From Mya arenaria (Eukaryota > Mollusca > Bivalvia > Myida > Myidae): a stretch of DNA of 64,000 nt. The stretch lies in the NCBI RefSeq assembly GCF_026914265.1, contig NC_069124.1, positions 13,413,088 through 13,477,087 on the forward strand, read 5' to 3'. Under the pieces are notes generated by a model, which was not told where the DNA came from, did no database searches, and saw only the letters and a list, made by a program, of their open reading frames with translations. Below, piece after piece: positions 1-64,000 of this stretch. The position numbers were made by a program, and so were the translations under genes. Within the stretch, counting starts at the first letter, position 1; the number at the start of each line of letters is the position of its first letter.

Positions 1-148
1 TTCTTGCGACACTAGCTAGTTTGCTTTCTGCCATCGTCAGAAAACCCACTATCCTTCCTCTTTGATAGTCTCCATTCGTGGGCGGATCTAGACGTAGAAG
101 AGGAACATCCTTGATGAGCAACTTTTTAAGCATTACCCCGACATCCTG
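1..148 (-). CDS. Partial unrecognised exon, cut by window edge
   Basis: On the minus strand an uninterrupted frame runs from about position 148 to the window edge, some 49 codons, preceded by a plausible acceptor (TTTGCACAG). The same frame can also be opened by an ATG at 157-155. The peptide is well mixed, with a KKLLIKDVPLLRLDPP stretch followed by GDYQRGRIVGF, and the base composition is richer in GC than the flanking DNA, as expected for coding sequence. I do not recognise the family. The rest of the gene would lie to the left of the window. Confidence 0.4.
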
Positions 149-837
149 TGCAAACATAATTTAACTCTAAATTCACATGTAATTTGTACATTAGAATTGC
201 CATTATGAGTAAACTCTTGCCGGGTGTGCCCCTCAGTTTAGATCCGACAGTGCTCGATGATTTATAGTGAATGGAAGAGTAAAAAGGAATTTTGTCATTC
301 GTATCTTAGAATTGTTAAGCGCAAGTTTAACTTACGATAAAACGGCCGTCGGTATACTAGCATAAGGAAGCTCCTATTTACACGGATGCCTAGTATAGGT
401 TTGACGTGGGATTGCCGCTCACGACTACTCATATTAATCTTATTAGTTCAAGTATTAGAATACACACGAAACAAACTTTGGCCATAGTCACTAGAGGCTT
501 AAGCCGGAGTATGAAACTCAAGTATTTTTATGTTTTTAAAGTAAATATGCGCTCTATAGCTTTGTTGATTGTGGGAGGAAAATGTTTTAGACCTAATACA
601 TCCCCATGTGAGTTTCCATGCTGGGGAATAATTTTATATTAAGTTTTACAGATACAAACAGAAGCTCTTACCCATCGGTATAAAGAGATTTAAGTGATGT
701 TTAAATGGCATTAAACGTGCCATTTTAACCTCTTATATATCTCACAGTAGTTTCCTTATTTCCTGAAATAATGTTCAACATGATTAAATTCATTTGGATT
801 GGAATAATAGATCATCGTCATTATAATCATCACCATC

Positions 838-884
<47 letters not shown>

Positions 885-1840
885 ATTCATCATATTCAAA
901 TTAGCACTAGCAGCAATACTTTAAACATTATCAGCAGCATTACCATCGTCATCAGCAACAACAGCAGCTGCAACCACAACAGCATATTTAATAAACACAA
1001 AACCATAAAGAATATAATTATGTATGCAGGAACACTTCCCAGGAAACGATGTGTAATTGAGTGCTGTGGCGTAAGATTGAAGTATTTGGCACCCTGCAAC
1101 GACCTCGAAATCGACATGGAAACGAATATAACTGATTATGCGTGCTGTTAACACCCTTATGAAACAAACAAAAAGGTAAAATGTTCACGGTGTCATACCT
1201 TCTGCAATTCATCTAAAAATCGTGTTAAACGTAATTCTTGATCCCTTTTTACACTTGTATTTCAGGCGCATGCACTTGTGCACTTGTGTACTTGTACAAG
1301 TGGAGAGGTCGCTATGGGCCGGAAGTTGATACTGACACGGCCCTCACTCTCGGGGAGATAAGGTTTCATATTACATGTAATACTCTGTACCTTACATGAG
1401 GTATTCATTTCACCGTGGGGACGGGATGCGATATTTTCAAGCAGTTGCAGTCCTTAAAAACCCTAACAAAACCATTTTACAACAGTTTGCGCACAAGTCG
1501 TTATACTCTGTTATTGTTTGTATGTCTTTGAGTCGATGATTAAGACGAAATGAATGTTAAGCATGCACTAAAATGACCCTAAAATATATGATCTGTCCAT
1601 TTAGGGAGCTAAAATGAATACATGCTGGTTATTTCAGATGTTCTTATGCGACGTTATATGATTTTTTATGTGAAAACATAACTGTGTAGATAATACAAAC
1701 ATATAATGTGCAATGATACATGCGTATACATGTCTGAAAAAGCCTATCTAAGTCATATAGATTTATGATTAACTATATCGTAACAATGTCGTTATCAACC
1801 AAACACTATATTAATCATCAAGCCCTTTTTGTTTTTTAAG
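149..1840. other. Non-coding stretch with one microsatellite
   Basis: I see no supported gene. Open frames here are short and of random composition. The longest one, at 771-1151, exists only because a CAT trinucleotide array translates as poly-His. Confidence 0.6.
810..895. repeat. (CAT)n microsatellite
   Basis: About 80 bases of CAT/ATC trinucleotides with a few CAC interruptions. It is seen directly in the sequence. Confidence 0.95.
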
Positions 1841-2060
1841 TTTATCAACCGACAAGGAGCTTTCTATTTCAAAATACGGAGTTGTGATGAAGAACGAACC
1901 CACGCCAATATTCGAGGTTCCATTAGCAACGTTTTAAACGATCGCGCCTTTTCTCTTGACGGTCAATGCTCCCAGTCAAGAATAATAATCCTAAGGGCAG
2001 TCGATAAACAAGCCATAAACTATGATGGAAGCTTCGAGCTGAGCGGCAGAACGGTCATCT
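1841..2060 (+). CDS. Putative exon A of an unrecognised gene
   Basis: An open frame follows a pyrimidine-rich acceptor (GTTTTTTAAG) and ends at a possible donor (GTTAGT), just ahead of a TAG. The peptide begins FINRQGAFYFKIRSCDEE and ends near SGRTVI. It is of balanced composition and slightly recalls beta-rich extracellular domains, but I cannot name the family. The nearest downstream candidate exon is 2214-2366. The junction phase between them favours a different frame there from the one that continues into 2560-2701, so the linkage of the three is unsure. Confidence 0.35.
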
Positions 2061-2213
2061 GTTAGTGACAAAAAGTAGCTAATGTTACGAATTTAAAAGA
2101 AAATAAATTTTGTAGGATATTTGACATATTGTTGTTGTAGTTGTTTCTTCTGGTGTTGTTGTTTCTTCTGCTGCTGCTAAGCACTACCTATCACATTTAT
2201 GCATATTTTTCAG

Positions 2214-2366
2214 CACAGCGGTTCGAGGAGGGCTCGGTCCCGAAAACGAGGCGAGTGTGTACAACTGGACGACTGTCAGCGGCAGGCAGCGGGTGGACAC
2301 AAACCACACGTTTAACAATTCTTGGGCCTTACCCTTATTCAGGGCATCTCATTGTGGCAGAACGAT
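2214..2366 (+). CDS. Putative exon B of an unrecognised gene
   Basis: It follows a clean acceptor (GCATATTTTTCAG). Two frames are open. One reads GLGPENEASVYNWTTVSG with potential N-glycosylation sites (NWT, NHT, NNS). Using a GTATAC donor after 2366, it joins in phase to the exon at 2560. The other frame fits exon A better. I prefer the first because it continues downstream, but neither is proven. Confidence 0.35.
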
Positions 2367-2559
2367 GTATACATGAATAACTTAGGTGGCGACATCAACA
2401 TTTTAATTCAGTAGACTTTCATTCTAATAAAATAAATGTGAAGGTTTAGTCACTAAACAAGGTACCGTTTCCAGTTCAACATGTTGAAATGTTATTTGGG
2501 ATCTAATAAAAGGACATACATAATACATTCTTAAATTCGCAATACCTACCACGTTATAG

Positions 2560-2701
2560 TATTCATCCGATAGTGAATATGGTGTCTAGGTCGGACACGG
2601 TGACCCGTTGTAATAAGGTCATGGTCGTCGTGGATAGCAGCGTATCTGTGGCACAGACGGACTTCTCCGTTGACGCCTTCGGAATCAATCTCTGGAAACA
2701 G
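2560..2701 (+). CDS. Putative exon C of an unrecognised gene
   Basis: An open frame of 47 codons sits between a TTATAG acceptor and a CAG/GTTTGC donor. The peptide holds CNKVMVVVDSSVSVAQTDFSV, an amphipathic beta-strand pattern like those seen in extracellular beta-sandwich domains. It joins exon B in phase 2 and ends in phase 0. The minus-strand frames overlapping it look like shadows. Confidence 0.4.
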
Positions 2702-3123
2702 GTTTGCACCAAATAAACACAAACATATTTCAAGACTTGTTGACAAACACAAACGTTCCAATGCAATACGAAATCATAACTTTTGAATCAGTCAAATATC
2801 TTCCTGCAATGAGCTTTCAAAATGTTAATCAAGTCTATAAAATGTTTTTACTCCTATAAGTATGTTGTTTAAATGTGAAAGATTAAGATGCACCAAATGC
2901 CGAAAAATAAGTAACACCAACACTATTATACCACAGAATTGTGCTTTCTTGCCTTTACCAAAGCGTAATTGAGACTTGTTTATACATAAAATATAGAAAA
3001 GTACTTTGTTCTCTACATTTGTTGTAAAATGTGCCATACATTATTTTTGATATATACGGACACATGATTCTGTTGAAAATGTGACAGGTGTGGCAAACAC
3101 GAGGTTCAGCAGTGTTAATATGA

Positions 3124-3335
3124 CATGTAAACCCTGACGGTCATCCTGACAACGAGTCAGTGTTTTACGAAGGACGTGGTGCGGAGGTCGCACTCACGAA
3201 GCCGAGTGCGTTTGATCCCATTGACTTGGAGACCGATGAATATATCCTTAAACGTCTTAGTGAACTGTCCGTGTGTTCCAATTTTGCCCCCGTAAAGCAG
3301 CGGGACGGGGTCATGGTGGCGTGTTTAGCCGCGTG
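3124..3335 (+). CDS. Putative exon D of an unrecognised gene
   Basis: About 70 codons are open, with ESVFYEGRGAEVALTKPSAF followed by an acidic helix-like segment and SVCSNFAPVKQRDGV. GC content is distinctly higher than in the flanks. A GTAAAG after position 3335 would serve as donor; otherwise the frame ends at TAA (3349-3351). The start of the exon is not resolved, because an in-frame stop lies just upstream. I do not recognise the family, and grouping it with exons A-C rests only on strand and distance. Confidence 0.35.
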
Positions 3336-3859
3336 TAAAGATAGAGTATAATATCCGGTCCCTGGTTTCCTGGACGCGGTAATCCGGCAACGCGAAACAC
3401 TGCGCGGTAGATGACCTACTTAACAGGCTAAATACTCATGGATCATTGCCTTTCTCGTAGCAAAACATATATTTTGCCCGGTATGTGGAGTTGGTAACAC
3501 TATAAGAATGTTCCACCGCATAACATAGACTGAAGACTCGTTACAGCGCTATTTATAGCAAGCTATACATATTTAGAACGCAGTCCGTAGCAATTAGAGT
3601 CGATTGCTTACTAGGTATTTTCGATATATATGTTAATGTAAATTAGGTCGGTGATCACCGCAGTTCTAACCGCATTGGGTTGATACGCCCGTGCGCGCAT
3701 TAATTCGCTAAAAGTTAAACATGTTATGTCGATGTGTTCCTATGGCACCAAATGGCGTTTAGTTTCTCCTTAATACTATACAGGTAGGGGTTGTACTGGT
3801 AAATAGAGAGTGTTGGAAGGAGATTTCGCGGAGGTGTTAGTATGGTAGCAACTGATGTT

Positions 3860-3902
<43 letters not shown>

Positions 3903-6453
3903 ATACAATACAGTTAAAGGTTAAACTTGTATAACATAGAGATTGATGTTACTGTATACGGTTATATCCTATAATATTATTAAGGCCGCTACTTTTATAT
4001 AAATTGGTTTACAAAACCGGCGGATCTAATTTTCCGAAAAGTACAAAAAAAAAATGAATTTCACTTTCTTTTCAAAATTATTTTCCCGACCGTATTGATT
4101 TTGGTGCGAAACAAACGAAACCGAACAGATAAGTGTACGAATGCAGTAGATATCGACTGGGTGTTGTTCCGTAGCCGTATTCGCCAATTTATAGTGATAG
4201 CATGTGAGCCAGTCAAATGTTATGGCAGCGTTGTTGGCAATAGCGGACTTGACGATAGCAGTCATTCTTTGTATGAAATAATTAATTGAATTATGCAGGA
4301 GTTGTTAAAATAACAATAGCAATAAACATTGGCAAATATTACAGCCGACACAAAAAATAACTGTCACGTGAGTGTTGTTTTTCCCCGCGAATTTAGGTCA
4401 TGAAAATATTGTTGTTTATAGATAGAAAATAAAAGTGTCAGCAGCTGACATCCAATTAGTAGACACACATATCTGTAAATTATGTGTGAGAAAAACATTT
4501 TATAACATTTTATGGTTAAATATCAAACAACAGTGCACTAAGTGTGAGTGGTGAAATTGAAAGTCAAATTTCTATGTTGACACCGTCTACCTAGTTTGAC
4601 AAGTTCGGTCGGTGGTGTTTATTGATTTTAAATCACAAAATGGTTTGGAAATACTTGTCATTGAGTCAATGTAAAGCTTGTGTTTATTCTAGACTACATG
4701 TTTATTCATGTTTGGGTTAATAGTAGAGTAAAAACAATGAAAGAGTTGAACACATGTGTCAATGGCATTTACTAATGCCGGGAGTTGTGTACAAAACATT
4801 TAGATAAAACAACACGGAAAACTATTGTGAATAAGTCCATTTCTATTTGTAATGAACTTGATATTTCACAATAAATTAGATTTGTTGTTGTAACCAAGGA
4901 ATACTCTTTAAAATGAAAAATAAACAAGCTAAAGTATAGATGCATGTATACCCAAAATGGCGGAGTTGGGAGAAGATGCAAATATCCAATACATAATTAT
5001 GGATTTCTCTGTCAGTTTACTATCATTGGTACATAAAGTTAAGTCACATGCTAGATTTATAATTTTGCTACGTGATTTTTATGTACTGATGTGATAATTT
5101 GCTGCAAGATTTGAATTTGAAATTTGAAATGGATTTGGTGAACATCCCATGAGAATTTCCCGGTCCGAAAATATCCGGACTTAGCATAGATCGGGTTACA
5201 CACAACTAGGACCCCGCATGGTAAGGGTTATTAAAACTCAAATCTAGGTCTAGTTTGGTTTTTAGTTTTTCAGGAATTGTTTTCACAATATTAAAGCTCA
5301 AATGTCTTCATAAAATGTTACTTCCTTATTTACAAAATTGGTAATTATTTCAGTTTATTGACATTTTCCAATATTGTTTTCATACAGTGCATTTTTTGTG
5401 TATTTTAATGCGTAGAATTTGCCTTCTCTTTTTTTCAATTTAATATTGGTCAGTTTTTAAGTGTTCTGCATTCACATTTGCTGTAGCATACCCTTAAAGA
5501 TAAACAAATGTCTTGCTGAGTGATATTCAATGTATCTTTGATAAAAAGTGTAGTTTACACATGAAAACATGTTTATAGTCAATTTCATTGATGTTTTATA
5601 TGAACAGTATGTAAGATTTAAACTAAGAGTTTAATTAGAACTTTGAAACTTTGAGTGTATTAAAACATCCATTAATAGCAGTTTAAAAATTTAAAATGTC
5701 AAGTAAATGATATAATTTTTCGATGTTTTTTATGTTGTTCTCTGATTTTCACCCTTTAAAAGTATGTTTTGTGACTCTTTTTTTCGACCACCCGGTGGAC
5801 AATTTTTCCAAAAATTCTTGTAAACCAAAAAATAAAAAAGGAGTGGCCTAAGCATTGCATCATTTTAATTTCACCTTGTCGTGATAATTCTTAATATGTT
5901 AAAACATGATTCAAAGTTATTATTTATGACAGTGTTTTTTAAACTCTTTATTTATATCTTGAAAGCACTAATCAATAAATGGTCTTAGAAGTATTTTATC
6001 ACTTATGTACATGTCGACGCTAGCTGTTCTTACGCTTTTGTGTTCCCGTGTATTTTAGAGGAGTTAATTTGCCCGTAGATAATTCATTGAAATATGTAGT
6101 TGATGTATGTGTAACGATTAAAAGAACAACGCATTATATCTTAAGTTCATTGGAAAAATGCATTTTCTGCATTTTTTTCTCTTTGTAAAGCCTTTCTCGC
6201 AATGTAAGTATGGACAATAAAATATCAGCGTCATGTTTTATATCGCCAGGGTTGTTGATTTGTTTATCTACTGGATATCAGAAAAACTATTTAAACGGAA
6301 TACCTGAGCTCACAATTAGTGTTGAGGGTATAACATGATACATGCATACATTATTCTTTTAAGTAAAATAAAAATGCTGGGGAGATTGATTCATTAGATG
6401 AACACAGGTCTGGTGGATTTTGTTTCCGATACTCATGATGTTTAACAAAATAG
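3336..6453. other. Non-coding DNA
   Basis: AT-rich sequence with no supported gene. Apart from the CT array at 3862-3899 I see no element with defined ends. Confidence 0.55.
3862..3899. repeat. (CT)n microsatellite
   Basis: An uninterrupted CT dinucleotide run of about 38 bases, seen directly. Confidence 0.95.
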
Positions 6454-6567
6454 TTATGAAAAAACATTCTACGTGTACCCGGACGCAGACGTAGATGACG
6501 TCATTGTGAAGTTGCAAATGAAAGGGGGCAACGAATGTCCAGGGTGTGTCCTTATTGAAACAGACTC
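6454..6567 (+). CDS. Putative exon, unrecognised beta-strand peptide
   Basis: Thirty-eight open codons lie between an acceptor-like AAAATAG and a GTAACC donor. The peptide reads YEKTFYVYPDADVDDVIVKL and then a CPGC pair. Alternating hydrophobics and the 'FYV-x-x-D-A-x-V' pattern resemble the beta-sandwich segment that follows VWA domains in hemicentin- or CLCA-like proteins; this is only an impression. A longer minus-strand frame overlaps it (6359-6646) but is Phe/Val/Cys-rich and looks like a shadow. Confidence 0.35.
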
Positions 6568-9500
6568 GTAACCACCCCTGACACTCTGGTGAAAATACCA
6601 ATTGACTGTAAATGCATAGTTTGAAACGCAGCAAAAACGGAATCAAATGAAACTTGCAAATATTAACAATATTTATAAGAACATTTTAACAAATTGCGTC
6701 TTTTTAAGCTTCAATATATGCCTTATTATGTGGATGTGCTTTGAGATATAAGAATTATTCATGAAAAGCATTTGCATTTTAACGCTTACCTAAAACAATA
6801 TATGGACTTGAATGTCTAAAGCTGCCAAAGTGTTTTAAATTATCCATTCGACAATGCCTTGTGCTACAATTTCATGTGGCTCTGTGAAAAAGGCTTTTAG
6901 AAATGTGTATCCTTAAAGTAAATTTCAGTCCATTTGTTTACATTTTTAATATAGTTCTTATTTGAAAATATATCATCGTTAAAGTCACAATATGTATTGA
7001 AGTGTGGATTTACTGACAGAAGACATACACCCATTTCTTATTGTCGAAGGTCAGTTCTGTATAAATAACAGAATACAAACAATTCTATAAACTTACCATT
7101 GTAAAAACAAAATGCTTATGAAATTAAATTTATAGCTTGGGTACAATTAAAATTCAATAAACTGAGATGTTAAATTGGCAGAACCATGCTTTATTTTTTT
7201 CATAAAGTTTAGCTCTTTTACTTAAGACAGAGTTTTAAAACTAATTTATGTTTGCACCTGGTTTATACCTGCCAAAAGATGGCTATAAAGCGGGTATGAG
7301 GGAACAGGCCAATATAGAACAAATTCAAAGGCGAAGATATACAAAGAACCAATTCAAATAACATTGAAAAAAATCGGTTGGTTTTCTAATTCAATTAAGG
7401 AATAAATTCCGGGATTGATGTAATGACTTATATTTACACCAATAGTTCATTATTTAATTTAAAACAAAAATAACTTCATTTCACTTAAGAAAAACTTACA
7501 GTAAACCGTTCTCACCCATTCTGTAAATAGAACGAGCCGACCGTAACCGGAAACATTTTATCAAATGACGTCACAATAATGCGGGAAAAGATCAACCACT
7601 TGAAATCACTGTTAAACCTAAAATTGAAATGCAAATGACAACAATACTTTCACATATCATCAAATAACACTTTCTAAAATGTTGATTTATTTTTACGCGT
7701 CCTTCTGACACAATACGAATAAAAAACAAAATAAACAATTTCCATGTATACTGTAATGCTATGATTCGCGATCCGAACATATCCGAAATTGTTGCGTTCA
7801 TCGGTTGACCGCAATTGCCGAAAGGCAGACCATTTAAGGAATGGAAGTTGGAGTGTAAATATGGAACATTGTACTTGTTTTATTAATTAGATGTTTAAAA
7901 CCATACACGTAAACAAAAAGTTGTTTCGTAGCCTATCATATATGGTAACTTCTACAATTAGACAATACTCTCTGAATGGGAAAGCTTCACACTCATGTTA
8001 GTGTATATAATTCGATATTGCGAAAAAACAATGAGCTCGTTATTGAGACGTTACGTTGTCTCTTAGTAAATAATAGTATTATTGTCCATGCTTGGAATGA
8101 AGTGGCCAGCGATGCAGCATTGGATGGCTAAGGGTTTGACGCATGGGTGGCGGTGTATGGAGGCTATTCGTTGCCAAAAGTCCAGACGTGTAATTCCCAC
8201 AATGTGCTTCTTAATCGTACTAAATCTCTATTACATTTGTCAATGTAGACGTGCTATATGTTGTTTCTATTCGTCAGTTTTCCGTATTGATTTGTCATTT
8301 GTCATTATAGTAGTCAAAATGTATATTTGTCAGATCTACCCTGTATAAACTCACTAAAACATAGATCGTATAACTTGCCTTTAACAATATGATGATGTAA
8401 TTTAGAAAGCCGAATCATGCATATGTAAAACTGCAATCCTACAGTCGACACTCGCATTCGTAAAATGAACATTTACAGTCCAACAAGTCCAGGTTTACCA
8501 AAGTCAATTGACAAGTTCAGAATTACAAGGATAGACGATTTCGCCTATACCTTATATGGTAAATGTCACCGAAGGAAACGAAGGTGAATGGGCGGAGCTA
8601 ACGAATCAGATTTTCTTTCGTTTATTTCCGTCCAATCAAGCAAAGGAGATATCATCTTCGCCTACCTCCTGTAAATTCCCGGTTGCAAGTCCGAGTACTC
8701 TCTTTATATTTCACAATAAAAACAAAAATTAACCTTATCTTTTATTTTATTTTGACGAGCAATGTTCCTAAATGGGTTATAAATCACCATATTATTTAGT
8801 CAATTGCAGTTGGGTGTATCTGAGCTGGGCTTACGGACCCAGATTCATACTGCCACTGTCATTTTTTTTACTTATATAACCAAGCAAGCAAAAATTGTTC
8901 ATGTATTTTATTTACAAGTGGACCATTGGCGGGTCGTTCTGTGGGGGGTGGGGGCTGTAGGGCCTGTGTCTCCCCATTTGGCCCGCAAGTAAACTTAAAG
9001 GTTATTTTTTTGTCAGTATTTCTCAGAAAAAAGTACTTAATTACGCCATAACGCACCAATTCAGACTAAAAATATTTATCATATTCTAGGGGGGAGAACC
9101 CTTAAACCCCACTTCCCACATTTTAAACATATTAATGTCATGCCCACTTGAGGGATCATGTCCAAAAAGTTGTGCCCCTAAGTAACGTCTCTGTATCGCA
9201 AGTCCCTGTTCAAAACCTGCTCCAGCAAACCCAAGAAACTTTTGATGGACATCATAATGATATCCACCTAGTTTTGTCTGATGTTATACATTTACTATCT
9301 AAATAAGCATGTATGGTGTAAACGTGTAATTTCAATACATCATTGAAACAAAATGTCCATGTGGATGGAAGAACAGCTCTCCAATCCACTTGTGTTCCCC
9401 AGTTATGAATTACGAGATCTGCCACTGTGAACCATAATAATCAAGTGGGGGATTTCAAGAACATGAAAACAGATATCGTGAGTCTTAGATTAGAAAAAAC

Positions 9501-9903
9501 AAACGCGCGATTTTTCCCCTCCAAAAGGGCTAGGTCCGCTTCACCTAAATGTGAAAAAACCTGACTGTTGAGTGGGGGTGGGTATAAAAGGTAGCAGCAA
9601 GTAATAATTGTTTATTACCAATAAATTGACTTCATCATTAAAATACTTAATTAATTACCTATAAAATAATATGCGTTACAGTAAAATGTACGAGTTATAT
9701 GAAGTTGTAATCTTAGTGTATTTTATCCATACAATTCCAGCTACCAGGTAATTAACCTCTGAATAATTTCAACTTAATGAAACTTTAGATTTTTTTCTTC
9801 GTAAATTTTAATTTTTCTAATATTACTGATGCAATCTTAAACATTGCAAAAAGGCAAGAAAATGTCCTCTAATGGTAGAATTTAAAATAGTGTTTATAGT
9901 AAT
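6568..9903. other. Non-coding DNA with unclassified repeats
   Basis: No supported gene. The stretch holds a motif at about 8156-8193 that recurs inverted at 11000-11034. A G/C-tract-rich patch at about 8930-9200 has the look of an old interspersed repeat. The remainder is AT-rich. Confidence 0.5.
8156..8193 (+). repeat. Short dispersed repeat, copy 1
   Basis: A stretch of about 37 bases beginning TATGGAGGCTATTCGTTGCC also occurs, inverted and with a few changes, at 11000-11034. Sequence beyond it diverges, so only a core has been conserved or it is the end of a larger old element. Confidence 0.55.
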
Positions 9904-10254
9904 TTAAAGCTGCACTCTCACAGATTGACAGTTTTGACAACCTTTTTTGTCCCAGACTCGGCTGATTTTGGCAGCAATGCTTTCTAAACAAATAATAAGA
10001 TTACTCACAATAAAACAGATCTAAATTGTTTGGAAAACTGCCGACATTTTTCATTTTTCTTAAAACGTTACTGTAGTATCACGTTGAGCCATAAAACATC
10101 AATTTGCGAACGTAAAACTGAAAAACTGTATCTGATCTTTTATCAGCAGTCTTATACCACTGGTATCCAGACATTTACGCAAAAATTGTCTAATTCCAAA
10201 ACAAAAAATAAAAATAGTTGTCAACACGGTCAAAGTGTGAGAGTGCAGCTTTAA
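9904..10254. mobile_element. TTAA-bounded MITE, 351 bp
   Basis: The ends are 19-base perfect inverted repeats (TTAAAGCTGCACTCTCACA and its complement). Imperfect pairing extends to about 38 bases, reaching GTTGTCAA-type sequence on both sides. The outer TTAA on each end could be the target duplication, as in piggyBac-type elements, or part of the terminal repeat. The interior has no transposase; its 74-codon frame is Lys/Thr-rich noise. Non-autonomous status is inferred from size. Confidence 0.8.
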
Positions 10255-12159
10255 AAGAAAAATAAGACAATGGGACTTTTCATTCTTGAAGTATAATTTA
10301 ATGCTAATGACTTACATTTTGTTGTGTTTAAGTCAAGTATCATTTTGCATACATCTCATTTCATGTCATATGTGCGTATTAAAAACTATTATATAGACAA
10401 AAACATGTTGTAATATCATATATTATTTTATTCGACATGAAATAATTAATAATCCATCCTGTTTCCAAATCATAGTCCACAGTGTCATAAAAAAGATGGT
10501 TCGTAATGTCTATAATAAGGTTCGCAATGTCCATGGTCCAAAGTATCCATAAATGGGTTTAAATAGAGCCAAGTGATAGCGGAAATTTCCGAAAGACGGA
10601 AGGAGGACTTAAGACATGGTTAGGCGGAGTTAAGACATGGTATAGGCGGAGCTATCTATAAATAATATTAAATTCATCTAGTAAACATGTTCAACTGCGA
10701 ATGAAAAGTCACTACCATACAATGTACTTTGTAGAACTACGAACTGAAATCTGTCTTCTACACACCGCAATGTAAAACTCGGCATGTGACTTTCCAGAAT
10801 GACGTGTGTTTAACATACACAACTTTATAAACACGACTGAATCGTCTGTTGAATAGATGCAACGAGAAAAAAACTCCAATCGGTACAATGAAAAATGAAA
10901 ATGTGCAGTGTAAAATGTAAACATACAACCGATGAGTTGGCGGTTGTAAAATGTAAATTGGTAAATCATCAATGTTACAAACCTAAAATACACACATACA
11001 CGCCTGGACGTTTGGCAACGAATAGCCTCCATAGCGATGTGGTTGTTTGCACTTATGGGGTGTGCATCCCCTTCACCAGGATCCCGAACACCCCAACCAA
11101 ATATACAACAACAACAATCCGGTTAAAATCACAACGTTATCTGTTGTAGGATCTTAGTCGCAATTTAAATAATCATAAATCTGTATAAACGAACAAATGG
11201 AAACATTTTTTTTAAATTACATAACAATGGGTTCACTTTTAATACTAAGTTCAATGAACACAAATGCGAAGCAAAACAAAGATAAAACATGATACAAAGA
11301 TCTTTTTAATTCGTGCTTATGATCGACTTAGATATATATTGCAACGAGCCTGTGGCTGGTATAGACGGTAGTTAACAACATCTAATAATTTTATATTTCT
11401 GTTCTCATTTATTCGTATTAATGCCACCATGTTTGGCACAATACAAATTAAATAATTTAAAAACAACAACATGCAAATGTTCTACATTGCGCTTACACGA
11501 CTGTCATATACATTGCTGTTAAGAAAACAACACTAGACCTAGTATGTTTGTAAATTTGCATTCAGAAATGTGAAAATACTATACCAGTTGATGACCCTTA
11601 TTTATTTGGAGGTCAGTAGGTCTAAAGTCAAGGTCATTAGAAAAATTCCTTTAAAATTTAAAGCAGTCGACAAAATGGCACTTGGTGTTTCATTATCACC
11701 CTTTGTTTATGTAATCTTTACTAATCGTGGTTTTAATGCTTATGCCCGATATATTTTAAACTGTATTTACCATAATATTAACTCTGGTGTTATGACCCTT
11801 GTCAATTTTCAAGCAATTTGAGATTGATTGACCGCTCTCGTTTTTTTTAAATTTCAGACCCAGTTTTCACCAATTTTGAACAACATCTTTCGATATCGTT
11901 GTAAAATACATACACAATTTACTATTATTTGATAATAAGCTAATCATTTGAATTCGTTTGAAGTCGTTTGACAATGAAAAATAAAGAAAAGATCTTATTG
12001 AAGTTAAATAAGAACCAATTTCCTCCTTCCCAGAATCATTCATATCTTATGTTCAGGTCACATGTAGAATTATTTCCCAGATTGCAAACTCACTGCTCAC
12101 AAAATAAAGAAACATTTTAAAGTACGTTAAGAATCTGGGAAAAGCTAAAGAAATAGAAT
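10255..12159. other. Non-coding DNA
   Basis: No supported gene. The long minus-strand frame at 10712-11032 overlaps the dispersed repeat and has no recognisable domain. At about 11570-11830 the sequence 'GATGACCC...GGTCA...GGTCAAGGTCA' resembles a low-complexity repeat that I associate with bivalve genomes (memory, unverified). Confidence 0.5.
11000..11034 (-). repeat. Short dispersed repeat, copy 2
   Basis: Inverted partner of the 8156-8193 motif, about 35 bases long with a few substitutions. Confidence 0.55.
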
Positions 12160-12428
12160 ACCTACGATAGGGTGGATGGTGGTGTTAGTAGTTTATACTC
12201 CGGGTCCCGGCGTTAACACATTCAACCACCGCATACCTATCCTGGGTGGTGAACCAGTACTAGGTGCCTTCACCTCTGCAAGAAACTGACAACTTCTGTA
12301 CATGCCAGGGGCAGTGGTACAGTGCGAATGGTCGTAGAAGGGATTTCATAACCAACCACAACAGAAGTGACCTGGTCCGCCCGGGATTCGCAGACCAACG
12401 CTCTACCGACTGAGCTAACCGGGCGGAC
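12160..12428 (-). mobile_element. tRNA-headed SINE
   Basis: On the minus strand the element opens with a tRNA-like head whose A box reads GGTTAGCTCAGTCGGTAGAG. It is followed by TCTGCGAATCCCGGGCGGAC, where the first and last bases of the head pair like a shortened acceptor stem. An unrelated body of about 200 bases follows. This head-plus-body layout is typical of SINEs. The B box is degenerate. I could not define target duplications. Confidence 0.6.
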
Positions 12429-12924
12429 AGCTAATATAGATAGCTCTAATATAAGCTTATATATAACAGTGCATTTAACTCACCCACAGCATATAATGAC
12501 AAAAAGAGTTGAACAAATTGATAGAGCGAACTACAAAGGAATTCATAACGATTATTAGAAACAGTTCCTGAATATATTATACTCTATTCCAAGTTAAAAC
12601 CGTCCAAAGTTATTCCTTCATTTAAAAACATTAACGCTTCGTAAAGTACCATTACCCAAGTAGGAATTGATATATTTGCGGAACGGAGCAAAATGAAACC
12701 AAATGTATAAGATTACATGTTTACCTCCATGCATTATCTCATTTTGTATAAAATGTGAGTCAAACAAAATCACTTTTTATATAATAATTTTGAAGAATCA
12801 TCACCAACGATTTAACAATGTAACACCGGTATGTTATACGACCTACGTGTACATCATACATTTCAAAAAACATGTACAAACTGGATTGGTATCCTATGTT
12901 ACTTTTCCTACCTACGCAAAATAT

Positions 12925-13133
12925 TAAATGATTGGTGAATGCTTAAAGATTTATTGTGGTTTACAATAGTCTCAGAAGGTAGAAATAACGTGTGTTATGC
13001 TCCTTTCTTTCAAATTAAACTAGGTATCTTTCATAAGAACCATTGTTTTCGGCATTTATCCATCCTTTTTGGAATATTTAAACAATATTAGTACTTGTGG
13101 TAAATTTTATTTGGGTTAAGAGTGCATCTTTAA
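12925..13133 (-). mobile_element. MITE family 2, copy 1 (inverted)
   Basis: Read on the minus strand it begins TTAAAGATGCACTCTTA and carries, in the same order as the copy at 18295-18510, CAAAAAGGA, then a TTTAATTTGAAAGAAA block, then a TATTTCTACC block, then CCACA-TAAATCTTTA. The two copies are clearly related but diverged by substitutions and small indels. There is no coding capacity. Confidence 0.7.
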
Positions 13134-16100
13134 GTTTGTTATTGCTGCATGCTGTACATTTGCATTTTAATGGAAGCTACTGTACTTTTGTTTCATGCAA
13201 AAAATATTGGTATGTTTTTTTTATTTGTTTAGTATAATTCAACTACATCCTGCTGATATTTGCATAACAAGTGTAAAGAATTTATCTAAGTGGTTAAAGT
13301 ATTTAGTAATCGAAACTCCGTTGCAATTGAAAGTGTGCTCTTTGGTTCTTGATAATTTTATGTACGTTCTTAACATATTTTTATATGAGTATCTTGATGT
13401 TCACTTATGTTCATAAGGAAGCTATTAAGAATTAATAAAGGTTATAAACTTTAGGGACTTTTTATGTTAATAGACAACAGAAACAACTTCAAGTGAGTGT
13501 TTTTAGCATCATTTTTACCATTCTCGTATATTCTAGCACATAATAGTGAAAAATGATTACGAAGGCAATTGTGTTACATAGTAAGCAAACAAAAAACAAG
13601 TTCATCTTGTGTGGCACTTGTAGTAAATACATTATCTTCTCAGTCTTAAGAGTTGAACGGACTTTAAAGATGCACACATAAAACATGATAAAATCAAGTT
13701 CAGTATTACTCATGCTATTGTTAAGTGAACTAGACATGAATACATTACGTTTTGACTCAGCCTAATGTTCATTCAAGTACTTGAAACAGTCAAAATAGCA
13801 ACAAAAAGACAGACCCCCTCCCCCCCCCCCCCCCCCCCCCCTCTAAAGAAAACAACAACCTGCAAGTATTTTCGTACATGAAATCTTAAAGGACATCTAT
13901 CCTGTCGTTCGGTTATATTCCAGGTTGATACGAATTTTTGTGTCTACAAAATAGGTACACATGTATATGCTGACGGCTCTACATTGAAATCTTACTGTAC
14001 AATCATAACAGAACTAGACTTTCCGGAGAGTAATCGGTAAAAGATGAATGATAGTTCACTGTCTTGTAAAGGTTACACACCACCATTGTTATTCCCTATA
14101 TAATTCAATGTAAAATTATAATTTTCAGACAACATTTAAAGGCATTTCGAGCGAATGCAGGCTATGATAACCACATATATTCTTAAAGTATAAGCTTTAA
14201 ATTACCTTTTAAGCCAATAAAAAAGGGGGGTCAAGTTATTCCTAAGAAAAATCACTCCACTTGAAAAACAAACTCTAAAAATTGCAACGTCCGCCATGAC
14301 AGATCTTCCAAAATGACCTTTCAACTATAGGGCAGCGGTTAATGCTTTAATCTCTACTCTAAATGATAAATCAATCAAGAATAGATACTTAAGATGTAAA
14401 AGTTTCAGGAATAATGATAGTTTTGATTTACAGTGTATTGAGCATGTGAAAACATGTCTATCAATCATAAGAACATTTATTTTTTTTTGCGAATTTTCCA
14501 CACAACGGAAGTACATAATTATGACGTAATGGTGACGTCATTCCTATAAAGAACTAATCTTAATTATATTTAATTCGTGAAAGGCGAATGATATTTCAAT
14601 TCGTTTTCATATGTTTAATCATGATCGATATTTGCTCTGCTGTTTTGACAGGGCGCACATGGTCAACCGTATAATACGTAAATATACCCTGGTTTGTTAT
14701 TGTTGAGCTGTTTATTTAAAACGAAATGGTAATGATAGCCCCCGTATAATTATTTAAGCTGAGAACACACGTATTTCAACATGCATCTTTCCAGCTCGGA
14801 GCACATAATATTAATAAGTGTGTGGAAGAATTATAATTGCTATGAAATATAGTTTAGTGGGCCATGTTATAAAATAAAAACTTGATCTCAGAACTGTAAG
14901 CGAATGAACTGAGGTTATAATTAATTTACTAGCTAATAGTTAATCAAGGTGTCGTTTCCTCGGTTTTTATTTTATTTTTTTATCGATTAACATGTCTAAG
15001 AAGGATGTTCGCGACATCATCTATTAGCTGCGGACTGCCAGGCGCGTTTGGTTCAAAACTGCCACCCCGGTAACTGGAACAAAGTCCTCGTGTGTAACGA
15101 TGAGCACCATGAACGCGTCGCCTGTCAGGCACGTGGCTCAGTCGTCAGGAGCACCGACAAGCGCCGCCACATTCAGTGACCCATTATACAGCGACAGACT
15201 ACCCAAGAAAAATCGGACGTGCAGGCCGGCAATAGCCAGAGCCCGGAGTTGACCAAGCCCTGCGTGAATTGGGCACATTGTGATCAAGGTATAATCCCGT
15301 TAGTTTAGAACGTTAAGAGGAGGATGCAACAATGTATTTTTCGACCAGCATACATGGCCATTTAGGAGACTCAGTGTTGCCTTCCATTTAATCTGATTAC
15401 TTTTTTGGCAGATACGTATATCGATTTAAGTTAATAAAAAGACCTAGGTAGACCTAAGATGATGTGAAAGAATTATCAATAACTTTGGGGTGACAATTAT
15501 TTCTGAGATAATAAAGTATTTTAAAGTGCTGGTAGATAATATTTGCAAACTCCTACCTGGTACCAGAATTATGTACTAGCATTCTTTTCCAAAATTAACC
15601 TGGCGTTATTCCAAAAATCACATTACCGTATTCAACTCCAAAAGGCGCCTGAACTGCTTCTGTGAAAAATAAAGAAAGGAAGGTGCTTCTTGGCCCTTGA
15701 TATTTCGACAAACACCAATCGATCCATCGCCAGAGGGCGTCCATTTGATAGACGATGGCAAAGAGTTATTCAACCTAATTTGTCAACTGGTATCAGGAAC
15801 GCGCTTGGTTACAATAACTTTTCCTGACATATAAGATCCACATTCAATCTTCTTAGTGGAATAATGCCTATCATATTGAAAGTTGCCATTTCGGGTGCAT
15901 TAGACGGGGCTCCCTTTGTGCTGCCGCCCCAAATTTGTTCTTTAGGGAGTTCTGCTCAGATTATCTCGCACCACATTGGCGTTTGACAGCAACTTTTTAA
16001 ACAAAACTTTCATTTGCTATTATAAATTGCGTTTCAAACATTGCTTTTCCTTGACGGAACCCATTTACATTTGCTAAAAAATGGATACTTGTTATTTGAT

Positions 16101-17863
16101 TCTTATTTGAATACTTACTTCCTGAGCTGAATTAAATTGTATTTAGTGCTGCATTTAGTGAATGCAGTGCAATAATTGCTGGCTTACTTTTAAAACCTAA
16201 GTTTTGCGGTGGTACGATAAAGAATGGCAAGGTGACCAATAAATCTTTAATCCGATCAAAAATTTGGAGCATTTTTTAAAATTCATATATAGTCAAGTGG
16301 ACCCAAAATTAATATTTTGGGCTGTGGCCGCTTGGGTCAGTTAAAGCTGTGCAGTGCCAAATTGGGTCCAGAAATATATATACATGCAAAGAGAATCTCG
16401 CCGTTTCAATGTAAATGAACGTAAATAAATATAATGAATTATCCAGTTCTATTCTTCATTTAAGTTGTCATTGTTTTATAAACGACTTCTGAAACCCAGC
16501 GTCAAATCAGGGCCTAAGAGGTGTCACTACCTGGACTCAATGTGTAACATGGCCATACTGTTAAGAAAGCATTTCTTATATAAACAGTATGGTGACAAGA
16601 GTAAATTGGTATTAGTAAATTTAGTTGATAATAAACAATCAATTTCAATGAAATGAAATAAAGCGCTGCCCTGCTGTTGCCAATTTTCATGTTTTGTATA
16701 GTCTGTTTTATCGATAAGTATTGTGGTGATAATCATGCTGTTACAATGAACATATATTGTCATAAATCTCACCGAGTTATTTTATTTACACTCGTTTGCT
16801 GTTTTTCCTGACGTGGGTCTTCCCCAAATAGTCATATAAGATGCAAAGATGTTTAAATTATTCTCTTCCTCATCTCGGAGAGAATGACAGAGAAGAGCGC
16901 GAGAGTGAGTAAAATTTCAGTGTCGAGTTTAAAGACTTCAAATACGGTATTTTTATGGAAAAGAGATTATTTTTGTTTTGATATGTTCTCAATAAAATGC
17001 AAAACGTTTTAATGGAAATTAACAATGGCTTTCTTCAACTAATCTGCATCGTAAACAATTGAACGGAAACACGTTTGTTTGTGTTTTCTTCTGGTTTTTT
17101 TATTCTTTCATTTATCTAAAGGAAGAAGGAAAGGTAGCAAATGTGTATCGATGTCGTGGATTTTCCTATGTGCTCCGTCGATCATTTGGTAAGTTATAAA
17201 ACATCACTTCTTATTGTTTTTTAAATACCTTATTAAAGGGGAAAAAATGCAGTGAAATATCTGAAGCTATCCCCGCCGCTAGAAATAAAATATACTAAAC
17301 GACCAGTTGGTATATCATTGGTTCTGTTTAGAAATGTTGTAATGCATTTGTTTACCTCGGAACCGTTAAGGACGCTATCCTCCTTAATATTTCTATTTTT
17401 GGAAGGACTCGAAAACACTCTTTGGTATGCCTTCAAAGACAAAATATAGATGTTGTTGTTTGTTTTATTTGCCTTTAAAAACTTTTATACATGCCAGTAC
17501 ATTTGAAATCAAATTAATTTTGTTTTTTTAAATGTAAAAAAGCTGACATCCTACCTTTTATACTTGACTTGTAGGACTGCATACTGGCTGAACAGTTTCC
17601 TTCTCACAGGTCCGTATTATTATTTTAGAATCCCAATTCTGTACGATTTAGTTTTCTTTTTGTTTTGAGTTCATATTAACGCATGACATTTCATAACAGT
17701 TATTGAACAAAATTAAAATTCGAAAATTTTAGCCACTATTTAAGTTTTTACAAGTGATATTTATATTAATTATAAACTTCTTCATACAGTACCAAGACAT
17801 TGTTTTGCTTAAGCAACTGTTTTTATCATCAATTTTAAGAATTACTCGCACTTGCATATACAG
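13134..17863. other. Upstream/intergenic DNA before the modular ectodomain gene
   Basis: No supported exon. It holds a poly-C tract (13814-13841), a GC-rich patch at about 15010-15290 that stands out against the AT-rich flanks, and at about 17230-17450 a repeat-like segment open on both strands. The 5' exons of the gene starting at 17864 (signal peptide, initiation codon) should lie here or further left, but I could not identify them. Confidence 0.5.
13814..13841. repeat. Poly-C tract
   Basis: A near-uninterrupted run of C of about 28 bases, seen directly. Tracts of this kind are prone to assembly length error. Confidence 0.9.
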
Positions 17864-18079
17864 ATAGCTGTACATATGACCAATATGACGACTGTCCTGC
17901 CTGGGGAAGCTGTACAGCAGAGTGTGGAGGGGGAATTAGGTCAAGGACATGTAAATCGTGTTTTTGGAAATTGGAAAAGGATTTTACTGAATACTGCAAC
18001 AGGTTCTGTTACAATGGATACAACTTTTCTGGTGGCAAATGTCAGTGTTCAGACTGGCGAAATGGACGGTGCTGTGAAA
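17864..18079 (+). CDS. Exon 1 in window: thrombospondin type 1 module
   Basis: Borders are TACAG/ and /GTAAGT, with phase 1 at both ends. The peptide DDCPAWGSCTAECGGGIRSR carries the W-x-x-C-x-x-x-C-G-G-G-x-x-x-R core of a TSP1 domain. It is followed by more Cys (CKSCFWKL, YCNRFC, CQCSDWRNGRCCE), giving an unusually Cys-dense 72-residue module. An alternative frame is also open over this exon but has no domain signature. Confidence 0.85.
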
Positions 18080-21000
18080 GTAAGTGATTATTGATATAAT
18101 TTTATATCTATAACAAGTATAATTACACTAAGAATACTATATAAAAAAGCTTAAATAGTTTTGTCCTGTTAAAGCAAAGAAGTATTGAACTGTCATTAAT
18201 TTCGTACTATACAATACGACTGAACATATTTGGTCATATGTCCTTCAACCTTACACCGACTAACCTACATGGCCTTAAGTTTATTATTTTATCATTAAAG
18301 ATGCACTCTTATTCTCAAATATAATACCAAAATACCAAAATTAATAAACTTGTTTTAATTTATCAAAAAGGACAAATAAACGTTTTTATGAAGGATACCG
18401 AGTTTAATTTGAAAGAATTTGAAAGAAATGAGCATAAAATGAGCATAAAACACTGTATTTCTACCTCATGAGAATATAGTAGACCACAGTAAATCTTTAT
18501 TTTCCATAAATGTATTATTTCGTAAGTTGTTAAAGGTATACAAGTCAAAATTGATGTTTGTTATACATGTGTATCCATGGATTTTGAAAAAGAGTGTCAT
18601 TTTAACTGTTAGTTTATTTCTTTATTATATTAAATGAAAAACAATCTAAATACATTGAACACTGTCTTTCTCCTTGAACCATATTTATCAATATATTATA
18701 AAGTGATTCATTACACAGACTGCAACTTAAATTACAACATTCCGCACTGTCCCAAAAACAAACTTCAATGCGGTGGTAAACCAGATGGGATCCGATGCGA
18801 ATTGTGCAATGATCCATACTACGCTGCTGGCTATGGCAACGGATGTCGTGGTGAGATTTAAAAAATTCTTTGAAAATAAGTATGCTACAAACTGAACTTA
18901 ATTTTGTGTTTAAAATGCTGTTTTGTTTTGCCTCTAATAACAATTGTTGCATATTAAGTGTTAAATGTTATCCATAAAATGTAATTCTTTATTAGATAGA
19001 TATATTCATGTTTATTTCGGCATATAATGCATATGTATGGTAAAAATATACATAGTTTGAATGAACTTAACTGCATAACTATACAACACATGGTATATCA
19101 CAATAGAATACTACCAATACATGTATTTTATCTTTATCATTTGTATTATAAAAACATCACAAGATAATATCACAAATGCACCATGTCACACACACATTTA
19201 CCAGGGACACGAAAAAATACATATCTTATCTTGTCTTTAATGGTTCAAATAATGCAGACATAGTTAAACATGTTTACATCTCATAAAAAAATAAATATAT
19301 TGGTAAGCAGCTTATCCTAAAAATGTATGCGTATAAATAGGCTAGATACTACTGCCGAAATACATATTTTTACTGCAATTGTAAAACCATTTAGGGTGTA
19401 TATAATTTTAACATCAACTAAGTAATGACTCTATAAACTCCATCCCAGATATGCAAAAGATTTAGACCCATGCAATTTCACCTTGGGATTGAAAAACATA
19501 ATTCATATCTGAATCTTGTATTTTAAGAATGAAACATATCCGGTGTTCAAATATGCTCTGCAATAAACTGAGTAGCAACACCGTTCTTAATTCGAAAAAC
19601 AGGACACAATGAAAACTGCTCAACACCTTCCTGGAAGCCACTGCAAAGAGCAGAAATGATAAACACTGTGTTCTAGCTTTAAGATTAATCGAATCAATTT
19701 ACTTTGCGTTATTTGCAGTTGATCGTTTATTTTATGGTCAAAACTATAGTACCAAACTGAACAGGCTGTAGAGAAATTCTAACTGTGCCATAACAAGGTA
19801 TGCTCAGTTGTTTGTTTTGAGCTTCTTCCGTGTCTGTTATGGTTTACATATTTCGGTAAGCCTGTCGGATCGGTGAGCTTGTAGACCAATACTAAGCTGG
19901 GAATGGTTTAACATAGGACCATGCAACCTCAGTCGTACGTTTCCCTTGACCCTTGATTACATATAAGTAGTTCAAAGGTTAACGTTACGGTAGAAAGTCT
20001 ACTGAAAAACTTCCAACTTCTAAACATAAAACCTGCAGATGATCTTTTTTTAATGCAAGGTATCGGTCCGCTGTACTGGGGTCAAAATTTGTGTTAACTG
20101 TGTAAATATTGATACGTAATTGGGGTTATAATGTTTGACAAACATCTCCTGTTAGTGTGCTTGTTCGTGTAACCATGGTGGTTAATCATTCCCTTAAGGT
20201 TGTTTTGTTTTATAATTTTAAAATGAGTCGTCCAACTATTATATGTCATTAAATGAACCTGTAGCGAATATATAACCCTGATCAAATTTTTGTTTCGACA
20301 AAGTTAGCTAAAATGTGTATTAGTTGGTCCATATTTATCTAATAAGTATTACTAAATATTAATTCATTATATGAGCAAAGAAGACTAAGACTAACATGTT
20401 GACAGGTTATTCATGTTTGATACGATAGGTTGGTGTTTATTACAGTTTCCCACACGGGTAGCAAGAACTAGTATTTTATGCAAGTCAAACTCTCTTTCAC
20501 GACAGTCTGTTCGTTAACCTCCACGAGCATTCACTCACTCATGGTTATTTGTAGGATAATATATTGTTGGCAATGGCTGTTGGTAAATTAATGTCAAAGT
20601 GAGAGGAATAATTTAACGAGGGTTTCATATGGTTTTAAGCTGTGTGGTGTAAAACAGTAGCCTAAAATATGTAATGTCTTGATTTCTATTTGACTCATTT
20701 GACTATATTTAAATATTGTTTCACAGAACGGGTTAAGATTAAAAAAAGAAAGGTTGTAACAACAGAACCATATCAACTCACTGTCAAAATAGTTCACATT
20801 GAGCTCAACCCTAACGCGCGAAGTGACGTAGTTTTCATATAAGCCGTTCAGAATTTTAACGTAAACAACTATGTGAGCAACATCGTTGTTAACTTGGGAA
20901 AGGGAAATGCTTTAAGGTGTGTCAATATATGTCAGTAAAAAGCACATCTGAAACAGCTGTCTCAATCGTTGTTAGAAATACTGTATATCACAAGTGTGTC

Positions 21001-24000
21001 CTTGGAACTTCTAGAACAGTAAGGACTGAGAGATTAATGACGATTAGGTAAACATCGTTGTTAACTTGAAAATAATCCTGATCAATAAGCTCTATGTGCA
21101 CTTAGTGCAACAATAAGCCAAACACCATTGTAATATAATGCATAATACAGAGCCCGTATTGCAAGATATGGTTATTTATTATAGCAGGCCATTCCCTATC
21201 ATTTTCCATATCCGAGACAAAAACATCAGCATACTGAAAGCCATTCCGAAAAATGTTCATTTGTGTTTGTATCATTTTAATACTTTAATTTTGTGTGCTG
21301 CTTATCTTCTTCTACTTGGGTAATCTGAGCCAATGTTATGGTTACGTATAAGTCACTGAAATCATGGAAATATGGGTAAACATGCTTCGGTGACGTTCAA
21401 CACACAGATAATTAAGAAATATGAATTGAAATACTTCAGTTCCGTTTTAGTCCGGAAATCTAATAAGTCTGGGCGGAATGCTTCGATTACGTATTTGTTA
21501 TGGAAATCTGAACCGAAATGCTCCGGTTACGTATTTTTCCGGAAATCTAAGAAACCTTGGCCAAATTGTTTCGGTTATGTATTAGTCCGAACATCTAAAA
21601 AATCTGGGCCAAAATGTTGCAGTTATGTATAATTCCAGAATCTGAGAAATCTGGTCGAAATGCTGCGATGACGTATAAGTTCGAAAATCTGACAAAACTG
21701 GCCTAGTGATGCGTTCATGTATTGTTCCAGAAATTTGAAAAATCTAAGCAAAGAAATTACGGAAATTCAAGAAACTGGCCAAAAAAACTGCGGTTATTTA
21801 TAAGTCCGGAAGGCAAATCTCAGGCAAAATGCTGCGGTTACATTTAAGTCACGAAAAACGGAGATACCGAAGCCGAAAAGAAACGGTTATGTACTAGTCG
21901 AATATTAATAATGGCACCCAAAAACAAATAATGAAATTGTTGTTCATTCTTTTCTTAGTTATATTGCTTATTATAGCTATGAGATTGGTTCAAGGTCATC
22001 TTTATATTATGCATAACATGAAAGTCTGCGTGTAATTACAGTCTTATCAGTTAAAAGAAGTTCAAGACATTTCAAAACATTCGGATGAGGCCTAACTCAT
22101 CGGTTTGTTGATAGCAAAGTCTAGTGTAATTAAGTTGTAAGCAGGTCCCCCTGAATTTCCCTGTCTGTCAGATATGTCAGGCAGTAAAAAGGTTGACATG
22201 TGCACTGGCCTCCGTTTCCTTCGATGTATTACTGGGACTGTATGTGCATGTCGGACCATATTTAGCACGAACTAGAAAACATCCTAGTACAGTGTTAAAC
22301 ATGCAGTATGGAAAACCGAAATATCAAAACTCAGTCTTATGGGCTTGCGTTTCAAAAAATCTTCCAAATATTAATCAAATAACCCTTAGCATGGAAGGCA
22401 ACATATACAAATATTTCATCAACAGTAGCTTTATACGCATTTGTATTGAAAGGAAATCAATTTATATTGAACAATCAGCATTAATACTGACGCACTTTGG
22501 AACGTTTTGAATAGTTTCATGAAAAACTGACGGCCTATCACACCACTAAGGAGTAGATACACCCGAAGGAAAATGGACTGATGGAAGAGAGCTTAAATTC
22601 AGTGTTTTAACAAACTCCATTTTAATTTATATTTTCAAACATATCATATCATAGGTCGGAAATATAACCAGACTTTCTACCGTCGGAAAAATAAATATTA
22701 GCACTTAAAGGTTTTAAAGAAGATGAGTGTATATTTATTTAAGGATTCCCCTTTAAACATTTTTAACGAAATGTTTTAAAATACAATTTCCTAAATGGGA
22801 CAAATTTAAGTTGCTTTAACAGGCCATATTGACTATTCAAGTAGGGAATTTTCTTATTCTGCATTGAATGTTAAACGTTCTTAGTTATATCTAAGATGTT
22901 ATAGACAACTTACCCTAACATCGTAATCGTTTAAACGTGCATAAAACATTTATCTTTTCGATGCATTCTTAAATGTATACCATTTCTGATTACATTGTTG
23001 TATTAAAGATCTTTTACATTTCGCTAATTCTAATACGATACGAATTATAATAGAATGAACTCAATGAATTATTCTGAATTAAATTCACTATGCAGTATGT
23101 ATCAGTATTCGCTTAAGACGTAATTAAAACCTTTAGTTATCAACTAGACTTATTTAAAAGAAGGAATAATCTTTTAAACAATGTCTTATATTTTCATATT
23201 CAAGTGTGCCCATCATCCATTCACCAATGTAAATACCGACGTTGCAGAAGTAGAAACAACGTCTATTGCAAGAAATGCTACGAGGACAACATTATATTCA
23301 AACGTTACAACAATGACAAGGAATGTCAGCGTAAGTTATTGTACATAATAAGTTTTTACAGATGATTATTGTTTAACCTTTTATAAACATTTTTTGGACA
23401 TTACGATCAGAGATTTACACGTACATTGTATACATAAAATGTTATTTAATTTCAAACATTAAATCAGTTCGCCTATACAAATAGGAATGTGCTCTTGGAA
23501 CAACCACTTTTGTTGGCCTGGACGCTGTGGCACAAACGAACTCACCAAAGACTGCCAATGTGCATCTGGGTTCAGAAAAGTTGAAATTCTCGGTCGCGAA
23601 ATCCATTCAGGAGAAACCTCATGTCAGCCAACACAAAAGCCATTTATCGAAACTTGTAACACTGAAGTGATAGGCCCAATCGGTGAAAAGAAGGATGCAA
23701 AGAGCTCTACGTCAACTAAGTGTTCGTATTTGCAAGATATGTATGGGAACTTTCAGCCGTCTCATATAAACTTCAAAATGGTTGCTAGCTACCACATCAC
23801 TTTACCTGCAAAATATAGCAAACCAAGATTTATTTATGAATCACGCTTTGGAATAACAGATACAGCAATCTATATCAAAAGGCAAACAGTATCAGGTATG
23901 AACATAATTTCAGACTGTCATAATAATAACAGCTTAAAAAAATGTGTTTATTATTAAATGTCGAATCAATACACTTTTTATGGCAGTTTGCCTGGTTTAT

Positions 24001-27000
24001 TGATATTTCTTGTATTAAATAATGCATACTAAGCCGTCGGTTAGCTAAAGTTGAACGTGGATGGTGAACAAAGGGAGTGTTTAATACGCAATATGCTTCA
24101 AAATGCGGACACATGCAAACTGATAATTTATTTCATTTTTAACGTTCAACAGATTTTTACGCCCCAAACACGTTTCGTGAAGTTTGTATCGAACGGCCCC
24201 GAATATAACGAAACTGTGTTGTAACGAGACTATGTATATAACGACAACTTTTCTCGGCCCGTTTTTTTTTTTTTTTGAACGAAAATATAAATGTAACGAA
24301 AACATCTTTTTGTCCAGTTTTCTTTTTTTCGATATTTACTTAAAGGTTTACGGTTAAAGCTCCGGTTATAACGAAAACTCAGATATCGAGATTATTTCTT
24401 CAACCCACCGTGAACTAAGACCAAACAGAGAGTTTGCTGATAGCGAACCAAGATTATTGTTGCAAATATAATAGTCATCTTATAGCATTCAAAAATAATC
24501 ATTTTCATAGTCCCTTGATTTTAAATGTGCGTTCAAACAAATGCCATATTTGGAAACAAAAACAAAATCCCATATATATTGTACAATTAGCATGTACTGG
24601 TATTTACTACCCAATATCATAACAATGTTTCCGTTTGACATTTATATATTTAGTAAGATAAAACGTGCATTTGTAAATGTATTGGTTTAGATCAACTAAA
24701 AACTCTTGCTGCAAGTTCCAAAAATGATAACGACTTGCTAGAGCATAACAGCATGTGCTCATACCTCTATACACGTATCGAATATAGGAGTTCTATTGTT
24801 TGCAGCATTGTTAAAGCTATATTCAAATAAACTTATAAATTAACAAATAAAAACCTTAGTCTGATGACAGAACAAAACAACTATTTGATTTTCGTGAAAC
24901 ATCCTTTCGACTCTTGACAAGTATATCCATATACGGATATAACTTAATGCCTCAAGGATTTCATTATAAGCCGAGTTTACTATTCAATTCTTAACCTTTA
25001 ATTTGAAGGTCTATTTCGGTCATTTTATTCAAATGGCTCATTTGGCATTAGCACATGTTCATTTAAAAACAAACTTTAAGGTTGTGTGTTGTGTAGTATA
25101 TCGTTTATTATATACTTTTTTTGTTTTTAAAGGAAGTTTTACAACATTGACTACACACAAACAATTTACAGACTATCATCAAAGTCAAATGGTTGAAGAA
25201 ACAAGACATCACGAGGGAAAAATTATCTCCGATATTTCAAGAAAAGTTTTGAATGGCGAAGCGTTAGTATTGTTTCTGTTTATTTAGTTCTTTACATTCT
25301 CAATCAAATGGAATTCCATTTATGGCCATCTCTAAACTTTGGTGAACCGTACTTGTATAGAATTATACGAACGCATATTGCATGATTCATAAAGGACTGA
25401 AACCAATGAACGATATGCATTTATTTTAAAATATTACCATTTTTATTTTAAATTATAGATTGTGTTTGACGTATGAAGCTAAAGGCGGTGGATTTCTGAA
25501 GGCTCAAAATGTAAAACATACTATTCTCAATGCTGTACCGTTTAAAAAACAAACGACAGAACGAACAATCTGCTACCGTTATGATAGCCAACCACCCGAA
25601 CACTGTTCAAAACTATTGACATGTGGCTCAGAGCCTCTCCAAGTTGACAAGCGGATAACACGTTCAACACTCCATCACATTGAGTTCAACGGTTGGGTCG
25701 ATCCCGTCCCTCGTTTGGGAGCATCGCGCACCGCATCAAAAATTGAGAGCTATGAAGTTCGAGTAAACGAGGTCATGCCATCGAACGGGACACTAAAAGT
25801 AGATTACACATACAACGTTATACCCAGTACAATTGTGAACCACACAGTCAAAAGCATGGATATAAATCTGACTGCAAACGCCCCAAGGCTTTATTGTATT
25901 ACACTAGAGGTTAAGGATGTTGCAGACAATGTTAGGCAGTGTCGTCGTTTTGTTCTCTTTGATAACACTTCGTCCATTAAAATTTGGAATGAACACCCAT
26001 TCAGATTTACATCTGCTTCGCCTGGTACAAATTACACGTGGCAAACTCATCACAACGATGTCTGCCTCAGCTGGAAAGATTACTTTTACAACAATTTCTA
26101 CATTTATAATGAACTTCTGAATCCTATTGAGCCCCTCTCGCATGTACTCATTACTGGCTCATACGATCAAATAACTGGAGAATTACCTGTTTCCGGGACA
26201 TCAAATGTATATGGTATAATTGCATATAATGTTTCGTGGAGGCTAAACCATGGCTCATTTTCTGAAGAAAAACCTGTACCCTCTTTCAATAATCAATCGA
26301 TTTGTAAGAATTTGAATGTTAAAGACGGCGATACATACACAGTGAACGTGAAGGCTATTGATATAGTTGGGAATACTCTCAGCGATAGCCGAACTGTATT
26401 CATTGATCGGTCAGCGCCACATCTAAACAACGTTTCGCTTGAGAAAGATGGGTACGAGGTGTTGTTTGTACATAAGAGCTCGGACCTGTCCGATATGAAA
26501 ATGACATTTGATGCATTTGATCCACATAGTGGCCTATCTAACATATATTGGACGTTTGGAATAGCCGACACAATGACTGAGTTATTAAATGAGCATCTTG
26601 GTGTTAGGACCACAAATGTAAGCACATAACTGGTTGTAAACAACTATTTATTTCACTTGTGTGTTGCGTATTTTAATGAAGTGAGATAATAAACGCCCTG
26701 TATCGTTTCAGAATTCATGTTCATCAACACTGTGCTACTGCCCGGATATTGGTGACTGTGCGTTCTTCAGAAACACATTGCCACTTTATAAACTACAGGT
26801 TTATGCTGCAAATATGGGACATCATTACAAAAAATATTATTTTACCATCAAAGTAACAAACATGGCTGGGCTTTCAACAACGGAACACATTAACTTTCTT
26901 GTTCATGATTCGCTTCCTTCAGAAGGTGTTGTTTACGAAGGTGAGTAAAACCCTGTTAATGCAAATATGTGTGTATATATACAGGTTTTTTTTCTAAAAA

Positions 27001-27205
27001 TAGGTTATTTAACATTGTTCTGTACCATACGAATATATATTTGGACGACTAGCGGCTTGTCCAATATGACTTTCCAAATGTGTTCAATTCCTAATGTATT
27101 TCGTATTATACTGAACAATGCTAAATGACTTTTTATTCTATACCTATAAATATACTCCCAAATATAATCTGTATTGTACATAAAAATAATGATAATAATC
27201 TTAAA

Positions 27206-27258
<53 letters not shown>

Positions 27259-27271
27259 TAAAGATTATACT

Positions 27272-27319
<48 letters not shown>

Positions 27320-30300
27320 TTAGTAATAATAATAAAAATAATAATTATAATAAAATTATTGATCCGGTAATAACAGAAGCTTTATCGTAACGCTTTATCT
27401 AGAGCGTCTGTTGATTCGGATTTTCATTCGGAACCTTTTCACGGGTTTTGGTCTTCATCATAGGTTTAACATGGAACCCGTGATTCGTATAATACGGAAA
27501 AAAATGGGATTTTTGTACGCGCGTGCGTCCCAATACGGAAATATATTGTACGGCCACGTGGTTCCAAATAGCGAGTACGATTGGACGTATAAATTTGTAG
27601 AATAATACACTGTAGTTCATGACAAAGTATTTCCTGTACTCTTTTGATAATACGGTCTCTAAACCGAGCGAAGCTCGGCAGAGCCCTATTTAGGCTACAT
27701 GCATGTGCGTATACACTTTCTTTCAGAAGTGCAATGACTATGAGCCTGAAAAAAAGACGTAAAGGTGATGGAACCAGTTTTTTTTGTTAATAAACCGTAT
27801 TGAGCGCATGAATGCCGAACGTCAAAGTTTTATCAGAGCGTGACGACATTGTGTTCGGTAGTTTTCGTGATCGCATAATCGGCCGATTTCATGAAGAATA
27901 CGTTCACACGAAAATTAAATCTACGAGATGCGAAATAGCGCCCCAGTAGTTATCAAAATAGTTCAAAGTATGCTTATAAGCAATTACTTTGAATACTGTC
28001 ATATTTCTTTAGGTAGCTGGATATATATATTTTGTATTCACTTTAACATTAAAGATATTCATACTCATTGCTGACCATTCTAAACAAAGGTCGCTATCCA
28101 GTAGTTGTCATTATGGATTTTACAATACTATTTAAATGTTTGACAGTTGTTAATCGAGTAGAAATTGCCAAGAATTTATCCCTGTTTGATTACCGATTTA
28201 ATCACGACCATGGACTACACCGGTACACATAGCATAGCGTGTCACGTACATGCAACAGGTATGATTTTTTGTAAAAACACCATCAGTAAATGAACGTATC
28301 AATTTCATAAACATATGACATGCAGTTGACCAGTTCAGAAATCGCTGGGCTGATTGAGATATTGTCACTGAAAAGATGGATGGGAGGTCTGAGAGCCACA
28401 CCCATAGATAAATTATAACTCAGATTAAAGGATGGGAAAACAACTTTCAATCATCAACACGGCTGATAGAGAGGTTTAAACTAAAACGATATACTGGAAT
28501 GGTGTGGCAGGAAACTCTTCTGCAATGCAACACCAATTTTGTTTGACATGTTGTTTTTAAATTAAGAAGTTTGACGGGGATGGTGCGGGAGGGATATCCC
28601 CTCCTGCCAAGCGAAACTGTGGCGAAGAGCGAGATTATGGCTAAAACGATAAAAGGACGGTAACGTTGCGGTCTGACACCATAGGTTTGTGAGTGATTGT
28701 GACTATAAAGATTAATGGTTTTGCTTTGATCCACAGATTGTGTGAAAGATTGTAAATTAATAGTGCGGAGGGATGACCCCGCTTGCCAAGCATCACTATG
28801 GCGGATGACAGATTGTGACTGAATATGTTGGTAGGGAGCTAGCGAGCTGACACCATGTATGTGTGAGAAATTGTACAAAGAATATGGACGGGGAGGGTTT
28901 TCCGTATTGCCATGCAATACCGTGATTGTGTGACAGAGTTTAACTCAAAAGTTGGCTGAGGAGGGGTGTTCCCTCATGCCAAGAACAATATGGCTGAGTG
29001 AGAAATTGTGACTGAAAAAAGTGATACGGTGAGTGTGGAACAAAATCATGGTCATTTTAGTTATTCTGAAAATAACGATGTACAAGAAGATGTTAATACT
29101 TGTCAACAAACAGCTTGGCTGAGATATTAGAATTAAAAACATTGATGGGAATGGTGTGGCAGGGTTGTCCTGCCAAACAACACGTGTCAGTGTATCAAAA
29201 AGTAACTTAAAGGTTGGATTGAGAGGGTGCGGGAGAGGCCTCCCCTCCTGCAAAGCGAAACCATGGTGGAGTGCGAGATTGTGATTGAAAGATGAATGGG
29301 CGGTTGCATGCCAATGGTGTTTTTTTGGGCCATAGATTGTGTGAAATATTGTAACTAAATAGTCTGTCCAGGGTGTTGGAGGGCGACCGATTCCGCCAAA
29401 CACCACGCTGAATGAAGGTTGCGACTTAAACCATGAACGGGACGGGTTGTTCCCTTTCCAAGAAACAACATGACTTAGTGAGAGAATAAAGTCCGCTTAA
29501 TGTACATGTGCACCTGTATCTAATTAAAATGTGCACCTCTATATTTATACGTGAAATTCTAAATACAGAGTCGCTCCTTTCTGTTACATTTTTAAAAGGA
29601 AGGTGCACATCTTTCATAAATACAACTGCACTTCTATATCATAAATGGAGGTGCACCTCTATATTTAGACCGGCATGTCTTTCCTTGGACCTGCACCTTA
29701 AAACATAAGGTGCAACTCTATTTTTTCAACTTACATCGCCGTTTATCGACTTTTCACTAAAATGCTAAGTCAAACTGTACTGGCTTGTTCATACTCAATC
29801 TCATGGTCAAATTTGTTATAAATAGCCATTGAGTCAAAGTTCCTGCTTGTTTATTAAGTAAAAAAGTATAAATGAGATGACACAGATACCATTGCCGAAT
29901 GAACGAATGTAAATGTTATTCAAATTATGTAATCTGATGTATCCTTTGCATTTTTTCCTTAAAATAGTTTACTTTGGCAATTGCAGGGAGGGAGGTTTTG
30001 AGTGGTTGACTGTAAAGACCATCTGTATTTCCGAACACATCCATGCCATCTGGTTTTGACATTACAACTGTGGACTGATGTTCAGCAACGCAGGTATTGC
30101 CATGTTATGTTAAACTGGAAGCAATAGGTTTGAAAATAAACCGGACATTTGTCAAGTTTTCCCTGAAATAAAGTCAGAGAGGCTTCCTAACATAGCCAGT
30201 TGCCATTATGTTACTTGCTCTTTGATATTTACATTCGCCTATTATGACTTCATTGTTTATTTCAATATTGTGCTCCGATTGGATAAGCGTCACGTCATTT

Positions 30301-33300
30301 AACAAATGATGTACGAGGTTGCAAATATCAGCTATTCTTTTATACCATCGTATGCTATCTGTTACATCTCTTTAAGATCAAATGCTCAATCTTGAAGATA
30401 CTGCCATTTTTAAATTGTAATAATTAATTATCTAAAATGTAAATGTAAGTATTGATCGTAATTATTCCTGCAGTTATGCTTTATGAACGCAGTTCCTCAA
30501 GCGAGCAAATGACCAAGAAGCTCTAGCGAGTTTTTTTAGGAATTTGCTGGCGTGCCCTACTGCGTTAATACAGCATAAACACATTTTTTATTCAAATGGG
30601 ACTGTTTTCAAGTGAAAAGCCAGGTCAGTGTCTATATGAAACAGTGTTTGATATAGAAAGAGCTTTTGGAGGGGTGGCATACTTTAATTTTTTATAAATT
30701 CTAAATTTATGTAGATTTCTGGTTGAAATTTGGCCAGTTGACAGTTCTTAATCATAAAATATTGGTGTTTCGGTATGAAATTTGAAAATATTCTATGACA
30801 TAATATAAATCAATAATTTAAAATTTTCTTATATAGTTTTGACATTTTAAAAAAAACCCACCTACTTTTACTTTCAAATTGTAAGTATACCAAAGGCTGG
30901 TACCTAATGAAAGAAAGCCTCACTTTCAATTCTAAAGTATAAATGGAGGGATTTTAAAATATTAACAACATAAGTTTGCTCAATGAAAAAGCACGGCCAA
31001 ATGCCAACAGGCAAATTGACGCGGCATATGGTTAGGTACTCTCACGAACGGTCCAATAAGGTAAGGGGTTGTCCATTCCAGGTTTCCTGATGGCAGGTGA
31101 CATAGGTAACATGTTCACAGGTTGCTGTACTGGAATCATCTCAACATTTTGGCTTAATCGCACCTGTCTTGAGACATTTTTGGTCGGTGTGGAACACTTA
31201 AATGTTGAACCCAGCAATTTAACCAGGTATGCCAGATATGTGTTACTTGAGTCTGTTGTTTAGGCTTTAAGGGCGTCGATGATTGTATGTTTGTGTAGTT
31301 GTTGGTATTGTTTTATTTTCCATTTTTTATTTTTTTAAACAGGCCCAGAATGAAATGATGAAAACCAGCCAGCCCACCCGCCCGCAAAGCTGCCCATCCG
31401 GCCAAGCTGTACCTGTTGTACGCCAACTTGCTAACATGCGGTGATTTGTTAGTACTTCCAGATCATATAATGGAAAATTATATCCAAACTGAAGCGTAAT
31501 GTGAGTCAGTTTGGTCATATACGGATAATGTTTGTTTTATTATTAAATGAATTTCTTTCATGCTTTTTGTCAATCGTTTCTGGTGCGGCTATGACATAAT
31601 ATAATTTTCTAATGAAACTGCTGACTTCTATTTGTCTTTAGTCTGTAGTGTGCATCTATTCGCACATTTTGATTGTTCATTTTAGCAAAATTATATTAAT
31701 TGCAAATTCTTTAAGCAATAAAAAAAAACCTTACTACACATAATATGCAGATTGTTTCATTGAGCGAGCATATGATTTTCAGATTATGGACAAAAATACA
31801 TCACCTTCAACAATCACAGCAACTCAGTGAGATCCCGATTTTGAAAAAAAAAATATTGCTAGCTTTCATTAATTCATTAATTCATACTATCAATCATTCA
31901 TTTATATTCATTAATTCATTCATTTATTCAGTTTATTCATTGAAAAACTTGCCATTTCAAGGCAAATGAAATAAAAAGTGAGCCGGTTTCATTAAAATTA
32001 GAGCCTTTTCCCTTCATGCATTAAAGAAAAAACATAAATATACTCAAAATTCCATAAAAACACGAATTTATTGTTTCTACGGTCAGCCTGGTTGCTGTAG
32101 CCACGGAGGTATTTTCAAGGACAAGAACCAATGCTGGTAAAACGTGGTCTTGTGATGGAATTCCATACCGGTTCTCGGCAAGGATTTTCTAGAATGGAAT
32201 ACCGTCTTCAAGTAAGAAGGAATTCTAAGCATGTCTGGTTTTAACGCTTTCATAAAGCATCTGGGTACTCAGTTAGTTGAGATTAACCTTTGAGTTGTTA
32301 AAAACTGATTGCAAAATGTCCAAAAGACTATATATTTCATAACTTTTGTCCTGAAAATCTTTGAATTCATGAACTTTTCTGCATATTTAACAAATTTATG
32401 ACTACATCAAAGGTTGTGCGTGTCTCGAATGACTGTTTTTCATTCTTTAACAGTAGAAGCATTGCTTTTGTATTTTTACGTTTATTATTATTGGTTTTAT
32501 TGATAAGTTTCCTCAAGTTAATGCATACTTTGATAAGATTTACCTTTTGCATTATATCTTTATTAAGGATTGTTGGAATAAGAGTGAGGTTTGTGCACAT
32601 AAACTGGTTTAAACCCCCCAATAAATTTACATTTTACGGACCGTTATAGGCGGTACCTAACAACTCTTGATAAACATACATATTTGTTATATATATAGTA
32701 TGTACGCACTGTGCTGTTCGTGGAGTTTTTTGCTGTTCTTGTATGTTTCTTGTTTGTGATTTAGTGTTCTATGTCTTTGACGTTTGCCCAGTGCCACTAA
32801 ACCGGGTTTATGTGTAAACCTTTAGCTACTGAGCTTGTTTCTGTAGTATTTTGCATAAATATTGCTTGCAGATTATAATGTGCCAAAAAGCTACAGTTAG
32901 CTGCGGCTCACCCCTCCCCCCTCGGTAGTAGTCCTGCAATCTGAATCAGGAGGTGCAGTTCGGAATCCAACATTTCAGAAGAATGAAGATGTTAGTCAAC
33001 TCTGTAGTACTTGTCTGTGTGTAAATCTTTCAAAACAGTGAGATTTATGGCAAATCAATTAAAATTAAGCAACGTATAGGCAATGGTAATGGGTTATACT
33101 CTTAAATCTATGCCATATTTAGCCATCCAAACAGATACTTAATGTAAAATATAAATGGTTTAATAATGTTATATATGCATTTTCTACATCATGTAGCCGA
33201 CCCCCTTATGAATACACTAGCAGTTATTATAAATCTTTCATTTTTGATTGTTTCTTTGCCATTTCTTTTGTTGCGGAGGCGATCAGTTTGGCATATAGTG

Positions 33301-36300
33301 GTGTTTAGGCTGTCTATAATCACAAGATCACTAAACAAAATTGTTAACCTGAACAGTTCTGTTACCTTTGTATAGAAGTGGACCAAAAAAGCATAAATTG
33401 ACAAGTTGAAGCATTTCCATTTGGGTCTATGTCATTTTGTATATAAACACTAAAGTGATAAATTGGAAAAAATCTTTATTTTGCTTAGAAAAAAAACTTA
33501 AAGAGTTGGCAGGTCATTTTTGAAAGCTACAATAAAAACTTTACTTGGTCATTTATTTTAATGCATATGGAAATAATGGCTCTTAAAAGGTTTGCGGCTT
33601 ACCTTTGGATGGGAATTGCTATTCCTGCTTGTAATGAAAATACCACAGTTGCTGATACTTGTCTCATTCTTTAATTGTTTAATATATCATTGCCAAACTT
33701 TCAGTATGTGTTGCATATAGCCTGAAATTGAACTATAGTAGTTTTGAATTCTGTTTTTGCAAAACTAGTATACGCAAAAACTGTTTTGAAGTTAGTTAGC
33801 CAGGTTAGTGTTTATATGAACTATTAAGTAAAAAAAACTGTGGTCTTAGGCCAAATTTACATATTTTTAACAAAGATGACTTCATATGTTGGTGTGATAG
33901 CCTCTTCATCTATGTCAATGTAAACAAATTGTGTATTACTTCATTTGTGTGTTAATCTGTTTCAGATCGGGAACCATCACTTCAGTACCGTATTCACCAG
34001 TAACGTTTAAAGCAGGATATCAGATTGATCACTTCAATACCGATTCACCAGTAACGTTTTATCCAGGATACCAGAGTGTCATCTGGGATTGATCACTTTA
34101 GTACCGTATTCACCAGTAACGTTTTATCCAGGATATCAGAGTGGCATCTGAGACTGATAACTTCAGTACCGTATTCACCAGTAATCTTCAGTTTGCAGTT
34201 ATGCTTATTTATTATAAATTAATGAAAACAAGTTTTTAAACATCGGGTGCAAATGATATGTGTCAGTATTATATAATAACCATGTCTTGTTTTTGTACAA
34301 TATCTTCTTCAGCTGATAAACCATGTCCTGATTCCATTATAATTCCATCTTTTATCGATATATGTTGAATTTTTATATGTATAAGTTATTGAATGTTTAT
34401 TTTTGAGAAAGTCGTAAAAAAATAATGTAAAGGCACTGTATATAATGCTGGAAATAACATGAGTTAGCCTAGTAAGTTCTAAAAATAAAGTGTATATGCA
34501 CACAACAGTTCATCTTGCATTGCTATCTCAAAGGATATAGTATTTAACTGAATGAGCTAATGTTATCATAATTAAAGTGCATTCTTGTTCTGATTATGTT
34601 GCGAACTGTAGTCTGCTAAACTGAATATATTACAATTTTACAACATATTAATATAGTTATCATATATTAATATCAATAACTTATGTTTCATGGATAACTC
34701 TATGTATTTTTTTTAAATGTTATAGATGTATTTTGGTTTAATGTTTTTTTTAACGGTTACAATTCTTATATTTTAAATATTTCAATGTGTTTATACTTTT
34801 TTCATACATTGTTATATTCAATGATTGAATGGCGCTAACAACGTCAACTACAGGGGACTTATATTCATTTCAAACTGCTGAGTGTGTCAAACAACTTTTC
34901 CGGGTTATTTGCAAAAGCTTAAAAATCTAAAATATACACAATGTTGTTTTACGTATTAGGATTGTTACGTACAGGTTGCTTGTCAGATAATTGTAGAATC
35001 TATGATAATTGAATTTAAGTAAATGCAATCTGTTTTATTTACAGTGTTGTGTTTAAAGTAGGAATCATTATCTTGTACTATCACGTGCTTGTATGATATA
35101 CAGTATTGGGTAAACTAGTGTATGTAGTGTGTTTGTTTTAATGTATAAATATTCAATTTCTTTTGCATTGCCTTAACCTTACTTGTAATCAAATACGATT
35201 ACCGATATTTATGAAAAACACGAAAAAAGGAGAGAATGAAAAGGTTTCTTCGTTTCTTTGCGAGCATTTACCCTTGCACACAAACGATACAATCGTTTAT
35301 CTCCCCAACGATAATACATTTATTACTTGGGACATCAGGAAGGCGAAAGTCAAATTGATGATTTCTTTATTGGATTAGGATTTAATCCTACCGAAAAGGT
35401 GGGTCCAGCCATTGTAGCGTATCAGTCTACGCAAAGAAAACCCTACTTTAAACGAGGACATGAAGGCATAGGTTCTGATAAGTTATTCTACATCTTCATG
35501 AAAATTCTCAATAAAACTGGCTTGGAAAACATTGCAACTGTAGGACCGGTAGTCATTGATCAAACACCGCCTTTAAATCGAACTCTTCCGCCAGTTACTA
35601 TGGACAATATATACATTGTTTTTGGTTGGAATAGCAACACATTCTATGACGATGAGCAGACTGCACAAATCGATCAAATATATTTCCAGGTCGGTAGGTA
35701 TACTTTTTTTCTAACCGAGTGTTTTAACAATTGAAGTGTGCAAATCAGCATCGTATTTAGCCGCATGTTTTACTTACTGTACTGTAGTTTGATTCTAGTT
35801 TACAGCACATAACGGTATTGCCGCAACAGCTTATTTGGAATGGCGTCTAGATACATCTACCCCGTGCCCTTTGTACTCTGGTTGATGCTTTACGTATCCA
35901 CTTCGCCGTTTTCAGCTACATAAGACGTACAATAACCTCGAGTTTTACATGAATATGCATGTGTACAACAATGCCGGTGATTATCTAGCTGTAGTAAGCC
36001 AATCCTTTCAGCATCAAGATATCCTCCAAGACAAACTGTCATATTTGATATAGATCCCTCAGTAAATAACAGTATTGTGGACGTTGACGCTCACTTTACA
36101 AAGAAGGTGCTCTGTGGAAGATGGATACAGTCCATACACAACGGTAATTTAGTTTTGAAAGTAGGTGCTGGACTATCAAATACGACTGATGATATAGTAA
36201 ATTTCAAATCGTAAGCAACAACAACTCGTATTGTCTACACTCTAGTGATATTCGAACGAATGTCAGATACTTTTTCTTGCTAAAGTCATCCCGCAACGGT

Positions 36301-39300
36301 GTATTTTCAATTTCTTATTCTGATGTTGTAATGGTTTTAGACAATGAAGATATAATGTGTTCACTATCAGTCAGTTTTGGATATGACACCGTGAGTCCAG
36401 TAGCAAATACATATGACGTAGTATTATCGAACAACTCAGCGCGTGTGAAGGTCAATGAATCGCTGCACGTTGGTAAACGTTACATAATTAACATTCCATA
36501 TAAAGTTGATGTAACGTCAGACGATGGAATTGTCACTACAGAGGGTATTGAAACGTTTATTCGACCATTTGTTAATAAACCGGCACTTGCTATACACGTT
36601 GAAAATACAACCAATGTCCGTGAGCATTTAAGTATTCAAGTATCGTTGTGCCCTGTACCGAACGTTCTTTTTCATTCCAAACGGCTTGTTGTTAGCTGGA
36701 AGTTTATCGACCATCACCTTGGTTTTCTTTACATATAGTGTTGGCATAAGTGAAACAAAATCAATGGCAGGACAGAATAAAAAAGTATGTTGTACCTTTC
36801 CAATCGCGTATCGACAGCAACCATTTCGTTTTGGAAGAGTATAAGTTTTTACCCTACAAAGAGTATATTGCTGAAGTACGGGTCTGTTCTAAGCTGGAAT
36901 GCATAGATCCGATACAATCAAATGTGTTCTTTATTGAACGGCAAAATTCAGTTTTGCAGATAACTGAAGCATCTTCATTTGTTGGATATACGTCTGTCCG
37001 TCTCATAATACATTGGTCAATTGAGGACAAGGATATCGGTATGGCATTTTATCAATGGACTTTAGCTCAGGATGCAGAGGGTCGAAATACCCTTATCTCT
37101 TGGAAATCTATTGCTAATAATTCTACTGATATAAAGGTAAAAATAAGGTGTTGTTCTATTAGAATATAATTGACATTATATGATATGTAAATGGACATAA
37201 CTTTTGAACAACCTACATATAAATGTTTTTAAAATTGACCTTATACACAACAATTATTGGTTGTATTTCTACTGCCCGTCCACGGTCATGTTTCTTTATA
37301 TGCTTGTGTTAAAGCATACTCCGTCAGTTGACAATTAATGTAAAAAGCTTACGAAGATGAACATTGGAACTTACGACGCTAATGTAGTTTAAGACTTTGA
37401 TACTGAATCGGAATCTTGGACGCAAATTAAATCGGTAAAAAGTTCATTTTTTAATTGTAAACCAACTAAATAATGAAAATAAATATATTACATACATAAT
37501 TTCTTTTACTAATTCAAAGTTCGGATGTTGGAGACAAAATAACGTTTCTACATGACAATGAATTTGATTTTGGAACAATAATATTATGTCCAGCCGCGGC
37601 GGTTTTGCACGCGTATGAGCGTAACGTTACATTTTATTTGATGACATCACGACGTGTACCAAATGATTGCGACACAGAGGTAGCGTGTTTACAAGAAAAA
37701 GTCACATCGGATGGTTTTGTTGTTTTTGACGAAAGTAACGTGTTTCTTCACACAACATTCTATTTTTGTTCCCTTTTAAACACGACACTTGTTGAGAGGG
37801 AATGGTTTAATGAAACATTTGAGGAATTTCGGTATTGCAGTGACGGATTTATTTTTGACAACACTGCTCCAATCCCTGTTGGACAAATTAATGTCCAAAA
37901 CTCCAATGGGTATATAACAGACATCGAACATGTTGTTATCACATGGGACCCGTTCCATGAAGAAACAGGGGCTACTCTTATTGGACATCCAGAAGACATA
38001 CAACATTATTCTATCGGCGTTGGTAGGCACAGTATTCTAGTTTCTTGAAACAAAAGACATATGGCCATGATATTACTTACATTATTACAATGTGTCGTGA
38101 AAATGCAGTTTTGAATTGGTTTATTTATATATATATAGGGTGATATACGCATTTCACTTTTTGAATTTGCTTCTTTTAACATTATAGCATTTTATGTTTT
38201 GAATGGAGCATTGGAATTCATAAACAGCCGTATGGTGAAGGGATCTTTGATTTGCAAAACGGATTTCCCTGGGTTGATATAGGTTTGCGGCAAGAATTTG
38301 TTCACTGTCTGCCTGTTAATAGATCTCTTGTGCATGGTAGTCTCTACGACATATACGTTAAAGTTTGGTTTGGGCTAAGTAAATACGCGATATTTACGTC
38401 GGAATCTATTAAAGTCGATCAAACACCTCCGAATGTTCGTAGAGGACGATATATCATTGAAGGCATGGACAATTGTGCAACAGATCTGGACTTCACAGAA
38501 TGGACAGATAAAATATCGGCATTTTGATCCGGGGTCTTTAGTGAGCAACAGAACGAGATACAACAGTATTCGGTTGCTTTAGGAACATCTCAGAACGGTA
38601 AATAAATTAATATATGAGCATGTTTTATATTTGAAGCATGTTTTTTTTTCCCGAAAAACTGTTTATTACATTGACGCTGGAATCTGAAATTAGTAGGTAA
38701 CAAGCTTTATTAATACCAATGTTGATGATTTGCTGTCGTTTCAGTCGATGACGTATTTGCATCTGAGAATATTGGATTGAAAACTACTATTTCCATCGGT
38801 AATCTGACTTTGGAGCACGCTGTTAGATACTATTTTACTGTCACTGCCGTGAATACTGCAGGGCTTTACACTTCGGTATCGTCGGACGGATTTATAATTG
38901 ATACATACAAAATGTTTATGTAGACTCAGTTATTCTCCAAATCAATCGATTCATCACTAGAATTTCAACCGCTTGGAATCATAAACACATTTCTGTATTT
39001 TCATATACTTTCATGTCTTTTGATAGTGTGACCCAAAATATAAGCATCAGTGCTGAAATTGATAATATCAAGAATATCTCAGAAACAATGCATTTACATA
39101 GATGTGAGTCTGTTATTGAAAACACAACAAAAGCTCTTCATGTTCGGCAAATAAGACATGATGCTGTAGCTGTTACTGCTATGGTTCAAGATAAGGAAAG
39201 TGATCTGAAAATGGTATGAAACCGAAATTATAATTATGAAACCGGGAGAAAATTTATCATGCGTACTATGTTCAACCCAACAATACAAAGTATAGAATAT

Positions 39301-41394
39301 AGATCTATTAGAATAACTAGTTTATAATGTAACGTTTTATTACGTTAAATTAGTTGACTCATTTATGGATACATGTTGCATACATCGGGGAGTTTATTTT
39401 CATGGTGTATAGTGTTTGTATGATAATCATTAAGTATGTTATGTTTCCATTTTGAGTTCATTTATAATATTTATTTCAATCACTACTGGTAACGTTCTTA
39501 TATATATATATAATGATTTCATTTCAGGTACAAATTGGTGCCGGTACGACACCTGGAGCGTTTCAAATTCAGCCCCTTACTGCCATTCATGCGGGTATAA
39601 TTAGTGGGATAATAAAGGGCCACTTTTCACATGCGACAAAAATATATACGACAGTTATTGCTGAAAATTATGCTGGTTTGGCATCTGTATTCCAGTCAAC
39701 AGAACCAATTCTTATTGACCACACTTTACCGCTAATCACTGATTTATATGCATCAGCCACGGTAATCCACGTAAATGAGACGGAGGAGATTGTTACAAGA
39801 GTCAAGGTCAATGCAACCTGGAACGTGCATGACGATGAGAGTGATATTAAACATTGTACTTGTTCCGTTGGTAAGTCTAAGACAAAGCATAATATTTAGT
39901 ACATATAGTAATTATAGGTCCTCTACAGAGACAAACGTCAACATTCAATGCTGCAAGAAACGTTTACAGTTTATTATCAATATGCTTTTTACTCTAAGCT
40001 AATGTTTCTGACGACAACACATATACAATTCATACTCGAATTTATATTATTGAGCAGGAATGTTTCCATACAAAGCCAATATACAAGACCAATGGTATGC
40101 AGATAATCAATCATCTTGTGAGTCGACCCTCTTGCAGCTTAAACACGGCGATAAGGTGTACGTCAATATCAAATGTGTAAACAATGTTGAACTTGCGACA
40201 ACAACAACTGTAGCTTCAAATACACTGTCCATCAATTTTACTAAATCAAACGATGTAACTGTTAAAATTATACCTGTTAACGAAGCTCCTTTCAGCACAA
40301 TACCGATTACTGTAGCCCCGACGAAAATACAATCAAACAAATCTTTGGTGCAAATAAGTTGGTCTGAATTCAAACATACATCCGGTATTGACTATTACGA
40401 ATATTGCATATCAGACGAAAGAAATACCATCATAGTAGATTGGACAAATGTACAGTTGAAGACAGTGGCAAGTGCACATGGACTTATTCTAAACAATGCA
40501 GAGAAAATGAACGTAAGCGTCAGAGCAACAAACACTGGGCAGTATACAAGTGAGGCCGTCAATGCTTCTTTATTCACTATAAGCGAACCTTCAGCATTGT
40601 CAGGTTAGACGATAGAGTTCAGCAATTTCAGAGCAAGTTAATGTTCATTTTATTGAATGGTCCATTTTATGTTGTAACGGACTGGAATAAACTTGGTTAA
40701 AACTATTATATTGTTCGAACGCATTGATGGTAAAAATTAAATTTTACTCTGAATAGGGTTGTAATTTAACTGTCTTGATGTGTACTTATACATGTAAAAA
40801 TGGCATAAATACTATTTTAAGGAAGAGGTTAAAGAAAGAATAGTCGTACGAAATCAATGTGAACTTATTTAGCAGTCATCTTATAAGTATCCTTCTTAAT
40901 GAAAAACGAAATATTTTCATACAAAATTAAACTTGAAATGTGTTTATACTAATACTCAGGTGACAACTACCATTTCTTGGACTATCTTCGTTTGTGATAG
41001 GTTTTACATTTCCTATGATAGGTGTCTATTAAAGCAAGTTATTGTATTACTTGAAATAATGTAAATCTATTATATATATTTATTAAAATCAATTCTTATC
41101 GTTATTTCAGGAAACCCAATGCTTGTATCTCGAAACGGGCATATTATTCACATCGATTGGAAACCAGCATTCTTTACAATTCCGGACTTTCCAGTTGTTT
41201 ATAGCCTCATTGTGGGATCAAGAAAAGGATTCACCGACATTCTGGACATTAACTATTACACTGGACATACATATGATATTGCGGCTCCGTCGTCTACTCT
41301 AATTTCACCGAATATAACCGAGCTGTTCTTTACTGTAACTTGTACTTATCCAACAGGGATTTGGAGCGTTTACAGGACATCTTTCATAATGTGA
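17864..41394 (+). CDS. Large modular extracellular protein (TSP1 + Cys-rich + Fn3-like repeats)
   Basis: This is the gene model over all exons listed separately below; the 5' end is missing. Domain order is a thrombospondin type 1 module, two short Cys-rich modules, an EGF-like CxCxxGF segment, and about a dozen repeats of 90-110 residues. Each repeat has a conserved Trp, an acidic 'E/D-S-x-I' turn, a Y-x-x-G/VG strand and a closing 'V-D-x-T-P-P'-type linker. This is the layout of Fn3/Ig-like beta-sandwich arrays, so a secreted or surface adhesion/recognition role is inferred. Many N-x-S/T sites support an extracellular location. No membrane segment is visible before the stop at 41392-41394. 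Exons at 17,864-26,940 and 39,528-41,394 are clean; those at 35.2-38.95 kb are frame-damaged. I cannot give a family name. Confidence 0.7.
18080..18718. other. Intron with MITE family 2 copy
   Basis: Intron between the TSP1 exon and the next Cys-rich exon. It contains the MITE at 18295-18510. Confidence 0.7.
18295..18510 (+). mobile_element. MITE family 2, copy 2
   Basis: It begins TTAAAGATGCACTCTTATTC and shares ordered blocks with the inverted copy at 12925-13133. The right end is less clear than the left. It lies inside an intron in sense orientation. Confidence 0.65.
18719..18850 (+). CDS. Exon 2 in window: Cys-rich module
   Basis: Borders are ACACAG/ and /GTGAGA; both phases match neighbours. 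The 44-residue peptide includes CNLNYNIPHCPKNKLQCGG and RCELCNDPYYAAGYGNGC, with eight Cys at spacings typical of small disulphide-bonded EGF-like or furin-like modules. Confidence 0.8.
18851..23204. other. 4.35-kb intron
   Basis: No exon is seen. A degenerate tandem array occupies about 21340-21900. The 105-codon frame at 22193-22510 has no acceptor/donor support or domain and is not called. Confidence 0.6.
21340..21900. repeat. Degenerate ~58-bp tandem array
   Basis: Roughly nine or ten units recur, each with a 'CTGGGCC-AAATGCTGCGGTTACGTATAAGTCCGGAAATCT'-like layout. The anchor words are ACGTATTA/TATGTAT followed by TCCGGAAATCT. Units are diverged, so the array is old. Confidence 0.75.
23205..23330 (+). 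CDS. Exon 3 in window: Cys-rich module
   Basis: Borders are TTCAAG/ and /GTAAGT, phase 1 on both sides. Forty-two residues with CPSSIHQCKYRRC and YCKKCYEDN show the same paired-Cys pattern as the preceding exon, suggesting a duplicated module. Confidence 0.8.
23485..23895 (+). CDS. Exon 4 in window: EGF-like start, then beta-rich segment
   Basis: Borders are AAATAG/ and /GTATGA. It starts MCSWNNHFCWPGRCG with CQCASGF, an EGF-like C-x-C-x-x-G-F signature, and then about 100 residues without strong signature but with strand-like alternation (SHINFKMVASYHITL). It is joined in phase 1 to both neighbours. The exon introduces the beta-rich part of the protein. Confidence 0.8.
23896..25132. other. 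1.24-kb intron
   Basis: No exon. At about 24160-24390 there is a repeat-like patch of 'TATAACGAAA' words around a T15 tract. Confidence 0.6.
25133..25262 (+). CDS. Exon 5 in window
   Basis: Borders are TTAAAG/ and /GTTAGT; it starts in phase 1 and ends in phase 2, matching the next exon. It encodes 43 residues (FTTLTTHKQFTDYHQSQMVE followed by a charged helix-like segment). No domain is recognised by itself. Confidence 0.7.
25459..26617 (+). CDS. Exon 6 in window: first Fn3-like repeats
   Basis: This 1.16-kb exon (TTATAG/ to /GTAAGC) has 386 open codons, the longest clean coding stretch of the gene. It contains CYRYDSQPPEHC, then a repeat with ASKIESYEVRVNEVMPSNG, strands such as LYCITLEVKDVADNVRQC, another repeat with VCLSWKDYFYN, and a linker VFIDRSAPHLNNVSLEKDG opening a third. 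The 'K-V-x-A-x-D/N-x-x-G' strand is the Fn3-like E-F region. Many N-x-T/S sites are present. Confidence 0.85.
26712..26940 (+). CDS. Exon 7 in window: Fn3-like repeat
   Basis: Borders are TTTCAG/ and /GTGAGT, phase 0 in and phase 1 out. The peptide runs from CYCPDIGDCAFF through YYFTIKVTNMAGLSTTEH to a linker FLVHDSLPSEGVVYEG. 'F-T-I-K-V-x-N-x-A-G-L' is the same strand motif as in later repeats. Confidence 0.85.
27185..27348. repeat. (AAT)n microsatellite
   Basis: About 160 bases of AAT trinucleotides with a short interruption near 27255-27275. Translated frames here are poly-Asn artefacts. Confidence 0.95.
27650..29480 (+). mobile_element. Tandem-core interspersed element, copy 1
   Basis: The leading part, 27650-28370, is followed by about 1.1 kb of degenerate tandem units. 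Each contains a word like 'CCTGCCAAGCGAAACCATGG-GAGTGAGAGATTGTGACTGAAA' (units recognisable near 28600, 28790, 28960, 29130, 29250). A second, inverted copy lies at 46800-47770, with matching blocks on both sides. The layout (unique head, tandem core, no coding capacity) recalls Helentron-type or 'pearl' non-autonomous elements described in bivalves; family assignment is inference. Frames at 28447-29406 on the minus strand are not genes. Confidence 0.65.
29505..29735. repeat. GTGCACCT-rich repeat cluster
   Basis: The words AGGTGCACCTCTATATTTA or close variants occur four or five times in about 230 bases, in both orientations because AGGTGCACCT is its own complement. Confidence 0.65.
30473..30580. 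repeat. Imperfect palindrome, 108 bp
   Basis: Arms GTTATGCTTTATGAACGCAGT and its imperfect complement at 30559-30580 enclose a second, inner pairing (GCGAGCAAAT with ATTTGCTGGC). It could form a cruciform or be a very small MITE. Confidence 0.55.
32690..32850 (+). repeat. Dispersed repeat with copy at 45.67 kb, copy 1
   Basis: Shares with 45670-45840, in the same orientation, GCACTGTGCTGTT, GTTCTATGTC, GGTTTATGT and AGCTTGTTTCTGTAG-type blocks. It is probably the tail of a common interspersed element. Confidence 0.65.
33978..34190. repeat. Short tandem array, ~52-65-bp units
   Basis: Four units, each with CACTTCAGTACCGTATTCAC followed by CAGTAACGTTT and GGATATCAGAGTG. Anchor spacing is about 51, 65 and 65 bases. 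Confidence 0.8.
35244..35693 (+). CDS. Exon 8: Fn3-like repeat, frame-damaged
   Basis: Repeat signatures are clear: FITWD (Trp strand), EGESQIDDFFIGLG, then FYIFMKILNKTGLENIATVG and the linker VVIDQTPPLN, ending YFQVG at a GTAGGT donor in phase 1. The Trp strand and the EGESQ segment are in different frames, so one frame change lies near 35,340. No convincing acceptor is visible at the left side; the start given here is a weak AAG. The exon is either decaying or mis-assembled. Confidence 0.65.
35916..37147 (+). CDS. Exon 9: several Fn3-like repeats, multiple frame changes
   Basis: Coding character is continuous but jumps frame. LHKTYNNLEFYMNMHVYNNA comes first, then RYPPRQTVIFDIDPSVNN, then a long segment with MCSLSVSFGYDTVSP and RYIINIPYKVDV, a Trp strand VSWKFIDHH followed in another frame by TYSVGISET, and finally VRLIIHWSIEDKDIG with FYQWTLAQDAEG. 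Frame changes fall near 36,010, 36,205, 36,715 and 36,770, some at A or T runs. A donor at 37148 (GTGTTG) gives the phase needed by exon 10, while a stronger-looking GTAAAA at 37136 does not. Confidence 0.65.
37520..38022 (+). CDS. Exon 10: Fn3-like repeat, clean
   Basis: Borders are TCAAAG/ and /GTAGGC; 167 open codons. It includes FLHDNEFDFGTIILCP, Cys pairs (NDCDTEVAC), CSDGFIFDNTAPIPVG as linker, VVITWDPFHEETG as Trp strand, and HYSIGVG at the donor. The N-E-T and N-T-T sites suggest glycosylation. Overlapping minus-strand frames are shadows. Confidence 0.8.
38188..38597 (+). CDS. Exon 11: Fn3-like repeat with in-frame TGA
   Basis: After an ATTATAG acceptor the coding frame reads FEWSIGIHKQPYGEGIFDLQ, YDIYVKVWFGLSKYA, the linker IKVDQTPPNVRRG, and then DFTEWTDKISAF. 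It is followed by TGA (38526-38528), and SGVFSEQQNEIQQYSVALG continues in the same frame. Other repeats have Trp just before 'S/G-x-F', so TGA replaces an expected TGG. The frame also does not match the phase left by exon 10. The exon ends at GTAAAT in phase 1, which does fit exon 12. Confidence 0.65.
38745..39213 (+). CDS. Exon 12: Fn3-like repeat, one frame change
   Basis: TTTCAG/ acceptor in phase 1; FASENIGLKTTISIGNLTLE and RYYFTVTAVNTAGLYTSVSS, then linker FIIDT. Near 38,915-38,925, at an A4 run, the frame changes and continues as VYVDSVILQINRF, STAWNHKHISVFSYTF and on to a /GTATGA donor in phase 0. This is the last damaged exon. Confidence 0.65.
39528..39870 (+). CDS. Exon 13: Fn3-like repeat, clean
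   Basis: TTTCAG/ to /GTAAGT. It reads VQIGAGTTPGAFQIQPLT, YTTVIAENYAGLASVFQS, linker ILIDHTLPLITD, then VNATWNVHDDESDIKHC and CSVG at the donor. 'W-N-V-H-D-D-E-S-D-I' is the best-preserved version of the Trp/acidic-turn motif in the gene. Confidence 0.85.
40058..40603 (+). CDS. Exon 14: two Fn3-like repeat halves, clean
   Basis: GAGCAG/ to /GTTAGA, phase 1 on both sides. It contains VYVNIKCVNNVELATTTT, linker KIIPVNEAPFSTIP, VQISWSEFKHTSGIDYYEYC, and VSVRATNTGQYTSEAVNAS. The order of strands follows the other repeats. Confidence 0.85.
41111..41394 (+). CDS. Exon 15: last exon in window, with stop
   Basis: TTTCAG/ acceptor in phase 1; 94 codons ending at TGA. It includes IIHIDWKPAFFTIPDFPVVY and LFFTVTCTYPTGIWSVYRTS. 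It ends within or just after a repeat with no hydrophobic anchor, so the protein is either secreted or this model misses a terminal exon. Confidence 0.75.
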
Positions 41395-41493
41395 CCTTTA
41401 ACTTGATAGTGAAGATTATTAGTTGGTGCAAAGCTTGCATCTGCTTCTTTACAAAAAATTGTAGCTTTCAATATTTATGTATTCCTCCTTGTA

Positions 41494-42020
41494 GTTTCAT
41501 TTTTTTATATTTGAAATGTATTCCTAGTTAATTTCGTGCAGATGTAGGTCGACTGTCAATTGTTAGTTAAAGAAAATTGTACAATTCGGATTTTATTTGT
41601 TTAGTTATGTTTATATCATTTTGTACATTGTGCTTTATATGTATATATTTTATAGTATATTTTATTATAGTGACTATGTGTGATTTTGTCTTTTTTGTTC
41701 ATTTTTTTATATTTGAAATGTATTCCTAATTAATTTCGTGCAGATGTAGGTCAATTGTTAGTTAAAGAATATTGTACAATTCGGATATAATTTGTTTAGT
41801 TATATTTATATCATTTTGTACATTGTGCTTTATATTTATATCTGTTATAGTATATTTTATTATAGTGACTATGTGTGATTTTGTCTTTTTTGTTTCATTT
41901 TTTGTTATATTTGAAATGTATTCGTAATTAATGTCGTGCAGACATAGGTGGACTGTCGAATGTAAGTTAAAGAAAAATGTACAATTCGGATATTATTTGT
42001 TTAGTTCTGTACTCTGTGCT
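41494..42020. repeat. ~200-bp tandem repeat just after the stop codon
   Basis: About 2.6 copies of a 195-203-base unit begin near 41497, 41699 and 41892. Each has TATATTTGAAATGTATTC, GTGCAGA-GTAGG, TTAGTTAAAGAA and TTGTACATTGTGC in order. It starts about 100 bases after the stop, so it would lie in the 3' UTR or immediate flank. Confidence 0.85.
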
Positions 42021-45000
42021 ACCTTTCTTTTTAGTTATATGTTTGTTGTATGACTTATTTTTTTCAATTCATTGATTCACGTTTTGTCTTGCCTTTCTGT
42101 AATTATATATTACATATTGATTCGTTTTATTGTCGCTTCCATTCCGCTCTTTATGGTATCAAAATGCCTTTGTGTGATGTTTTAATACTCCTTAAATCTT
42201 ATAGTATGATACGAAAACTGTAAGTCAACAATTAAAATGCAAGCAAACAACACATGAGATAATTGCAGAGCATGACAGCCACATTACAGAAAACGTTTGA
42301 CAACTAAGGTACAAAAAATGACTAACGTAATAAGATGAAATGTCAGGCTGCTGTGCTTGTCCCTGTTGCTTTGTGTTGTATCCATATAATGAAAGATTAT
42401 TCAAACGGATATATTTAATACATCACTGCTAGTTAAAAATTTAGATACATTCCGTTGGGGAGGAGGCAAAAACATTTTTTATTCCTTCAAGCGTGTCAAA
42501 AACATATATAAAATTCTGATTAAGAAGTACTTTAAACAAACACAATAAAAACACATTTAAGAATACTAGGATGTTTAGAAATAGCAGACTGTCGAAAACT
42601 TCCATACAGTTATTGAATTCCTGGTAATTGTATGTCAATATTAACGTTATGGTATTTTTGATGTCGGAATTCCACATAGTCTACCAACACAACTGCTGGT
42701 CTCAGTACCAACATTCAAAATCACTGTTTGGTAATAACTAAAACATTCATGATATACAGCATCCAACCTGGCACGTCGTGTGGTACAATTTCTAAAATTC
42801 TGGTTGTTCATTGAACAAATGTGTACGACATTTCTATTATCTTTAAAAGGTTTTGGCAACATCTGATTAGTTAACACCAGTCAAAACATTCCTTCGACCT
42901 TTGGCCATTATCAAGGAAATGCGCGAAAACATATGGCATTTTATAAGATATGGTCACATTGACTATAATACGAGTTTATATGAATAGGTTTGAATATTGT
43001 GCGACATTGTGCCGTCCGAGGTAATATGAATATGGCACTGGGACGACATTGTACGCTTTAAAATAATAAAATATACGATTGTTTTAGTATGTTACAATGA
43101 TAAAACAAAACTAGGAACCATACACACTTTCGGCCATACTTTGTTTAAACAACATATCATTTTTAACGATAAAACATTAGTCCAGCAGCTCTACGACGAT
43201 GGCTGAGTTGCAAGAAGTGTTCGCGAATTATTTGAATGACGAAAATATTCAAATGTTTTTTATCTATCCATATTTTCCCGACAATATCGAAGAAACGACG
43301 TCACTAGTTCACACGTTCGTGAACGTGTTATAAGTAAATGTTCCTTGACACGCGTATGACTGCTTTCTAACTGAATAGAAATGATAGATGCCCGAAACAC
43401 TCGTAGTGTTTGTAATTTGATATGTTACCAATTCTGCAACCTGCTACTTCTGGCTCCAATTGGAATCACTGTGTTCAGTCACCAGTTTTAGCGCGTTGTA
43501 GCAGAAGGCCCATTTTATCCCGGTGCACTTGCATACCCCTGTGCCACCTTGAAGTTGCGAAACATGTGCCTTCCAGCTACGTAAAATGTTATCTTGTCAC
43601 CATGGAAACTGCAATGCCAGTTATGGCTATTGTGAGCTTGATTATCATTTTCCCATCTGCCATACACCCTGCATAATGAATACCGCAATGAGTCAGTTTG
43701 TATGGACTATCATGGAGCAACAAAACTGCACATGACTTTTTTATTGGACACTTCTAGTTAAATGATACGTTATTAAATAAAAGTAACGGTGAGTTGAAAC
43801 TCACCTTTCGACATGAGGATATCAAAGAGTTGTCGCTCTGAAACCGATCGTGTTAGTTCAATTTTGTCTCAATTAGGATACTTCTTCAAAAACTGATTTC
43901 GTGAAATTGAAACGCCTTTACGGTTAAAAAAGTTTATCATCAAATTATTGAATGCACAAAATTCAGAACCGTGATATGCTGTACAAGCATCATGCAACTT
44001 GCCACTTATTGTTAAATAGTTACGCCTGTTTTCATCGCCAAAAGGCAGCAACGTATTCACGACTATGAATCACAACGCAAGGCAGGGAGCAAACCAGTCG
44101 CGGCAACTTATGTGCCGACAACAATTTTTAGTCTAAGTGATTTATATGAGCAATGTTCGAGTTAGCCTATATTGATTGACATCATCGGTGCAGTCCGATT
44201 TAGAGCCATGAGCTGAGACCTTTTGAACAAGTCCACTGTAACATTCATCAATAGGTTAAGGGTGTCATATTAGGGTTATCTGTTCAGAGCAGCAAATATT
44301 ATAGCCATTATAATTATGATTTACTATACACAATTTTTGCGTCAGATGTGGTCATATCTTCAAAAGAATAAAACAAAAACACATTTCAGATAATTTTTTA
44401 AAAAATGTCGCAACTATGGTGCCTCAAACCGCAATGACAGCAATTCTCATCTCAATATAAAATTTCATATCAATATTTCGTTCGTAGCAAAAACAATTAT
44501 TCAAAGTTGTTAAACCGATCGATTGCCAAGCGCAAGATCCTTTAAAATTTAATGTTGCGTTGTGGTTATCATTTTAATGTATCGAAGCTACGCCGTGAGG
44601 GAATGTCGTTTCAGGTAATGTGCTAATTAGAGAATGAGTTCCACACGAGGTATTAAAACTTTGACTTTGATAAAAACTGTACTAAAATAAGATTTCGGAC
44701 GAACTTTAAAACATATTTTAGTTAAATGTTCAAGATGTGCGTGTTGTTGTGTGATAAACACCGAAATAGCAAAATGAAAAAATAAGCTCCAGACTATATA
44801 ACTATGGAACGAAATAAATACGAAAAAAATATTTTATTGATAAGACATCAAACAGCATGCTTTGAATTGTATATTTATATAAATAATGGTTAAATTGGCC
44901 AAAGCAAAACATTATAATAAAACTCATTTTCTCGAAAAATATCTGTACTTCTTACACCATGTTTATATAATTGTGAATAACATGTAAAGGAATTATTGCT

Positions 45001-46530
45001 TCAGTGTTATTGAAAATTGTATACATATTATTATGTCAGAATTTGAGATATTGATGGTTTTTGAATGTTACAAGGTGATTTTGGTTTTTGAAAATCTGTG
45101 TCACCCTTGGTTATGTACAATTCAAATAACGAAATATGTTTTCAAACATCAATTATTAATACTTAAATATAGTATTTCTGATTAACACATTACTTTGGAG
45201 TACAGTAAGGCAAAGTCCTTCAATGAGTTGGTTTGATCAAGACCAAACATAGACAAACGAAATGGTACAAATGTTTCGTATTGTTTTGTTTTATTCAAAA
45301 CGTTACCAAATGTCTCCTATCACACTGAATTGAAACGCTCCCATCAAAGTGCATAGCTTTTAAACACTATCTTCACGGTGTCTATTAATGTACACAGGAA
45401 ATAAGAAAGCCGCTTAATGCACCATCGTCAATTGCAGAAGTGATAATCTCACAGTTAGGTGCTCCTACAGTAGGCCTGAAGATGTAATGCAATTACCTAA
45501 TTGCAGTATACACGGTGTGTCGGACCAAAATCATTCAAATTCAGTCTTATAAATACAACTGAAATGTTCCATGGGTTTAAACTCGACGCCAGATAGTGAT
45601 AAATTCTAGTCTATATCTACTAGATTCACAGAAATATTCATGTATTATAAACATACCTAGTTTTTTATATAGTATATATGCACTGTGCTGTTTGTTGAGT
45701 TTTGTGCTGTTGTTTCATGTTTTATGTTTGGTTTTTTTGTTGTTGTTGTTTGTGTTCTATGTCCTTGGCGTTTACCCTGTGGCATTAAACAGGTTTATGT
45801 TTAAACTTTTGGCTACGGAGCTTGTTCTGTAGGTTTTCACATAAGTCTAACTCTCGTATGGAAACAGCACGCGATCAGAATGTGTTTGTAGACGGGCATC
45901 TGTTTAGTACTTAATGCCTTAACAACAATATATATACATCACCTGGGTGCAAGTTGATTACTCATCTAGCGGCGAAAACCGTCAGACAAATATATAACAA
46001 GGTAAAATAATATGCAAGAATGTGTGGTATGGAAACTCTAGTTATACACAAATAACTATAAATACAAAAGGGTATTGCCATTTAACATAAGGTCGACTGG
46101 AAATAATTAAACCTGTTTAAGTAGTGGAGGAGGATGAGGTGTAGCTTTTTAGCGCAATGCTTGTTCGTTGAAGACAAAGGTATGACAGTTGCGATTACAT
46201 TTGTTTTTTAAGAATACGTTTTATCTACGTTTTAATTTCACAGGTTTGTATACTAAGTGATATACAACTAAACAGTTTTCTTAACCAAGCCAATGAATGC
46301 AGTTTCATGGCAAATAACATAATTACCTTTATGTTCCATAAAATGTTACTTAAGTATTATACTAGGTTCATTAATGACTCCCATATCCCTCGTATTATAT
46401 TTATATATGCTAGCTACAATAATGACATCATACAATCAGTTGATCACAGCAAAACCATTCATCTTTACAGTCACAATCACTCATAAAGCCATGGTATCAT
46501 ACCGCACTTCTCAAGTAAACCTGGGAGAAA
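42021..46530. other. Intergenic DNA
   Basis: No supported gene. A 45-codon ATG frame at 43199-43333 (MAELQEVFANYLNDENIQ) and a minus-strand frame at 43869-44060 look slightly coding-like but lack supporting structure. The dispersed repeat at 45670-45840 lies here. Confidence 0.5.
45670..45840 (+). repeat. Dispersed repeat, copy 2
   Basis: Same-orientation partner of 32690-32850, with an extra TTG-rich insertion in its middle. Confidence 0.65.
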
Positions 46531-46533
46531 AAG

Positions 46534-46611
46534 TGCGCCCGGTGTGGCGCTCGAACCCACGAACGCCAGAACACTAGCACGGTGCTCTAACAAACTGAGC
46601 TAACCAGGCGC
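46534..46611 (-). mobile_element. tRNA-Thr-like SINE head
   Basis: On the minus strand the segment folds like a tRNA. The acceptor arms GCCTGGT and ACCGGGC pair throughout, the D stem is GCTC/GAGC, the anticodon loop CTAGTGT offers AGT (Thr), and a TTCGAGC T loop sits in a mostly paired stem. The anticodon stem is poorly paired. It is followed by CTCCCAGGTTTACTTGA, which recurs after the next tRNA-like unit, so I read it as a SINE head rather than a working tRNA gene. Confidence 0.6.
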
Positions 46612-46689
46612 CTGGTTCTAACCCACACACACTCCTCCCCCATTAACCTTTTAGGCCGACGGAGGCAATCCTTCCGTTTATAGCTGCCA

Positions 46690-46775
46690 CCTGTCAAGTA
46701 AACCTGGGAGGAAAAGTTTGCCTGTTGTGGGGTTCGAACCCACCGGATCACTAGCCAACTGGGCTAACCGGGAAG
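46690..46775 (-). mobile_element. Second tRNA-derived SINE head, anticodon arm lost
   Basis: On the minus strand GGTTAGCCCAGTTGGCTAG (A box) is followed almost directly by GTGGGTTCGAACCCCAC (a perfect T arm), with no room for an anticodon arm. The tail CCTCCCAGGTTTACTTGA matches that of the neighbouring copy. Confidence 0.65.
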
Positions 46776-46799
46776 CTGGTTCTAACCCACACACACACT

Positions 46800-47770
46800 A
46801 CACTCCACCATGGTTTCGCTTGGCAGGAGGGGATACTCCTCCCGCATCCTCCCCGTCCAATTTCTTAATTTGATTACAATCTGATCCACAAAAGTGGAGT
46901 TTCATGGCTCAAGAATTCCCCTGTCACACAATTCCTGTATATCTTTTTAGTTTCAACCTCTCAACCAGCGCGTGGATAATGAAAATGTGTTCCCATCCTT
47001 TGATCTCAGTCTAATCCTCTCAATCAGCCATGGTTGTGGCTCACAGACACCCCATCCATCTTTCCAGTGACAACATCTCACTCAGTAATAGAGATTTCTA
47101 CACTGATCAACAGCATGTCATAAGTTTATGAAATTGATACTTTCATGTTATGATTTACTGAATGGTGTTTTTACAAAATATCATACCTGTTACATGTACG
47201 TGACAAGCTCTGCTATGTGTACCAGTGAAATTTATGGTCGTAATTGAATCAATAATCCAACAGGGATTAATTCTTTGTAATTTCTATCCGACCAACAATT
47301 GTCAAACATTTAAATATAAGTGTACAAGCCATAATGACAACAACTGGAGAATAAACTGTCAGAATAGTGACCTTCGTTTAGAATGGTAAACAATGCGTAT
47401 TGATATCCTTAATGAACAAGAAATTACAAAATGGATATCTCCGACAATCTATAGAACTGTGATTTCTTTGTCTTTGTGTGTTTACAAAAAGTATTCATAG
47501 TAATTTTATATAAGCATACTCTGAACTATATTGATAACTATTTGGGCGCTATTTCGCATATCGTAGTTTCAATTTTCATGAGACTGTTTTCTTCAGTGTC
47601 GTCACGCTCTGATGACATTTTGGTGTCCGGCATGCACGCGCTCAATATGTTTTATGAACAGAAAAATACTGGTTCCATCACCTTGATGTCTTTTATTTAG
47701 GTTCATAGTGGTTGCACTTTTGAAAGAAAGTAGTGCTAAGTGCAAAGTACATACATGTAGCTCAGTTTAG
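46800..47770 (-). mobile_element. Tandem-core interspersed element, copy 2 (inverted)
   Basis: Complement of the element at 27650-29480. The tandem-core words (CCATGGTTTCGCTTGGCAGGAGG on the plus strand), the CATACCTGTTACATGTACGTGAC block and the CTGGTTCCATCACCTTGATG block all occur in mirrored order. The tandem core is much shorter than in copy 1. The 74-codon frame at 47476-47700 is part of the element. Confidence 0.65.
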
Positions 47771-48285
47771 AGCCCGTATACGCATTTTATCATTGGCACG
47801 GACTAAATCCTCGCGAATTAATCCGGTGGACATTTTGAAGTCACATATTTAGTAATTAACGGATGAGCACAAATAATGCAGTTGATTTCCAAGGATATAA
47901 ACTTTGTTTAATCACAGTCTGAAATATCATTTGTAATCTACCCAAGAAAGATAGTCTGAATTTTTAAACGCCAATATCCTGGATTTCTGTCTAAACAATA
48001 TTTGTACTCTGAAATACGTATATGTTTATATTAACAGAATGATTTGCATTGGAAATGAATTGCTGTAACGGAATGTTAATGTAAACGCAGTAAGTGTACT
48101 TATCATCAAAACATTGTTTTAGTATTATAGTATGGAAATCATTATTGATAAAAATTTCATGAAAAAATATTTTTATCAGATAAAACCAGATAATGAAAGA
48201 CAGTCGTTCATCTTAGTGTCGAACGTTTACAGGTTATTTCTTAAGCTGAAGCCCGCCGTTAAAAAACTTCATAAAACGACATTAC
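47771..48285. other. Intergenic DNA
   Basis: Nothing recognisable. It is the 3' flank of the minus-strand Mab-21-like gene. No clear AATAAA was found on that strand here. Confidence 0.5.
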
Positions 48286-49610
48286 CTAGAAGTAATCAGA
48301 TCCTGCCACTGTGCTTTTGAAGTCCTGATGAACTCGCGCTCTCTCGTGGTCGTGAAGATCACTGTCAACCCTTGTTGAAAAGCCCAAATCAGGTATGAGG
48401 TGTTTCTCTAGTGAAAACAAGGCTTGTGTAAGAGAATCGTTTGGTATGTTTCTGAATAGATCAAACCTCAGTTTAGGAGAAGGCAGCAGTGGGTATCCCG
48501 GGAGCATTGTTTCAATTACGTTGTTATCGGAAAAAAATAAGTGAGGCAGGCGCTTTTCCATCAGAGCTACGCGAATGATGTCTATGAAATAGAGCAGCGC
48601 TATTTGCACACCATCCACTTCAAAATGTGGGTATTTGTGGCAGAGATAGTTGAGAAGGTAAAAGGCCAACTGTTTGAGATGGTAGGATTTTAGCACTGAT
48701 ACAATCTGTGGAGGAGAGCCACCAGATTCTTTAGCATACTTCTTCGTTTTCACGAAATAGGTTTTCAATATTCTGAGCGCGGTCAGAATATACAGTTTCC
48801 TTTCATTTTCACGAGCTACATCTAGTATGTGTTTCTCGTACCCGGTAGATTTTACAACCCAAATGCGGCTTTGGTCTGCAGTTTTGAGGGCCTTGAAGCT
48901 ATTGTCTTCTGCCCATTTACACACTGCGTGAATTGGACATTGCATCAGTACACCTTCATAGCTTGTAGTTGTGTCATATCGTAGCAGAAAGGCAGGAACA
49001 AAATCTAAGTCAATCTCTTTGTCTTTAAGATGTCCAATGCCGAAAAATTGTTCAGACGCTTTTAATGTTATGGTTAGATTGATTGAAGGAGGATTCATTT
49101 TTCTTTTCAAAGCAAACATGCATTTGTTCGTATATATGATATTGTGTATAAGCATCTGTGAATTTATTTTGAAAACAGCCGAATCTACCATTGATTCGAA
49201 GATCTGCACGTGAAGATGTTTAGAGCTTAGGAAGATCTTTCCTTCTTTTTCTATAAATACTCCTTTCTTGTACAGCATCGTGAACTTGTTTCTTATTAAT
49301 TCGAGTGTTACATCTCGCAGTTCTAAATAGCAATAGCCCGGAATAAACTTCCTTTCATCCCTATCTATGAAATGTATTTGTTCAATTCGCTCGTCGAGCC
49401 CGTCAAAGTGAAATTCAAGCATTGCGTCAAATTCGTCTGCTTTAACAACTTTCAATCCCTCTCGAGAACTGCCCTGCCGTACGTACGAGTTGATAAGGAG
49501 ACCCTCATATTTTTCAGCCTGACTGCGCAGTTCTTTTTTAAGTAAATCCATCACCTTATCAACTACTTGTCGAGACTCGAACCAGTCCCTATCGTCAACT
49601 TCCATGTCTC
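48286..49610 (-). CDS. Exon 3 of Mab-21-like gene: catalytic core
   Basis: It follows CTTTTTCAG and holds 441 codons including the stop (TAG, 48288-48286). The first two bases complete a Gly codon, then comes Asp, then the Met at 49605 that a single-exon reading would use as start. The conserved GSSREG, ADEFD and DFVPAF motifs lie in its first 200 codons. The Mab-21 C-terminal helices follow, with a short, polar tail. Confidence 0.9.
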
Positions 49611-52600
49611 CTGAAAAAGTTTAAAATCTGCAGTAATGCACAACGATGAAGTTCAGGGAACGCAAATTTTAAAACCGAAATGGTTAAAAAATAAACTAAT
49701 ATTTCACGGATCATTAATTTAGGATCTCACACAAGCTGTCATTTAATATAAGATTTTATTAAACGATTTCATAATATTTAGAATTTTCTTAGTGTTCATG
49801 GATTTCCGCAACGTGCCGACGATTACTGCGAAGCCTTACTTTACACTGCATGTGTGTTGATGTTAAAAAAGCTCCACCAAGAATGTTTCCAGAGAACATG
49901 ATGTTCTAGCCGTCATGGGATGTGTAATGAGAAATCTGTGCTGCGGAATTCGTATTTGTGTTTTTGGTAACCGACAGCTGATTAAACTGGCAAGCAAATG
50001 ACATTGATTGCATATTGCCTGTGTTTGTCAAGATGGAGATGTTTGAAATGTTTCCGTGTTTTTTTGTCACTAGTGTGGCAGCCTGTTTTTGTTGACTGGC
50101 TGGATAGTTCTGTGACTAGTGATCTGCATTATCTAGTTTGCGGGGCATTGTTATCAGAAAGTTTTCGAACAAGATGCTTTCTGGCTCTATGATTCGTTAG
50201 CCACTTGTCTCCCGGAAGTCCTATAGCTTCATTATTTAGGTAGGTAAATATTTGTTCGCGTTTAAACCATTTTTTACAAACAATGCGGAGGGATATCTAG
50301 GTCGCGTGTGATAAGTCTAGGCAATAGAAATGTCTGATATGTTATCTTACACATGTGTAAGATAAATATATTCGTAATCGGTATATTACACGGACAAGGG
50401 TAAGCATGTGACTACTCATTATGAAAAAAAGAAACATTTATGAAGGCTAATATATATATGTTAACAAACAGGTGCTGGTTTGTTTTATCATAAAATTGAA
50501 ATGAGTTAAACATAGCAATGCATTAAAATAAAACAAATGCATCAACACATACTGTACCCTATTAATAATTCGGTAAAAAAACGGTTCAATTAATCCCGGT
50601 GATAAAGATGGTTGATATTTCAGTGCAACTTTGTTATACTCATATTTTCATAAAGACAATCGTACACACAATCTTTCGTTTTTTATGTTAGAATATTCAG
50701 TTTTACCATAAACTTTTGTTAACAACACAATAAAGCTTCCGTCAAGCTTCCGTCAATTCAAAGATATCCGTGCCTCGAATGCTATTTATATGTTTACGTG
50801 TTAATTCAGTAGATTTTTAGTTCCATATTGGTATGTTGAGGAAGTTAAAAGGATAGTCCAAAGATACAAAACCAGCCTTTATATATATAGCATAAAGTAT
50901 TCCACTAAAAACTTTTATAATAATGTTTCTTATGAAATTCGACCCTTCAACACTTCCTTCACATCGCACATTACTAATATATATGGTATATCATAATTAT
51001 AAGAGTAAATATCGGATCATCATTGAAACGGTTACTTACCCACGAATGACGAACACATGAGCTTCACCTTCCAGTCCAGGTTGTTTCTTCCGTATATCGT
51101 GATAGGTGTTTGCCATTCGTTCTGGTATCTACCAACGGGTAGGTTCCTCTCGGCAAGTATAAATTCTTTCCCTTGCACCTCGGAATATGACACATCCCTA
51201 TGTGGCTTGATATTTTCTATTTTGAACTTGCTCGTGACGTAGTGTACTCCTGGCTCATACTCGAAATATTCCTCAGTATGGGCCCTAAGGGCATGCTTTG
51301 AAATAGAAAAATATGTGCTTCTATTTATTTAAAGACACAATAATTTATCTGGGATGTGAATATATTGAATTTTGAAAAATACAAATGTCATTTTTCGACG
51401 AAATTGTTTACTTTGTTTAATTCGAAGTTTTTGTTGTTGCTTTTTTCTGTTGTTTTGTTTTGGAATCACTAAAGTGATCCTTTTTTATAAGATCACATAA
51501 ATCATGAAAAGGACGAATAATGATCAAGAACATCATAACATACAACTATTTCATCTTAAAACAATGCATATATGCGAGATACATATAACTTAAAAAATAA
51601 TGATTGAATTATAAAACGGTCGGCAATTAATAATGCCGATAAGAATTTGAAATAGTGTATTCACACCTCTCTTTAACAAAATCTTAATTTGTTTTTGGCT
51701 GACTCTTTTGGTCTTTCGGCAATGGCCATTTTAAAGTTCACGATATTTCTCTTTCCATTTATTAAAAATATAAACCTATTGTTGTTTTGGACATCGCCAG
51801 AAAAGTGACAAATGTGGCTCCAAAATGTCCCGTTGGACAGACAGCCATATGAATTTGGGAAGTTATACATGTAGCATACAGCATCTATCATATTTTATGA
51901 CGGCCTTTGTTATTTGCTAAAAAGAAAAGATTAAACGTTAAGATGATATTTCATCGTAAGAAGAAGTGGATGCCAATCCGTTTCTGTTGTACTACTTTGA
52001 GATGAGATTGTTGGGCATTATGTATGTATGTATGTATGTGAACACTTTTCTTATTGTGAGAATATTTTTTGCCAGGAATCAAAGTTTAAATTAGATCATA
52101 CAATACAAATGGATTTCAATCATTTTTATGTTATCAAAAATAAGAAAAAAATAACAAGTACTAGATAAGTTTTAGGTGAATGGCGTTTACCGTATTTAAA
52201 TCCTGGCATCAATTAACAATAGATGCTATTCTCTGGTAGTGTTTAAACTGCGTATAACGTTCAAGTGCTCATGTGTTATAGACCCTTTATTTGACCATAT
52301 GACATAGAATCAAAAGATATCATGTGCTGGCAATTACCAGCTTGCCTTTCAAGTTTGACGTCCCTTGATCTTAGCGTTCTTAAGTCATTGTTCGGAAACA
52401 TTCTTTTAGCTAAAGGTCACTACGATCTTAACCTTTGAACGGCCGATAAAGTTTGTTGTCCCTGTACCCAAGCATTCTTCAGTTATTTAGTGGATATTGT
52501 TTTGTTTTTTTCAAATCACTACAAACTTGATCTGTGACGCACTGACCACACACTCAAAGGATTCATGCGTCTAACTACAACTGCCGAGGGTGCGTATACA

Positions 52601-54404
52601 AGATTAACAATTTATATTCATACTCTTTGTGTAAACACTTATATACTCTATATTTTTCTTTTGCAAATCATTCTTCTATGTTAATTTATTGGCACAAATG
52701 ACCTCAAAATCATGACATTCCGGGAAAAGTTTGATTTTCATGCAACAATTACATAGACAAGAACTGTCGAGGACCACAAGCTCGATTATACGCTTTGTCT
52801 TTGAGATCAACGTATTGATGATGTAATTTGTTTCAGTAAAGGTAACGTATTGATGGCAAATTTAAACAGTCAAGTAGTGGCCATTATTTGTATTGGGTTA
52901 TGTAACCTCAATGTGTTATGGCCGTAAACAATTGTATGAAGAATTAAGTCTAATAAATGAACGGTATTGGACATTTGAGTTCAGAGCCCGAGTTGCTTTT
53001 AAACTTCTATCAAACAGTCTAAAGTCGATCAAGGGCCATAATTTGAGTTTAATTAGTTTAATGGTGATATGGAATTATGTTACGTAAATGTACGATTCCC
53101 GTGAACAGTTATGGGAACTAAAAAAAGCTATTATTTATTTAAAGTAATCGAGATATTATTTAAAATCAAAATCTGCCTTAAATCTTTCAGGTAAGGAAGG
53201 GCATTATTTTTTATTTATGTGTCAAACAGAGGTGTCTTATTTAACTTTGTGTAACCCTTGGGCAACAGTGAGATGCATGAAGTCAATTAAATAAATGGTT
53301 TTGGAGTTCTGAGGTAAACCAAAAGTTATCCTTTAAGTATTTTTCGTTTTTAAGATAAAATGGAGTAATGAAACCTGTGATATCCATGAACATGTATGTA
53401 GTGTTTAATGTCAATTGAATTAAGTGGATGGGACTTTGAAGTGAAAACCCTTCTAGAAATTAAACCAGAAACACAAGGTGCAATAATTTCCTAATTCAAT
53501 CAGTGGCCATTATTTGTTTTAAGGGTTCAATTTACGAACGTGTGAAATGTGCATTGAATTGAATGAATGGTCTTAAAGTAAAACGTATAAGAACCGACTT
53601 GGTTCTAGAGTTTAACCGAACACTTTGTGCCCGGAACGTAAATAAATCCTTAATCAATTAGGGAATTTGATTTGTATTTAGGATGATAAGGAGCTATGTT
53701 ACCTGGTTGTGTGATTGTCCAACTACATGAAGTATAAAGTTAATGAAATGAAATATATTTTTGTTAGAAGTGAAAATGCCAAGTAGCCTTAAGACGTTAA
53801 CAAGACTCTGACGCTGACGCAAACACAGACATCGGGGCAACTAGTATAGCCCTCCTTATTTTTCACATAAATTGTATCAAAATGGCGTCTATTTTCCGAT
53901 TCCGATAAATTGATGAAACCTTCCTCAGATAGTATTTGCGTGTTCATCAATGTTATAAGGTTTTCGATGTGATATATATGTTATGGGATTAGTCACCGAC
54001 TAACGTCATTACCTATAATATAAATTGAATTATTTCGTGTGTGTTTTTCCAGTGCAACAGCACAACGTTGAAAATTCTTACCTATGCGGTACTGTCTAAG
54101 CAGACAAAACAATAACTGATATGAGAAAGCAATATCAATATACAACAATGTACCACTGAATTAGTGATAACATCACAACAAGTATAACAACACATGTACA
54201 GAAACGTGTGATTTATTAAGGTATATCATCGAAAACAATTAACGGCTCGAAATATTGTGAGAATTGAAACAAGTCACAAAATATGTCAGTGGCAAGGATA
54301 GCATAAAGAGTAATACATGTACATTGAATGATAAAATAAAGACGGCAGCTTACCTTTAAAGTGAGATTCGCCTTCCTTATATCTTCATAGGTTACACCAG
54401 ACAT
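48286..54404 (-). CDS. Mab-21/cGAS-like nucleotidyltransferase with N-terminal extension
   Basis: A three-exon model on the minus strand gives 543 residues: exon 54404-54354 (17 codons), exon 51295-51040 (85 codons plus one base) and exon 49610-48286. Phases agree at both junctions. The core shows G-S-S (model residues 149-151), E162-x-D164 in KADEFDAML, and D305 in DLDFVPAF. These are the three metal-binding acids of the cGAS/OAS/Mab-21 nucleotidyltransferase fold. The helical C-terminal half has the SYHLKQLAFYLL helix typical of Mab-21. No Cys/His zinc thumb like that of vertebrate cGAS is visible. Known family members make cyclic di- or oligonucleotides on sensing nucleic acid and signal to STING; for this gene that role is inference. 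Single-exon reading from the ATG at 49605 would give 439 residues without the extension. Confidence 0.85.
49611..51039. other. Intron 2 of Mab-21-like gene
   Basis: AT-rich with no exon-like open frame of note. The 64-codon plus-strand frame at 49998-50192 lacks support. Confidence 0.7.
51040..51295 (-). CDS. Exon 2 of Mab-21-like gene: unrecognised beta-rich extension
   Basis: TTTCAAAG/ acceptor and /GTAAGT donor. It encodes 85 residues beginning HALRAHTEEYFEYEPGVHYV (helix-like) and then strand-like segments FKIENIKPHRDVSY, EFILAERNLPVGRY, TPITIYGRNNLDWKVKLMC. It ends with one base that completes a Gly codon with exon 3. I do not recognise this domain. Coding-like composition contrasts with the AT-rich introns. 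Confidence 0.75.
51673..51891 (-). pseudogene. Orphan exon-like frame in intron 1
   Basis: The frame includes SYGCLSNGTFWSHICHFSG and FIFLINGKRNIVNFKMAIAE. It lies after a good acceptor (CTTTTCTTTTTAG at about 51912), but between that acceptor and the frame the same frame has stops. Another frame would give QITKAVIKYDRCCMLHV and stop. It could be a decayed alternative exon. The IFLINGKRNIVNFKM stretch faintly resembles ITIYGRNNLDWKVKL of exon 2. Confidence 0.3.
52840..53870 (+). mobile_element. ~155-bp-unit tandem interspersed repeat
   Basis: The word GTGGCCATTATTTG or AGGGCCATAATTTG recurs near 52880, 53034, 53197 and 53505, spaced by about 154-163 bases or twice that. Units also share GTTATGTAAC and a GTGCATTGAATTAA-type block. 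The array ends in GGGGCAACTAGTATAGCCCT, which I recall as a common end of a bivalve repeat (memory, unverified). Confidence 0.65.
54354..54404 (-). CDS. Exon 1 of Mab-21-like gene
   Basis: ATG at 54404-54402 opens MSGVTYEDIRKANLTLK, ending in phase 0 at a strong GTAAGC donor. An AG at about 54438-54437, on the 5' side, could be an acceptor for a non-coding leader exon. Confidence 0.7.
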
Positions 54405-54624
54405 TTTGACAGGACTGCTGAAGGCACACTTGGAAACCTAAATTTTGACATGTAAATTGTTCCAGTTACCGTTTGCTAATAACAAAACGGTTGAGCAAGT
54501 ATAGAATAAACATACCATGAAAGTATTCTTATATATATTTGAAAGTATATGTAGACCTGGCTTAAGCTTTAATATAAGTGTGTCAGGAAATCACCTTAAC
54601 AAAACTTATTGGTGTACCAACAAA

Positions 54625-55240
54625 ACAAGAGCTGTCACTGTCAGAAACGAATGCCCCCGAAACGGTATGCAGGTGTGATGCAAAGGTCATTAAGAAAGGG
54701 AAAACAGCAATGAAATGATTGGATGAAGAAATGAATGTTAATGAACAAGCGAAATGTATAAAACACATATTACTTCACTTTGAGGTTTTGAAACACTACA
54801 TCAGAACCATGCACGATCACTGTTATATGTTAAATTTTGTTGTTGAATTTATGCCAACTAAGCCATAGAGGTATAGATGGTCATGACAGGAACCAAATTC
54901 ATGGGTTTGTGTGTATGAATACTGGGTAAATTTCGTTTAATGTGAGCGTCTTGCATATTCGAGGCATTGGGGGGTGGGGGGCAAACACATTTTGGTTGAA
55001 AACACCAATTTTAACAATTCATCTGTATCTGTTTTTTAACCAGCTGGACAGATTTCATGTGTACAACTGTATTCCCAGATATGTGCGAGTTGTCCATACA
55101 TGAGGAAGTTACAGCTCTAATACGAGAAACTACACCGTATGTCTTTAAATACCGAACAAATAGTAAGTGTGACCTTTACCGTCAAGGAAGTGATACGAGT
55201 CTTGCATGCGACACGTCGTCGTGATATGTAAAATAGAATA
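54625..55240 (+). mobile_element. Interspersed repeat fragment(s)
   Basis: It opens ACAAGAGCTGTCACTGTCAG followed by AACGAATGCCCCCGAA. It closes with GTGACCTTTACCGTCAAGGA and CTTGCATGCGACACGTCGTC, both wordings I associate with a widespread bivalve repeat. The match is from memory only and the middle is diverged. Confidence 0.45.
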
Positions 55241-56169
55241 TGAAATATAAATATGAAATTATTTGAAAACATGTTCGTACATAAGAAAGATACAACCCGA
55301 AAACGAACACCTTTGTTCTTTTAGGCAGCATTTCAAAGTAAACAAGCACTTAGTGTGACATTGATTGTAGACGTAGGGACACAGTTCACGTCCTCTTTGT
55401 CGTTATTTTTTAACAAATTCATAACAGAGAAAGTTACACCAAGTTAAAGTTTGTAGTTAAAACTGTCAGATTTGCTTCTACCATTACGGCGCATGTCCTA
55501 AAATTGATGATGCCAGAGGGCTATACGATCAAAGGCACGGCGAATAGTAGGTTGACAATGAAACTGGGGATGAGACTCTCACTGTTACTCGATGTGGTCA
55601 GTAATTGACATATGGTGTATGGTAATATTAGGTCAATCGGACATTTAAATAAGGAGAGCAACATGACCCCAAACTGAGCATGAATGCTCTCATCGCCCAT
55701 TGGGCTGAGGACACCTCATAACGACTTTGATCTTCTATTTGTTTTGAAAATGTCGTCATTATCAATAACGACATAATCTTTTCCCCATGAATTCGACCAA
55801 AAATATCAACAATATTTTTGAAATATTAGCTTTAGAAAATGTTATGCAACCGGTATGGTATGTAACCGTTTTTCAGTGGCATACCTTTGAAGGTATTTTT
55901 GGACGCTACTAGATTTTTTGCCGCGGAATAGGAAGGTAGATCTTCCCGTTCGTTGTAAATCCAACAAGTAGAGACGATCGATAATTATAATTGCAGAAAT
56001 AATACCTAAATGATGTTAGGAGTGAGTTGATATATTTGCCAGGATTAGTCTAAGGAAGAACTAGAAAATATCAATAAATGATAAATGCATTATGCTCTTC
56101 CACCTATAAACGAGTGTTTTGGAATGGAATAAACAATCGCTTAGAAAACATCGTATAAAATTGATTACT

Positions 56170-56570
56170 ACAATTTTCAGTGCATTGTGTAGAACTGAAT
56201 ATACCATGCACACCAAGCAGCACAGTAATAGCATTTCTAAGCATCTGATATACATTTCGTAGCATGAATCGTACATTTCCGAGCATGCATGCAGCATACT
56301 CTACTGGGCATAGAACATACCTTTCTCAGAATTTGACATTAATTACTAAGCATTAATAAATATATTTCTTATCATGTAACTAACATTTCTGAGTATGTCT
56401 AATATATTTTTATTCATGACAGATACATTTATGAGCATGTAATGTACATTTCGGATAATGTGTTATTAACCTCTAAGCATGTAATTTTCTTTTATGCGCA
56501 TGTAATTACTTTTCTAAGCATTCAATATTCCTTTCCGAGCATGTAATATACATGTTTTTGCCTGTATTAA
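56170..56570. repeat. ~28-bp degenerate minisatellite
   Basis: About a dozen loose copies of a unit like ACATTTCTGAGCATGTAATAT. The anchor word GAGCATGTAAT or AAGCATGTAAT recurs every 26-32 bases. Confidence 0.7.
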
Positions 56571-56823
56571 ACCTGTCTCAACATACACGTGCGCATTATC
56601 AGCAAAGTAAAACTATTACCTTTTTCAAACGTCTAATTTAATCGCGAAAGTATTTTTGAATCCATATAAACAACACCCATATATCTGAATTGCATCAGGT
56701 ACAATATCTGTTCTCTGACGATTGGAATGAGTTATGCATTCTTACATTCTCTGCCAAGAAATTTGGATGATAATCAACGATATATGCCAGAAAACATCTC
56801 GTGCGATGAGAAAGTGAACGGAA

Positions 56824-57051
56824 CTAATATTCGAGTGTATTTTTTGTAATACGCACAAGCGCACCGTGGTAAAATAGCAGATAACAGCCCGTGAGTTCTG
56901 CGGCCAGAACAACCGAAAACATCACCACTATGAAATAAGGGTATTCGTCGGGGAAGACGTTCATGGTCGCAACGAAATGATATGCATTTAAAGAACGTAA
57001 ATCTGAAATCGTCGGAACCCAGATAACAAAATTCAAAAGAAACGATGGTTC
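56824..57051 (-). CDS. Putative exon with membrane segment, unrecognised
   Basis: After TCGTTTTTAG the minus strand has 75 open codons ending in TAG. The peptide starts EPSFLLNFVIWVPTISDL, continues NAYHFVATMNVFPDEYPYF and then a hydrophobic run IVVMFSVVLAAELTGCYLLF that would span a membrane, with a basic tail. The arrangement looks like one or two helices of a multi-pass protein, but no other exon was found. A 107-codon frame overlaps it in another phase. Confidence 0.35.
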   Translation of the reverse strand, partial: EPSFLLNFVIWVPTISDLRSLNAYHFVATMNVFPDEYPYFIVVMFSVVLAAELTGCYLLFYHGALVRITKNTLEY

Positions 57052-57456
57052 CTAAAAACGATTTTAAGAAAACGACAATTCGCGAATTATCGAACACTTA
57101 AAATATTAAGTGTAAAGATTGTAATGTCGGTTACACGTTACCAGCCTGTCAGATTTCAGTGGTTGTTCACTATACATATATATTGAATAATTGTTTAATC
57201 ATTGACTTCGCCTGGTAGCTTTTCAAATGGTGGCGTCGCTTAGCACCCTCTCCTTTTCTGACCGATCAAGATATCCTCCCTGTTTGGTTCCTTTCTCATG
57301 AGCGTTTGGGTAGCGAGTCGAATGAATTATTTGGTGAACGAATTTGATGTGCATTTTTCAAATTATATTCAAATTCTGTAAACCAGCAATTACATCAGGA
57401 GTAATATATGCAAGGGTCTTCGTTTTGACTTGAAACCAAATCAGTAAACGTTTATA

Positions 57457-57604
57457 ATGGACAAGGAATTAAACCCAAATCCGCGATATACATTTCGGCA
57501 CATTATACATGATGGTGTTATGTTGTTTGATTGTGAAGTTAAGGCCATTGAAACCATGGAAACGTTCGGAGATGACATCTGGGTTTGTGGATTCCCAAGA
57601 TCAG
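57457..57604 (+). CDS. Sulfotransferase exon 1
   Basis: ATG start, 49 codons plus one base. It reads MDKELNPNPRYTFRHIIHDG and then FGDDIWVCGFPRS. /GTGATG donor in phase 1, splitting the Gly of the PAPS loop. Length and position before the loop are normal for the family. Confidence 0.8.
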
Positions 57605-60600
57605 GTGATGTGTTGATTTCTTCCTATGTTTTAAGAGATATATTTAAGATATATTAATTTAATTTAAATACTTATTGTACGCATCATTGTTTCTTACACT
57701 AAATATGTTCAACGTTCTACATATCGTATAGCACGCTGCACCGTTGCTTACTAATATTAATCTGAGTAGATGATGAAATAATCGGACGTTGGTTTTTAAC
57801 TTTATAGATGTGCTCGCTTTGCTTATGACTCGTTCTTGTAACAGTAAATATTAAGTTTATATTAATAAACGTTGTTTTAAATCATATGGTATATAAACAG
57901 CTAAAAGACGGATGTATCGGTAGCTAGAAATCAAAAATACTTCATATACAAATGAATTATTTTTATGTTTATCAGGTGAATATGTTCCGTGTTTTTAGGA
58001 TATATAAATATTATTTTTCAGGGACAACATTGACTACAGAGATCATTTCCTTGGTGCAAACCCTTGATTTTGAAAAGGTCAACACGGTGCAGCTTAGCGA
58101 AAGAATAGCTTTTATTGAACGATTGGACGAAACCATCCCAATTGCAACAGGTTGCTATCATAGTATCTGCACACAATGATTGCCTATATAAATACATTCT
58201 AGTAGTGTTCGGTAGCAAATTACACGACCTCAAAACGCTAGCTCCACCACTTTAGTGCAGAGAAAAAGAGCTGTCGACACTTCCGTGGTGGAGCTGTGCC
58301 CTATGTTTACATGAACAAACGTGAGTATGGTTTATATTTTATTTGATAATTCTATTTAACGGACATATTTCAAAAATCGGAGAATGTGGTACCGTGTAAT
58401 AACACTTCTACTGCATGCTGGTTACTATTTCGTTTCAATATTGTGCAAACTGTGGTGCCAGGAGCTTTTCTCCCGCATCTGGAATGTGCATATTTTGAGA
58501 TGTGATTGCATAGCAAGTACACCTCGGTGCTTACACACACCGTAAGAACATTCCCACGCATGCAAACATAACTGTTATGCATAGTACCTATGCCAGAATA
58601 CAACAAAACTGATAAGCACTTACTTAAAAGGAAAAATGCACATATTTATAAAAGTGGTTGCTCTGTTGCCCTAATGGTGGCGCTGTCGAGTATGTTTCGC
58701 GCTTAAAGTAATATAAAAAGATAACGCTTTTGGAATGAATATCAAGGTTGCCATATTTATCATTCATTGTTATCATGCTGGTTATGCATACTTCTTCCGG
58801 AAACAAAACTCTACGCTAAACCTTACTAAAAACTATTTCGAAAACAAATGGCTTGGTGCTGTATTTTTTACCATAAAACTATAAGTATCTATCATGTGTG
58901 TCCGGTTAAGAGAGGGGTATTCTTGCATACCGGAGGTGTGTATACGGTCATGTGATCAGTGCTGGAAAAACGCATATTTCATTGGGGGATGTAAAATGCG
59001 TTTTTCCAGCACTGGTCACATGACCATGACATGCGTGTGACATATCTTACATGGGGGTGTAAGATATGTCACACGCAACAACGCGCCATTTTTTATATAT
59101 TTTATTGCATGGTTTATGAAAAGTACATTATTTCATTTCAATAAAGCACAATCAAATATATAAGTATGCAATTAATTAAAATAGATAACAAATAATCGTA
59201 AAAACGCGATTTAAATAGTTACTATTTGGCATCAATAGTGGATTTAAAATTACTACGCTTTATGACGTCAATAAACAACGTTTCACGCGCATTTTGGTAA
59301 AATGCACAAAATTGCGTTTTCTACGTCAATTTTCTACAAATTGATAATTTTAGATATGCAGGAAAAAAATATCAATCATGTTTTTCCGGTCCGGATAAAA
59401 AAATCCGTCCCTTAGGCCATCCTTAAAAAATTGAATGTTTGCTGTAACGCGACCGACTCACGAAATTACCGCGACTCAACTTTTTTTTAGGCCCTCCAGG
59501 ACGAAATTTTTTTTTCGCATCTCCGAGCGTACGGAAAATAATCTTTCCGCTCATTATATTTTCTTTCCGCTCATTATTTTCCTTCGGCTCATTTATATTA
59601 CGTCATGCGGTTGACTTTTGTTTTTATCGACAAAATGGCCGACGAAGGCTTATTTATTTATTTGTCCACTGCCTAGTGTATCCATTATAATTAAGGGTCA
59701 ATACACAATTTCAAGAGATTAGGGTGTCTGCAAGGTAGCAGGGGTCCGGCCCTAGGCTGTAAATTCCTTTAGGCCCAACTGACTGCTCGCCTGGTTTGTC
59801 TAGCCTGACTAATCATGAGCAATCAAAATGATGTAAGCTTTACTTTAACATGGTATATCATAGCTCAGCCCAAAATCCAGGTTTACAACACATTCATGGG
59901 TCATGATTTGTACATGATTTCTACAGCATTTTGGTCCCTCTTGCTGTTCTCAGTTACTGATAGGAGTATGGGAACTTTATAGAACTGGTAAACAACTCAG
60001 GATGACTGAGATTGCCCAGGAACATTGTGAGTAGGTTTCTAAAAATGTTACTCAAACAAAGCCAATAAACAAAAATGATGCAATGCATTAGACTTTATTA
60101 ACAGGAAACTTATTTTGGATGTTCATTATAAATACCAAATTTATTATTATAATGTTCTGTCACTATTTATATTGTAATCCTAAGAGTTTGTTGTACAACT
60201 ATGTAGACACACTGATGAAGTATCTAAGTCTGTGTCCATGGGATCTGTCCAAATGAGGATGATGGAATGAGACATGTCTGATGATAGTCATCACACTGTA
60301 CTACATGATAATGGATTAATGGATGAGGTCTGTCCAAAATGAAGTGTCAAGCAATCTGAAATGATAAGAAACTTATTTACTGAGTAATTTAAGGCAAACA
60401 ATGGGAAAAAAAATCCCTACCTACCTACTCACTGTAAAAATGATGGGTAGCGTTACAGCAAACATACAATTTTTAAGGATGGCCTTAGTCACGCTGCGTG
60501 GCCGGTAACTCGGCTTACGCGCGTGCACTCGGGTCGGATTTTTCTATCCGTACCGGACACACATTATATATACTTATAGTTATATGGTAAAATTAAAGCA

Positions 60601-63517
60601 CCTAGCGTTGTTTTCGAAATAGTTTTCAGTAAGGTTAAGATAGTTCGCGAAGAGTTTTGTTTCCGCACGTAGTATGCATAACCAGCATATTGTTCAATGA
60701 ATGATAAACATAGCAACTTCTGTATTCATTCCAAAAGCGTAAACTTTTTATATTACTTCAAGCACAAAACATACTGGATAGCGCCACCACTAGGGCAACA
60801 ACGCCTTCACTTTTATAAATATGTGCATTTTTCCTTTTTTAGGAAGTGCTTATCAGTTTTGTGGTGTCCCGGCATAGGAACTAATTATACCAGTTATGTA
60901 TGCATGCGTGAGAATGTTCCTACGGGGTGTGTAAGCACCGAAGTGTACTTGCTATGCAATCACATCTCAAAATATGCACAAGTCCGATTCGGGAGAAAAG
61001 CTCCTGGCACCACAGTTTGCACAATATTGAAACGAAATAGTAACCAGCATGCAGTAGAAATGTTATTACACGGTACCACATTCTCCGATTTTCGGAATAT
61101 GTCCGTTTAATGAAAATATCAAATAAAATATAAACCATATTCACGTTTGTTCATGTAAACATAGGGCACAGCAGCTTAAAATTCTTAGAGCTTTATTTCC
61201 ACTGTATAAGAAACAAATTATATAAAATATCAGCAAAATATTGTATAATATTATAGAATATGCTTATTCGAGTATTTTGACAAATTGCAACAGAATGTCA
61301 ACAGTTGCCAAAGAGTCATCAAGGTGAAAACGTAACAAAGAACGTATTTTATAAGTTACATTTTGATTTGCAGGCATAGACGCATTAAAGAACGCATGGA
61401 GCCCAAGGTTGTTCAAGTCCCATCTGCAGTACAATTTTCTGCCAAAATAATTACGAGACGGAAAAGGAAGGGTACCTGTCCACAATGTAGTATAGATTTC
61501 CAAGCATGAGTTCGACTCTCTAAAATATTTAACTGTCATTGATCATAAAATGTCAAACCTAATTTTACAGATGGTGTACGTGTGTCGGAACCCTAAAGAT
61601 GTTGTCTTGTCCTATTACAAGCTGTTGCAATGGTTCGACTGGTGTGATATGTCATTAGCAGAATTCTTTGAGGATTTTATTAGTGGAAAAGGTAGCAATG
61701 TACTTTGTTAAGGTGATTTACGAGTGTGAGGTGAAAAATAATCATTTGTTAAGGAATTAAGAACAATTATATGATTATCAAAATGTAGTATGATGCTGCA
61801 GGGCCCTTTAAATTGTCATTCGAAGCGTCCTGTTTTAACAACTTCTTTTCATTGCCTTAGCTGGCTGTTGTGCCATGATTTTTAGACGGTCGATCAAACT
61901 ATGTAGTTTGTATACACACCAAATAACATTTTACCTATTTTATTAACCATAACTTATTTTATTTTGTCTTTACCATCAAAGTACTTTCATAGGTTTCATA
62001 CTGCTTGGTATATAATTCATTTCATATATGTTAATCTTTTTTTGTTAACCATATAAATCAGTGTGTGCATACCTCGTGATAAATTACGTCATAAATGTTA
62101 CTTCGGAAGGCAGTCGTTTTCTTTAAATGAAGATTTAAACAAAGATTACTTTACTATTTATAAATGAAACAGAAGACAGTTCATGCCGCTTACATTGCAA
62201 CGTATCCGGTCTTTATAAGAGTTTGATTGAATGGTTAGGGGTTTTTTTTAAAAAAAAACTTCGACAAACCATTTAACAAAACCGCCGCCAGATGGAGCAC
62301 TGTCGACACATCATTTTGGAAACAGGTTGGTATAGGTGTTTGGGGAAATTACATAATCTAACCCCGGGAATAAAAAAGGCGGGGCTCTTTGAGAGGCATA
62401 AACTGTCCTTTGTTTCATTTAGAAATGGTGAAGAATAAAAATGTTATCTTTGTTTTAAGTCATCATTCGAACCAAAATGGTGCCTTCCGACGTAGCATTT
62501 ATGGTGAAATATATGACATGGTATGCACACATTGTTAGTGTTTTTTTTACACATTTACACATTTAATATGTTTTTTTTAAATAAAATTTGTTTTATAGAT
62601 TTCAAAACCAAATTATTTTGAATTATTTTGGACATTTTATATTTCAGTTTTGTATGGTGCTTGGGAAGACCACGTGCTTGGATTTTGGAATAACACCGAA
62701 GGTGGGAACGTTTTATTTATGAAGTATGAAGATGTTGTCAAGGTAACCGGAGTTGTGCCTTCTTGTCTATGTAACATGGTGTCTTGTTCATTAATGTTGC
62801 ATATATATATATATATACATGAGCCATTTTTATAAAAAAAAATCCACTGGTATGGATTTTATAAACATTATTAAATAAAAACGAAACAATAAAAGTAATA
62901 ATTTATAAACATTGTTTTAATATTGACCGTTTGTTGAGTAGTTTTCGCTCCGAAAACGCGCCAATACAAAATGGTAGAAATTAGTCACGAAAATAACTGA
63001 ATTAAAAACTATATTACCTTTCAGGATATTCCAAAGACCATAGAAGACATAGCAAGCTTTCTTGGTAGAACACTGACCGATGGCGATGTTAACATAATAC
63101 ATCAGCACTGCGCTATTGAAAGCATGCGAAAGAACCAGACGCTTAATTTGGAGCATTTGACTGCAAGTAAAATGAAAGATGGATATGGAGGTTTCATAAA
63201 CAAAGGTTCACTTGCATATTTCTTGGAGATAACTTCTATGTAAAATAAATGATACAAATTTATGATAGACACAGATATTGTAGTGTGTTTTGTTATATTT
63301 TTTCACTGAAATTCCACTAAAGTTGCATATTTTACAATCTTCCAAGACCACAAACGCTTATTTGTATTAGTTTCGGCATATTATATATTATTTTTTACAC
63401 CTAAAACCATTTAAAAAATACAAGACAATCAATGGGTCAACAAACATTGCTATATTTCTCACTAATTTTATATCCTGAATTTGATATATTGACAATGTCT
63501 GTGTTATTGCAGGTTAA
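57457..63517 (+). CDS. Cytosolic-type sulfotransferase, probably defective
   Basis: Sulfotransferases of this type move the sulfuryl group of PAPS to a hydroxyl or amine acceptor. Five plus-strand exons are recognised: 57457-57604, 58022-58150, 61571-61691, 62648-62742 and 63025-63205, with a sixth at 63513. The PAPS 5'-phosphosulfate loop is VCGFPRSGTTLTTEI, split across exons 1-2. The 3'-phosphate motif YVCRNPKDVVLSYY is in exon 3, and FMKYEDVVKDIPKTIEDIA follows in exons 4-5. No signal or membrane segment is seen. Between exons 2 and 3 the phases do not match, and the family's His-bearing 'K-T/S-H-L-P' segment is absent. That is the interval holding a 2.9-kb inverted-repeat element. The last exon is also out of phase. 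Either exons were missed or the gene is broken. Confidence 0.8.
58022..58150 (+). CDS. Sulfotransferase exon 2
   Basis: TTTTTCAG/ acceptor. It completes GTTLTTEIISLVQTLDF and continues to a conserved-looking IAFIERLDETIPIAT. The donor is GTTGCT in phase 1. The following exon should supply the catalytic-His segment but is not found. Confidence 0.8.
58292..61172. mobile_element. Long-inverted-repeat (foldback-like) element, ~2.9 kb
   Basis: Outer arms at 58292-58912 and 60546-61172 are complementary over about 620 bases with scattered differences. Both begin at the outside with GCTGTGCCCTATGTTTACAT. Pairing resumes between 59385-59460 and 60455-60545 (GGCCATCCTTAAAAA, TTTGCTGTAACGC) after a 470-base insert in the left arm. 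The unpaired centre is about 59460-60455. Frames in the arms (for example 60697-61110) are mirror images of each other and encode nothing recognised. No transposase is visible, and no clear target duplication was found. Confidence 0.75.
58913..59390. mobile_element. Insert with two hairpins inside the left arm
   Basis: The insert interrupts the left arm between GTGTCCGGT and CCGGATAA. It carries a hairpin of 28-base arms (58948-58975 and 58996-59023, TCATGTGATCAGTGCTGGAA with one mismatch), followed by a second with 19-base perfect arms (GCGTGTGACATATCTTACA, 59033-59051 and 59058-59076). The rest is AT-rich. The repeated CCGGT at its borders could be a target duplication. Confidence 0.65.
61264..61539 (-). 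other. Orphan coding-like frame in sulfotransferase intron
   Basis: Ninety-one codons on the minus strand, with TLPFPSRNYFGRKLYCRWDL and SLLRFHLDDSLATVDILLQF. The composition looks protein-like, but I see no family, splice border or neighbour. It may be the remains of an inserted gene or chance. Confidence 0.25.
61571..61691 (+). CDS. Sulfotransferase exon 3: PAPS 3'-phosphate motif
   Basis: TTTACAG/ to /GTAGCA. It begins MVYVCRNPKDVVLSYYKL, the R-N-P-K-D-x-x-x-S-Y motif that binds the 3'-phosphate of PAPS, and continues QWFDWCDMSLAEFFEDFISG, the usual substrate-loop region. It starts in phase 0, while exon 2 ends in phase 1. Confidence 0.85.
61692..62647. other. Sulfotransferase intron
   Basis: AT-rich, with nothing recognised. 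Confidence 0.7.
62648..62742 (+). CDS. Sulfotransferase exon 4
   Basis: ATTTCAG/ to /GTAACC, in phase with exon 3. It reads YGAWEDHVLGFWNN then NVLFMKYEDVVK. 'G-x-W-x-x-H-V' and 'F-x-K-Y-E-D-x' are standard family motifs. Confidence 0.85.
63025..63205 (+). CDS. Sulfotransferase exon 5
   Basis: TTTCAG/ acceptor in phase 0; it reads DIPKTIEDIASFLGRTLTD and IHQHCAIESMRKNQTLN, ending GGFINK. 'S-M-R-K-N' is the usual C-terminal family motif. It leaves phase 1 at GTTCAC; if unspliced, the frame ends at TAA soon after (63241-63243). Confidence 0.8.
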
Positions 63518-63570
63518 CCTGGAACTTGGTGAGAGGCGTTAACGCCCGGGATGAGTTCTCGTCTTGATGA
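63513..63570 (+). pseudogene. Sulfotransferase terminal exon, out of phase
   Basis: After TATTGCAG the phase left by exon 5 gives Gly and an immediate TAA (63515-63517). A different frame reads LTWNLVRGVNARDEFSS then TGA, resembling the family's 'G-D-W-K-N-x-x-T-x-x-Q-N-E-x-F' end. A single-base length change would explain the mismatch. An alternative is that exon 5 reads through to its own stop. Confidence 0.45.
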
Positions 63571-64000
63571 TGTTTTGAAACAGGTCGCAGAGAAAGGACC
63601 GTCTTTTGACTGTTGTTAGATAATGTAAAGTGAATATGTGCTAATCACTAATACAACATATGGAAATACCTTGTTGTCAATTTGTGGAAAGGAAATTGCA
63701 GTTCTCTTGACGGCGTTTCCAATTACATCAACGTACTTTAAGTATTGAACTTGTTTCAGTTGATATTAAATGACGTTTATTTGTTGTTTTCAGAATGCGA
63801 CCATAACTTCATTTTGAAAATTACGTCGTGGAAATTGCGTTGTGCGCGTCAGACTTGGAAGTGAGAGCGTGTTAAAGTTGATTAATAAAAAGTAAACAAT
63901 ATCAAATTGTTAATAACTGAAACAATGAATTTTTATTTTTATTTCCTTGGCAAACATCCATAAACAGAATAAATGCAAATTATCGGTCGCTTGCTCTTTA
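63571..64000. other. 3' flank of sulfotransferase gene
   Basis: AT-rich, with no further gene. It contains one AATAAA. Confidence 0.6.
63884..63889 (+). promoter_or_regulatory. Candidate polyadenylation signal
   Basis: AATAAA some 320 bases after the terminal sulfotransferase exon. It is one hit in AT-rich DNA, so it is weak evidence by itself. Confidence 0.3.

Follow-up and report, generated by a model that had tools for sequence, protein, structure and literature searches.

A cGAS-like/Mab-21 gene of Mya arenaria with two upstream exons that most likely encode the N-terminus native to its tandemly expanded subfamily

The window analysed here is a stretch of 64,000 nucleotides of the Mya arenaria genome (C3:13413088-13477087), which carries on its reverse strand a three-exon gene with a Mab-21 core (Table 1). 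An earlier note on this DNA had proposed that two upstream exons join in phase to the core exon. The coordinates and phases are as proposed there, and translation of the spliced model gives an in-phase, stop-free frame of 543 amino acids, 103 of which lie ahead of D104, while the start peptide is one codon shorter than the 18 residues that the note had given it. The beginning of exon 3 is what we take to be the spine helix. Elsewhere in the window, a run of long open frames on the forward strand (23463-40608) looks like the exons of one large extracellular-type protein, in which D-x-T-x-P-like motifs are repeated (VDQTPP, IDQTPP, IDRSAP); a Pfam search with nine of these frames returned nothing above the curated cut-off.

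Table 1. Features of the three-exon gene, with positions counted from the first nucleotide of the window.
Feature	Position	Strand	Remarks
Exon 1	54354..54404	-	17 codons, counted from the ATG start (MSGVTYEDIRKANLTLK); donor GTAAGC; phase 0
Intron 1	51296..54353	-	between exon 1 and exon 2
Exon 2	51040..51295	-	256 nt = 85 codons + one base
Exon 2 splice sites			acceptor TTTCTATTTCAAAG; donor GTAAGTAA
Hypervariable linker	51152..51283	-	44 codons of exon 2
Conserved 38-residue segment	51040..51151	-	last residue completed by exon 3
Intron 2	49611..51039	-	phase 1
Exon 3	48286..49610	-	acceptor AACTTTTTCAG; presumed spine helix, nucleotidyltransferase core, C-terminal part, stop
Pfam Mab-21 match	48823..49461	-	PF03281, 32.3 bits (cut-off 24.1)
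Internal Met codon (residue 105)	49603..49605	-	not a conserved start

The core exon matched 16 further loci in the same genome, with twelve in a cluster at C3:15.73-16.02 Mb (P1 to P12, at 15738, 15746, 15788, 15807, 15874, 15881, 15893, 15908, 15925, 15939, 16004 and 16013 kb, respectively), one on C14 (named C14) and three on C8 (C8a, C8b and C8c). This count is a lower bound, so that there are at least 16 paralogues and, with the window gene, at least 17 members of the subfamily; the C14 core used as a query yielded no additional locus in the genome. The exon-2 segment is found 5' of the core in all 16 paralogues, on three chromosomes, and some of the paralogues that bear it are only 40-43% identical in the core. 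When exon 2 alone served as the query (at E values up to 10), it matched 14 places, namely the window gene, all twelve C3 loci and C8a, each match lying upstream of a core and in the same orientation, with similarity that by itself is weak in BLAST at P2 (E 0.19) and C8a (E 3.9). A profile of the last 38 exon-2 residues, built from 14 members, matched C14, C8b and C8c at 33.9, 44.8 and 47.6 bits; these three were absent from the profile, and their relative C8a was included in it.

Of the 16 paralogues, 12 have a recognisable exon 1, four of these copies being found by DNA and the others by scoring its 17 residues. Eleven of the copies possess an ATG together with a GT donor, and that of C8c is without an in-frame ATG; no exon 1 was found in about 4 kb searched at P3 and C14, or in the 1.5 kb searched at P2 and P7. 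Nine paralogues were joined according to the same model (P1, P4, P5, P6, P9, P10, P12, C8a and C8b), and in all nine the phase-1 end of exon 2 leads in frame into exon 3, the exon-1 donor having been sought at multiples of three only, which imposes phase 0 on it. Seven of the nine joined frames are open over 504-569 residues, six of them ending normally and P10 having a frameshifted tail, and those of P4 and P5 are interrupted. The sequence comparison supports exons 1 and 2 as genuine coding exons, and it is very probable that the extension exists, undergoes translation and is conserved in part. Stops, frameshifts or fragmentation mark eight of the 16 paralogues (P2, P4, P5, P7, P8, P10, P11 and C8c) and part of the family is therefore decaying; the window gene itself is undamaged. 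It should also be noted that C8a and C8b have long C-terminal tails with glutamine-rich runs, which the aligned C3 and C14 cores are without.

All eight subfamily members that were scanned match Pfam Mab-21 at E values up to 1. Pfam Mab-21_C, on the other hand, is weak in three of these eight (best E 0.0064), and the window protein has no match to it. A core profile was made from eight cores picked for their open frames (the window gene, P1, P3, P6, P12, C14, C8a and C8b); in the PDB it matched 7lt2, a Mab-21 domain-containing protein, at E 1.6e-4, cGAS entries at E of about 1e-3 and, through profile positions 308-372, cGAS-like receptor 1 (8gjy) at E 0.0055. QGS and the residues E162, D164 and D305 (ExD and the third Asp) are invariant in the eight aligned cores. 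The cGLR active site is worded as h[QT]GS, X8-20, [DE]h[DE]h, X50-90, h[DE]h in PMC9980059. The window protein fits this motif in its gap of 11 between QGS and E and departs from it in having an Arg before QGS and a last gap of 138, not 50-90; in 7lt2, as counted in its PDB alignment with the core profile, the last gap likewise exceeds 90. Because the motif wording deviates and the C-terminal Pfam domain is weak, we file the window protein as a member of the Mab-21 family that is probably a cGLR. A single-sequence AlphaFold model of exon 3 had a mean pLDDT of 34.4, too poor for a fold search, and a Pfam search of the genome for STING gave no match but was uninformative, as none of 14 controls matched either.

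Comparison of the paralogues divides the extension into three parts, with the 17-residue exon 1 followed by a hypervariable linker and then by a conserved 38-residue segment that adjoins the spine helix. Exon 1 has a common G-V/I-T-x-x-D-I-x-x-A-like pattern. In the 38-residue segment, 11 aligned members share invariant G, N, W, P-I, G, N, W, L, S and G, and its codons, compared pairwise throughout a set of 11 of the 17 members, have a pooled pS of 0.69 and a pooled pN of 0.26; as judged from these values, the conserved part of exon 2 is under purifying selection. The cores of the window gene and P1 differ by dN 0.09 and dS 0.39, and since alignment between the introns of these two genes is limited to short patches and to the neighbourhood of exon 1, conservation follows the exons.

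The linker, by contrast with the segment, is variable in both length and content. In the window gene, 48 residues of exon 2 precede the conserved segment, four of them shared and 44 unshared, and going by exon lengths the corresponding stretch has 58 residues in P1 and P8, 17 in P4 and P10, eight in P5, P6, P9 and P12, and at most two in C8a and C8b. Past its first four residues, no similarity could be detected between the window linker and that of P1 or P8, the alignment score being reached by 384 of 500 shuffles for P1 and by 121 of 500 for P8; with the first four residues included, these numbers are 79 and 5 of 500, respectively. We considered exon 2 as a single 85-residue domain and rejected this, identity to the paralogues being confined to about the last 40 and about the first four residues. 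Repeated QEGY-like units occur in the linkers of both P1 and P8, a hint that linkers may grow by short tandem duplication. The earlier note had described the 85-residue segment as beta-rich; a single-sequence AlphaFold model of exon 2 does contain strands, but with a mean pLDDT of 42.8 it carries no weight.

The earlier note could place the extension in no family, and we too found no relative of it by Pfam search or by PDB profile search. Pfam gave no match to the 103-residue extension, and among 14 exon-2 segments gave two single-member matches (E 0.022 and 0.14) that we take to be chance; no solved structure was found in the PDB with the profile of the extension. The segment was above threshold at none of 13 Mab-21 loci outside the subfamily, which were searched with short flanks (best E 0.058, over nine residues); these 13 are part of the 20 Mab-21 matches that the genome has outside the subfamily, and a distant exon could be missed by such a search. 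Seven of the Mab-21 matches in the genome form a cluster at C4:38260553-38325422 with open frames of 695-811 residues; this cluster is absent among the matches of the window core, and the exon-2 segment was seen in none of the four of its seven loci that were scanned. A viral collection (viral_contigs) yielded no relative when one protein was the query, and gave 98 pattern matches, none confirmed, when the core alignment was the query; a prokaryotic collection (genome_contigs) gave 24 pattern matches, again with none confirmed. These two collections say nothing about other bivalves. Among the titles and abstract openings listed in our literature searches we found none on the N-terminus of this subfamily, which is not proof of absence.

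How the extension should be read depends in the first place on where translation begins. If it began at Met49605, an in-frame Met just within exon 3, exons 1 and 2 would be untranslated or part of something else, and the earlier note rightly warned that this codon would mislead a single-exon gene finder. In the 15 paralogues examined (all except P8), the codon is Met in two, Ile in 12 and Phe in one, whereas the AG|G acceptor of exon 3, upstream of it, sits at the same codon in all 15; we therefore rejected Met49605 as the start. Such a start is also hard to reconcile with an exon-2 frame that is kept in each of the nine joined models and whose changes are mostly synonymous, and we regard it as very improbable. 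The note had further suggested that the extension, with its 85-residue segment from exon 2, could be a sensor module, an independent accessory domain fused to a cGLR and setting ligand choice or location. An extension that is coding, partly conserved and unmatched in known families would suit this proposal, as would a middle part that changes fast between paralogues in the way that a ligand-contacting region might. However, comparison of the paralogues splits the extension in three, and no separate domain was recognised in it by Pfam or PDB search, although a new small domain is conceivable. Conservation covers no more than 38 residues, a stretch that abuts the spine helix and occurs in 16 of 16 paralogues, and the entire N-terminus before the core, taken from exon lengths, measures only about 57-64 residues in six joined paralogues out of nine (72 in two others and 113 in P1). 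Moreover, neither the exon-2 search nor the 13 other Mab-21 loci revealed anything alike in this genome beyond the subfamily. A fused accessory domain is thus an unlikely reading, and a native N-terminus of the subfamily describes the extension better.

A separate question is what drives the divergence of the linker. It might be under diversifying selection, such that tandem copies come to recognise different triggers or partners. Between P1 and P8, the linker has dN 0.58 and dS 0.46, whereas the 38 codons that follow have 0.11 and 0.29, and linker lengths differ greatly among paralogues, as diversification would lead one to expect. Yet this is one pair with a ratio slightly above 1, P8 is itself damaged, and relaxed constraint on a disordered linker fits equally well, so that we think diversifying selection rather improbable.

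Based on these results, we consider it probable, with appreciable room for doubt, that the window holds a three-exon cGAS-like/Mab-21 nucleotidyltransferase gene whose extension is native to its subfamily and whose 38-residue segment is part of the enzyme. The 38-residue stretch is present in every one of the 16 paralogues and therefore looks like the normal N-terminus of the family; the most likely reading is a cGLR-like subfamily that has expanded in tandem and for which the extension is the native N-terminus. In such an enzyme, the segment would pack on the base of the spine helix and on the core, forming part of the fold or of an activation surface; since the AlphaFold models were unusable, this packing is something that we infer. 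The exon-1 peptide and the linker would make up a mobile tail, placed like the N-terminal tail of cGAS, and ligand binding on the core would lead to the synthesis of a cyclic dinucleotide and to signalling through STING. We also entertain, with little confidence, a regulatory clamp in which the 38-residue segment gates the core and the fast-evolving linker ties the conserved peptide to it, with tandem paralogues differing chiefly in the manner or place of their triggering.

A native N-terminus of this kind would have practical consequences. Gene models starting from the core exon, as well as constructs truncated at the spine helix, would miss a conserved segment on which folding or activation may depend, and its loss might partly explain why some recombinant cGLRs appear inactive. 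The contrast between a slowly evolving core and a fast linker also offers a concrete place in which to seek functional differences between the tandem copies.

Among known systems, developmental proteins of the Mab21L1/L2 type have the Pfam Mab-21 fold in common with the window gene. In one Mab-21 search, a locus at C3:14.07 Mb, presumably the Mab21L1/2 copy of this genome, scored 154.7 bits compared with 34 bits for the window gene, and no exon-2 segment was seen at that locus or in its 1.5 kb flanks. The closest solved structure to the core profile of the subfamily is 7lt2, which we take to be the cGLR of the beetle Tribolium, and the likeness (E 1.6e-4) covers the core only. With the animal cGLRs, which have radiated in bivalves, the subfamily shares a Mab-21/cGAS-type core, the full set of catalytic residues and many copies per genome (PMC9980059). 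More than 200 cGLR copies are reported there for some bivalves, and a multi-copy family in a clam is therefore expected; the same paper also puts the fraction of cGLRs without appended domains at 87%. The subfamily departs from these cGLRs in its 38-residue segment, unmatched in Pfam and the PDB, in its hypervariable linker and in a last motif gap that exceeds the quoted spacing. Vertebrate cGAS aligns with the subfamily core in its spine helix and ExD, and its N-terminal tail is placed alike. This tail has about 167 residues in vertebrates and from fewer than 7 to 70 in invertebrates, according to a review (PMC10855445), and the N-terminus described here, with 103 residues in the window gene and 57-113 in the joined paralogues, can be set beside both ranges.
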